Origin: Neocallimastix lanati (nom. inval.)
Lineage: Eukaryota > Neocallimastigomycota > Neocallimastigomycetes > Neocallimastigales > Neocallimastigaceae
DNA length: 60,000 nt
NCBI GenBank assembly: GCA_016946835.1
Contig: JACVTC010000156.1
Span: forward strand, 1-60,000
Direction: 5' to 3'
Positions 1-60,000 of the stretch are shown here, piece after piece (the stretch's first letter is position 1; every line of letters starts with the position of its first letter). The notes under the pieces were generated by a model. That model did not search any database. It saw only the letters and a program-made list of their open reading frames with translations, and was not told the origin of the DNA. Made by a program: the position numbers and the translations under genes.

Positions 1-489
1 TGATAAGAATGTACTAAATAATGCATTCTTAATTAAATCTACGATTTATTTCTAATACATTATGTGTACATTATTATTTTTGTACTTTAATAAATTTTTA
101 AATTCAAAGATAAAAAATTAGATCAAAAATTATATTAAACTTTATAATTTTTATATTAAATCTTATATTAATAGTAATATTTTTATATATTTAAAACTTA
201 TATTAACAATATTAATAATAAATCTTATTTTTTTATTTTTATATTAATAATGAAAATTTGTATTAATAATATTTTTATATATTGATAATTAAAAATTTAT
301 ATATTATATTTTAACTTTTATTATAAATTTTATATCGAAATGTTTTATTTTATATTGAAAAATATTTTATTTTATTAAAAACCTTTATATTAGAATAGTA
401 TTTTTATTTTTATTTGAATATTTTAACAGATTGTAATAAAATTTAGCCAATTAAATAAATTCTTATTAGTAATATTTTAGATAGATTAA

Positions 490-538
<49 letters not shown>

Positions 539-844
539 TATTAATATTATAAATGTATTTTATTTATATTGTTATAATTAAATTTTATATAATTGATTAT
601 AAAAATCAATTTAAATTTAATAGTTTTTTATATAAAAAAAAAAATAAATAAAATGTAATTTAGTGGCAAGAACAACTTTTATGCCTTGAAAAAAAGTATA
701 AATAGTTGTAAATTTTGCTACTAATTTTTAAATATCATCAAATAAAATTAATAAAATAAATTTATAAATAAAAAATAAATAAAAAAAAAAATAAAATTTG
801 TGTTTCTTTACTTTATTTTTATTTAATTCTCTAAAACCTTAACA
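1..844 (+). repeat. 5' LTR of element A
   Basis: Starts TGATAAGAATG and ends CCTTAACA, matching 7248-8109. It contains a run of about 45 A near 490-534. The window begins on the first LTR base, so the left flank is unseen. Confidence 0.95.
697..705 (+). promoter_or_regulatory. TATA box in the A LTR
   Basis: TATAAATAG follows a relatively GC-rich stretch (AGTGGCAAGAACAAC, then TGCCTTG) that is conserved in the 3' LTR, where the box is at 7950-7958. Position about 145 nt before the LTR end fits a U3 promoter with transcription starting about 30 nt downstream. Confidence 0.6.
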
Positions 845-850
845 TTTATA

Positions 851-867
851 TGGTGGAGATATCGGGG
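851..867 (+). other. Primer-binding site of element A
   Basis: TGGTGGAGATATCGGGG begins 6 nt after the 5' LTR. Its reverse complement ends in CCA, as expected for a tRNA 3' end with acceptor strand TATCTCC and discriminator A. Element E has the same 17 bases at 41246. I cannot assign the tRNA without the host tRNA set. Confidence 0.85.
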
Positions 868-2319
868 AATTAATAGAAATAATAGTAAATAACATAGATT
901 TTTTTTTAATTTTTTTTTTATTTTATATTGATAAACAAGTAAGTCGTTAATCCTTTGATTAACCTATGGCGCTTGTTTGATATATATATAAAAAAAAATT
1001 TTTTTTAAATAAGTAAAATTAAGATTCAAAAAAAAAAAAACAAATTTTGTAAAAATTATAACAAGGAGCGGATAGAGCTCATACACAGTGTATTCTCAGA
1101 TAGCAACAAATTAACTCTATTCATAGTAGGTTATTGAATAGTAGTTAATTTGGAGATTAATTGGAAAGTAGACGAAGGTATTTGGTTACCGACCCGGTAA
1201 TAATAGTTCAGCCTTCAACGTTTCAACACACGAAGGTGCGGGTACTTTCCAAGCACTGGCGAATAAGGAGCTTACGTCACCGAAGGCGTAAGATTGTTTT
1301 TTTTATATAGTTTTTTTTTACTTTTCTTTGTGCTAGTTTATAAGGCACTTTATTATATAAAGTATCAGACTTTGGCTAACTTCGCCATTTAAATTTTTTT
1401 TATTTTTTTTTATTACTGATACTTTATTTTGTTTAATAATTCCTGTAAAAGAATCTTTAATTTACTTTGAAAATATTGTGTTTTTAGTTAATTTTTATTA
1501 GTTAATAAAAATATTATTGAATACTTTTAAAATTTTTTTTTTATTCCGTACATAGATTATCGGATTAAGTTTATCCTACATAGTAATTGGGCTAGTGGGC
1601 TCTGAACTGCTATATTTTATATTGAATATAGTAATCGTGGCACACGCGTGGCATGACACCATTAGGTAAGCTGCACGTCAGACAGTGTGTACTATCAGAT
1701 TGTACGACAATAAAGATTATTTTTTTGTATTTAATAATTATAATTAATTAATAATTTTATTAGCTATAACAATACAATATTTATCGTTTAAAAAGAAAAA
1801 TTTTTGAAAGGTGAAAATAACAAATAAAACTTTGCTTCTAAATTTATTACTACAAATATACTAAATTACAAAATTCAAGTGGTCGATAAAGATTTCGAGC
1901 TTGAAAATATTCTATTAAGTTGTCGATAAAGATTTCGAACTTAAAATTATTCTATTAAGTTGTCGATAAAGATTTCGAACTTAAAATTATTCTATTGAAT
2001 TGTCGATAAAGATTTCGAACTTAAAAATTATTCTATTGAGTTGTCGATAAAGATTTCGAACTTAAAAATTATTCTTAATAAAGTAGTCGAAAAGAACCTC
2101 GTGCTTTATAATTTCTACTAAGTTGTCGATAAAGATTTCGAGCTTATATCTACTAAAGAAAGCAAATAAAATTATTATTTCAAAAGTTACTAAAATATAT
2201 TGTTTTAAAAATTGATTCGATATTAAATTACCTATTAAATTATATTTTTAAAGTTGTATTTCCAAATTTATTCTTATTTAATCACCTCATTAATATACAA
2301 CAAGAAATATTTAAACAAA
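868..2319 (+). other. Long 5' leader of element A
   Basis: About 1.45 kb separates the PBS from gag, with no credible ORF. It contains GC-richer islands in AT-rich DNA. At 1161-1292 a 10-bp helix (TTGGAAAGTA with TACTTTCCAA) encloses a TTACCG/CGGTAA hairpin and is followed by a CTTACG/CGTAAG hairpin. A second GC-richer patch lies at about 1550-1710. Structured leaders of this kind often carry RNA packaging or cap-independent translation signals; which applies here is unknown. Confidence 0.6.
1880..2150 (+). repeat. Tandem 40-bp repeats in the A leader
   Basis: GTCGATAAAGATTTCGA recurs six times, starting near 1882, 1922, 1962, 2002, 2043 and 2123. Between copies lie similar CTTAAAATTATTCTATT spacers, so the period is 40-41 bp; a diverged copy fills the gap before the last. 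The repeats lie just upstream of the gag start. Confidence 0.9.
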
Positions 2320-3231
2320 ATGTCCAAGGAAACAACTTTGAGCTTTAAAGAATTGAAAAAAGAATTAAGAGATATTGTGAAACTTAGCAAGGACAATTTA
2401 GATATTAAGTCCTGGGCTACTGAATTAAAACTTTGGATCAAGATACAAGGTATTACAGATCCAGAAACAATATTTAATGCTTGTTTACTTACCAGCTCTG
2501 GTGAAGTACAACGCGTTATTGAAGATTTGGGAGAAGATAGTGATGATGAAAGTGATGATTCATCAGATGAAGAAGAAGAAGATGATGAAGAAGAAAATGT
2601 TGATGATGATATTAAATTTCCTTCTCTTGGAAAAATTATTTCAAGTCTTGAAAATTTTTACGGTATTAAAGAAGACCAAAATTTACTTCTTAAAGAACTT
2701 CGTGCAATGCGAATTAAAAGAAACGAAAAGATTAAAGACTTTAATGTAAGATATAGAACTTTGTACACTAAACTTGATAAAAAGAGAAGAAAGCGCATTG
2801 GTGTACTAGATTATATTGATTCTATTCAAAATAATTATGAAGCCTGGAAGAAATTATCCCTTAAAGATGATATAAGTATGGAGAAAGCTTTCAAAATTGC
2901 CGAGAAAGTAGATCGACTTTCTGTAAGGAACAATAATATTAATACCTATAATGTTAATAATTCCCAGCATAATCAAAATAATCAAAACAGTACTACTTCA
3001 AGACTTTATCCTAAAAGAAGAAACGAAACTTTCCAAACAAGTCAAACAAATAATAAACTGAAACCTCAAGATATTATAGAAGAATCAACCCAGAAAATGA
3101 GAAATTTATCTGTTAAAACTTGCTTCTTCTGTAAGGAAGAAGGTCATTACTCATACTATTGCCCTCAATTAAATAAGATTATGGAAAAAAATAAAAAAGA
3201 AATATATTCCAAAAAGTCTTTAAACTTCTAA
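2320..3231 (+). CDS. gag: Gag of element A
   Basis: 303-residue structural protein expected to form the cytoplasmic virus-like particle and bind the element RNA. The ATG at 2320 was chosen because the protein then begins MSKETT, matching MSTINF of the E gag; the longer frame upstream has no ATG. The N-terminal capsid-like part is interrupted by an acidic Asp/Glu tract (roughly residues 72-95), followed by basic helices. A CCHC zinc knuckle (CFFCKEEGHYSYYC) lies near the C-terminus. The protein ends KKSLNF just after a UUUAAAC heptamer, and pol continues in the -1 frame. Nearest relative in the window is the gag at 42724. Confidence 0.93.
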   Translation: MSKETTLSFKELKKELRDIVKLSKDNLDIKSWATELKLWIKIQGITDPETIFNACLLTSSGEVQRVIEDLGEDSDDESDDSSDEEEEDDEEENVDDDIKFPSLGKIISSLENFYGIKEDQNLLLKELRAMRIKRNEKIKDFNVRYRTLYTKLDKKRRKRIGVLDYIDSIQNNYEAWKKLSLKDDISMEKAFKIAEKVDRLSVRNNNINTYNVNNSQHNQNNQNSTTSRLYPKRRNETFQTSQTNNKLKPQDIIEESTQKMRNLSVKTCFFCKEEGHYSYYCPQLNKIMEKNKKEIYSKKSLNF

Positions 3232-3252
3232 ATGGGAGAAGAAGCACTCCCA
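3219..3252 (+). promoter_or_regulatory. Probable -1 ribosomal frameshift signal, element A
   Basis: The heptamer T TTA AAC (3219-3225) is in the gag frame. It is followed by a 7-nt spacer containing the gag stop (3229-3231) and then a stem-loop, TGGGAG (3233-3238) pairing with CTCCCA (3247-3252) over an 8-nt loop. A -1 shift moves ribosomes into the open pol frame. B and C have the same geometry, and E is very similar. Confidence 0.88.
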
Positions 3253-6200
3253 ATGACAAAACAATAGCTTCATTAAATAATTTACAAAATAATACTTTTA
3301 CTAAGAATACTCCAATTGATAATAATTCCTTTAATGAAGAATCTGAAGAATCTGATTTTAGTGACACAACTGAAAGTGAGGATGATATCATTATAAATGC
3401 TATAAAAAGAAAAATGAATGATAATAACAGCGAAAAAGAAGAAAATAATTCCAAGAAAGTACATAAAAGTTTAAAAGATAATCCACGTCCTTTCGCAACT
3501 CCTGCTTTAAGAAAGAAGAAAGAAAATGAGCTACATAATAAACCAAATAAAGTTTATAAAAATCAAATACTTCCTTCAATTTTAACTCAACCAAATATTA
3601 ATAAAGAAAAACAAAAAGAAAAGGAATTAAGAAATATGACAAGAGTAAGAGAAAGTAAAGAAGAAAACAACAATTATTCATCAAAAGGAAAGGAAAAAGT
3701 TGAATCTGAAGATATACTTGTAATCGATAATGAAATAGAAGATCTAGAAATGAATAAAGATAATCAACAAAATAAAACTAATACTTTGGAAAAATTAATT
3801 TCAACAAAAACTAAAGAAACTAATAATGGAAATACTCAGTTAGTAAAAAGGAATATCAAAATGATGAATAATAAAGAACCTTACAATATTATGGATGATT
3901 TAAATAATCTTAAATCCAGTATTACGATAGGTCAACTCTTGAATGCATGTCCGAAAATTCGTTCACAATTAACTCAAGGTTTAAAGTTAGAAAAATCAAA
4001 AATAATTGGAACTGTAGACAATATAATAGCACGAACTTTATTAGTAAATAACTATGATCATAGTTACATAAGTAAAAGTAATGAAGTAGCCGAAGAAGAC
4101 TTAGCAATGATTGATGCAAGTGTTGACGGAGTACTAGGAAAACTTTTAATTGATTCTTGTAGTAACCTAAGCATCGTTACTAAGCAGTATTTTGATAAAT
4201 TACCTGGTGAATATGAAACAGTTGGAAAAAGTCGTGGAAGAATCCAACTAGCAACACAAGATGAAGAATACTCGGAAGGAATTATTGTTCGATTACCAGT
4301 AAAAATTAATAATTATGAATTTAATGCGGACTTTAGAATTATTGAGAAAGAAGACTCATTTTATGATATGTTAATAAACTTTAAAACTCAAATCGATCAT
4401 TGTTTATTTATTCATCCAACCTTAAACAGTCTATGTAAACTTTTGTCAGAAAGTGAATATGAAGAAATAGCTAAAATAAATAATCAATATTATGATGAAG
4501 AAAGTATAATCTGCACTATTAGAAAAGTTGAAGAAACGAATAATGAAAAGGAAATTATAAAGGAATTAACTCCAATGGAATTTATTGAGAGTGATGAATT
4601 TTTAAGTACCTTAAATAAAGATTATAAAGAACAAATTATTAAAATTCTCAAAGAAATGATTGACATAGTTGCCACTTCAACAGAAGAACTAACTCCTTCT
4701 AAACTTTCACCACATAAGATCCGTTTAAAAGCAAATTCAAAGCCAGTAAAATTAAGAAGTTATAGGTTAACTAAATTAAAATCAGATATCTTAAAAGAAG
4801 AACTTACAAAACTTATTAAGAAAGGATTGATAGAACCATCCTGTTCAGAATGGTCATCTCCAGTAGTACTCATTCTAAAACACAATGGAAAGTGGCGCTT
4901 GTGCATTGACTACCGAAAAGTCAATGATATGACAGAAAAAGATTCTTATTCAGTTCCATATATAGATGAAATTTTTGATAGTCTCGGAGGAGCTAAAATA
5001 TTTACAACTCTTGATTTATTTTCTGGTTTTCACCAAATCTTAATGGATGAAGAAAGCGTTGAAGTAACCACTTTCACTACTAAGTTTGGAAATTATCAAT
5101 TTAAGGTTATGCCTTTTGGACTTACTGGAGCTCCCTCAACCTTCCAAAGAGAAATGAATAAAATTTTATTCCCTTTTATTGGTGAATTTGTTTATGTATT
5201 TATTGATGATGTTTTGATCTATTCAAAAAGTATCGAAGAACATTTAATTCATATTAAACAAGTATTAGAAGTATTTAAAGAAAACAAGTTAAAAATTAAT
5301 ATTGAAAAGTGCCATTTTCTTCAAACTGAAGTTGATGTATTAGGTCACAAACTTACTACTAAAGGATTAAGTCCCATGGAAAGTAAGATAACAGCTATTA
5401 AGAAGTGGGAAGCCCCTTCATCACTTCATGAATTAAGATCATTTTTAGGAGCAGTGGGATATTATCGTGATTTTATTCCTAAATATGCTCAAATTACCTC
5501 ACCTTTATGTAAATTATTGAAAAAGAATACCAAATATGAATGGAATAAAGAACAACAAGAAAGCTTTGAACTCCTAAAAGAAAAATTAATCAATGCACCT
5601 ATTCTAAAATTTCCGTCATTTGACAAACCTTTTATCATTAGAACTGATGCTTCGTATAATGGAATTGGTGGAGTTCTTTTACAAAAAGAAGAAGAAACCG
5701 GTAAGGAGCATCCAATACACTTTATAAGTAGAAGTTTAAAGAAAGCTGAAAAGAATTATGGTATTACCGATTTAGAAGGAACCGCTTTGTTTTACTGTAT
5801 GACTAAATTTAAATCTTATATTGAAGGAAATCCATTACCTACAACTATTTACACAGATCATAAACCATTAGTTGGTTTATTTAAGAATAAAGAACCTTTG
5901 AATGCAAGGCAAACAAGATGGTGTCTAACCGCTAGTATGCTCGGAATTAATATAAAATATGAATCAGGCAAAAAGAATGTGTTAGCTGATGCTCTTTCAA
6001 GAATGAAAAGTAAGGAAGAGAGAAAGATATTATTAACAAAAATTACTAATGGAAATAATGAAGAATTATTATCTAAAGTTATAAAGGAATTTATTAATGA
6101 AAAGTTTACTGTTATTGATGGTGAAGATTACTTTATCGACAATGGAAATTATAGAAAATTAATAACGGACGAAAATGAAAGGTTTAAATTAATTTTAGAA

Positions 6201-7229
6201 GCTCATAATATTGGCCACGAAGGATATTACAAAACATATCAAAGACTTAAGAAAAACTTTTATTGGAATCATATGATTAAAGATATCAAAAGAATTGTTA
6301 GTAATTGTGAAAAATGCCAGTTAAATCGTCCTCAACCATATCCAGAACCAACCGAAAACCATCCAACTAAAGTGGAGGGTCCCTTTGTGCATTTAGGATT
6401 AGATATTATAGGACCGTTACCAAAAACAAGAAATAATAATCAATATATTATAGTAACTGTTGATTACTTTACCAAATGGGTTGAAGCCGAACCCACTGAA
6501 AACATAACTTCCTCTGATATAATTAAATTTTTAATAAACGTTTTTGCAAGACATGGTGTCCCTCAAGTTATTACTACTGATAATGGAGTCCAATTCACTT
6601 CTGATATGACTAAAATCTTTCTTGATCTTTATGATGTATATGTTAAATTTGTAGCTACTTACCACCCTGAATCAAATGGCCTTACTGAAAATCGAAATAA
6701 AGAAATTGGAAAATTACTTCGTTTATTAGGAAGGAAAAATCAAGATTGGGATGAAGTTTTACCTTCTGCTTTATGGGCACTTCGAACTACCAAAAATACA
6801 GCTACTGGACATTCTAGTTTTGAATTAGTATATGGAAGAGAAGACCAACAGCCTTATGATATAGCCATAAGAACAATTGAAAATGCAGGTAAATCATATG
6901 ATGAAATTTTAATGGAAAAATTTGTTCGTCATTATCAATGGACTAGAGAAGCATGCGAAAATGTGAAGAATGCTAACAAGTATTGGGCAACAAGACGAGA
7001 AGAACAAATAAGTATGAAAAAAGGAAAAGAATTAAAGGCTGGTGATCTTGTTCTTGTTAGAAACTTTAGCCGCACTAAGCTAGAACCATATTACAATGGA
7101 CCATTTAAAATTTTAAAAATTCAATTCAACACGGCAACCTTAATCGATCAGAAAACTGGGAAACAACTCGATAGGAATGTTCATTTTAAAAATTTAGTAA
7201 AGTTTAACTCCGCTTACAGAGAAGCTTGA
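3219..7229 (+). CDS. pol: Pol of element A (protease, RT, RNase H, integrase), read by -1 frameshift
   Basis: The -1 frame is open from the slippery site, well before its first ATG (3414), to 7229, giving about 1335 residues fused to Gag. Numbered from 3414: protease motif LIDSCSN (D247), reverse transcriptase FIDD box (596-599), RNase H with RTDAS and TDHKP, then integrase with an HHCC zinc domain and catalytic D997, D1056 and E1092 (D-58-D-35-E). The C-terminus has a GPF-type module (YNGPFKI) and no chromodomain. The order PR-RT-RH-IN is that of Ty3/gypsy. The protease has Cys where Gly is normal. No stop or frameshift was found, so the enzyme set looks functional. Confidence 0.93.
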   Translation, partial: FKLLNGRRSTPNDKTIASLNNLQNNTFTKNTPIDNNSFNEESEESDFSDTTESEDDIIINAIKRKMNDNNSEKEENNSKKVHKSLKDNPRPFATPALRKKKENELHNKPNKVYKNQILPSILTQPNINKEKQKEKELRNMTRVRESKEENNNYSSKGKEKVESEDILVIDNEIEDLEMNKDNQQNKTNTLEKLISTKTKETNNGNTQLVKRNIKMMNNKEPYNIMDDLNNLKSSITIGQLLNACPKIRSQLTQGLKLEKSKIIGTVDNIIARTLLVNNYDHSYISKSNEVAEEDLAMIDASVDGVLGKLLIDSCSNLSIVTKQYFDKLPGEYETVGKSRGRIQLATQDEEYSEGIIVRLPVKINNYEFNADFRIIEKEDSFYDMLINFKTQIDHCLFIHPTLNSLCKLLSESEYEEIAKINNQYYDEESIICTIRKVEETNNEKEIIKELTPMEFIESDEFLSTLNKDYKEQIIKILKEMIDIVATSTEELTPSKLSPHKIRLKANSKPVKLRSYRLTKLKSDILKEELTKLIKKGLIEPSCSEWSSPVVLILKHNGKWRLCIDYRKVNDMTEKDSYSVPYIDEIFDSLGGAKIFTTLDLFSGFHQILMDEESVEVTTFTTKFGNYQFKVMPFGLTGAPSTFQREMNKILFPFIGEFVYVFIDDVLIYSKSIEEHLIHIKQVLEVFKENKLKINIEKCHFLQTEVDVLGHKLTTKGLSPMESKITAIKKWEAPSSLHELRSFLGAVGYYRDFIPKYAQITSPLCKLLKKNTKYEWNKEQQESFELLKEKLINAPILKFPSFDKPFIIRTDASYNGIGGVLLQKEEETGKEHPIHFISRSLKKAEKNYGITDLEGTALFYCMTKFKSYIEGNPLPTTIYTDHKPLVGLFKNKEPLNARQTRWCLTASMLGINIKYESGKKNVLADALSRMKSKEERKILLTKITNGNNEELLSKVIKEFINEKFTVIDGEDYFIDNGNYRKLITDENERFKLILEAHNIGHEGYYKTYQRLKKNFYWNHMIKDIKRIVSNCEKCQLNRPQPYPEPTENHPTKVEGPFVHLGLDIIGPLPKTRNNNQYIIVTVDYFTKWVEAEPTENITSSDIIKFLINVFARHGVPQVITTDNGVQFTSDMTKIFLDLYDVYVKFVATYHPESNGLTENRNKEIGKLLRLLGRKNQDWDEVLPSALWALRTTKNTATGHSSFELVYGREDQQPYDIAIRTIENAGKSYDEILMEKFVRHYQWTREACENVKNANKYWATRREEQISMKKGKELKAGDLVLVRNFSRTKLEPYYNGPFKILKIQFNTATLIDQKTGKQLDRNVHFKNLVKFNSAYREA

Positions 7230-7247
7230 GTCTTCGTCGGGGCATCT

Positions 7248-7734
7248 TGATAAGAATGTACTAAATAATGCATTCTTAATTAAATCTACGATTTATTTCT
7301 AATACATTATGTGTACATTATTATTTTTGTACTTTAATAAATTTTTAAATTCAAAGATTAAAAATTAGATCAAAAATTATATTAAACTTTATAATTTTTA
7401 TATTAAATCTTATATTAATAGTAATATTTTTATATATTTAAAACTTATATTAACAATATTAATAATAAATCTTATTTTTTTATTTTTATATTAATAATGA
7501 AAATTTGTATTAATAATATTTTTATATATTGATAATTAAAAATTTATATATTATATTTTAACTTTTATTATAAAATTTTATATCGAAATGTTTTATTTTA
7601 TATTGAAAAATATTTTATTTTATTAAAAACCTTTATATTAGAATAGTATTTTTATTTTTATTTGAATATTTTAACAGATTGTAATAAAAATTTTAGCCAA
7701 TTAAATAAATTCTTATTAGTAATATTTTAGATAG

Positions 7735-7786
<52 letters not shown>

Positions 7787-8109
7787 TATTAATATTATAA
7801 ATGTATTTTATTTATATTGTTATAATTAAATTTTATATAATTGATTATAAAAATCAATTTAAATTTAATAGTTTTTATATATAAAAAGAAAAATAATAAT
7901 AAAATGTAATTTAGTGGCAAGAACAACTTTTATGCCTTGAAAAAAAAAGTATAAATAGTTGTAAATTTTGCTACTAATTTTTAAATATCATCAAATAAAA
8001 TCAAGTAAAATTAATAAAATAAATTTATAAATAAAAATAATAAATAAAAAAAAAAATAAAATTTGTGTTTCTTTACTTTATTTTTATTTAATTCTCTAAA
8101 ACCTTAACA
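7248..8109 (+). repeat. 3' LTR of element A
   Basis: Starts TGATAAGAATG directly after the polypurine stretch and ends CCTTAACA. It is 862 bp against 844 bp for the 5' copy; the extra length comes from small indels in A/T runs. GTTG follows. Confidence 0.95.
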
Positions 8110-8113
8110 GTTG

Positions 8114-8771
8114 TGATACGATACCACTATAAAAATAAGATTTAGGTAAGAAATTTAGGTTAGAAATATTGTATAAATATTATTGGTTATAATAATTAAA
8201 ATAATTTATATATAGTTAATTCAAATAATTATTTTTAAAAGCATGGTTAATTCTTTTATCATAATTAAAATAGATAAATTATATTAATAATGATTCTATT
8301 ATTATGATAATAAATTAATTCATCATTATTATTAATAAGTTATATTTTATATTTTAAATATTATTTTGAGAATTATATAGTTTTAGGAATTATATTATAA
8401 ATATTGATAATTATATTTTATTCAGGAAATATATTTTAAATATTAATAGTTAAATATATTTAATAATGAAATTGTATTTTTAAATAAAGTTATTAGGAAA
8501 TTAATAGTTAAAGAGATATGTTTAATAAAAATATAATATTAATTAATTATTTTAACAATTATATAAAATTAAGAGAATGTAATAATAAATTATTATGTAT
8601 GTAAAAATAAAATTATAAAAATAAATAAAGAACAAAATATTATTATAAAACATTATTATTATAAATTATTTTCTTATATTTATTAGAATATATTATTGTG
8701 TCATAATTCCCTAGAGAAACGACCAAATAAATAAATAACTAGATATGGAATATTTTAAATGTTCTGTATCA
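8114..8771 (+). repeat. 5' LTR of element 2
   Basis: Starts TGATACGATACCAC and ends TTCTGTATCA, four bases before the PBS. 658 bp. Similarity to the 3' copy is obvious at both ends but loose in the middle. Confidence 0.82.
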
Positions 8772-8775
8772 AAAA

Positions 8776-8792
8776 TGGTGGAGAATCCGGGC
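8776..8792 (+). other. Primer-binding site of element 2
   Basis: TGGTGGAGAATCCGGGC, 4 nt after the LTR. It is identical to the site of element B at 33050 and complementary to a tRNA 3' end closing in CTCCACCA. Confidence 0.85.
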
Positions 8793-8993
8793 GTGACAGT
8801 AACAAGATAATATGAAAATAATATTTATAGAACAAAAATAATGCATAATAATAAATAATAAAATTGGTTTAATATATATATATATATATATAAAAAAAAA
8901 AAAAATAATAATATAAAAGTAAAATAAAAATATTGTATAATTAATAATAGTAAACAAAAAATATATATTATAATAAATAAATAATTAATTAAA

Positions 8994-10541
8994 ATGGATA
9001 TCTATAAGTTGTTAAGAAGTTTACCATTATTGAAAAACTATGGTAAAGATGTTGACTTATGGATACATGATTTCGAAGAAGTTATGGACCTATGGGATAT
9101 CCAGAATCCTAAACGGAGACTTATATTTATGCAAGAATGTGTGGATTATGGTCCTAAAGAAGTTTTAAAAAGTATAGAAGAAAATTACAAGAATAAAACT
9201 TATCCATCAATTCAAATTATTAAAGAAGAAATTGAAAAATATTTGGGAATTACTCAAAACGATAAAATCTGGGAATTAAAAGAATTGAAAATTAAAACAA
9301 ATGAATCAATTCCTATATTTAATATTAATTATATTAGAAAATATAAAAATATTGATGAAGAAATGAGAAAATTAATTACAGTTGAAGATTATATAAACTC
9401 AATTAAGCCAAGAATATATCCATGTTTAAAGGTACTAGAACAAGAATGTGAAAATATTGAAGAAGCAATTAAAATCGCAGAAAAGGCCAATAGAATTGAA
9501 AAGAAATTAAATTTCAAAATAGATTTTAATAATTATAAACAAAATTATAAAAATAATTATATAAATAATCATAATAATAATATTAATAAGGCAAATAATA
9601 AAATAATGTGTTTTAAATGTTATGAATTAGGACACAAAGCATTCAATTGTAAATATTCATTTAAAGAATTATCAATAATGGAAGAAAAAGGAATAATAGA
9701 AAAGAATAAAAGAAGTAATTATAGGGAAAATTTTAATAAGAAAAAAATATTTTTATATAATAAAAATAATTATAATAAATTATTTGGTAAAAATAGTAAT
9801 AATTATTATTATTATAATAATAATGGAAACTATTCGGGTAATGTTGGTAATTGGAATAATAAACAAAACGATATTAATATAAATAAACAGAATAATTTAA
9901 ATAATTATATGAGTAATAATAATAATAATTATCAAAATAATAAGTTAAACATTCAAAGGTATGAATTTAATAATTATGACAACAATAAAAACTTTTATTG
10001 GACTAAAAATAATAATATCAAAAATAGAAATTGGTATAATAATCTTGGTAATAATAATAATTATAATTATGGAATAAATACTAATAATAACAGTGATAGT
10101 AATAATAATAATTGTAGAGATGAAAATAATTATAATAATAATCATAATGAGAGAAATAACAGTTATAATTCTTATAGAAGTAATAATAGAAACAATAACT
10201 TTGTTTATTATGGAACTAATAATTACAATAATAACAATAATAATAATAATAATTGTAACAAAAATAATATAATTAATTGTGAAAAGAATTCAGAAAACCG
10301 AATTAGTAATTTCAGTTATAATATTAATAAACCTGGAGTTGAGAAAAATGTGACTTACGCTTCTAATGAAAATAAAAATGAGGATAGAAATATAAATTTT
10401 GAAAAGGGATATAATAATTTAGTATTTAATAACAATAATAATAATAATGTTAATAACAATAATAATAATTTTATATGTAACGCGGAAGATTTAAAGAAAA
10501 AGGTTTTTGGAATGGAAAATAATACAAAAAAAAAAAAATAA
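8994..10541 (+). CDS. gag: Gag-like protein of element 2 with asparagine-rich tail
   Basis: 515 residues starting at an ATG. Residues 1-165 match the capsid-like domain of the B and C gags (LLxxLP...DVDLWI...YPS...KYL...LKELKI). A CCHC zinc knuckle (CFKCYELGHKAFNC) lies near residues 204-217. Most of the remaining 300 residues are Asn-rich, coded by AAT repeats. It should make particles and bind RNA. Unlike the other gags of this group there is no slippery heptamer with a stem-loop at its end and no downstream pol. The open frame in an otherwise pol-less element suggests Gag is still selected or was lost from selection only recently. Confidence 0.88.
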   Translation: MDIYKLLRSLPLLKNYGKDVDLWIHDFEEVMDLWDIQNPKRRLIFMQECVDYGPKEVLKSIEENYKNKTYPSIQIIKEEIEKYLGITQNDKIWELKELKIKTNESIPIFNINYIRKYKNIDEEMRKLITVEDYINSIKPRIYPCLKVLEQECENIEEAIKIAEKANRIEKKLNFKIDFNNYKQNYKNNYINNHNNNINKANNKIMCFKCYELGHKAFNCKYSFKELSIMEEKGIIEKNKRSNYRENFNKKKIFLYNKNNYNKLFGKNSNNYYYYNNNGNYSGNVGNWNNKQNDININKQNNLNNYMSNNNNNYQNNKLNIQRYEFNNYDNNKNFYWTKNNNIKNRNWYNNLGNNNNYNYGINTNNNSDSNNNNCRDENNYNNNHNERNNSYNSYRSNNRNNNFVYYGTNNYNNNNNNNNNCNKNNIINCEKNSENRISNFSYNINKPGVEKNVTYASNENKNEDRNINFEKGYNNLVFNNNNNNNVNNNNNNFICNAEDLKKKVFGMENNTKKKK

Positions 10542-10698
10542 ATAATAATTAATTAAATAATTTGAAATTTCGAAATCTCAAATTTTAAAATTAAAATTTA
10601 AAATTTTGAAATATATTTATTTTTATTATATATAGTTTAAAATTTTATTATTATAAAAATTTATTATATATTTACATAAATTTTATATTAAAAAAAAA

Positions 10699-10744
<46 letters not shown>

Positions 10745-10760
10745 TATTATAAAAAAAATT

Positions 10761-10829
<69 letters not shown>

Positions 10830-10864
10830 TAAAAAAAAATTTATGAAAGTAACTAAATTTTGGT
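10542..10864 (+). other. 3' untranslated part of element 2, A-rich
   Basis: After the gag stop the DNA is nearly pure A/T with two long A tracts (about 10689-10740 and 10765-10826) separated by short T-rich blocks. No coding remnant of pol is visible; the A tracts lie where pol would be in an autonomous relative. Confidence 0.7.
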
Positions 10865-10883
10865 GACTTCAAGGGACGAAGTC
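10865..10883 (+). promoter_or_regulatory. Conserved 3' hairpin GACTTCAAGGGACGAAGTC
   Basis: A 6-bp stem (GACTTC/GAAGTC) with a 7-nt loop, ending 20 nt before the 3' LTR. The same sequence occurs at the same distance in C, D and B. The following AGTGGGGGCATCT is the probable plus-strand primer. Confidence 0.75.
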
Positions 10884-10903
10884 TAATTTCAGTGGGGGCA
10901 TCT

Positions 10904-11421
10904 TGATACGGTACCACCATAAATACCATAATTTAGTGAAATTTAGGTTAGAAATTATTTGATGAAATCTTATTGGTTAATAATAATTTAGTAATAATAT
11001 ATATAGTTAGTAAATAATAATAGTTTAAGGAATGGTTCTTTTATTAATATTAATTTAGTTTATTAATAATTTAACCTAAAAACATGTTTATTAGTATAGT
11101 TTAGTGTAGTTTTATATTTAGTTTACATTAATAATATGAGAGATTTTAGTAATTAATTATATTTTATTGAATGATTTAATTATATTTTAACTAGTTAATA
11201 ATTATTTTATATTGATGAATAATAAATAATGTATTTTTATTGATGAATGATAATAAATAAATAAAATAAATAAACTAAATATTAAAGTGTGAATATTATT
11301 ATTGTGTGTATTATTCTATATAATATTAAAATATATTATTTTGTCAATTATTCCCTACTGTTATCGTCCAAATAAAATAAAATAAATATTGATATTGATG
11401 TTTAATAAAAATATCGTATCA
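10904..11421 (+). repeat. 3' LTR of element 2
   Basis: Starts TGATACGGTACCACC, ends ATATCGTATCA, followed by GTTG. 518 bp, 140 bp shorter than the 5' LTR and diverged from it. Confidence 0.82.
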
Positions 11422-11425
11422 GTTG

Positions 11426-11944
11426 TGATAAAGAATAGAATAATAATGATATTTTTAATTAAATTTTTAATAATTTATTATATAAAAATATATTATTATA
11501 TTCTTTACTATTAATAATTTTCTTATATTCTATATTAATTTTTATATTAGTTATATTTTATTATTTTAAATATTAAATTTATGTAATTAATTAATTTATA
11601 TGATTGGTTTTCATAATGTAATTAAATAATATAAAATATGTATTATCCATATTATTTTATGAAGGGGGCCTTTCTGAGGAAAGAAATAGTAAAAATAGTA
11701 GTGATAATAGGAATAATAATTGAAAGGTTTCCCATATTGTTATAATAATAAATATTAATATTAATAAAGTTATTTTTAACAATAAAATAATTATATAATT
11801 TATAAATGATAAATATTTTTAATAATAATTCTTTAAATAAAATTTATAATGTGTAATAATAAATTCTTTTAGTGTAATTTAGTAGTTATTTAATTTATCT
11901 ATTTATTTAATGTTCACACTCCTTTTCTAATATGAACCTCAACA
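11426..11944. repeat. Solo LTR flanked by GTTG
   Basis: Begins TGATAAAGAATAG, ends ATGAACCTCAACA, with GTTG on both sides (11422-11425, 11945-11948). 519 bp, no ORF, and no internal element region adjoining. No second copy in the window, so family and orientation are not fixed. Confidence 0.6.
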
Positions 11945-11950
11945 GTTGTG

Positions 11951-12794
11951 TGTAAAGAATTATAATTATTATTCAAAATAATTATTATTCTTTATTAAAA
12001 AATTAATATTTAAAGTTTATTATTTTATAAAATTTTATGAATAATTTTATTAATTATGTCACATAGTAATTATTAATTAATGTTATTGTTTTAAAATTTA
12101 TTTACATTAAATTAAATTATCAATAATTAATATATTAAATTATAATAATGTATTATTGTATTAAAATAATGATAAATTCTATTTAATTAAGAAAAATTAA
12201 ATTGTATTAAAATGATAATTTTATTTAATCAAGAAATAATTAAATTATATTATTTCTTGGACTTTTAATTAAGATAATTAAAAGAATTAATTATTTAATT
12301 ATACTTGTGATTAAATATTAATAAAATTAATATATAATTAGTTAATAAGTTTTCTCCCTTATTCGGGTTTTCTTATTAACTAAAGATTGATGTAATTAAA
12401 CACCAATCGAGATCTATCTAGTTTTTTCTTCTAATCTTTTTCTAGATAGAGATAATTTTCCAAGATTAGAAATCAAATTAATATAAATAGGACTCTTGAT
12501 TCTTCTAAAAATAATCAAGAGTTATTATTATAAGAAATTATAATAATTAACACAAATATTTTAAAATTACTTTTAATAAAAAATTTTTATAATAAAATAA
12601 TTTCTAAAAAACTTTTAACCTACTTTTAGTGTTGTTTATTATAATCTTATAATAAACTCTAAGTTTTTAAATTTTCGTTTTCAATTTTTATATTATATTT
12701 TTTAATTTTATCTCAATTAATAATATTTTTTATTATTAATTGTAGAAAGAATTAATTATTAATATAATTAAATATTTTTAATTAATTCTTTACA
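11951..12794 (+). repeat. F-type solo LTR, target duplication TTGTG
   Basis: Begins TGTAAAGAATT and ends TTCTTTACA, flanked by TTGTG at 11946-11950 and 12795-12799. It shares the F-type pattern of a TATA box (TATAAATAGG near 12483) followed at once by a CTCTTGA...TCAAGAG hairpin. It has landed across the GTTG junction, interrupting the unit that follows. Confidence 0.75.
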
Positions 12795-14820
12795 TTGTGG
12801 TACAGTGCCGAATTAAAAAAATATAATTTTAATATAAATAGTAAAGTTTGTTGAAATTACAACTGAATTAAATTTCAATTTCAATTAATTTCAATTAAAA
12901 TTATTAAAAACAAAATAATTAATAAAAATTTATAATTCATTAATTATTCTTTAAATTTTATTTATTTTATAATATTATAAGTTATTTGATCATCTTAGGA
13001 CCAGCTTAGGCCTACTGATTCTAATGATATCATATTAAACTTAAATATTATTAATAAATAAAATATTTATTCAACATGAATCATTTGGTCATGTCATCCT
13101 TGATTCATAAATTAATGTTAATGTATTAATTTATGTTATATTGATTTAATTAATTATTAATTATTAATTACTATATTAAATATTTAAATTTAATATTATA
13201 TTAAATATATTAGCTAATATATTAGATTAAAAAATATAATTTATTTATATTAAACATATTCTTATACTAAATATTATTATTATCAACTTTATATTATTAT
13301 TATCAATATTCTCAAACCTACAAAGTATAAAAAGAAAATTCAAATTTATCTTTTTGTTCTTTGTAAGGTTATAGTTAACCTATTATAATATAACTATATA
13401 TTTTTATTAATAAATAAAAATTTTTATCATATCAAACCAATTAGTAGTTTTAATTAAGTGTTAAATTAACAAATTTATCTTTATAACTCTTTTATTTTAG
13501 TAATTTACTTATATCTATATAGTTATATTATATAGATATATCAACCTGATTCCTCGTTAAATCTGTCTACTTTGTAACAAAGTTTGTTAAGATTTTGATA
13601 TAATTTTTAATTTAAATTTAAATAAAATAATATGTTTTAATAAAAATATTCACTAAGTCGATATGTCTATATAGTAATATACTATATAGATATATAATAA
13701 TAATAATAAATATTTAAATGTTTAGTTTAATGAAAATTTATTTATAATAAACTTTGATAATTAGAATTATCAAATTAATTTGATTTTAAATTTATTGATT
13801 TTATTTAATAAAATATCTATAATATATTACTATTAAGGTAATTTTACAATAACCTTACAAAGAACATAAAAGATAGATTTTTACATCTTTCTTTTATACT
13901 TTGTAAGTTACATAATAATAATATTTAATTATAAGATAGTAATAATATAGTATATAAATAATAATAAAATATAAGGATAAATTTAATTATATAATTAATT
14001 TGAATAATTGAATTTAATATAGATATGTTGTAAACATATATAAAAACATAATATAAATAAAATACACGTGACGTCAAATGTATCATTGAAATTAATTATT
14101 AATATAAACCTTATTTATTAATATTCTCAGAATTATTAGGCCTAAGATAACCCTTTAAATATTAAACAAGAATTTATATTAATTATTAATTATTTAAATA
14201 TATATATTATTTATAATTAAATAAATAATATTTTTAATTATTGAAATGTAAATAACTGAAATTGAGATTTCAATTCAGTTATAATTTCAACAAAGTTAAA
14301 TAGGAAATAATCATAAAATAATTATATATAATAATATTAATTAAATTTAAAATAATATAAAAAAAATATTAGTAAAGATAGTAAAGATAATATATAAATT
14401 GAACCAATAGGATTTAATAAAAATAAATATATAAATATGAAAGAAAAATGATTTTTTTAGACAGACGTAGTTTAATTAGTTTAAAATTAGGAATTTATAA
14501 ATCTAAGTTAGAGATACTTAGAAAATAATTAATTTAGTAAAATATAAAATAAATACTTATTAAAGTTAAGGTTTAATTATTCAAGGGAATAGATTAAAAT
14601 AACTAATAAGTATTTAAAAATAATTAATGTAAAAAAAAATATATATATATATATTTTAATAAAACAAAACGACAACAAATATTCTTTTATCTTTTTCTTA
14701 TTATTTTTATTTAATCTTTTTGTGTGATAATTATTATAATTCTTTTATTAGAATATATAATTTTATAATAAAACTTGCATTCACGAACCACCCGATACAA
14801 TATAAAAGTTATTCGTATCA
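12795..14820. other. Noncoding TG...CA unit with a large internal palindrome
   Basis: Allowing for the F-type insertion, this unit starts TGGTACAGTGCCG next to GTTG and ends ATTCGTATCA next to GTTG (14821-14824), so it looks like one more LTR-bounded insertion in the same array. No ORF above background. The interior is a long imperfect inverted repeat. The last 500 bp (14313-14820) are plain AT-rich DNA. It may be a non-autonomous element or a remnant of two oppositely oriented LTRs. Confidence 0.4.
12838..14312. repeat. Imperfect inverted repeat about 1.5 kb overall
   Basis: The left arm (about 12838-13535) and right arm (about 13660-14312) are reverse complements. Examples are TTTGTTGAAATTACAACTG against the complement of 14280-14300, CTTAGGCCT at 13006 against 14138, and a 60-bp block at 13316-13375 against 13845-13910 (shared CCTTACAAAGAAC). 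Arms are diverged, and the spacer around 13600 is about 130 bp. Confidence 0.75.
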
Positions 14821-14826
14821 GTTGTG

Positions 14827-15737
14827 TGTAATAATTCTATTAAGAACTAACTCAAAATAGAATTATTAACTACAACTTAACGACTAATTCATTAAGTTGA
14901 GAAAATAAAATAAAATAAATTTTTTTTACCTTTAGAGTAGAGTTTATTATAAAATTAATTATAATAATAACACAAAAAGTAAGAGAAGAATTGTTTGTAT
15001 AAATTGATTTTAAAAATATGTTTTTGAATAAAATATTTTTATTAATTTATTAAAGTTAAAAATATAAAATTGTTACTATTATAACTATGTTTTTTATAAT
15101 AATAACTCTTGATTTCTCAAAGAGAACTCAAGAGCCTTATTTATATTTTTTTATGAAAATAAGGTTAAATAAGAAAGGGTTTTCTAATCTTAACAAATCT
15201 CTTATCTAGGAAAAGATTAGATAGAAAAACCTAGATAAGTTTTCGATCGATATTCTATCCATATCGATCATCGCATTAATTAAGTAAAACCGATTACTTC
15301 TAAAAAGTAATTGGAAAAAATCTTAATTAACCGATTTTCCAATCTAATGATCGAAAATAAAAGAATAAAATAATAAAAGATATTTCGATCATATAATTTA
15401 TCCTTATATTAAAAATATAAAATTAAATAGTTAATAAAATACAGAATACATTATAAAATACAGAATACATTATAAAATACAGAATACATTATAAAATACA
15501 GAATACAATACAAAATACAGAATACAATACAAAATACATTAGTTACAGTAGAGAATTTAGCATATTGTAAATATATTATTTAAAATTAATTAAATAAATT
15601 TTGTTAAATTAATGAATATTTAAAATTAAATTAAATAAATTTAATAAATATAATATGTAATTAAATAAAGTTATAGTTATAATAACTTAACTAAGAAAAT
15701 ATAATTATTTGCTAACAAATAATTATAGATTCTTACA
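14827..15737 (-). repeat. F-type LTR, minus orientation
   Basis: TGTAATAATTC...GATTCTTACA is the reverse complement of 16585-17583, including the blocks CTAGATAAG, ATCGATCAT and the TCTTGATTTCTC hairpin region. It begins 6 nt after the LTR end at 14820, with TTGTG on its left. The right flank (CAACA) is not a matching duplication, so this end may be rearranged. Orientation follows the TATA box. Confidence 0.7.
15436..15540. repeat. Tandem AAAATACAGAATACATTAT repeat inside the F LTR
   Basis: A 19-bp unit repeats three to four times, then decays to AATACAATACAAAATACAG copies. A related TGTATTCTGTATT-type run lies in the opposite copy near 16867-16930. Confidence 0.85.
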
Positions 15738-16584
15738 CAACAATGTTATGGTTCGAGGAATTCAAAAAAAAAAATTATATAATATTAAAACACAAAAAAA
15801 AATTTTATTCTTTCACAATAATTTTTATTTATTTATTATATTTTTATTTTAATTTTTATTTTTATTTTTACTATTATTTTTATTTATTTATTTTATTTTT
15901 ATTTTATTTTTATTATTATTTTTATTTATTTATTTTATTTTTATTTTATTTTTATTATTATTTTTATTTATTTTTATTTATTTTTTTTTTATTTATTTAT
16001 TTTTATTATTTCTATTCTTTTTTTTCTTTTTTTTCTCTCCCCCCTAAAAAGGGGTTCCAAGGTAGTCAATTTATATCTTTTTGAAGATATAAAAGTAGCA
16101 AAGCCTCTGGAAGTAGTTGAAGAGATGGAAAAACAATAGATTTTTAAATCTTATTGATTATTTCCTTATTGTAATAAATAGAAATTTTATTATTTCCTAA
16201 TATTCAAATTATCCAAAATAAATCTATAATATAAAAGATGCATTATAGATTAATATTATAGTTTAATATTAATAAAAGAATTATTGATAAGATTTTGATA
16301 AACTATTAAGAAAATTGATAAAATAAACTATATAATATTGATAAGGATTTTAATAATAATAAAATATAGATAAGAATAATAAAAGTAGTATAGATAAGGA
16401 ATTAATATTAAATACACTTTTTTAAATAGTATAATTTAATTTGTACTAATTAGGAATATAGATGAATTTATTAGAATATAGAAAGTTCCAAAAGAATAAA
16501 GAATCAAATAATTTATTTAAGGGTTAAATAAATCATTTAAGATGAATAACCAAAAGAACATTATTTGGGCATTTTTTATCAACA
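15738..16584. other. Spacer between two divergent F-type LTRs; simple T-rich DNA
   Basis: 15810-16030 is built of TTTTTATTTATTTA-type repeats that translate into meaningless Phe/Tyr/Leu runs. A small GC-richer patch at 16037-16125 (CCCCCCTAAAAAGGGG and GGAAGTAGTTGAAGAGATGG) has no recognisable origin. Nothing coding was recognised. Confidence 0.6.
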
Positions 16585-17583
16585 TGTAAGAATCTATAAT
16601 TATTTTTAACAAAATAATTATATTTTCTTAGTTAGGTTATAATTAATATAACTTTTATTTAACTCATATTTCATTTATACAATTAATTATAATTAATAAT
16701 TTATTTAATTATATATTAAAATTTTATTTAGTTTAATATTAAAAATTTATTTAATTAAATAATTTTTATACATTTAAAATAATAATAAATTTATTTAATT
16801 ATTCACTTAATTATTAAATTTATTAGTTTTAATTTTCTCTCACTTATTAAATCATAAACTAAAACACTATTCTGTATTTTATCATGTATTCTGTATTCTA
16901 TCATGTATTCTGTATTGTATTAATCATGTATTTTATTATTAATGTATTGTTTTATATTTTTTATGTAAAGTTCTATAAAATAGAACTAAATAGATTAAAT
17001 TTTAAATTTTATGATCGAAATAATTTTCATTATTTTATTCTTTTATTTTCGATCATTATATTAGATTAAGTAATCGGTTAATTAAGATTTTTCCAATTAC
17101 TTCTTAAAAGTAATCGGTTTTACTTAATTAACGCGATGATCGATATGGATAGAATATCGATCAAAAAACTTATCTAGGTTTTTCTTCTAGTCTTTTCCTA
17201 GATAAGAGATTTGTTAAGATTAGAACCCCTTTTAATTTTAACCTTATTTTGACAAAAAAGTATAAATAAGGCTCTTGAGTTCTCTTTGAGAAATCAAGAG
17301 TTATTATTATAACAATTATAATATAATAATAATAACAATAAGTTTTAACATTTAAAATTTTTAATAAATAATAAAACAAATTATTTTAATAAAACAAATT
17401 TTATAATTAAAACTTTTCCTTATCAATTTTAGTGTTTCGTCTATTATAATTCGTTATAATAAACTCGATAATTAGAAAGAACCATAGGTAAGTATGATTC
17501 TTTTCTAAACCTTTAATATTAGCAGTTAGAGCTAATATTAATGATTAATAATTTAATTACAATTTTTTAATTAAATTATTACA
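16585..17583 (+). repeat. F-type LTR, plus orientation
   Basis: TGTAAGAATC...AAATTATTACA, inverted relative to 14827-15737. A TATA box (TATAAATAAGG at about 17262) is followed by a CTCTTGA...TCAAGAG hairpin. AACA flanks both ends (16581-16584, 17584-17587). No internal region adjoins, so it is treated as a solo LTR. Confidence 0.7.
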
Positions 17584-17588
17584 AACAA

Positions 17589-18606
17589 TGGTAGACTCGG
17601 GGTTGACACTTAGATATTTAAAATCAAGCAGGGGGGACGGGTATTACCCTGCTTTGATTTAAAAAAAAAAAAAAATAATTCTTTATTAAAAGTTATTTTA
17701 TTTTTTTTTATTAATATAAAATTTTATTATTTAAAGTACACATATTTAATTTTTAAGAAATATTTACAATATTTATAATTTTTTTTGAATTTAAGGTATA
17801 ATTATTTGTTTATAATTTAAGTAATTTTATAGAATTATTGAATTAATTTTATATCAATAATTCATTTTTGTTTTAATTTTTATAAATATAATAATATAAT
17901 ATTCAAATATAATTTAATTAAAAATAATTATAAAATAAATATATAGAAAATAGTTTTTACTATTTTCTTTGATATTTTTAAGTTAAATAAATTGTTTTTA
18001 AAGATTAATATAATAAATTTAATAATCTTTAATTATTTTAAATAATACTTGTAATTATTTTCAAAATAAAATAAAATTTTTATAATATTTAATTAATAAA
18101 TTTGATAATATTTAAATAATAATTTTTATAATAAGTAATAATTTTTAATAATAATTTTTAATAATAAATTTAATTAATAATCTTAATAATTTTATAATAA
18201 TATTTAATAGTTATAATAAATAAATTTTTATAATAATATTTAATAATTTTAATAATTTTATAATATTAATAATTTATAATAATTTTTATAATAATATTTA
18301 ATTAATAATTTTAATAATTTTATAATAATTTTTATAATAATATTTAATTAATAGTTTTTAATAATTTAGTATTTTAAAAGTATAATTTTAATATTTACAA
18401 TTGTATTTTAATATATACATATATTTAATAATATAACAATAAGTAATTAATTAAAATTTATTTACATTATTTACAAGTTAAAATTAATTTATATCAAAAT
18501 AAATTAAATTTTATTATTAAGTTTAGGTTATCAAGAATATAGGAAAGTACAATTTAGTAAAGAATTATTAATAATAAAATAAAGGTTATTAATTCATTCT
18601 TTACCA
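17589..18606 (-). repeat. E-type solo LTR, target duplication ACAA
   Basis: Reverse complement of the E LTRs (40223-41241, 47732-48750) along its whole 1018 bp, from TGGTAAAGAATG (right end) to GAGTCTACCA (left end). It is flanked by ACAA at 17585-17588 and 18607-18610, so an E-family element inserted here and recombined out. Confidence 0.9.
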
Positions 18607-18611
18607 ACAAG

Positions 18612-19210
18612 TGATACGATATTATTAAAAGTATCAGTGTTCGGTTGAGCAAGTTGTTTAATTATAAAATAATATATTCTAACAGAAGAATATAATAATA
18701 AACACACACTAATAAAATATATAGTAAACAATAATAATTTTTTTGTCGTATTTTAATTTTATTATTTTATTTTATATTTAAATATTAATCAATATATTTT
18801 ATTATTTTAGTAATATTAATACATATTAAATTCTACTAAATTTTATATTAGTTAATTCCTCTGAATAACTAATTATTTTCTTTATAACTATAATTATAAT
18901 AATATTAAGTTTTCTCTCCTTAATATTAACTTTTTAGTTAGCTCTCTAACTTCCTTCTTAATTTATTATTTATTTTCTTCATTTTATATTTCATTATTTC
19001 TCTTAACTCTATTCTATTGGTTAGTTTATCTTATTTAATTTTATTGATACTTATTAATTGTACAAACTCATTTATTTACATGTATTAAATTATTTATCTA
19101 TTATTTAAATTATTTTTATAGTTATTTCTATATTATTTGTATTAAATTATTTATCTATTATTTAAATTATTTTTATAGTTATTTCTATATTATTTGTAAG
19201 TGTCGTATCA
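18612..19210 (-). repeat. 3' LTR of element C
   Basis: Plus-strand ends TGATACGATATT and GTGTCGTATCA, matching 26103-26701. A perfect 57-bp tandem duplication occupies 19084-19197 and is also present in the other LTR. Confidence 0.95.
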
Positions 19211-19230
19211 AGACGCCCCTGCTTTGAGTA

Positions 19231-19249
19231 GACTTCGTCCCTTGAAGTC
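19231..19249 (-). promoter_or_regulatory. Conserved 3' hairpin of element C
   Basis: Minus strand reads GACTTCAAGGGACGAAGTC, 20 nt from the LTR. The bases between (AGCAGGGGCGTCT) include the polypurine primer. Confidence 0.78.
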
Positions 19250-19376
19250 CCTATTTTATATGTAATTTCTCTAAAAAAAATATTATTCTAAAAAAAAAAA
19301 TTAAAATATTATATTTATTCTAGTTTAATTTAATTGGCTAATATCTAAAAATCATAGTTATTATGTATGAATATTA

Positions 19377-19414
<38 letters not shown>

Positions 19415-20264
19415 GTATGTATATATTTAATATTTAATATTTAATATTTAATATTTTTTTTTTGTGTGTAAATTTTGAAATTTAAATTTTGAAATGTAAA
19501 ATTTTTTTTTTATAAATTTGAAATCTAAATTTTGAAATGTAAATTTTTTTTTTGTACTAACTTATCATTATATATTTGTATATCTATATTATTATTTATT
19601 GTATATACCTCTGTCTATATTATATATTGTATATATATATATTTATATATTTATATTATATTATTGTATTTTATTGTAGTATGCTTGTCATTATATATAT
19701 TTTATTATGATCAATTCCTTAGTATTTATCGTATCATATTATATGTACAATTTTATTATGAATTTAATTATATTTAATTATTGTGAGTGAAAATTATTAT
19801 TTATTATATTTATATTCTTTAACATTGTGTGTTGTACCTGTATTAATACTACCTTATATATTATTGATTTTATATAAATATTATTCATTATACGTCGTTG
19901 TTTGTATTATTATATATTGCTCTTAATATTTTATATTATATATATTATTTTTTTTTGTATGATAATATTATCTTATACTTAACTTATGTTATTCTTATTA
20001 TATATTGTATATATGTTATTTCTTATGTGTATTACTATTTAATCATATATGATTTTACTATTCTTATTATATTTATATATTTTTTATTACATATATATTA
20101 CTATTTATGTTATATTTATGCTATATTATTATACTATTCCTATTATATTGTATATATGAAATTATGTTATATATATATATCTTTTATATCTGTGTTATTA
20201 CTGTGTTGTATATATTTATATATCTGTTTTTATTTTAAACTATTTTGTCATTATGTAATACTTA

Positions 20265-20308
<44 letters not shown>

Positions 20309-20340
20309 TATTATTATTATTATTTTTATTATTATAACTA
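19250..20340 (-). other. 3' untranslated tail of element C
   Basis: About 1.1 kb between the pol stop and the 3' hairpin, T-rich on the plus strand, with poly-T runs (19388-19412, 20270-20306) and TATAT-rich repeats. Open frames here are low-complexity Tyr/Leu/Ile strings and not genes. Confidence 0.65.
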
Positions 20341-23300
20341 TTACTTTTCATCTTCGTCACTATCTAAGTTTATTTCCGTGAAATAAGGAACAATATTTTT
20401 TACATGAATGTTTCTTTCCGCATTTTTTTCCAGAAATAGGATCTCGTACTGTGACCGTGTTCAATTCCTTTTTGACAATTTGCAGAGGTCCAGAAAAATA
20501 TGGATCCAACTTTCTTCTATTAAATACTTTAACAAGTACTAGATCTCCTGGTTTATAGGAACTCTTCATTCTTTTGATTTGTTTTCTTCTATCCTCCCAG
20601 AGTTTATTAGCAGTATCGATATTCTTAATAGCTTCTTTGATCCATTTGTCGTGGGTAATAAATTTGCGTAGCCAATATTCTTCTAATGTTTCTTGAGGAT
20701 TTTTCTTTTCAATATTAATAGTTAGTTCAAATGGTTGGAGATCTCTTCTACCGTACAGGAGTTCAAAGCTACTGAACTTAGTTACTTCGTTTTTACAAGT
20801 TCTGAGAGCCCAAAGAGCACTTGGTAATGTTTCATCCCAGCCCGTTATTGTTTCTCCCAATAATCGTAAGTATTTACTTATTTCCCTGTTTCTATTTTCT
20901 ACTTCACCATTTGAAGCTGGGTGATAAGTAGAGATATAATGAACATAAACGTCATGGAGGTCCAAGAAGGCCTTGGTTTTGTCTGCAATAAATTGTGGAC
21001 CATTATCTGTTGTTAGGATTTCCGGGATTCCATGTCTAGCGAATACTGATTTTAGGAATTTTATTTCTTCTTCCGATTCTGAAGATTTGAGTGCTTCAGC
21101 CTCTACCCATTTAGTAAGGTAATCTACTAATACTATAATAAATTTATTAGAATTTCTTGTGACAGGTAGCGGACCTATAAGATCCAACCCAACTCTTGAA
21201 AAAGGGTATCCAGGCTTCGTAGCTATGTCTTCGGTAAACTGGTTTAGCTGTTGAGGTCTATAAAGCTGACATCTATGACAACATTTAACGAAAAGGTAAG
21301 CATCTCTTTTCATATTTTTCCAATAATAATCACGTTTCAATCTATTATACGTTTTATAGGTGCCTTCATGGCCAATGTAGTGTGCTTCTCCTATCAATTT
21401 TATTTGTTCCTCTTTATTTTTAATAATTTTTCTCAGGTGATCTCCTTGTTTATAATATTCAATACCATCTATTAATATAATTTTCTTATTTATGAATCTT
21501 TCCATAAAATTATTTATATTATTATCATCATCAATATTAACATTTAAATTATTATTTTGAATTAAATATATAGTTTCTTTCTTTGATATATCTTCGACCT
21601 TGATTTTATCTTCTTTATCTTCTGCTTTTGTTGAGTTCTTTTCAATAGTGGTCATTCTGGATAGGGCGTATGCAATGACGTTCTTCTTCCCTTCCTGATA
21701 TAGGACTTTAACTTTCAAAATAGATAATTCAGTAATCCATTTGAGATGTCTACTACTCATTGGTTCTTTATTTGCGAAGATACTTACAAGAGGTTTGTGG
21801 TCAGTATACATTATAGTTATAAAGGAGTTACCAGTAATATAAGGTTTGAATTTCCTAACGCAATGATATACAGCTTTACCCTCAAGATCAGTAATACTAT
21901 AGTTCAATTCCGATGACGATAAAGTTCTACTCTCAAAGTAAATAGGAACTTCTATGGAGTCATCATTAAGTTGTAACAATACACCTCCAAGTCCGTCTTT
22001 AGATGCATCAGTACGTATAATGAAAGCCTTAGTAAAATCTGGCGGTGTTAATATTGGCGAAATTGTAAGCCTCCTTTTTAATTCAATAAATGCTTCTGTG
22101 CACGAGTTAGTCCAAATAAAGGGCACATCTTTTTTTAACAAGGCATATAGAGGGTTGGCAATATTGGCAAACTGGAAAATGAATTTTCTGTAATAACCTA
22201 CAACCCCAAGGAATGATTTGAGTGGTATTCTTTGGAGTATCCCAATTTAAAATGACTTTAATTTTGTCAGGAATAGGTGATATACCTCTAGTGGAAAGGA
22301 TATGACTTAGAAGTTTCACTTCCTCTTTGAAAAATTCGCATTTTTCAATGTTAATTTTTAATTCATTATTCTGAAGAATTTGAAAAACTTTGTTTAAATG
22401 AAGAATGTGTTCCTCTAAAGAGTTGGAAAAAATAATTAGATCGTCAATATACACAAACAAACATTCCCCAATTAAGTCGAAGAAAATCCGGTTCATTTCG
22501 CGTTGAAATGTAGCCGGTGCATTGCACAAACCAAATGGCATTACACAAAATTTGTAGTTGCCAAACATGGTTGTAAAAGTAGTTTTGTCTGTATCATCAG
22601 GGTGCATCGGGACTTGGTGATATCCTGAGAATAGGTCAATCGTGGATAAAAATTTTGCATTACTTCCAATGAATGTTAAAATATCGTCAATCAAAGGTAG
22701 GGAATAAGAATCCTTAATAGTTATATTATTTAAAGCTCTAAAGTCCACGCACATTCGCCAATCCCCATTTTTCTTTGGGACTAATACCACAGGAAAAGCC
22801 CACGATGAACCAGAAGGTATAATTAATTTATTTTTAATTAATTTTATTAAAATGCTTTTTAACGCTTTTGTTTGTGATTTAGATAATCTGTAGGATTTCA
22901 ATTTTATTGGAGAGGACCCTGGAATTAGTTCAATTTTGTGAGGAAATAATTTTGATTTTCCTAAATCATCCGTCTTGATTGCAATAACATTTATATATTT
23001 ATGGAATAAGTCTTTTATTTCAGTTTTTATTTTTACTGGAGCAGATGATATAATATTATTAATTAGATTTTCTTTAAAATTAATGTTTTCATCATTATTA
23101 TTAGTTTCTTGGTTTTTTGATATAGTAACTGTTAATAGAAGGGATTCTTCTTTTGGGAATTTATGTTCTTCATTAGGTTTTAAATCTTGGTGAGTACTAG
23201 TAGGACTGATATCATAAAATAAATCAGATAATTTAATATAATTATTATTTTCATCTATATAATATAAAACATCATCTACTAAATTAATATCAAATCTATT

Positions 23301-24632
23301 ATTTTTTAACGAGTCAACACCAATTAGAATATCAAAAATATCGTCTTTTTCAATTACTCTGAAATATTCATGAAAAGTCCTACTTCCAATAGAAATTTGT
23401 AAATAGTAAATATCACTATCCATAGAGGAGTTGGAATAAGCTTGAAATATTGTTTCCGAAATTCTACCAATCGAAGGTTTGTTAATTTTTAATTTGTTTA
23501 AAGCGGAACGTGTAATAACATTAACACTTGCGCATGTATCTAAAAATATTTCGCAATCCTTATTTTCTACCTTTCCACAAACTTTAATAATTTTATGTTT
23601 TGAAATAATTGTCATTACATTTGTTAATGTTTGTTTAGGAGTTAACCTTAAAGCTTTAAGAAATTCCGTTCTAAACTTAGGAAACAAATCTAATAGGTGA
23701 GCCAACTTGGTGATAACATCCGTGGAAGCTACTTCTTTAATTAGATCTTGTATACAATAATCATCGAAAGCATCCATGAGTTTTATGTGCCTTCCACTTG
23801 GTTTATTAGAAATATCCTCTTTTTCATTTTTGGTATTTAATTCATCAGCATTATTAATAATATCTTGTATTCTTTCTACATTGTTTTTCTTTTTTACAGT
23901 ACTAATATTTTTTCCTGTTATAAAGGATGGTTTCAAATATGTTAATCTCTCTGTTTCGGAACTAACAGGGTTGTGGTTGGTTTGTTCTTCTCCATTATCT
24001 TTCTCAAGTGCTGTTGACTGTTTATGGTTAATGGATGATTCATCTTCTTGTTCTACTATCATTGATGCATTTTCATTCTCCTTATCAGTATTAATAGTAT
24101 TATTATTATTTTTATTAATATTATTGATATTATTCACGTTATTATAATTATTCATTTTAGTATTATTCATATTATTATTATTATTATTATTATTATTCAT
24201 ATTAGTATTATTATTCATATTATTATTATTAGATAATGATGAATTATGACTCATAGCTGCGGTACGAATAGGGATAGGGTCGTTTTTTAAGTCGTCAATT
24301 TGCTTGGCTTTATCGTAAGGCTTAGTTTTATGTAATTTAGATTTAGATTTTCTTGTTGCTACAGCCAAGATTTCTTGTGAGTCATTTGCGGTCTGTTGAA
24401 AATTTTTATTACCATAAAAGGAATTGTTTTTAGATTGGTTCTCTTGATAAGTATTGCTATTTATTTGATTACTATAATAAGAATTGCCGTATTTAGAATT
24501 ATTGTTTGAACTCGCTTTATTAATATTTTGATCACTATGTGTTTCATCATTTACTGTCGTCATTATATAATTTGAAGAAATATTATTGGTTTGTTTATTG
24601 GGAGTTGCCCGTCTCCCATTTATAAGTTTAAA
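20341..24632 (-). pseudogene. pol: Pol of element C, two frameshifts
   Basis: Read in the -1 frame from the slippery site (24632-24626), with ATG at 24563. Part 1 (24563-22107) has an Asn-rich linker, protease motif FLDTCASVN and RT with a YIDD box. Part 2 (22141 to 20341) has RNase H (RTDAS, TDHKP), integrase (HHCC; LDLIGPLP, TTDNGPQF, ASNGEVENRN) and a SGPLQIVKK module. A frameshift near 22218 breaks the SFLGVVGYYRKF region after the RT. A second, in an A7 run near 20424-20430, scrambles the last residues; the other frame runs on to a stop at 20341. ADALSR is altered to AYALSR. Confidence 0.85.
24599..24632 (-). promoter_or_regulatory. Probable -1 frameshift signal, element C
   Basis: Minus strand TTTAAAC (24632-24626), 7-nt spacer containing the gag stop (24622-24620), stem TGGGAG/CTCCCA (24618-24613 with 24604-24599) and 8-nt loop. 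Geometry is identical to A and B although loop bases differ. Confidence 0.85.
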
Positions 24633-25886
24633 GGTAGTTTAATAATGCCCTTTGCTTCCATTTCGGCTAATTGTTGAAACGTATACGGACAATCCGCAGC
24701 TTTATGATCACTAAGGGTACAACGATAACATTATATTCTTTTTTTATCAGTAGTTATATTTACATAATTATTATTAACATTTTTATTATTAGAAGGTTTG
24801 CCACTAGTAGCTTCATTTGTTTTATTGATATTAATCAAATTACTAGGATCGTTATTAAAAATTAAATTAGATGATTGATTATTTCTACTTGGTTGGAGGT
24901 AGTTATTCATCATATTATTATTATTAATCATGTAATTGTTTTTATTGTAATTACCATTATTACGATGAAGATTTTCAGGTATGTGGACACTTTGATTAAC
25001 ATTAGCATGATTAATATTCATTAGTCTGTTCCTATCATTGTTTATTCTATTATAACCTGAATCCTTAAAATTCCTAGTATCATTTTGATAGTTTAGTGAG
25101 TTGGTTTTTAAGTTGTTAATTTGAAAATTAGGATAGGAATTCATATTATTGTAATTATTATTCCATTGATTATTTGTAAACATTTTGTTATTTCTTCTCG
25201 GTGGTCTAAAGCTATTAGGATTGATATAATTTCCTTGCTGACCATTATGAAATTCACCATAAAATGGATGTTGGACTAGTGGATTTCCATTCATACTACT
25301 TTGGGTGATCATGACAGAAGGACCAATGTTACTATTCAGGTTTGTTTGTCTCGTATTAGTAAAAATTTCTCTTTCTGCTTCTTCGGCAACTTCTGCAATT
25401 TTGAAGGCCTCATTTAAAGATTCGCATTCGGCCACTATAACTCTAGAACATGGGAAGACACGTATAGCTATTGAATTTGTATAATCCTTAACAGTGAGTA
25501 GTCTTCTATATTCAGCATTTAATTTTTTATACAATTTTTTTATAGCGATAATTAAATTTCTTTATGGATTCGTCATTATTAATTCTTAAAGATTTCAGAA
25601 CAGAACACTTGTCACTTTCAGTAATGTGTAAATGATCCTCAATAGCAGCCTGTATTTCTTTAAAATTAGGATATTTAATTTCTTTGCCTTCTTTAATTTT
25701 TAAAGAATTTATGGCGCCTTTGATATCCTCTTCTACGGCTTCTTTTGCCCATGTAAATACTCTTCTTGGTTCCACTATATCATATAATTCCATAGTTTTT
25801 GAAAAGTCACCGATCCAACTCTCTACATCCTTTCCATAATCAGAAAGATGTGGTAATACTTTTAATAATTTAGCAGCATCAAACAT
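24620..25886 (-). pseudogene. gag: Gag of element C, frameshift and stop
   Basis: Starts at ATG 25886 with MFDAAKLLKVLP, homologous to the element 2 and B gags. An extra A in a run at about 25535-25541 shifts the frame after YRYKK. The next segment (25534-24731) continues with KLNAEYRRLLTVKDY and an Asn-rich region. A TAA at 24733-24731 then stops translation just before the CCHC knuckle (CYRCTLSDHKAADC). Beyond it the frame reaches the slippery site and the original stop at 24620. The homopolymer indel could be an assembly error; the TAA looks like a true mutation. Confidence 0.85.
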
Positions 25887-26080
25887 TTTTTTTTTTTTTT
25901 TTTTTTTTTTAATTTTAATATGTATATTATATATAAATATATGTTATCTCAGTAAAAAAAAAATAAGGAAAAAAAATAATAAGAAAAATTAAAATATGTT
26001 TAAACAAAATAAAATAAATCAGTGTTATTATTATTGATTTAGATTTCTTCTATTATTTTCATACTATTTTATCTTGCTCC
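25887..26080 (-). other. Short leader of element C
   Basis: About 190 nt between PBS and gag, AT-rich, with a T22 tract (25888-25909) just before the gag ATG. Far shorter than the leaders of A and E. Confidence 0.6.
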
Positions 26081-26097
26081 CCCCACGTTGGGCGCCA
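26081..26097 (-). other. Primer-binding site of element C, tRNA-Lys type
   Basis: Minus strand TGGCGCCCAACGTGGGG, 5 nt after the 5' LTR. Its complement CCCCACGTTGGGCGCCA is the 3' end of eukaryotic tRNA-Lys(CUU), recalled from known tRNAs. This differs from the sites of A, E, B and element 2. Confidence 0.88.
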
Positions 26098-26102
26098 AAA
26101 TT

Positions 26103-26701
26103 TGATACGATATTATTAAAAGTATCAGTGTTCGGTTGAGCAAGTTGTTTAATTATAAAATAATATATTCTAACAGAAGAATATAATAATAAACACACAC
26201 TAATAAAATATATAGTAAACAATAATAATTCTTTTGTCGTATTTTAATTTTATTATTTTATTTTATATTTAAATATTAATCAATATATTTTATTATTTTA
26301 GTTATATTAATACATATTAAATTCTACTAAATTTTATATTAGTTAATTCCTCTGAATAACTAATTATTTTCTTTATAACTATAATTATAATAATATTAAG
26401 TTTTCTCTCCTTAATATTAACGTTTTAGTTAGCTCTCTAACTTCCTTCTTAATTTATTATTTATTTTCTTCATTTTATATTTCATTATTTCTCTTAACTC
26501 TATTCTATTGGTTAGTTTATCTTATTTAATTTTATTAATACTTATTAATTGTACAAACTCATTTATTTACATGTATTAAATTATTTATCTATTATTTAAA
26601 TTATTTTTATAGTTATTTCTATATTATTTGTATTAAATTATTTATCTATTATTTAAATTATTTTTATAGTTATTTCTATATTATTTGTAAGTGTCGTATC
26701 A
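26103..26701 (-). repeat. 5' LTR of element C
   Basis: 599 bp, same ends as the copy at 18612. Visible differences include C for T in the TCTTTTGTCG stretch and G for T in TTAACGTTTTAG. Confidence 0.95.
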
Positions 26702-26705
26702 CAAG

Positions 26706-27386
26706 TGGTGCAGGTACACAATAAACTTCAAAAAAAAATGAAAATAATATATTAGTTAATAATTTAATTTCAATTTCCAGTTTTTTTTATTTTTTTAACT
26801 CCTGATTTTTTATTAAGTATTTTCTTTTTCTTTTATACTTTTTTACTACATGAATTTTTATAATAATTTAAATTATTTTAATTCTTATTAGTATAATTAT
26901 TACATGTGATTTTAAATAATATTTTTTAAGAGTTATTTTAATAATAAAAATATTAATACTAATATAATTAATATTATCTTTAATGACAAATATTATTAAT
27001 GATAAAATTAAAAAATTTAACAATAAAATTATTGGTAATATTTTTGATAATATAATTCTTGAAACAATTTAATATTAATAATAATTAAATATAATAATAA
27101 AACAATTTAATTAATATAAGATAATAATTATTTAATAATTAGTCATTAATCATTTTAATTAAATAAATAATTTTTTAATAATTAGTCATTAATCAATTTA
27201 ATTAAATAATAATTTTTTAATAATTAGTCATTAATCAATTTAATTTGATAATTTATATAATTATTTTAAATTAAGAATAAAATTTTGGAATTATAAAAAT
27301 AGTTTAAAATATTTAATACATAAAGTTATTAAACTTAATTATAATTTCCAATAGTATAATACGAATTATTAGTTAGTTCCGTATCA
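26706..27386 (-). repeat. 3' LTR of element D
   Basis: Plus-strand ends TGGTGCAGGTAC and GTTCCGTATCA. Identified by position after the pol stop, hairpin and G-rich primer, and by TG...CA ends; no second copy exists to confirm it. It contains three direct copies of TTTAATAATTAGTCATTAAT (27131-27240). Confidence 0.72.
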
Positions 27387-27406
27387 TGACGCCCTTTCTT
27401 TATTTA

Positions 27407-27424
27407 GACTTCGTCCCTGAAGTC
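27407..27424 (-). promoter_or_regulatory. Conserved 3' hairpin of element D
   Basis: Minus strand GACTTCAGGGACGAAGTC, one loop base shorter than the other three copies, 20 nt from the LTR. It overlaps the end of pol. Confidence 0.75.
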
Positions 27425-28646
27425 TCTAATTCACATAATTTATAAGGAACTATATTTTTTAGATGTACATTCCTATCAGAAATTTCGCCGGTAATAGGAT
27501 CTGCGAGAGTAACTGTATTAAATTCCTTTTTGATGATTTTCAGTGGGCCTACGAAATAAGGATCTAATTTTCTTCTGTTTATTAATCGTATTAATACTAG
27601 GTCTCCTGGATTGTAGTTGGCTTTCATTCTTTTCATCTGGTTCCTTCTGTCTTCCCAAATTTTGTTGGCTGTAGTGATATTATTAATTGCTTCATGAATC
27701 CATTGGTAATGTTTAGCAAATTTTCTTATAAGGTATTCCGTAATACTTTCACCTTTTTCTTTTTTATCCAGATTTAAAGATAGCTCGAAGGGTTGTAAGT
27801 CACGACGGCCGTAGAGTAATTCAAAGCTCGAAAATTTTGTTACTTCGTTTTTGCAGGTACGGAGAGCCCACAAAGCACTTGGTAGAATTAAATCCCAATT
27901 TTCTATATTTTTATTACATAATATTCTTAGATATTTTCCTATTTCTTTATTTCTGTTTTCTACCATACCATTAGATTCAGGATGATAGACAGAAACAAAG
28001 TGCACATAAATACCATATAAATCTAGGAAAGCTTTAGTTTTGTCGGACTTGAACTGGGGACCGTTATCAGTTATTAATATTTCGGGAACTCCATGTCTTG
28101 AGAAAACTCTTGTTAAGAAGCCTATTATATCATCAGATTCAATCTTGACAGTGGGTTCAGCTTCAACCCACTTTGTTAAATAATCGACTAATACTAGGAT
28201 ATACTGATTTCCATTTTTTGTTTGTGATAAAGGGCCTACTATATCCAGTCCTACCTGGGTAAAAGGTAATCCCGGCTTTGTTGGGATGTGTTCGGTGTTT
28301 GAATTGAAAGTTTGTGGTTTGAACAGTTGACAGTGTTTACACGTATTGACTATGTATTTTACATCCAAGACCATGTTATTCCAATAGTAATCACGTTTGA
28401 GCCTGTTATACGTTTTGAAGATTCCCTCATGGCCTATCCTATGGGCTTCTAATAATAGTTTAATTTTTTCTTTATCTTCTTTAATTACTTTTCTGAATGT
28501 GCCTCCATCTATAAAATATTCTTCATTGTTTATTCTTGAAAATTTTTCTTCAAACTTCTTTAATAACGAATTTTTTCCTGTATTAATTTCTTCTAAATAG
28601 GTAGCTATTACTTCCGATGGTTTTGATCTAAGTCGAGATAACGCAT

Positions 28647-29418
28647 TGTAAAGATATTATTAATATCTTTAAATAATTTTAATTAAATTTAATCATAAAT
28701 TTAAGTAAAATTAAAATAAATTTATTTGAAATCACGTGTATAAAATTATTGAAAATATTTTTAACATAATTTCGATTTTTTTCCCAATCATACTAATAAA
28801 TTAAAAATTTCTCTTGTGAAACTAGTATTTGAAAATCATTTCTTTTTATGTAATTTAATTTAAATAATAAGAGTTAAGGTTTTTCACAAGATAAATTAAC
28901 AACATGAAACTATGCAATTAGTCATGTTGAAACTTACGGCATTTTATGCTAAATTTATATTAAATAATTATGACAACTTTTATATTATTTTTAAATAGAA
29001 AATATATAATAAATTTACTAATAATATTTAAATAATAAATAAATAATAAATGAACTCAATTAGAATTGATTATATTTATTTTAGTTATTAATTATAATTC
29101 TCTTTATTTAGTAATAGTTAATTATTTATTATTAGTTTAGGTTAGTATTGTTTTTAAATAAATAGCTAGATAATATAATTCAATAGGAATTATATATTAT
29201 AAATGTAATAAGATAAAAATATAAATAGTTATCAAATTTCATGTATTTTAATCGATGTAATTGTTATTAACGATTTCTTGTTAATAACACTTTAAAATAA
29301 ATAAAGATTTTAATATTTAAAAAATTAATAAAACTTGTTCTTTAAAACTATTATTTTGTGTTTTAGTGTTATTATTGAAGTGTTGATTTATAATCTATTT
29401 TTTTATCAAAACTTTATA
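28647..29418. repeat. Solo LTR inserted in D pol, target duplication CGCAT
   Basis: 772 bp with ends TGTAAAGATATT and CTTTATA, flanked by CGCAT at 28642-28646 and 29419-29423. The 5-bp duplication and TGTAAAG end match the F-type LTR at 11951. A TATAAATAG motif near 29219 and TTTGTGTTTTAGTG near its right end fit an LTR. No ORF. Confidence 0.85.
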
Positions 29419-31700
29419 CGCATCCGCTAATACATTACGTTTTCCTGGTTCGTAAATGACTTTAACTTTTAACATAGAGAACATAATTACCCATCTTGAC
29501 TGTCTGGCATTTAAGGTTTCTTTACTTTTGAATATACTTATTAATGGTTTGTGATCTGTGAACAACAATATTTCGAATTTACTTCCCGAAATATAGGATT
29601 TAAATTTTTTAACACAAAAAGCGGCGGCAGCTCCTTCTAAATCTGTAATCCCATAGTTTACTTCAGCTGGTTTCAAAGTTCTGCTCATATAATGTATTGG
29701 TTTTTCGATATTATTTTCATCTTTTTGTATCAGGACTCCACCTATTCCATCTTTTGAGGCATCTGTCCTGATTATAAATTGTTTGTCGAAATCAGGCATT
29801 GATAAAATAGGGGCTGTGATTAATCTTCGTTTAAGTTCTTCAAAGCTCTCTTGTTGAACAGCTTCCCAAGAGAATTTTACATTCTTTTTAAGTAGTTTAA
29901 ATAGAGGTTTGGCAATTGTTGCAAAGTTGTATATAAACTTCCTATAATAACCTACTGCTCCAAGAAATGATTGTAATTGCGTGATGTTGGTAGGAGGTAA
30001 CCATTCACGTATAATCTCAATTTTTTTATTAATTGGTGATATTCCTTCAATTGATACTGTGTGGCCTAATAATTCAACTGATTCCTTGAAAAAATCACAT
30101 TTGTCGAGATTGATTTTTAATCCATTATCCTTTAGGATATCAAATACTTTCTTCAAATCTTCTATGTGTTGTTCAAAAGTTGGAGAGAATATGATTAAAT
30201 CATCGATATATATAAACATACACTTCCCAATGAGCGGAAAAAATATCCTGTTCATCTCTCTCTGGAAGGTTCCTGGGGTATTGCATAAACCAAACGGCAT
30301 TACCCGGAATTGGTAATTACCGTACATTGTTGTAAAACTTGTTTTGGGAATGTCTTCATGGAACATTGGAATTTGATAAAAGCCGGAGAATAAATCTATT
30401 GTTGAAAATACTTTAACTTTCTTTCCGATCGAGAAAAGTATATCATCTATTAGTGGCAGAGAATAAGCGTCTTTAATAGTAACGTTGTTGAGCTTCCGAA
30501 AATCTATACACATTCTCCATTTATTATTCTTCTTCCTTACAAGAATAACTGGAGAAGACCATGGTGAACTGGATGGTTCAATTAAATGGTTGTTCAGTAA
30601 TTTAATTAGCTCTTCCTTCAGGGCGTCTGCTTGTACTTTAGATAATCGATAAGCTTTTTGTTTGATTGGAATCGTATTTTCTTCTAAACTGATATGGTGC
30701 GGTAATAACTTTGTTGAACCTAATTCATCTATTTTTATTGCTAAGATTTCAATATTATCTTTTAATAGTTCCTTGAATCGGCCTCTAACTACTTCTATTG
30801 TATTTTTTATAATTTGTTCAATTCTTGTCTTCTTTTCTTCAATGATTGTATTTTCTTCTTTGTCTTTTTTATTTTCCTTAATCGTAATTGCATTCTGTAT
30901 TTCTGCTGATTCTTTGTTTATGAAACAAAATAACATGGAGTCTGGATTATCTTGCATTTCAGTTTCTTCAATTTTTACTTCTTCATCTATTTCTTTTTCT
31001 TCTTCATCTATTTCTTTTTCTTCTTCATCTATTTCTAAAGCTGAGATTGTTGTAAATGTACCATCTTTCTTCATTTTACATAGACTATTACGAATAGGAT
31101 TAATGAATAAATTATTATCCTTTAAGGTCCTAAAACCTATCAAGATATCAAACAGATCCTGATCATGTTCTATTACTCTAAATACGTCTTGAATAATGAA
31201 ATCGTTGAATTCAACTGTTAAATGATATAATTCAGAGGATATGTGGGTCTTCGAAGTTACCTGTATAATATTGTTAGTTGTATAACCAAATGGTTTTATA
31301 TTTTTCAACTTGCCTAAAATCTTACTAGTTATTATGTTGATGCTTGCACATGTATCTAAAAAGGCGAATCCATCTTCTCCGTTAATTTTACATTTAGTGG
31401 TAGCTATATCCTTCCTTGAGACAGTAGATAATACCATTTCTTCCATTTTTCCGTTATGAGGTGTTTCTTTTAGCTTTAACAATTTATTAAGTTGAGCCCG
31501 TAATTTTGGACTTATATCCAACAATTGAGCCAGAGTTATATTAGCTGTGGTAGATGTTAAATCAGTTACAAGATCGTACTTTGCTTGGTTTTCCATTAGA
31601 ATAATGTGCTTCTCCTTTTTGTTATTTGGATTCTCTTCATTATTATTTTCGATTCTCATTTCTTCTTTATTTTTATCATTTTTTAATCTTTCGCATTTAT

Positions 31701-32245
31701 TCTTCTTGTAACGGAGGTGCTTCTATTGTAACGGCGGGACGTGGTATAGAAACACAGAAAGGAGAAAACTCAATAGGTTTACACTATCTGTATAAATAAT
31801 TCGTTTTATTAGAAATATTTTTTATTAATTATAAAATTTAAAATAATTATTAATATTAATCAACAAGGTAATATTTCGAATTACTTATACGTTAATTATT
31901 ATTAATAAAAGCACGAAGAAAAATATTTTCATTCGTGAAGTTCGCACTATTTATACTTTTAACGGAAAAACAGTTTTAACATGTAAAAATAATTTTAAAG
32001 AAATATTTAGAAATATGTTTGTAATAATTAATAATGTAAAGTTTCTAGAATATAGATTTTAATTGATGAAAATGAATCTTATCAAAAAAGAATAAAATAA
32101 TTTATATAATAAGAATTTCTAAATTCATTTCGGTTGAATTACGAACCGAAAGAGTCTTTAACTTTCTATAATTTTATACAGAAAGAATATTCAAGAAGAT
32201 ATTATTAATAATTAATAAAATAATTAATAAAATAATTATTAATGC
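31701..32245. other. AT-rich stretch without a recognised gene
   Basis: TTGTAACGG occurs twice within about 30 bp (31706 and 31739 region), followed by a GC-richer patch (GGCGGGACGTGGTATAG). A perfect 8-bp inverted repeat TTTCGGTT/AACCGAAA lies near 32127-32151. It may hold an LTR whose ends I could not define. Confidence 0.5.
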
Positions 32246-32250
32246 AAAAA

Positions 32251-32323
32251 TAGTTTGAGGTGTGAGTCGAACCCATGAAGTATTGGTCATGGTCAATGTA
32301 ACTAACCATTGAACCAAAGTTCT
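32251..32323 (-). tRNA. Degenerate tRNA-like gene
   Basis: On the minus strand an A box (TGGTTCAATGG, 32316-32306) and a B box (GGTTCGACTCA, 32273-32263) sit at nearly exact tRNA spacing. The implied length is 73 nt, and a T5 run (32250-32246) follows at once, as in Pol III genes. The acceptor strands (AGAACTT and TCAAACT) do not pair beyond two bases and the T stem is imperfect. The central ATTGACCATGACCAAT resembles a decayed anticodon arm, possibly CAU. It is best read as a tRNA pseudogene or tRNA-derived sequence. Confidence 0.4.
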
Positions 32324-32339
32324 AATTTTACTAACTGGA

Positions 32340-33044
32340 TGATCCGGAACTAGCTTATTTACTTCAAATAAGCATACATAAAAATGGTAAAAAAGAAAAA
32401 AATATAAAATATTTATAATAATGAAATTATTTAAAATTAAAATAGTTATAATAAAAAAAAAATTTATTTATAATAAAATTATTTATAATAAGAATAATTA
32501 TCTATAAATTGTTTTTAATAAAATAAATACAGAAATATTTAATTCTGTATAAAATTAAATCGATTGACAATACTAACTATTATTTTTATTGTTTTCTCTA
32601 AAATAGATTATTATTTTCTGTATTCTTTTTACAATAATAAACTTTATGAGAATATAATATTAATAATTTACAAGAATATTAAATTATATATTAATTGATA
32701 AATTAAAACATTATTAGAATAGATAGTTAAAATTTTAAATATAAATAAATCATTAATAATTATACAACTATATTTTAAAATAGATACTTTAGAATAGGTT
32801 AATTTTAAAATATATTAATATTAAAATAACATTCATAATAGAATAATATAAATAAATGTATATGTTAATGTTCAATTCAAGATTCATGTAAAAAACTATA
32901 AAAGAAAGAAATTTTCTTTCTTTTGAAAAGGACAACAATAAAATAAAATAAAAATTTATAAAATACTTTTAAACTAATAAAAATTTATTTATATTATTTA
33001 ATATTGTGTTTTTAAAATATTGTGTGTGATCTGTGCCCATATCA
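32340..33044 (+). repeat. 5' LTR of element B
   Basis: TGATCCGGAACTAGC...GTGCCCATATCA, 705 bp, same length as the 3' copy. Confidence 0.96.
32897..32924 (+). promoter_or_regulatory. TATA box and adjoining palindrome in the B LTR
   Basis: TATAAAAG (32897-32904) runs into AAAGAAAGAAATTTTCTTTC, a near-perfect palindrome extending to 32924 and placed about where transcription should start. The 3' LTR carries the same block near 40071-40098. Confidence 0.55.
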
Positions 33045-33049
33045 GAAAT

Positions 33050-33066
33050 TGGTGGAGAATCCGGGC
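33050..33066 (+). other. Primer-binding site of element B
   Basis: TGGTGGAGAATCCGGGC, 5 nt after the LTR, identical to the site of element 2. Confidence 0.86.
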
Positions 33067-33132
33067 GCACACACAAAAATATGAAATAAACACATAAATT
33101 AATATTATAAATAATAGATTTTTTTATATTTT

Positions 33133-33230
33133 GTTTCAGAGGAAACAAAGATTTTATTTTTTTTTAAGAAGTTTCAGAGGAAACTTAAATTTATTATTTT
33201 TATTACTTTTGTAAAAGTTTCAGAGGAAAC
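33133..33230 (+). repeat. Three GTTTCAGAGGAAAC hairpins in the B leader
   Basis: Copies at 33133-33146, 33171-33184 and 33217-33230. Each is a GTTTC/GAAAC stem with an AGAG tetraloop, the stem lengthened by flanking AA/TT in the second and third copies. Confidence 0.88.
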
Positions 33231-33280
33231 TTATTTTAAATTTACTTTTTTATTAAATCTTTCGTTTATATTTTTTATTA

Positions 33281-33333
<53 letters not shown>

Positions 33334-33480
33334 TTTTATTAGTTTTCTCATAAAAATATTTTGTGTGGCATAAGATATTGTTACACAATCTTTATATTTT
33401 TAAATAATATTTTTATTAAAAAAAAAAATAATAATAAAATTTTTTATTTTTATATTATTAAATAATTATTTTTATATATA

Positions 33481-33524
<44 letters not shown>

Positions 33525-33723
33525 TTTTTTTCAATTTTATATTATTAAATAATTTTTTTTTTCTCAATTTTATATTATTAAATATTTTTTATAAAAAAAT
33601 ATATATATATTCAATTTTATATTATTAAATAACCTTTTTATAAAATATATATATATATATTTTTCTCAATTTTATATTATTAAATAACTTTTATTTATAA
33701 AAAAAAAAAAAATTTATTTTAAG
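33231..33723 (+). other. A/T-homopolymer leader of element B
   Basis: Contains A runs (33282-33329, 33483-33521) and five copies of a TTTTATATTATTAAATAA motif between 33449 and 33690, ending immediately before the gag ATG. No ORF. Confidence 0.7.
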
Positions 33724-34971
33724 ATGAAAATCAGTGAAATTTCCCGTATGATTCCTAGATTAGGAAATCATGATAGGGATATAGAAAGTTGGGCCGAGGA
33801 GTTCCAAAGAATTATGGAACTTGCTAACATTGAGGAACCAAAAAGGATTTTCGCGTGGGCAAAAGTGTGCGTTCAGGGACGTCTTAAGGGTATACTCGAA
33901 GACCTTAAGACTATAGATGGTGATGATGTTACTTATCCCAATATTAACGAAATGAAAACTGCTATTGAAGATTATCTGGAGGTTACCCAACAAGAAAAAT
34001 GCTTTAATTTAAAGGCACTCAAAATAAGAAGAAACGAAACTATTAGGGATTTTAATTGGAGATATAATAACTTACATAATTCATTAAACCCTGAATCCCA
34101 GGAATTTATCACAATTAAAGATTATTGTAATTCTATATCAAGTAGACCTTTTGCCAGAACCCAAGTAATTACTGCTCAACCAGATACACTTGAAGAGGCA
34201 CTCCAAACTGCTGAATTAGCCGAAAATGCAACTGAAGCACCAAACATTCCGAATAACATAATAATGGCTCTGGGAAATGAAAATAATAGTTTTCAATACA
34301 ATCCTTATTATATGCCCAATAGCTCTCCTTTTAATTTCTTACACAATAATCCTTATTATGACACTTTTGATAATAACATAAATCCCGTCCTTTATACTAA
34401 TAATAAATCCTTCAATATTCCTAATAACAATGAAAATATGAATTATAGATATAATAGAAAATATAATAATTATTATAATACTTATTCTAATCTTTATAAT
34501 AATAATGAATACAATAACCGATTTAATCACGGATTAAACAATAACAATTCTCAATATGACCCTTATAACAATTATTATAATAATAATTTTAATAATTTTG
34601 ACAGTTACTATAGGAACAATTTCAATAATAATTATTTGAAAAATGATAATAATCTTAATAAAATTAATAACTTCAATAATACGAGATATAATAGTAATAG
34701 CAATAATAATATTAATAATGAAAGATTCCTCACAAACAATGTAAACAATGATAGGAATTTGAATAAACAAGCTAAAAATAATAATTATAATAATGTCAAT
34801 AATAACAATTATATTAATAATAATAGTAAAACATTAAAATGTTTTAAATGCAATCAATTCGGACATAAATTACAAGATTGTCCATATTCTTATCGTGAAT
34901 TAGCCATAATGGAAGAAGAAGGAAAGCTTAGTATCAATAATATTAATAATAACAATAAGCCTTTAAACTAA
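33724..34971 (+). CDS. gag: Gag of element B
   Basis: 415 residues from an ATG. Residues 1-170 form the capsid-like domain shared with element 2 and C (RMIPRLGNHDRDIESW, EEPKRIF, TYPN, LKALKIRRNE). A long Asn/Tyr-rich tract follows (residues 185-370), then a CCHC knuckle (CFKCNQFGHKLQDC). It ends KPLN* right after U UUA AAC. Expected role: particle assembly and RNA binding. Pol follows in the -1 frame. Confidence 0.93.
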   Translation: MKISEISRMIPRLGNHDRDIESWAEEFQRIMELANIEEPKRIFAWAKVCVQGRLKGILEDLKTIDGDDVTYPNINEMKTAIEDYLEVTQQEKCFNLKALKIRRNETIRDFNWRYNNLHNSLNPESQEFITIKDYCNSISSRPFARTQVITAQPDTLEEALQTAELAENATEAPNIPNNIIMALGNENNSFQYNPYYMPNSSPFNFLHNNPYYDTFDNNINPVLYTNNKSFNIPNNNENMNYRYNRKYNNYYNTYSNLYNNNEYNNRFNHGLNNNNSQYDPYNNYYNNNFNNFDSYYRNNFNNNYLKNDNNLNKINNFNNTRYNSNSNNNINNERFLTNNVNNDRNLNKQAKNNNYNNVNNNNYINNNSKTLKCFKCNQFGHKLQDCPYSYRELAIMEEEGKLSINNINNNNKPLN

Positions 34972-34995
34972 TTAATGGGAGAAGGAATACTCCCA
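34962..34995 (+). promoter_or_regulatory. Probable -1 frameshift signal, element B
   Basis: TTTAAAC (34962-34968), 7-nt spacer starting with the gag TAA (34969-34971), stem TGGGAG (34976-34981) with CTCCCA (34990-34995), 8-nt loop. Same geometry as A and C. Confidence 0.88.
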
Positions 34996-35221
34996 GAAAT
35001 CAAACCTATTCACATCAACCAATAATTCATACTATACAAGACCCTTCTGAACAGGAAATTGTTGCTGCGGCCATTAGAAAAACAAAAAATAAAATTGATA
35101 ATACACCTTATCATCATAAAACGATTAAAGAAAACTTATTATCAAACCCGCAACCTATTAAAATTCCTGCTAATAATAATACGATGGAAATGGAAATGGA
35201 TAACGTTAATAATGATAATAA

Positions 35222-35273
<52 letters not shown>

Positions 35274-35289
35274 TATAATAAAAATAATA

Positions 35290-35332
<43 letters not shown>

Positions 35333-35354
35333 TAATAATAATAATACTGATAAT

Positions 35355-35387
<33 letters not shown>

Positions 35388-38300
35388 GATAATTATAATA
35401 ATAATAGTACGATTAGTTTTAGTAATAAAGAGAATAATAATACCAACGACATTTATAATTCAAATATTCTTGGGAATACTGAATCCTTAAAAATTTTAGA
35501 TCCATCTATTATTAGTCAACCTTCTATTCAGAAAACAAAACAAAAAAGCAAAAAACAAAGGGCAAAAGAAATTATTGAATTAGCTAAAGAGATAGAACTA
35601 CCTAGCCAAAAGAAACAAGAAAATAATGATATCAATAATAATAGTAATAATAATATAAAAAAAAAAGTAAAAATAATAGGTGATCAAAAACGATATGACA
35701 TAGTACATGATGTAGGAGATACTGTAGCCAACATAACAATTGGACAATTACTAGATTTGAATCCTAAATTAAGAACAGAATTGTCTAAATCTCTTAAGCT
35801 AACAACGATGACTACAATTAATGAAGCCATTTATAACGAAGAAGATATATTATCAACTATTAAACAAGATAAAATAGTAAAAACTCATGGAAGAGTTGAA
35901 GGAGTTGATACAATTATATACTTAGATTCATGTTCTAGCATTAACTTAATTACTAAAAGTTTTCTAATAAGAAATAACATAAATATAAGTCCTTTATCAC
36001 AGATAAAAGAAACTTTTCTTCAAGCATTCAATAATGAAACCATAGTCTCCAAACTTTTCGAGATTGAAATAACCATAGGAGATATTACTCTTAAAGAAAT
36101 TTTCAGACTCATTGAAAAAGATGATATATTTAATGTATTAATTGGTGTTGATACTTTGAGACATATGAAATTGATTATCAATTTTACAGACAATAATTTA
36201 TATCAAAAATTAGACGATATTAAAAAAATTGGAAGTATTGAAAATGTTTCTACCCTTCATTACGAGGAATTTAATAACGATTTTAATGATCTAAATTCCA
36301 ACGATAATGTAAATGAAATAAATTATTTGAAAGGAAATAATAGTAATGAATTATATTGTGATAATAAAAACAATAATTTAAATAAAAATAATGGTTTAAA
36401 TAAAAATAATGGTTTAAATAAAAATAAGAATTCGAATAAAAGTAATAATTTCAATAAAGAAAATGGTTTAAATAATGGCTTAAATAAAAATGAGAACTTC
36501 AATAGAAATATTAAACCGAATAACAATAAAAATTCTCTTAATTTAAATGAAGATATTGATTTAGATAAAAATAAAAATTTAACTAATAATAATAATAATA
36601 TTGACTCAAATGAAAATTTTGACTTTAATATAAATATAAACATAAATAGAAATGATGATTTTATTGATATAAATAAAAATAATGTAATAAATTCGAAAAA
36701 TGAAAATTTCTTAAATAATAATTATATTGAAAATGATGAAGCAGCTATAGAATATCTTTTATGTACCCAAGATCAATACGAGAAGATCTTTATTAATGAT
36801 AATAAGAATAAATCTAAGGAAGAATTAATAGAAGAAATCATTGAGGGAACAGATGAAGACAAAAGACAAGCCCTTAAACAATTATTAGAAAACAACGAAG
36901 AATTTACTAGCTATCAGCACTGATGATTTGGGAAAATCGAAACTATTAGCTCATGAAATTAAGTTAAATCCAAATCAAAAACCTATTAAGCAGAGGAAAT
37001 ATAGAATTGCTGACAAAAAGAAAATGGAGATCTTAAGAGAAGAAATTCAAAAACTCCGAGATAATGGACTCATCGAGCCTTCTCAATCTTCTTGGTCTTT
37101 TCCAGTTGTTCTTGTACCTAAAAATAATGGTACATGGAGAATGTGCGTTGACTATCGGAAGCTCAATGATATCACAGAGAAGGATGCCTACCCATTACCA
37201 TATATTGAAGAAATATTATACTCAGTAGGTAATGATGTAAAATTTCTGTCTACGCTTGATCTATTTTCCGGATTCCACCAGATTCCAATGAAAAAGGAAG
37301 ATAAGGATAAAACATGTTTTACTACCATTTATGGAAATTATAATTTTAAAGTAATGCCATTCGGATTATGTAATGCTCCCGCTACTTTCCAAAGGGAGAT
37401 GAATAGAATATTTTTACCTTTAATAGGAAAATGTATGTTTGTCTACATGGACGATTTAGTAATCTTTTCATGCAGCTTGGAAGAACACTTAAAGAATCTC
37501 CAAGATATTTTCAATATTATCAAAGAAAATGGTCTTAAAGTTAATCTCTCAAAATGTCACTTTTTGAAAAAAGAAGTTCAAGTCTTAGGTCATCTTCTAA
37601 CTACTGAAGGCATTAAAACAGTACAGAAGAAAGTTGATTCAATTAAAATTATGAAATCACCAACTAATTTAACTCAATTACGTTCTTTTTTGGGTGCCGT
37701 GGGGTATTACAGAAAGTTTATTAAAAATTATTCAAGCATTGCTCAACCATTATATAAATTACAGAAGAAAAATACAAAATTTCAATGGACCCAGACAGAA
37801 GAAAATGCTTTCCGTGAACTAAAAGAAAAATTAGTAAAAGCTCCAATACTTAGTTTTCCAAATTTCGATAAACAATTTATAATAAGAACAGATGCATCAT
37901 ATGACGGGTTGGGTGGTGTATTAATCCAAAAAGATAATGAAGGAGTTGAACACCCTATATTTTATGTTAGTCGTACATTAAAGAAATATGAATTAAATTA
38001 TAGCGTAACAGATATCGAAGGAACTGCTGCTTTCTATTGTACAAAAAAATTTAAATCATACCTTAATAGTAATAATTTTAAAACAATTCTTTTTACCGAT
38101 CATAAACCCCTAGTCGGGTTATTTAACAATAACAAAGAACCTAATAACGCTAGACAAATGAGATGGGTTGTTACCTTGAGCATGCTAAATGTCATTGTCA
38201 AATATGAACCTGGAAAGAAAAATGTGGTCGCCGATGCTCTTTCACGATTACCATTAAATAAAGAAGAAAATCAAAAAATTCTAATTACGAATTCCATTAA

Positions 38301-39473
38301 TACAAATAATAATGAAATAAACTTAAGCAAATCAATTAAAGAATTCCTTAAAAGAAAAATTGTAACTATTGATGATGTAAAATATTACAAAGAAAACAAT
38401 AAATTAAGGAAAGTTATTGACGATAAAGAAGAAAAAATTGAACTATTATTATCCGCACATAACGTAGGACATGAAGGTTTTCATAAAACCTATAATAGAT
38501 TGAAGAAGAATTACTATTGGGAAAATATGAGCAAAGATGTGGAAATTCTAGTTAAAACATGTCATCAATGCCAGTTGAATAGACCTCAACCAGCTAATAT
38601 AGGAACTGAAAATCATGCTACTACACCAGAATCCCCTTTTCGTCGAGTTGGTCTAGATATTATTGGTCCCCTCCCTGAAACCAAATCAAAAAACAAATAT
38701 ATTATAGTACTTGTTGATTATTTCACTAAGTGGGTGGAAGCTGAACCACTCATAACTATTGAATCAAATGATGTAATAAAATTTTTAACAAGAGTATTTT
38801 CACGTCATGGTATTCCGGAAGTATTAATTACCGATAATGGACCTCAATTTACTTCAGACACAACGAAAGGATTCTTAGATTTATATGGTGTTTATGTACA
38901 TTACACAAGCACCTATCACCCTGAAAGTAATGGCCAAGTTGAAAACCGAAATCGCGAAATTGGAAAATATTTAAGGTTATTGGGAAACAATCAGAAGGAT
39001 TGGGATGAAATTCTACCAAGTGCACTTTGGGCCCTTAGAACATGCAAAAGTGAAGTTACTAAATTCAGTAGTTTCGAACTTCTTTATGGTAGAACCGATC
39101 TTCAACCTTTCGAGTTATCGTTAGATATAAATGATAGACATATTCATGAAACAACAGAAGAATATTTAATTAGGAAATTTACTACTCATTGGAGATGGAT
39201 TTTAGAAGCTACTAATAATATTAATAATGCTAATAAATTATGGGAAAATAGACGAAGACAAAAAGATTCAATGAAATCTACTTTTGAAAAAGGAGATTTA
39301 GTTTTAATCCGTAATTTTTCCCGCAAAAAACTCGATCCTTATTATATTGGACCTATGAAAATTGTCAAGATGGAATTTAATACAGCAATATTATGTGACC
39401 CACTTACTGGTGAAATTGCTGATAGAAATGTCCATAAGAAAAACCTAATTCATTATTATACATGGCACATTGA

Positions 39474-39492
39474 GACTTCAAGGGACGAAGTC
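39474..39492 (+). promoter_or_regulatory. Conserved 3' hairpin of element B
   Basis: GACTTCAAGGGACGAAGTC, overlapping the last codons of pol, 21 nt from the 3' LTR. Confidence 0.78.
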
Positions 39493-39513
39493 CATAGTTA
39501 AGCGGGGAGATTC

Positions 39514-40218
39514 TGATCCGGAACTAGCTTATTTACTTCAAATAAGCATACATAAAAATGATAAAAAAGAAAAAAATATAAAATATTTATAATAATGAAA
39601 TTATTTAAAATTAAAATAGTTATAATAAAAAAAAAATTTATTTATAATAAAATTATTTATAATAAGAATAATTATCTATAAATTGTTTTTAATAAAATAA
39701 ATACAGAAATATTTAATTCTGTATAAAATTAAATCGATTGACAATACTAACTATTATTTTTATTGTTTTCTCTAAAATAGATTATTATTTTCTGTATTCT
39801 TTTTACAATAATAAACTTTATGAGAATATAATATTAATAATTTACAAGAATATTAAATTATATATTAATTGATAAATTAAAACATTATTAGAATAGATAG
39901 TTAAAATTTTAAATATAAATAAATCATTAATAATTATACAACTATATTTTAAAATAGATACTTTAGAATAGGTTAATTTTAAAATATATTAATATTAAAA
40001 TAACATTCATAATAGAATAATATAAATAAATGTATATGTTAATGTTCAATTCAAGATTCATGTAAAAAACTATAAAAGAAAGAAATTTTCTTTCTTTTGA
40101 AAAGGACAACAATAAAATAAAATAAAAATTTATAAAATACTTTTAAACTAATAAAAATTTATTTATATTATTTAATATTGTGTTTTTAAAATATTGTGTG
40201 TGATCTGTGCCCATATCA
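39514..40218 (+). repeat. 3' LTR of element B
   Basis: 705 bp with the same TGATCCGGAAC and CCATATCA ends. Followed by TGAA and then directly by the E LTR. Confidence 0.96.
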
Positions 40219-40222
40219 TGAA

Positions 40223-41241
40223 TGGTAAAGAATGAATTAATAACCTTTATTTTATTATTAATAATTCTTTACTAAATTGTACTTTCCTATATTCTTGATA
40301 ACCTAAACTTAATAATAAAATTTAATTAATTTTGATATAAATTAATTTTAACTTGTAAATAATGTAAATAAATTTTAATTAATTACTTTATTGTTATATT
40401 ATTAAATATATGTATATATTAAAATACAATTGTAAATATTAAAATTATACTTTTAAAATACTAAATTATTAAAAACTATTAATTAAATATTATTATAAAA
40501 ATTATTATAAAATTATTAAAATTATTAATTAAATATTATTATAAAAATTATTATAAATTATTAATATTATAAAATTATTAAAATTATTAAATATTATTAT
40601 AAAAATTTATTTATTATAACTATTAAATATTATTATAAAATTATTAAGATTATTAATTAAATTTATTATTAAAAATTATTATTAAAAATTATTACTTATT
40701 ATAAAAATTATTATTTTAATATTATCAAATTTATTAATATAATATTATAAAAATTTTATTTTATTTTGAAAATAATTACAAGTATTATTTAAAATAATTA
40801 AAGATTATTAAATTTATTATATTAATCTTTAAAAACAATTTATTTAACTTAAAAATATCAAAGAAAATAGTAAAAACTATTTTCTATATATTTATTTTAT
40901 AATTATTTTTAATTAAATTATATTTGAATATTATATTATTATATTTATAAAAATTAAAACAAAAATGAATTATTGATATAAAATTAATTCAATAATTCTA
41001 TAAAATCACTTAAATTATAAACAATTAATTATACTTTAAATTTATAAAAAAATATAAATATTGTAACAATTTCTTAAAAATTAATATGTGTACTTTAAAT
41101 AATAAAATTTTATATTAATAAAAAAATAAATAACTTTTAATAAAGAATTATTTTTATTTTTTTATTTAAAATCAAAGCAGGGTAATACCCGTCCCCCCCT
41201 GCTTGATTTTAAATATCTAAGTGTCAACCCCGAGTCTACCA
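40223..41241 (+). repeat. 5' LTR of element E
   Basis: TGGTAAAGAATG...CCGAGTCTACCA. A 17-18-bp stem near its end (41165-41182 with 41197-41213, TTTAAAATCAAAGCAGGG against CCCTGCTTGATTTTAAA) is preserved in all three E-type LTRs. Confidence 0.96.
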
Positions 41242-41245
41242 AAAT

Positions 41246-41262
41246 TGGTGGAGATATCGGGG
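41246..41262 (+). other. Primer-binding site of element E
   Basis: TGGTGGAGATATCGGGG, 4 nt after the LTR, identical to that of element A. Confidence 0.86.
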
Positions 41263-41627
41263 AAGAAGAAGAAGTAGAAGAAGAAGAAGAAGAAGTAGAC
41301 CAAGTGGAAGAAGACCAAGAAAAAGAAGACCAAGAAGAAAACCAAGAAGAAAACCAAGAAGAAGACCAAGAAGAAGACCAAGAAGAAGACCAAGAAGAAA
41401 ACCAAGAAGAAAACCAAGAAGAAGACCAAGAAGAAAACCAAGAAGAAGACCAAGAAGAAAACCAAGAAGAAGACCAAGAAGAAAACCAAGAAGAAAACCA
41501 AGAAGAAAACCAAGAAGAAGACCAAGAAGAAGACCAAGAAGAAGAGACCAAGAAGGAGAAGACCAAGAAGGAGAAGACCAAGAAGGAAATTGGAACTACT
41601 AGGACTTATTTTTTTTTGGAATTATGA
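41263..41627 (+). repeat. GAAGAAGACCAA-type minisatellite with an acidic repeat ORF
   Basis: Directly after the PBS, GAAGAA and GACCAAGAAGAA units repeat for about 340 bp. From ATG 41304 they encode 107 residues of EEDQ/EENQ repeats ending in KKEKTKKE and GTTRTYFFLEL. The frame has no homologue in element A and may be a by-product of the repeat; the minus-strand Ser/Trp frames are shadows. An acidic leader peptide is possible but unsupported. Confidence 0.6.
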
Positions 41628-41679
41628 GAATAATTTTTTTTTTAAATTAAATTTAATAGAATTAAATTAAATTAAATTA

Positions 41680-41741
<62 letters not shown>

Positions 41742-42373
41742 CACACTTTTACAATCATCATCATCAAATTTTTTTATTGTTATCGGTTTTTGTGTCGTTG
41801 TTGTGGTTGGTGTTGTTGTTGTGATTGTTGTTGTTGTGGTAGTAATAAAAATTAACATCAGTTTTATTTGGTCTTCGCGTGCTCCAAATAAAACTATATA
41901 CTGAGTTTACTGCGTACTAAGCAGTTATAGATAATTCTATAATTGCGAGTGGTTTAATCAGGTGTTTGGAGAGGGGCCGGTTACGAACTAATCGAACCCC
42001 GATTAGATATAGCGGTAAATACTGTTGGGAAGCAGAAATTACCCTATAGATCACCCATTATACGTTCAACACGGTTTGGGTGCTCCTCCACTTGACTCAG
42101 GCAAATTCACTTAGTATACCGAAATACTAAGGTCCCTCTGCGTGGTCGGCAGTTGTAATAGATAGCGGTTTTTCAAGTTGTATTAGGTTTGTTAATTTAC
42201 CTTGTTTTTAATTAAGTTTATTTGTTTTTTTTAAGTTGTAATTATATAAACTTAATAATAATTGTAATTGTAATTGTAAATATTGTAATAATAACCGATA
42301 ACAAATAAATAAAAAAAAAAAAAAAAAAAAAATAATAATATTAATTTTTGTGTTTTTAAATATTTTTAATTGC

Positions 42374-42405
<32 letters not shown>

Positions 42406-42723
42406 TTTTTTTTGTAAATAATTGTATATATTTTTTATTTAAGTAAAGATAAACGAAAGGGGTTATTAGCTTGAAAGAATAGTGAACACTCCAACTAGTT
42501 TATTAATTTATATTTATTCTAGTGTCCAGGAGGGGGAGTACGGGTGTATATAGCAAAATTAAATATACACTAGCCGGAAACGTCTCACTAGAGATATAAA
42601 TTACTTAAATATATAATTTTAATTGTAAATAAATAAATAAATAAATAAAAATATAGCAATTAAATAATTAATAAAACAATTTTTTTTATTTTATTTTTTT
42701 TTTAAAAGTGTGTTTTTTTTAAA
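41628..42723 (+). other. Structured leader of element E
   Basis: An A49 run (41689-41737) and other A runs flank a GC-richer block (41860-42180). It holds perfect hairpins: CTAATCG/CGATTAG with an AACCC loop (41988-42006) and CTTAGTAT/ATACTAAG with a 6-nt loop (42110-42131). Another GC-richer patch lies at 42450-42600. No credible ORF, and no detailed sequence similarity to the A leader. Confidence 0.6.
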
Positions 42724-43662
42724 ATGAGTACAATTAATTTTAAAGATTTAAAAAAGGAACTTAAGGATATTGAAAAAATATCCAAAGAAAATTTAGATGT
42801 TAAAACTTGGAAGTCTGATTTAGAGCTTTGGATAAAGCTTGAACATGTTGAAGACTCCAAGATTATATTTTATGCCTGTGTTTTAACCTCAATTGGTGAA
42901 ACCAGGAAAGTCATCCAAGAATTAATGGATGATAATAATAAAGATGATGATAGTGATGATGATGGTGATGATGATGATAATTATAAGGATATTAATGATG
43001 AAGATGAGGATGATGATAATGAAGAAGATAAAGAAATTGATAAAAAGAATAAGGCTTATCCTTCCCTTAATAGAATTGTAAAAGCTATAGAAGAATTTTA
43101 TGGCATTAGGGAGGATCAAAATAATTTATTAAGAGAGCTACGTGCTCTAAGAATTAAGAGGAATGAAAGAATCAAAGATTTTAATATTAAGTATAAAACT
43201 TTATATTTAAAATTAAATAAAAAGAAAAGAAGTCAGATAAGTGTTTTAGATTACACAGACTCCATTGAAAACAATGTTGAAGCCTGGAAACGTCTAACCT
43301 TATTTGATATCATTTCTCTGTCAAAAGCCTTTAAAATTGCTGAAAAAGCAGATAGGTTAAATTATATGGGTAGTAATCAAAGAAGACATCCTTCTACCCC
43401 TTCACCTTCTGCAAATACATCTTCTTTTAATAATAGAGTTAATTTTCATCCTCCTATTAAAAATAAATTAGAACAAAAAGTTAATATTAAACCTAAAGAA
43501 GATAATGACATAGAGGAATTAACAAGAAAAATGAGAAGTTTAACAATAAAGGCTTGTTATTTCTGTAAAGAACCAGGTCATTATCAAAACAATTGCCCAA
43601 AGTTGAGAGCAATTGTTGAGAAAAATAGGAAGGAAATTAGAAATAATAAACGTTTAAATTGA
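42724..43662 (+). CDS. gag: Gag of element E
   Basis: 312 residues from ATG (MSTINFKDLKKEL), collinear with the A gag. An Asp-rich acidic tract lies at about residues 74-105 (coded by GATGAT repeats), followed by the conserved FYGIREDQNNLLRELRALRIKRNE-type region and a CCHC knuckle (CYFCKEPGHYQNNC). It ends NNKRLN* immediately after U UUA AAU. Role: particle and RNA binding. Confidence 0.93.
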   Translation: MSTINFKDLKKELKDIEKISKENLDVKTWKSDLELWIKLEHVEDSKIIFYACVLTSIGETRKVIQELMDDNNKDDDSDDDGDDDDNYKDINDEDEDDDNEEDKEIDKKNKAYPSLNRIVKAIEEFYGIREDQNNLLRELRALRIKRNERIKDFNIKYKTLYLKLNKKKRSQISVLDYTDSIENNVEAWKRLTLFDIISLSKAFKIAEKADRLNYMGSNQRRHPSTPSPSANTSSFNNRVNFHPPIKNKLEQKVNIKPKEDNDIEELTRKMRSLTIKACYFCKEPGHYQNNCPKLRAIVEKNRKEIRNNKRLN

Positions 43663-43687
43663 GTAATGGGATAAGAAGCTCTCCCAT
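43653..43687 (+). promoter_or_regulatory. Probable -1 frameshift signal, element E
   Basis: TTTAAAT (43653-43659), gag TGA (43660-43662), then stem ATGGGA (43666-43671) with TCCCAT (43682-43687). Compared with A, B and C the heptamer ends in T, the spacer is 6 nt, and the stem has gained a base pair at its foot and lost one at its top. Confidence 0.83.
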
Positions 43688-46600
43688 ACTTAATAAAGCA
43701 GCTTCACTTAAATATCAAAAAGAAATTAAAAATTCTCGTCTTTCTAATATTGAAGAAACTCCTGCTAATAAAAGGGTGGTTAATAAAAAGAAAGTTGATT
43801 ATTTAGTAGGAGCATCTAAACGTAAAATTTATGATGTTAATAATGATGAAGGTAGTGCAGAGAAAAGGATTCATAAGTCGTTGAAGGAGAATCCTAAACC
43901 TATAATAACTCCTGCATTACGAAAACAGAAAGAACGAGAAGTAAAAGAAAATAATATAAGTAATAAAATTGTTAAACAAATTAAACCATCTATTCTAGCT
44001 CAACCACGAATTGAAAAAGAAAAAGAGATTGAAAGAAAAATTCGTGATAATGAAAGAGCTAGCAATAGTAATACTAATTATAGTAATAATCATAGTAATG
44101 ATAATAGTAATGATAATATTAATAATAATTCATTAGTGAATGATGAAGTTATTATAAATAATGTAAATAATGATAAAAGAAAGAATAAAAATTTAATGAA
44201 AGAAACTAATGATAATAATAAAAGTATTGTGAAGGAGAATAATAAAATAATTGATTTAACAAAGGTGTTAATTAGTAAAGATAAAGATACTCAAAAAGAA
44301 AATAAAAGTTCTAGAGTATCTAGGAAAATTAAGATGCAATCGGGGGAAGAAGAATATGATATTCTTAAAGATTTAAATTCTGCCCATTGCAATATTACTT
44401 TTGGACAGTTATTGGATGCTGCTCCAAAATTAAGATATAAGGTGTCACAGGGTATTAAATTGGATAGGGACCAATCTAATATCTCTGGGGTGTTGGATAA
44501 TGTGTCAGCCACGACTGTGGTCGTTAATAACATAGACCACACTTATAAAAGTAAAGGTAACGAACCATGTGAAGAGGATATTGCCATGGTTGATGTTACA
44601 GTTGAAGGTGTTTCGGGGAAGGCTTTAATTGATTCATGTAGTAATTTAAGTATAATTACTCAACAATTTTTAGATAAGCTTCCGTCCGAATATGAACCTA
44701 TTGATATTAGTCGTGGCAGAATTAGGTTGGCAACTAAGAATGATGATTACTCGGAAGGTTATATCATTCGGGTGCCAGTAAAGATTAATAATCTTGTATT
44801 AATGGTTAATTGTAGAATAGTAGAAAAGGAGGATCCTTTTTACGATATTCTAATTAACTTAAAAACCCAAATTGATTATAATTTGTTTATCCACCCCATT
44901 TTATATAGTTTGTGTCAAATTACTCCTGAGGGAGTAATTGACCTTATTGCACCTATTAATAATGATTATGAAGATGAAGAAAAGTTGTTGTGTATGATTA
45001 AGGCTTTGGATGAGGATTCCAAAAAGAATGATTTAAAGAAAATTGAAGGATTATTCCCAAAGCAATATATTCATCATGAAATTTTCCTAAATACTTTAAA
45101 CGAAAAATATAAAGATGAAATAATTAAAATTCTGGAGGAGAACTTAGAAATAGTTGCTACTTCTTCAGAAGAATTAACACCTTCTGATCTTCCTCCACAT
45201 AGGATTAATTTAATTCCTGGTGCGAAACCAGTTAAGCAAAGGTGCTATAGATTAGTTAAATTTAAGTCGGATATACTTAAGGAGGAATTAATTAAATTAA
45301 TTAATAAGAAATTAATTGAACCTTCTTGTTCCGAATGGTCATCGCCAATAGTGTTAGTACCGAAGAAGAACGGTAAATGGCGATTATGTATTGATTATCG
45401 TAAGGTTAATGATTTAACAGTTAAAGATTCTTATTCATTACCTTACATTGATGAGATATTTGATAGTTTAGATGGGGCACAGATTTTTACAACAATGGAT
45501 CTTTATTCTGGTTATCATCAAATTTTGATGGATGAGGAAAGTGTAGAAATTACCACCTTCACCACAAAATTTGGTAACTACCAATTCAAGGTTATGCCTT
45601 TTGGTTTAACCGGAGCCCCAGCTACATTTCAAAGGGAAATGAATAGGATTCTTTTCCCATTTATAGGAAAGTTTGTTTTTAACTTTATAGATGATATTTT
45701 AATATACTCTAAGAGTATAGAAGAACATATAAGCCACATTAGGCAAGTGTTGGAAGTATTTCGCCAACACAAATTGAAAATTAACATTGAAAAATGTGCC
45801 TTTATGCAGACTGAAGTAGAAGTCTTAGGTCATAAGGCATCAGTGAAAGGTTTAAGTCCCCAGGATAGCAAAATTAAGGCTATCAAGGAGTGGGTAGCAC
45901 CTGTTGATGTTCATGAATTACGATCTTTTCTTGGAGCAGTAGGATATTATAGAAACTTTATTGATAAATATGCTCAAATCTCTGCTCCTTTATGTAAATT
46001 ATTAAGAAAGAATGTTAAATATAAATGGAATACTGAACATCAACAAAGTTTTGATCTGTTAAAAGAAAAGTTAATAAATGCTCCAATTTTAAAATATCCA
46101 AGTTTTAATCAAAGGTTTATAATTAGAACGGATGCTTCCTATGAAGGTATTGGAGGAGTATTACTCCAAGAAGATTTAGAAACTAAAAGGGAACATCCAG
46201 TTCATTATATAAGTAGAAGTTTAAGTAAAGCCGAGAAAAATTATGGCATTACTGACTTGGAAGGAGCTGCATTAATTTATTGTATTACTAAGTTGAAATC
46301 TTATATATTAGGAAATCCTAATAAAACAGTAGTAATAACAGATCATAAACCTTTAATCAGTTTCTTTAAAAATAAGGAACCTAATAATGCTAGGCAAGCA
46401 AGGTGGTGCTTAACTGTTAGTACCCTTGGTGTTGAAATTCAATATCAAATGGGTAAGAAAAATGTGTTAGCCGATGCATTATCTAGGATGAAGAAAAGAG
46501 ATGATTCTGTGGTATTGGCAACTAAGTTAACTTCAAAGGAAGAAGAAGAGTTGCTTTCTAAAACTATTAAAGACTTTATAAATGAAAAATTTGTTACGAT

Positions 46601-47708
46601 AGATGGTGAAGATTACTTTGTTGATGGTAATGACTATCGTAAATTAATTACTGATCAAACGGAAAGAATAAAACTTATTTTAGAAGCCCATAAGATAGGT
46701 CATGAGGGATATTATAAGACTTATCAAAGGCTTCGTAAAAGTTTTTATTGGAATAATATAGTGATGGATATTAAAAGAGTGGTGCAAAGTTGTGACAAGT
46801 GTCAGTTGAATAGGTCACAACCATATCCAGAACCTACAGAAAATATTCCAACTAAAGTAGAAGGTCCTTTTATACATTTGGGTTTAGATATTATTGGACC
46901 TTTGATTAAAACGAAAAATAATAATCAATATATTATGGTTGTGGTGGATTACTTCACCAAATGGGTTGAAGCAGAACCCACGGAAAATATAACATCACAG
47001 GATGTGATTAAGTTCTTAATTAATGTGTTTGCTCGTCATGGTGTTCCACAGGTAATAACAACTGACAATGGTGTTTAGTTCACCTCGGACATGACGAAAA
47101 TATTTTTAGATCTCTATGATGTATATGTGAAGTTTATTTCCACATATCATCCAGAAAGTAATGGACTTACGGAAAACCGTAATAAAGAGATCGGCAAGTT
47201 ATTGAGGTTGTTGGGTTCTAAGAATAAGGATTGGGATGAAGTTTTACCATCCGCCTTATGGGCTCTTAGAACTACCAAAAATAAGGTAACAAAACATTCA
47301 AGTTTTGAGTTGGTTTATGGTAGGGAAGATCAGCAGCCTTTTGATATTGCCGCTAGACCTACCAAGGATATTAATAAGTCATCGGATGAAGTGTTGTTAG
47401 AAAAATTTATAAATCATTACCGATGGACTTTAGAAGCAGCCGAAAATGTTAAAAATGCAAATAAGTATTGGGCTGCTAGAAGAGAGGAAAAGAATAGTTT
47501 GAATGAAGGAAAAAGAATTAGGGAAGGTGATTTAGTTCTAGTTAGAAATTTTTCAAGAACTAAACTAGAACCTTATTTTGTTGGTCCTCTTAAAGTTATA
47601 AAAAAACAATTTAATACGGTTACCTTGGCTGATCCAAATTCTGGAATTCAAATGAATAGGAATGTTCATTTGAAGAATATAGTCAAGTATAACTCAGCTT
47701 CGATGTAG
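43653..47708 (+). pseudogene. pol: Pol of element E, nonsense codon in the integrase
   Basis: The -1 frame is open from the slippery site to 47075, interrupted by TAG (47076-47078), and continues to 47708 in the same frame. Domains: N-terminal linker, protease (LIDSCSN, D codon 44631), RT (FIDD, 45684-45695), RNase H (RTDAS, TDHKP, ADALSR), integrase HHCC and D,D,E, and a VGPLKVIKK module. The TAG replaces the Gln of TTDNGVQF, as a single C-to-T change would, between the second Asp and the Glu of the active site. Protein ending there would lack the catalytic Glu. No chromodomain. Closest to A pol. Confidence 0.92.
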
Positions 47709-47731
47709 CTTGAGTTTTAGAGGGGGCATCA

Positions 47732-48750
47732 TGGTAAAGAATGAATTAATAACCTTTATTTTATTATTAATAATTCTTTACTAAATTGTACTTTCCTATA
47801 TTCTTGATAACCTAAACTTAATAATAAAATTTAATTAATTTTGATATAAATTAATTTTAACTTGTAAATAATGTAAATAAATTTTAATTAATTACTTTAT
47901 TGTTATATTATTAAATATATGTATATATTAAAATACAATTGTAAATATTAAAATTATACTTTTAAAATACTAAATTATTAAAAACTATTAATTAAATATT
48001 ATTATAAAAATTATTATAAAATTATTAAAATTATTAATTAAATATTATTATAAAAATTATTATAAATTATTAATATTATAAAATTATTAAAATTATTAAA
48101 TATTATTATAAAAATTTATTTATTATAACTATTAAATATTATTATAAAATTATTAAGATTATTAATTAAATTTATTATTAAAAATTATTATTAAAAATTA
48201 TTACTTATTATAAAAATTATTATTTTAATATTATCAAATTTATTAATATAATATTATAAAAATTTTATTTTATTTTGAAAATAATTACAAGTATTATTTA
48301 AAATAATTAAAGATTATTAAATTTATTATATTAATCTTTAAAAACAATTTATTTAACTTAAAAATATCAAAGAAAATAGTAAAAACTATTTTCTATATAT
48401 TTATTTTATAATTATTTTTAATTAAATTATATTTGAATATTATATTATTATATTTATAAAAATTAAAACAAAAATGAATTATTGATATAAAATTAATTCA
48501 ATAATTCTATAAAATTACTTAAATTATAAACAATTAATTATACTTTAAATTTATAAAAAAATATAAATATTGTAACAATTTCTTAAAAATTAATATGTGT
48601 ACTTTAAATAATAAAATTTTATATTAATAAAAAAATAAATAACTTTTAATAAAGAATTATTTTTATTTTTTTATTTAAAATCAAAGCAGGGTAATACCCG
48701 TCCCCCCCTGCTTGATTTTAAATATCTAAGTGTCAACCCCGAGTCTACCA
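47732..48750 (+). repeat. 3' LTR of element E
   Basis: 1019 bp, same ends as the 5' copy, with the terminal hairpin at 48674-48722. Followed by TGAA. Confidence 0.96.
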
Positions 48751-48756
48751 TGAAGA

Positions 48757-49734
48757 TGTAATAATCATACTAAGTTCTATCACTAAATATGATTATTAAC
48801 TTCAACTTAATGACTAATTCATTAAGTTGAGAAATAAAATAAAAATAAAAATATTACCTAAAAAGAGAGTTTATTATAAAATTAATTATAATAACAACAC
48901 AAAATGTAAAAGAAGGAATATTTATATAAATTTGGTTTTAAAAAATATGTTTTTGAATAAAATGTTTTATTAATTTATTAAAGTTTAAAATATAAAATTG
49001 CTATTATTATAACTATATTTTTATAATAATAACTCTTGATTTCTTAAAGGGAAATCAAGAGCCTTATTTATATTTTTTTATGGAAATAAGGTTAAATAAA
49101 AAGGTTTTCTAATCTTAAAAAATATCTTATCTAGAAAAAGATTAGAAGAAAAAACTAGATAAGTTTTTTGATCGATATTCTATTCATATCGATCATCGTA
49201 TATATTAAGTAAAACCAAATATATTATTTTATATTTGGATAAAACCTTAATATATCGATTTCCTAAATTTTAATTTAGATCATCTAATAAAAGGAAAAAT
49301 CAATAATAACCGGAATGATCTAAATTATTCTATTCTATCTTTCTAAATATTATTTTTAAAATCTAATCTAAACTTATTAACATAAAACTATCTTTAAACT
49401 AGAATACAGAATTATAAAAAATACAGAAACTTATTAATTGTTCTTTTAAATGTACAATGTAAAAAATAAATAAAACTAATGTTTACATTAACTTGATAAT
49501 TAAATGAATAACTAAATAAAATTAATAATATTAATAAGTGTGCATATAATAATTATTTAAATAAATTTTCTAATGTTATTTAAGTGTATGAATAATTACA
49601 ATTATAATAAATTTGATAATAATATCTCAATGTATGAATTAATTATAATTTAAATAAATTTATAATTATTATCAATAATTATAAAGACTAAGAAATAATA
49701 ATTATTTATTAGTAAATAATTATTATTTCTTACA
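48757..49734 (-). repeat. F-type solo LTR, target duplication GAAGA
   Basis: TGTAATAATCATAC...TTTCTTACA, homologous to 14827-15737, flanked by GAAGA at 48752-48756 and 49735-49739. Orientation is inferred from the TATA box and CTCTTGATTTC/GAAATCAAGAG hairpin near 49030-49070. It begins 6 nt after the E LTR. Confidence 0.85.
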
Positions 49735-50244
49735 GAAGATTTCGTTACATGGTGTAAAATATTTAATAATTTGAATACGTATTTAAATGTAATGTAATGT
49801 AAATTATTGTAATTATTGTGGATAAAAATGTTTTCCAAATTTTTAATATAAATTTAAATGTATTCCAAATTATTAATTTAAATAATTTTCTCAAAAATGT
49901 ATGACTAAATTATTTGGGGAATTTACATCATTATTACTCACTTTGAATCATGAAACTTTGTAAATTAAAAATAATTAGTCATGAAACTTGTAAATTAAAA
50001 ATAATTAGTCATAAATTAGTTAAATTAAAATAATCAAAGAAAAATTGCCTTTTCCGTTTGTTTACAAAAACTTGCCGTTTTGTTTATTTATTTTTAGAAA
50101 TATTAGATAGTTTGAAATAGTTTTTATATTAAAATAACTCATAAAAATTCATGTAATTTATTATTAAATGTAATTACAAATATATAATAATATTTTAGTT
50201 AGTTTATTACAATCTATTCAATTTAAATTTTAATTTTCAAAAAG

Positions 50245-50253
50245 TATAAAAAG
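50245..50253 (+). promoter_or_regulatory. TATA box of element G
   Basis: TATAAAAAG, 34 nt upstream of the self-primer sequence at 50279. Confidence 0.65.
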
Positions 50254-50278
50254 AGTTAATTTTCAACTATTGAACGAT

Positions 50279-50289
50279 AGTTGGAAAAT
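50279..50289 (+). promoter_or_regulatory. Probable self-primer at the RNA 5' end
   Basis: AGTTGGAAAAT lies where transcription should begin and is the exact reverse complement of ATTTTCCAACT at 50733-50743. Known precedent: Tf1 of fission yeast primes with the first 11 nt of its own RNA. Confidence 0.7.
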
Positions 50290-50732
50290 AGTATAGAAAA
50301 TAGTATAGAAAATAGTATAGAAAATAGTATAGTTTAGTTAGAAAATAGAATAGTATAGGAAATATTATAGATAAGATAGATAGTACAAATTTTATATTTT
50401 AATAATTAGTATTATAACTATTATTAGAATAGTTATTTTTTTTTATAAAACAAATTTTATTTTAAATTTTATTTTAAAATCTTAACTGCTAGTAGGCTTT
50501 CCGGTAAAGGACCCTACGGTACCCAGTTAAGTGATTGTTGATTTGAGAATAGTTAAATTCAATAAATAAGAAATATTAATAAAAGGATTTTCTTTATAAA
50601 ACAAAAAATTAAATTAGTTTTTTTTTGTTTTAGTGTTTTAGTTAATTATTAATTATAGTGTTGATATAATAAAATAGTGTAAAATAAGTAATAGTCTATC
50701 CTCGCCGACCTAAACTATTAGTTTATTTTACA

Positions 50733-50743
50733 ATTTTCCAACT
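50733..50743 (+). other. Self-complementary primer-binding site of element G
   Basis: ATTTTCCAACT starts at the first base after the 5' LTR and pairs perfectly over 11 bp with 50279-50289. Pairing stops on both sides, giving the same length as in Tf1. Confidence 0.72.
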
Positions 50744-50891
50744 CGTTAGATTAGTATAGTTTACCTTTGTGTAGGATAGCCTAGTAATAGTATAAAAAAA
50801 AAAAAATTTTTTTTTTTGAAATAATAATTAAAAAGTGGATTTAGTAATACTTTATAGTTTAATTTATAGTTTAATAAATAATAATAATAAA

Positions 50892-53800
50892 ATGAATTAC
50901 ATAAATATCAACAATCAACATCCAGGAGCTAGGGGAGACTTTGACGCAGCCTCTGAAGCCAGCTCCATGGAAATAGAAAATGAGGTTGGTAATAACGTCA
51001 ATACCAGGGCACGCCTCATTCCGAAACCAAAAGCATTCTCCGGAAGAAGAAACGAACTACCAGCCTTCCTTGGTCAAATCAACCGATATTTTAAGTACAA
51101 TTTAGACGAAGAAGCTGCTGCTGATGACGAATTCAAGATTGATATTATAAGTAGTTATTTGGAGGGAAACGCTGCTGAATGGTTTGCTGATCTAGTTAAA
51201 GAAGAAAGTCCACTATTGGAAAACTACGAAAACTTTATTGACGCTTTGCAACAACGTTACAAATCCTGTGCGAGTTCAGATGTCGCGAACAGTCAACTTA
51301 CCAAGATACGTAGCCAACAATTTAGAACCATAGCCGAATACTGCAATCAATTCGAGAAAATAGCCAGAGATTCATCATTTAATGACGAAGCTAAAATCCA
51401 TTTTTTCATTGAGGGTTTACCAACAAGAGAAAAAGAAAGAACCAAACTAATTTATCCTAGAATTAGAAGAATTAATGAACTAATTAATGTTGTAGCTGCT
51501 AATGTTGAAGAAGATCGTCGTGTTAACGGAAATGACCCAATGGATATAGATCAAAGAAGAATTAGACCTTTTCGTAGGGATTTAGGATCAAGTCGTTACC
51601 AAAATAATTACCGAAGTAGCCAAAATTACAGGGATTCTTCACCAAAGAGGTCAAACAAACCGAAGAAGTGTTTTATATGTAAGAGCACAAGCCACTTAAA
51701 GGAAAACTGTCCCAAGCAACAGGACAAAATTAGAAGAAGAGAAAAGATCTTACAGATTAAATTGAGCGAGAAAAGTTTAGCTCACACTTACAATGTTGTT
51801 TTTAAGTACAAAAATGGTTTTATTATGTCCGCAATTCTAGATACTGGCTCAGATCTTAATATTATGGATAGAGCTACCGCCGATAAATACCAGATCCCAG
51901 TACAACGAATCCGCCATGAGAAAAACGTTATCGGATTTAACGGAAATGGAACAATTCGTTATGAAACCATTCCATTAACTATGGTCATGGGTCAACATAC
52001 CGAAACCATTCAATTTTACATTTATAGTTTACCAAAAGGAATTTCGGTTATTTTAGGAAATCCATGGTTGAAGAAGCATTGCCCAACAATTGAATTTGAT
52101 AAAGGTAATATCAGATTCAGTTCCCAATACTGCAAGAGAAATTGTTGTGCCACCGCTGAAGATATTATGAGACGAACAACTGAAGAAAAGAAGAAAAAAG
52201 ATGAAATCCGCCGAAGTAAGATACAATTAGCTAGAGAAATTATTAATAATTATAATAATGTATTAGATAGTTTAGATAATAATGATGTTAAAAAATTAGT
52301 CGATAATAAAAATAAATTATGTAGTAAAAAACCACCTAATATAAAGGCTATTATGAAAAAAGCCTTAGTTAAAAAAGAAAAATGTATTAAAAGAAAAGAA
52401 TTAAATAAAGGAAAATTTGAAAATTATGCTTTTTGTTATGTTTTAGAAAATGGAAATAAAGATAAAAGTGTTATTAAATGTGATTATAATAATGAAAGTG
52501 TTAAAGAAAATAAAAGTTTGGAAAGAATACCAAAACAATATGAGAAATTTAAAAATGTGTTTGATGAGCAAGGGTGTAACGAATTACCACCACATCGTCC
52601 ATACGACTGTAAAATTAGATTAAAGGATGATGTAGACTTATTTTATGGACCATTATATCCATTAACGGAAGAAGAACGTGAAGCTTTAAAAGAATATATC
52701 AAAGAAAATTTAGAAAAAGGCTTCATTAGACCTTCAACATCTCCTGCTGGTGCTCCAATTTTATTCGTTAGAAAAAAGGATGGAAGTTTAAGACTTTGTG
52801 TCGATTATCGAAGACTTAATGAAAATACTATAAGGGATTCCTATCCACTCCCTTTAATCACCGAGCTCTTTGACAGATTGAGAGAAGCTAAGTATTTTAC
52901 TAAGTTAGATTTAAAATCAGCTTATAACCTGGTAAGAATACGTGAAAGTGATGAATATAAAACAGCATTTAGAACAAGATATGGTCATTTCGAATATCTT
53001 GTTATGCCATTTGGTTTGAAGAATGCTCCAGCAACTTTCCAACACTTTATTAATGACGTTTTAGGAGAATACTTAGATGAATTTGCTTTTGCCTATATCG
53101 ATGATATACTTATTTATTCTGAGACATTAGAAGAACACCGTACACATGTTAAGAAAATACTTAAGAAATTACAAGAAAGTGGTCTTTATGCAAAATTAAG
53201 TAAATGTGAATTTGAAGTTCAAAAAACAACTTTTTTAGGACATATTATTTCGGATAAAGGAATTTCTATGGATCCAGACAAAGTTAAATCGATTTTAGAA
53301 TGGCCAGTACCAACTACCGTGAAAGAAGTACAATCTTTCGTAGGCTTATGTAATTATTACAGAAGATTCATCCCAAACTTTGCTAAAATTGCTAAGCCGT
53401 TACACAACTTAACAAGAAAAGATGTTAACTATGAATGGACTGAAGAATGTTCTGCCGCATTCAAAACTTTAAAGAAACTCTTTACAAAAGAGCCAATACT
53501 TGTTCATGCAGATCCAGATTTACCATTTATAGTAGAAACAGATGCTAGTAACTTTGCAATCGGTGCTGTATTATCTCAAAGACAAAAATATACAAACGCA
53601 TTACATCCAATTTGTTACTATTCAAGAGGTTTAACAAAATCTGAAAAGAATTATCCAATATATGACAAGGAATTATTAACTGTCAAGTGTGCGTTACAAG
53701 AATGGAGACATTACTTAGAAGGGGCTAAGCATCAATTTACAATTTATACCGATCATAAAAATTTAACTTTTCCACGTAAACCTGAGTTGTTATCTCAACG

Positions 53801-55223
53801 TCAAATAAGATGGAATTTATTCTTATCTCGATTTGATTACAAAATACAATATAGACCAGGAAAAGAAGGTGGAAAACCAGATGCTTTTTCGAGAAGACCA
53901 GATTATGAAAATCAAGAAATAGATGATGAAAAGGAAACTTCAACTTGTCTTACAATACAAGAAGCTACAGAAGATTTATGTTTAGTTGCAATTCAAGGGA
54001 ACTTAAAAGATGAATTGATAAAAGAAATTAAAGATGATGAAGTCATACAAGAATTAATTAAGATCAAAAAAGGAGAGTCTACTTCTAATAATAAATATAA
54101 AAATAAAATGAAAGACTTTACTATTGACGAAGAAGGTTTATTATTATATAAAGGTTTAATTTTCGTTCCAAAGAAGATGAGAAATATAATCATTGCTATT
54201 CATCATGATAATCCAGTTCAAGGTCATTTTGGTATTCTCAAAACCAAAGAAATTATAAGTAGAAATTTTGTTTGGTTTAAGATGACTTCCGATATTGTTA
54301 AATATATCGCATCATGCAAAACATGTGCTCAAGTAAAAGATGATCGCCACCGTCCTTATGGATTACTTCAACCTCTTCCTACTCCAAAAAGACCATGGTC
54401 CTCAGTCTCAATGGATTTTATAACTGATTTACCTAAGTCAAGAGACAAAACAGTTATAATGGTCGTAGTTGATAGATTAACAAAGATGGCTCACTTTATT
54501 CCATTTAGAAGTATACCTACTGCTCAAATCGCTGCTGATGTATTTTTTAGAGAAGTTTTTCGCTTACACGGATTACCAGAAGATATTACTTCTGATAGAG
54601 GATCTCAATTCACCTCTGAATTCTGGCAAAGACTTTGTAGTTTATTAGATATTAATCATAACTTATCAAGTGCACATCACCCCCAAACCGATGGACAAAC
54701 TGAAAGAGTAAATGGAATCTTAGAACAATTCATAAGATGTTATATCAATAAAAGAAAAAATAATTGGATAGATATTTTACCTTATGCTGAATTTGCTTAT
54801 AACAACACGTTACATCAATCAATTAATCAAAGCCCATTTTTTGCTAATTTTGGTTTTAATCCTAAGTTTAACCCAGTTATACCTGCTGATAGCAGAAATT
54901 CTAGTGCTACAAATCATGCTAATCAAATTCAAAAGAATATGAAATTTTTGAAGAAGAACTTAGAAAAAGCTAAAGCAAGATATAAGAAATATGCCGATTG
55001 TTTAAGACTAATCGGTCCTAAACTCAAAGTAGGTAATTTAGTATGGCTTAAAAGACCCGATTTGCTTCCTAAAGGTCCAGCTAAGTTAACAAATAGAAAA
55101 CTCGTTATGTTATGGAAAGGACTTCCAGCTACTGAATGTACTTGGTTGTCTGAAGATGAAATCACTGATCCTCAATTAGTTCAAGAGTTCAATAAAACAA
55201 ATAGAGTTCCTTCTAGATTATAA
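50892..55223 (+). CDS. Gag-Pol polyprotein of element G
   Basis: 1443 residues from ATG 50892; an upstream GTG extension is not a credible start. Order: capsid-like Gag, CCHC knuckle (CFICKSTSHLKENC), protease with canonical DTGS, RT (YIDD, preceded by VMPFGLKNAPATFQ), RNase H (ETDAS, TDHKN), HHCC zinc domain, and integrase with DFITDLP, TSDRGSQFTS and HPQTDGQTERVN. The C-terminus ends LVMLWKGLPATECTW...EFNK, the second half of a chromodomain. The stretch from TNRKL runs straight into it, so the usual GPY/F module and first chromodomain half are missing. No frameshift. One ORF without recoding is typical of Tf1-like elements, where protease activity sets the Gag:enzyme ratio. Confidence 0.95.
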   Translation: MNYININNQHPGARGDFDAASEASSMEIENEVGNNVNTRARLIPKPKAFSGRRNELPAFLGQINRYFKYNLDEEAAADDEFKIDIISSYLEGNAAEWFADLVKEESPLLENYENFIDALQQRYKSCASSDVANSQLTKIRSQQFRTIAEYCNQFEKIARDSSFNDEAKIHFFIEGLPTREKERTKLIYPRIRRINELINVVAANVEEDRRVNGNDPMDIDQRRIRPFRRDLGSSRYQNNYRSSQNYRDSSPKRSNKPKKCFICKSTSHLKENCPKQQDKIRRREKILQIKLSEKSLAHTYNVVFKYKNGFIMSAILDTGSDLNIMDRATADKYQIPVQRIRHEKNVIGFNGNGTIRYETIPLTMVMGQHTETIQFYIYSLPKGISVILGNPWLKKHCPTIEFDKGNIRFSSQYCKRNCCATAEDIMRRTTEEKKKKDEIRRSKIQLAREIINNYNNVLDSLDNNDVKKLVDNKNKLCSKKPPNIKAIMKKALVKKEKCIKRKELNKGKFENYAFCYVLENGNKDKSVIKCDYNNESVKENKSLERIPKQYEKFKNVFDEQGCNELPPHRPYDCKIRLKDDVDLFYGPLYPLTEEEREALKEYIKENLEKGFIRPSTSPAGAPILFVRKKDGSLRLCVDYRRLNENTIRDSYPLPLITELFDRLREAKYFTKLDLKSAYNLVRIRESDEYKTAFRTRYGHFEYLVMPFGLKNAPATFQHFINDVLGEYLDEFAFAYIDDILIYSETLEEHRTHVKKILKKLQESGLYAKLSKCEFEVQKTTFLGHIISDKGISMDPDKVKSILEWPVPTTVKEVQSFVGLCNYYRRFIPNFAKIAKPLHNLTRKDVNYEWTEECSAAFKTLKKLFTKEPILVHADPDLPFIVETDASNFAIGAVLSQRQKYTNALHPICYYSRGLTKSEKNYPIYDKELLTVKCALQEWRHYLEGAKHQFTIYTDHKNLTFPRKPELLSQRQIRWNLFLSRFDYKIQYRPGKEGGKPDAFSRRPDYENQEIDDEKETSTCLTIQEATEDLCLVAIQGNLKDELIKEIKDDEVIQELIKIKKGESTSNNKYKNKMKDFTIDEEGLLLYKGLIFVPKKMRNIIIAIHHDNPVQGHFGILKTKEIISRNFVWFKMTSDIVKYIASCKTCAQVKDDRHRPYGLLQPLPTPKRPWSSVSMDFITDLPKSRDKTVIMVVVDRLTKMAHFIPFRSIPTAQIAADVFFREVFRLHGLPEDITSDRGSQFTSEFWQRLCSLLDINHNLSSAHHPQTDGQTERVNGILEQFIRCYINKRKNNWIDILPYAEFAYNNTLHQSINQSPFFANFGFNPKFNPVIPADSRNSSATNHANQIQKNMKFLKKNLEKAKARYKKYADCLRLIGPKLKVGNLVWLKRPDLLPKGPAKLTNRKLVMLWKGLPATECTWLSEDEITDPQLVQEFNKTNRVPSRL

Positions 55224-55256
55224 GTCGCTCAGGGGCTCGACTTAAACAGAGGGGCA

Positions 55257-56236
55257 TGTAAAATATTTAATAATTTGAATACGTATTTAAATGTAATGTA
55301 ATGTAAATTATTGTAATTATTGTGGATAAAAATGTTTTCCAAATTTTTAATATAAATTTAAATGTATTCCAAATTATTAATTTAAATAATTTTCTCAAAA
55401 ATGTATGACTAAATTATTTGGGGAATTTACATCATTATTACTCACTTTGAATCATGAAACTTTGTAAATTAAAAATAATTAGTCATGAAACTTGTAAATT
55501 AAAAATAATTAGTCATAAATTAGTTAAATTAAAATAATCAAAGAAAAATTGCCTTTTCCGTTTGTTTACAAAAACTTGCCGTTTTGTTTATTTATTTTTA
55601 GAAATATTAGATAGTTTGAAATAGTTTTTATATTAAAATAACTCATAAAAATTCATGTAATTTATTATTAAATGTAATTACAAATATATAATAATATTTT
55701 AGTTAGTTTATTACAATCTATTCAATTTAAATTTTAATTTTCAAAAAGTATAAAAAGAGTTAATTTTCAACTATTGAACGATAGTTGGAAAATAGTATAG
55801 AAAATAGTATAGAAAATAGTATAGAAAATAGTATAGTTTAGTTAGAAAATAGAATAGTATAGGAAATATTATAGATAAGATAGATAGTACAAATTTTATA
55901 TTTTAATAATTAGTATTATAACTATTATTAGAATAGTTATTTTTTTTTATAAAACAAATTTTATTTTAAATTTTATTTTAAAATCTTAACTGCTAGTAGG
56001 CTTTCCGGTAAAGGACCCTACGGTACCCAGTTAAGTGATTGTTGATTTGAGAATAGTTAAATTCAATAAATAAGAAATATTAATAAAAGGATTTTCTTTA
56101 TAAAACAAAAAATTAAATTAGTTTTTTTTTGTTTTAGTGTTTTAGTTAATTATTAATTATAGTGTTGATATAATAAAATAGTGTAAAATAAGTAATAGTC
56201 TATCCTCGCCGACCTAAACTATTAGTTTATTTTACA
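55257..56236 (+). repeat. 3' LTR of element G
   Basis: 980 bp, apparently identical to the 5' LTR, preceded by AGAGGGGCA and followed by CATGG. Confidence 0.96.
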
Positions 56237-56561
56237 CATGGTCCGCCTCCAGGATTCGGATACCAGACGAATCTAACAGTTAGGCATAACTTATACTAAA
56301 ATTAAGCAAACTAAACTAAACTAAACTAAATTAAAATAAAATAAAATAAAATAAAAATAATTAATTAACCATTTTATAGTACGAACTTTTTTGAATAAAA
56401 TTACATGATATTAATAAAGTTACATGAATATAATGTATAATAAGAATACATGAATATTAATAATATTTAATAATATAAAATAATATTTAGTAATATTGAT
56501 ATTAATAAATTAATATAAGTTTGATATTAATAAAGTAAAGATTCATTTTCAAGTTTTAATT
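56237..56561. other. Residual locus sequence right of element G
   Basis: 56237-56292 is about half G+C (CATGGTCCGCCTCCAGGATT and onward), unlike everything around it. It is followed by CTAAA and AAAAT microrepeats and AT-rich DNA. The patch begins on the G duplication, so it continued the left flank before G inserted. Origin unknown: host exon, tRNA-related sequence or element remnant. Confidence 0.4.
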
Positions 56562-57215
56562 TTAGTTATTTTTGTTAAATTCTTTTAAGAGTTTAGGGCA
56601 ATTTAAATTTTCTTCGGGTTCCCAAGATGCTTCAGATAAAGGATAGCCTTTCCATTTAATAAGATATTGGGTTTTGCCATAATGTTTTCTTTTATCAAGA
56701 ATTTTTTCAACTTCGTATTCTTCTTCATTGTCAATAATTACCGGTGGTGGTGGTTCTTTCTTTCGTCCAAAGTGATCTTAATAAAATGGTTCAAGTTCAG
56801 AAACATGTATTACAGGATGGATTTTGATTTCTTTTGGTAAGTCTAACTTATATGAAACATGAGAAATTTTCTTAATGATTTTATATGGACCAAGTTTTCT
56901 GGGTTTAAGTTTTTTATTTCCATTATGAATTATAAGTGAACTATTAATCCACACTTTATCACCAGATTCAAAATTTGGAGCTTCAATACGATGTTTGTTT
57001 GCAAATTCTTCTTGCTTTTTTCTTGCTTGTTGTAAATTTCCATTAAGTGTTTTAAATAATTCTGAAAGGTCTTTTGTAAATTCATCAGCTCTAGGAACAT
57101 CTGTACTGTTTGGAATTGATGGTGAATATCTTGGATTATATCCATAGTTTGCATAAAAAGGTGAGTGCTTAATTGATTCTTGAATTGAATTATTATAACT
57201 GAATTCTGCTAGGAA
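56562..57215 (-). pseudogene. H integrase C-terminus with GPY/F module and chromodomain
   Basis: Continues the integrase from FLAEFSYNNS through HSPFYANYGYNPR, a GDKVW segment and LGPYKI, then HPVIHVSELEPFY, where TAA (56780-56778) interrupts it; CAA is the likely ancestor. After the stop the frame continues with a proline run and a clear chromodomain ([27 protein letters not shown]) ending at TAA 56564-56562. Chromodomains direct integration to modified histones in chromoviruses. It is joined to the upstream part by a frameshift near 57215. Confidence 0.85.
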
Positions 57216-58599
57216 TAAAAAACCAATCAGAACCTTTAAAGTTTGAATAACATCTTAAGTATTGTTCAATAACGGAGTTCACCCTCTCCGTTAAACCATT
57301 GGTTTGGTGATGGAAGGGAGAAGCAAGTTTTGTTGTAATATTGAAGGATTTACAAATAGCTGACCAAAATTTTGAAGTGAATTGAGTATCTTTATCGGAA
57401 AAAAAATCGGAGGGTGGTTTATGAATACGGAAGAGGTCATTTATGTCTTTCTTGGGAACAAATAAAACAGAAGCAGCAGCTGGAGATTTAGATTTTCTAA
57501 TAAATTTTTTGTCTTCATTTTCTTTAATATATTTCTTCGAAGCTAGAGATTCTTTTTCAGTTAAGGGGTAGATTGGATCATAATGAAGTTTTTCATTTTG
57601 TTTGAGTTTAATCTCGCTATCAAAAGGACAATAAGGAGGTGATTCATTAGTGCATATTCCACTGAAAGTGTCTATAAATGGAAGTAATTTTTTTGGTAAT
57701 GATTTGCTTATTTTATTATTGATTTCTTCATTTTCATTTTTGTCATTTTGTTTAGTAGTATTTAAAGGAACGTAAGAAGTAAAGGAGTTAGGGATGATTA
57801 AACAATTTTCAACGCAATAATTGGAATTAAATCTTAAGACTTTATTTTTGAAGTCAATATCAGGATTGTGAGTAGAAATCCATTCGAAACCTAAAATAGC
57901 AAAATAAGAAGGAAGGTCAACCACATAGAATTGAGTCTTATATTTATGGTTATTATAAGTGATGGAAATAGGAAGAGTTTTACCAAGAATAGTTTGCTTT
58001 CCACCGATGCCAGATACCTTAGGAAAATTAGTTTTAGTTGAATACGGGATATTATTTTCTTTAATATAGTAGATATCCATTAAATTGATTTGAGAACCAG
58101 TATCGAGAAGAATTTTAGCAGTAGAATTTGTATTATCAATACTTAAAGAAAATTCGTAAATAGGAAGATTTGAGTCAGAAACTCTAGGTCTAGAAATAGG
58201 TTTTGATTCGGGATTAGAAACATAAGTGCTACTTGATGAAGGTTTATTTTTATATTTATTTTTAAGTGGACAATTGTCGAGAGAATGTTCAGAGGATCCA
58301 CAATATAAACAAAGATTTTCTCTTCTTCTTCTTTCTTTTTCTTCTTGAGAAAGAGATCCATGAGGTTTAGATTTAAATTGTTTTTGGAAAAAGAATGATT
58401 TTTTGCCCTTTTTATTTTTATTATTATTACTATTATTTGAATTTTGACCTTGAAGATTGGAGAATTGTCTATGAGTAGAAATACGATTATCGATTCTAGA
58501 TGCAATTGTTTGCATAGCAAGGAGGGTTTGAGGTCCAGGAAACATTTCTAAAATTCTAGTAGCAATATGGTCATGTAGACCGGCAAGAAAGGCGTCCAT
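57193..58599 (-). pseudogene. H gag end, protease, RT start fused to integrase core
   Basis: Reads the end of the capsid (MDAFLAGLHDHIATRI), CCHC knuckle (CLYCGSSEHSLDNC), protease (LLDTGSQINLMD) and the RT lead-in (YPLTEKE, IRKSKSPAAASVLFVPKKD). Near 57440 it then jumps in frame to integrase (FRIHKPPSDFFSDKDTQFTS, HHQTNGLTERVN). About 650 residues of RT, RNase H and integrase N-terminus are absent by comparison with G. The frame is lost after GSDWF. Confidence 0.88.
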
Positions 58600-58660
58600 C
58601 TTGGCTTCTTCATTCCAAGAAGATTCATCGGCGTATTTATTAAATTCTAAAATTTATATT

Positions 58661-59014
58661 TTAGAATTTAATATAATTTCTGACTTCACCAATTCGTTTT
58701 TGTTTGATTGTTCTTAATTTCTGGTTGGCAATAAAGGTAGAATCGTAGCTTCCAAATACTGATTTTAATCTAGCAATGAATTGATTATAATTAAGGAGAC
58801 AAGGATCTTGGTTTTCAATGAGAGTAGCAGCCCAATTCATGGCGTTTCCATACAAACGAGAAATGATATAGATTACTTTAGCTTCATCGTTTGCAAATCT
58901 TTCTGGTTGAATCATAAAAATAAGTTCCATTTTAGCTAGAAATCCTTTAAAGAATCGACGATCACCAGCAAAATCGTCCTTAAAGGTAGGATTTTCTTGA
59001 TTATAGTTGTCCAT
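58661..59014 (-). pseudogene. gag: H gag N-terminal part
   Basis: 117 residues from ATG 59014 (MDNYNQENPTFKDDFAGDRR), capsid-like, ending VRNYIKF* where a short inverted duplication (ATTAAATTCTAAAATATAAA and its mirror, about 58643-58676) breaks the frame. Past it the frame resumes as LEFNKYADESSWNEEAK and joins the 58599 segment. Confidence 0.85.
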
Positions 59015-59027
59015 ATTGGGATGAAGT

Positions 59028-59360
59028 TGTAAGAAAAAGAGAGAGAACTAAAGTATTGTACTACTTTGTTCTTTTTATACATTTACATTTAGAATAGTTA
59101 TTTGATTGGATTAGAATAAAAATTTAATAATAAAAATTTAATAATAAAAATTTAATAATAAAATATAATAAACTATTAAAATATTATTAAGTATTACAAT
59201 ATTAAATAAAAATAATAATTAATACATTTTCTAATTTATTATAACTAAATTTATAATTATTTTAATATTTTAATATTTATTATTTAATTCCACTAATATT
59301 AATAATTTTTAATCTTTAATAATTATATATAATTTTAATTATTTTATTTGTTCCGTAACA
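59028..59360 (-). repeat. Possible 5' LTR of element H
   Basis: On the minus strand it would run TGTTACGGAACA...TTTTTCTTACA, with a TATAAAAAG box (59079-59071) shortly before its end and gag 14 nt beyond. No second copy or duplication was found, so the borders are tentative. Confidence 0.3.
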
Positions 59361-60000
59361 CAATGACAAATGTTGATTATTATCTTAATTTAGAATTTAT
59401 TTCTAAAAGTGATAATAATTTGTCAATTAAAAGGGTAGTTATTAACACAAAAATGTTAATTAAAACACTACAGTTTAAAATAAGAAAAGAATATTTGTTT
59501 TTTGTTTATAATAAAACTTTATTTATCAAAATAAAATTGTACTTTTTATTATTTTGAATATTTATATTCTTAATAAAAAGTATTTAAAATAAATGAGAAT
59601 AAAAGAAAATAATTTATTAAAACTTAAATTTTAAATTTTTAATTCTTGAATTCTGATTTTTTTTATTTTTAAAGAAATATTTACATGTTTTTATATTTTT
59701 CTTTTAAGTTTAAATTATTTAAAATAAAACTATATAATTATTTTAAGTAAACACTTTTAAGATAAAATAAACAATTTTGTTATTATTAATAAGTTTCTTT
59801 TTAATTAATATTAATATCAATTTAAACTGAGATTTAATTTAAAATCGTTAAAGTAAAATAAAAGAATAATTTAATATAAAATACATTGTTCTTTAAATTA
59901 AAATAATATTTATTTAATAATTTTAAATCTTTTAATTTATTTTTATTAAAATATTATTTTATATAATTATCAATAACTAATTAAGAGGGTTATTATTCCA
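59361..60000. other. AT-rich sequence with no recognised feature
   Basis: A 69-codon open frame at 59348-59557 is Lys/Leu/Phe-rich, has no recognisable motif and looks like chance. Nothing else seen. Confidence 0.5.

Follow-up and report, generated by a model that had tools for sequence, protein, structure and literature searches.

Retrotransposons of several lineages integrate at sites defined by RNA polymerase III (Pol III). The Ty3/gypsy elements Ty3 of Saccharomyces cerevisiae, Ylt1, Tyl3, Tyl6 and Tca8 insert at Pol III start sites (PMC5911963), and Tj1 is placed with Ty3 among the Ty3/gypsy elements that target these sites (PMC4600332). The Dictyostelium LTR element DGLT-A is found 13-33 bp upstream of tRNA genes, on average 15 bp (PMC5006619), whereas for TRE5-A, A and B boxes in Dictyostelium rDNA that lack any other tRNA context act as targets at tRNA-gene distance (PMC5391098). 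The literature searched, including the table in the consulted part of PMC5911963, yielded no instance of Pol III-directed targeting in anaerobic gut fungi. The searches also produced no matching case of Pol III boxes in long terminal repeats (LTRs) or of nested hotspots at tRNA sites.

We analysed 60,000 nucleotides of Neocallimastix lanati (contig JACVTC010000156.1, positions 1 to 60,000; the window). They include a copy of H, a repeated chromovirus of this AT-rich genome, whose LTR has received other retrotransposons. The main part of the H LTR lies at 31707..32335 on the minus strand, which is its sense strand, and is interrupted after 32335. It matches the 643-bp LTR of sibling H copies at 98%, with LTR boundaries taken from copies L005 and L006. 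The right target-site duplication (TSD) of element G and then the H internal region occupy 56237..60000 (minus strand), with a partial ORF at 57193-58599. Copy L006 carries a chromodomain C-terminal to integrase (PF00385, 1.4e-18), which places H among the chromoviruses. Residues 565-649 and 1233-1423 of G align to adjoining parts of the L006 ORF, so reverse transcriptase (RT) and RNase H, which an autonomous retrotransposon would need complete, are absent from it; the window copy, the other of the two compared with G, aligns likewise. Nearly all of the 40 H copies scored stand at about 97%. A 31-nt H core, with up to 2 mismatches, occurs 270 times genome-wide against 0 for the reversed pattern, and the 48-nt LTR start has 137 copies at a different mismatch limit.

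The target of the insertions is a 19-bp stretch formed by the first 16 bp of the H LTR (sense strand) and 3 bp of adjoining internal sequence. A reading of this DNA made from the letters alone (the sequence-only reading) had placed four insertions here, and LTR pairs and TSDs bear this out, far beyond chance. TGGA (32336..32339) is the left target copy of B, a plus-strand Ty3/gypsy element at 32340..40218 (LTRs 32340-33044 and 39514-40218, 1 mismatch in 705). Its right copy, TGAA (40219..40222), agrees at 3 of 4 bases and is also the left copy of E, a plus-strand Ty3/gypsy element at 40223..48750 (LTRs 40223-41241 and 47732-48750, 1 mismatch in 1019) with TGAA on both sides. TGAAGA (48751..48756) contains the right TSD of E overlapping the left TSD, GAAGA, of F. 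The latter is a solo LTR at 48757..49734, with GAAGA on both sides and related LTRs in L026, L066 and L068. This TSD corresponds to bases 2-6 of the target and not to bases 3-7, as had been supposed. At 49735..49749 the minus-strand sequence GAAGATTTCGTTACA holds the right TSD of F and, continuing from it, the sense start of the H LTR. CATGG (49748..49752), the left TSD of G, straddles the LTR edge and the adjoining internal sequence. G, a plus-strand Ty3/gypsy element, spans 49753..56236 with identical 980-bp LTRs (49753-50732 and 55257-56236) and has CATGG on both sides. The earlier argument that the youngest LTR pair, that of B, lies nearest the gene fails, since LTR divergence (1/705 for B, 1/1019 for E) gives no age order between the two.

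Element A, at 1..8109 on the plus strand, has both its LTRs and belongs to family X, which invades the H site most often elsewhere; its LTR starts are identical to those of X. Pfam finds Ty3/gypsy RT, RNase H and integrase in X (element A), B, E and G, and a PDB search with the pol of B and of G returned Ty3 as the best match for each. X, E and B form one clade and G belongs to another. For the chromodomain, Pfam found none in B and gave a match below the cut-off in G. Both 4-bp and 5-bp duplications had been thought to converge on one landmark. Both lengths do occur at the site, 4 bp for X (in L078), E and S and 5 bp for F. The 5-bp duplication of G, from the other clade, lies at the LTR edge, off the main site, and G may follow another rule.

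The supposed minus-strand tRNA-like gene turns out to be a module inside the H LTR. It consists of an A-box-like motif, TGGTTCAATGG (32306..32316, minus strand; +1 by tRNA numbering at 32323), a B-box-like motif, GGTTCGACTCA (32263..32273, minus strand; 10/11 to GGTTCRANTCC), and a T-run that is a possible Pol III terminator (32246..32250, minus strand; T5 here, T4 in the siblings compared). A strict A plus B box pattern has its single match in the window at this module, and a looser pattern adds two further window matches, both within coding sequence. ARAGORN in intron-free mode found no tRNA in the window or 110 loci, and Rfam found none in the window or 14 loci, so the tRNA-gene reading was dropped. 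ARAGORN reported the module only under the relaxed option -ps50, and its minimum-energy fold has no cloverleaf. With its two boxes spaced as in tRNA genes and a T-run after them, the module has the sequence features of a type 2 Pol III promoter, and we regard it as a candidate for such a tRNA-type promoter without a tRNA. TGGTCC, adjoining the LTR edge, was considered as the H primer-binding site and rejected, as the ORF direction places it on the polypurine side.

The H site is a hotspot well beyond the window. Among the first 100 listed of the 270 H cores, 61 are intact and another LTR has cut into the remaining 39, within 0-8 nt of a single point. The invaders fall into about 12 LTR groups and represent at least 34 independent events. 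Measured from the A box, the cuts fall 18-26 nt upstream, with 33 of 39 at 20-23 nt; the gap from B box to LTR is 63-66 nt in 33 of 39 (range 61-69). Of the 90 copies retrieved with a longer stretch of sequence, 38 have their cut within the final 17 bp of the LTR and 7 have an LTR that is incomplete elsewhere, one owing to a small insertion and another by 9 bp (binomial 7e-54, with 6 used for incomplete elsewhere). Insertion direction, known for X, E and B, is LTR-start-facing in 20 of 21 cases. The empty site that the sequence-only reading had called for exists: 34 of the 100 sibling copies continue across the LTR edge to TGGTCC, and the exact 19-mer is present uninterrupted in 30, these being paralogous H copies and not an empty allele. 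Three cut copies (L028, L059, L076) retain the A box without a full B box, which is either dispensable or was lost later.

We consider it very probable that these insertions reflect Ty3-like integration guided by Pol III factors and caught by a promoter mimic in the LTR of another retrotransposon, with factor binding inferred. The H LTR carries an A box that lies 35 bp in from the sense start, followed at tRNA spacing by a B box and then by a T-run. TFIIIC would bind these boxes and place TFIIIB upstream, where integrases from several Ty3/gypsy families, X, E and B among them, could dock on TFIIIB or Pol III and insert near the start site, as yeast Ty3 does. If A and B boxes guide integrases to a Pol III start in this way, the H LTR would be a mimic that catches other elements, struck in the window three times in series (B, E, F), with G at the LTR edge.

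Much the same pattern would arise if the integrases recognised the local DNA around CTGAAGAT with no Pol III complex involved. The H site is nearly identical in every copy, and the three cut copies without a full B box fit such recognition. We nevertheless judge it improbable. H2, a sister family of H with a diverged module, emerged when the loci were scanned for further A/B-box pairs. Its insertions (four copies, two suggested by five bases only) lie 21-24 nt from the A box, a spacing similar to that in H, and the sequence at the cut is ACGAATC, unlike H. Moreover, X (6) or E (1) LTR starts face the B box from upstream at 7 of 100 listed B boxes, which stand in for tRNA genes, against 0.048 expected (P 1e-13). 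The gaps are 65, 65, 65, 64, 65, 76 and 64 nt, six of the seven at 64-65 nt, and no X or E start lies within 150 nt downstream of the 100 listed boxes. Placed by coordinates alone, the seven account for 1 of the 50 E starts and 6 of the 60 X starts listed for the contigs covered; most starts there lie away from a consensus B box, many of them being second LTRs of a pair. None of the 13 B-family or 15 G starts is at a listed B box. The non-H flanks of invader LTRs that were examined, many of which are other LTRs or the internal sides of second LTRs, include no clear tRNA gene apart from the H2 module in L036. The scan also gave A/B-box pairs in L015 and L042.

Slightly less probable still is that the LTR edge itself is the hotspot, through open chromatin or LTR-end structure, with the A and B boxes incidental. 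Most cuts in H do fall 12-15 nt from that edge, and G lies at the edge in 4 of the 100 listed copies as well as in the window. At the opposite end, however, 83 of 90 copies have an LTR complete to within 3 bp, and H2 insertions lie 3-6 nt from the LTR end while keeping their A-box distance; X and E at B boxes likewise speak against an edge effect. That a composite of H and an invader was copied by segmental duplication or co-transposition, making few insertions look like many, we regard as very remote. L030/L088 and L037/L098 have flank and junction in common, L045/L092 and L081/L102 may be pairs, and L082/L119 share a junction; even so, the dozen or so LTR groups, several offsets and many different flanks leave the count of independent events at 34 or more. 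Guidance by Pol III factors remains our preferred explanation. The sequence-only reading had allowed that a failed covariance search together with no enrichment near real tRNA genes would refute it. The covariance search did fail, but X and E cluster a few bp from the Pol III start, with B boxes standing for tRNA genes. Its Ty3-like position, about 13-16 bp upstream of a tRNA-type promoter, is supported by repeated strikes in sibling copies and by the same X/E spacing at B boxes.

Compared with Ty3, the most-used target here is a tRNA-like module in the LTR of another retrotransposon, and it is hit by many LTR groups. The Ty3 target duplication is 5 bp, whereas those of X, E and S are 4 bp. 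As in Ty3, Ty3/gypsy elements lie a few bp upstream of Pol III start sites, X and E about 13-16 bp before +1 versus about 15 bp for Ty3 in the consulted part of PMC5006619. DGLT-A is likewise an LTR element at a comparable distance upstream of tRNA genes, and its description in that part of PMC5006619 has no LTR decoy. TRE5-A resembles the present case in that A and B boxes outside a tRNA context serve as targets; in the consulted part of PMC5391098 it differs as a non-LTR element, 47 bp upstream in one example, whose target is on an rDNA element and not on a mobile element.

In the one H2 LTR compared, the rest of which cannot be aligned to H, both boxes persist at tRNA spacing, as in H. Tentatively, and somewhat short of probable, the module is a maintained feature of LTRs in the H/H2 lineage, and these chromoviruses may rely on TFIIIC/TFIIIB to express or insulate themselves, acting as decoys. 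The locus is a likely addition of an anaerobic gut fungus to the cases of Pol III-directed retrotransposon targeting, with a kind of target absent from the literature searched, a tRNA-promoter mimic within the LTR of another mobile element. Hundreds of near-identical H copies with or without insertions amount to a natural saturation experiment that can inform whether an integrase responds to the A box, the B box or the position of TFIIIB, and bears on how nested retrotransposon arrays start. If the module is indeed maintained in the H/H2 lineage, H and H2 LTRs would be genome-wide decoy tRNA genes that draw Ty3-like elements away from real tRNA genes and pack them into nests, and one retrotransposon would shape where many others land.

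The window, which is 77% A+T, belongs to an assembly of 199 Mb. Four insertions in series were confirmed beside the tRNA-like module (32246-32316, minus strand), as the sequence-only reading had claimed. These are B, E, the solo LTR F and G, with the target duplications TGGA/TGAA, TGAA/TGAA, GAAGA/GAAGA and CATGG/CATGG (left copy 49748-49752), respectively. Five polymerase relatives of B are named among 120 listed, all labelled Orpsp1_1, which we take to be Orpinomyces; an anaerobic gut fungus is therefore the probable host. The window also contains a second nest of LTR elements (8110-26705), where GTTG flanks one element on both sides and CAAG another.

The same reading took the landmark beside these insertions for a tRNA-like gene, and it is not a tRNA gene. 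No tRNA was found in the window by ARAGORN or by Rfam, none among 110 genomic loci by ARAGORN (the module was reported only under a relaxed option) and none among 14 loci by Rfam, while the minimum-energy fold of the module is not a cloverleaf. The stretch is a repeat inside the LTR of the chromovirus H. It is present in 40 scored copies, nearly all at ~97%, and several are paired ~5.3 kb apart. A strict A-box plus B-box pattern has one match in the 60 kb, precisely at the module; a looser pattern adds two matches, both within coding sequence. Boundaries taken from loci L005 and L006 give an H LTR of 643 bp with the module at its end, so that the 19-bp target consists of 16 bp of LTR edge and 3 bp of internal sequence. 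The adjoining coding frame has the opposite orientation, which places the module near the LTR start in the sense of H. The L006 copy carries an integrase tail with a chromodomain, but its ORF skips RT and RNase H: two stretches of G, residues 565-649 and 1233-1423, align to parts of the H ORF that adjoin each other. Further A/B-box pairs beyond H and its sister family H2 occur at L015 and L042, and the L042 pair resembles the H module.

The 31-nt core of H beside the insertion site occurs at 270 places genome-wide (≤2 mismatches) vs 0 for a reversed control. Junctions were read in 100 listed cores of the 270, all exact matches: 39 are cut 0-8 nt past the core, 34 continue uninterrupted past the LTR edge into TGGTCC (the exact 19-mer is present in 30 copies) and 27 are intact but end against other flanks. 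Longer sequence was retrieved for 90 copies; a cut lies within the final 17 bp of the LTR in 38 of them, and seven are incomplete elsewhere (L028, L042, L059, L071, L076, L061, which has a small insertion, and L104, which misses 9 bp); the binomial probability for 38 edge cuts vs six elsewhere (seven seen, six used) is 7e-54. The 48-nt LTR start is found at 137 places (≤3 mismatches) vs the 270 cores (≤2 mismatches), so roughly half of the H copies are cut or diverged there. The gap from site to B box is 63-66 nt in 33 of the 39 cuts and 61-69 nt in all; the CTGAA junction corresponds to 66 nt. L028, L059 and L076 hold the A-box side only, joined to other sequence (by eye, resembling a chromovirus pol gene in L076), yet each still has an LTR inserted at the common site.

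The 39 cuts represent ~12 LTR groups: X (the family of window element A) 18, the F/J group six, K three, M, E and R two each, and six singles, with L057 and L119 assigned by their LTR starts. Flanks are common to L030/L088 and L037/L098, and L045/L092, L081/L102 and L082/L119 are possible further duplicates; discounting these leaves at least 34 independent insertion events. Direction is known for X, E and B, both LTRs of which lie in the window, and the LTR start faces the module in 20 of 21 such cases (at L049 it is the LTR end). Duplications of 4 bp are seen at L078 (CTGA) and L104 (TGAA). At L093, TGAAGA separates the end of an X LTR from a K LTR; this locus too was hit twice in series, as the window was by E and F. 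Elsewhere (G000:C3:694193-694244), two X LTR starts stand head to head with 4 bp between them, suggestive of two oppositely directed insertions into a single 4-bp site.

Family G lies off this main hotspot, at the LTR edge. A G-type terminus is located 1-3 bp past the edge at L021, L054, L062 and L075 (4 of the 100 listed copies, among the 27 with other flanks); at L062 a partial copy of the G start comes first, and the matched start follows at a distance of 12 bp. G is also at this edge in the window (49748-49752) and, by coordinates, at G000:C57:260857-260859.

A second module with inserted LTRs occurs in H2. Locus L036 holds an A/B-box pair that is the LTR start of H2, with a J LTR 24 nt upstream of its A box. 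H2 has 40 scored matches, many paired ~5.6-5.8 kb apart, and its internal side resembles that of H; the two LTRs gave no convincing alignment past the first ~100 bp. The LTR start is kept in 28 of 39 H2 cores and missing in 11. The invader was identified in two of the 11, J at L036 and E on contig C35 (21 nt from the A box). On C201 and C243 the cores read TATCACGAATC, which resembles an insertion of the TGATA type at 22 nt, and the remaining seven may only be diverged. The room between LTR start and A box is 27 bp in H2 vs 35 bp in H; the A-box spacing of insertions is nonetheless kept.

B boxes of tRNA type were located by coordinates as stand-ins for tRNA genes. The consensus GGTTCRANTCC has 1344 places vs 90 for its reversed control, and LTR starts number 777 (X), 484 (E), 182 (G) and 89 (B) genome-wide. 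Within 100 listed B boxes of the 1344 (contigs C1 to C25) and 100 listed exact matches each for X and E, at least seven B boxes at putative tRNA genes have an X or E LTR start facing from upstream. The gaps are 65 nt on C2 (E), C10 and C21, 64 nt on C23 and C25, and 65 and 76 nt on C24; the last could reflect a long variable arm or an intron in the tRNA. None of the 100 has a listed X or E start within 150 nt downstream. Whole-genome counts predict 0.048 upstream cases vs the seven seen (P 1e-13). The covered contigs list 60 X, 50 E, 15 G and 13 B starts; most of X and E lie away from any consensus B box, and none of G or B is at a listed one, in samples too small to judge. In G000:C24:217498-743985, B boxes form seven pairs spaced 83-85 bp, an arrangement like that of tandem tRNA genes, and G000:C555:170732-399007 has dozens of tRNA genes with near-equal top score, several 530-553 bp apart.

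The position, recurrence, spacing and clade of the insertions are directly observed. Pol likeness among X, E and B is 53-65%, and G is closer to H than these are. We propose that TFIIIC would bind the H boxes and position TFIIIB, which the integrases would then use on the model of Ty3. Ty3 insertions lie 1-4 bp ahead of the start and ~15 bp ahead of the mature tRNA (PMC5006619). The nearest precedent for a tRNA-less target is TRE5-A, which inserts at rDNA A/B-box loci (PMC5391098). Three cut H copies with no complete B box count against the TFIIIC/TFIIIB reading, which also leaves the G position unaccounted for. The recurrent H site, and X and E 64-65 nt (once 76) from B boxes, support the claim of Ty3-like insertion upstream of a tRNA-type promoter; in H this landmark is a module in an LTR instead of a tRNA gene. 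Our verdict is Ty3-like targeting, often directed at a promoter mimic that another retrotransposon carries, in a host group probably not previously listed for such targeting.
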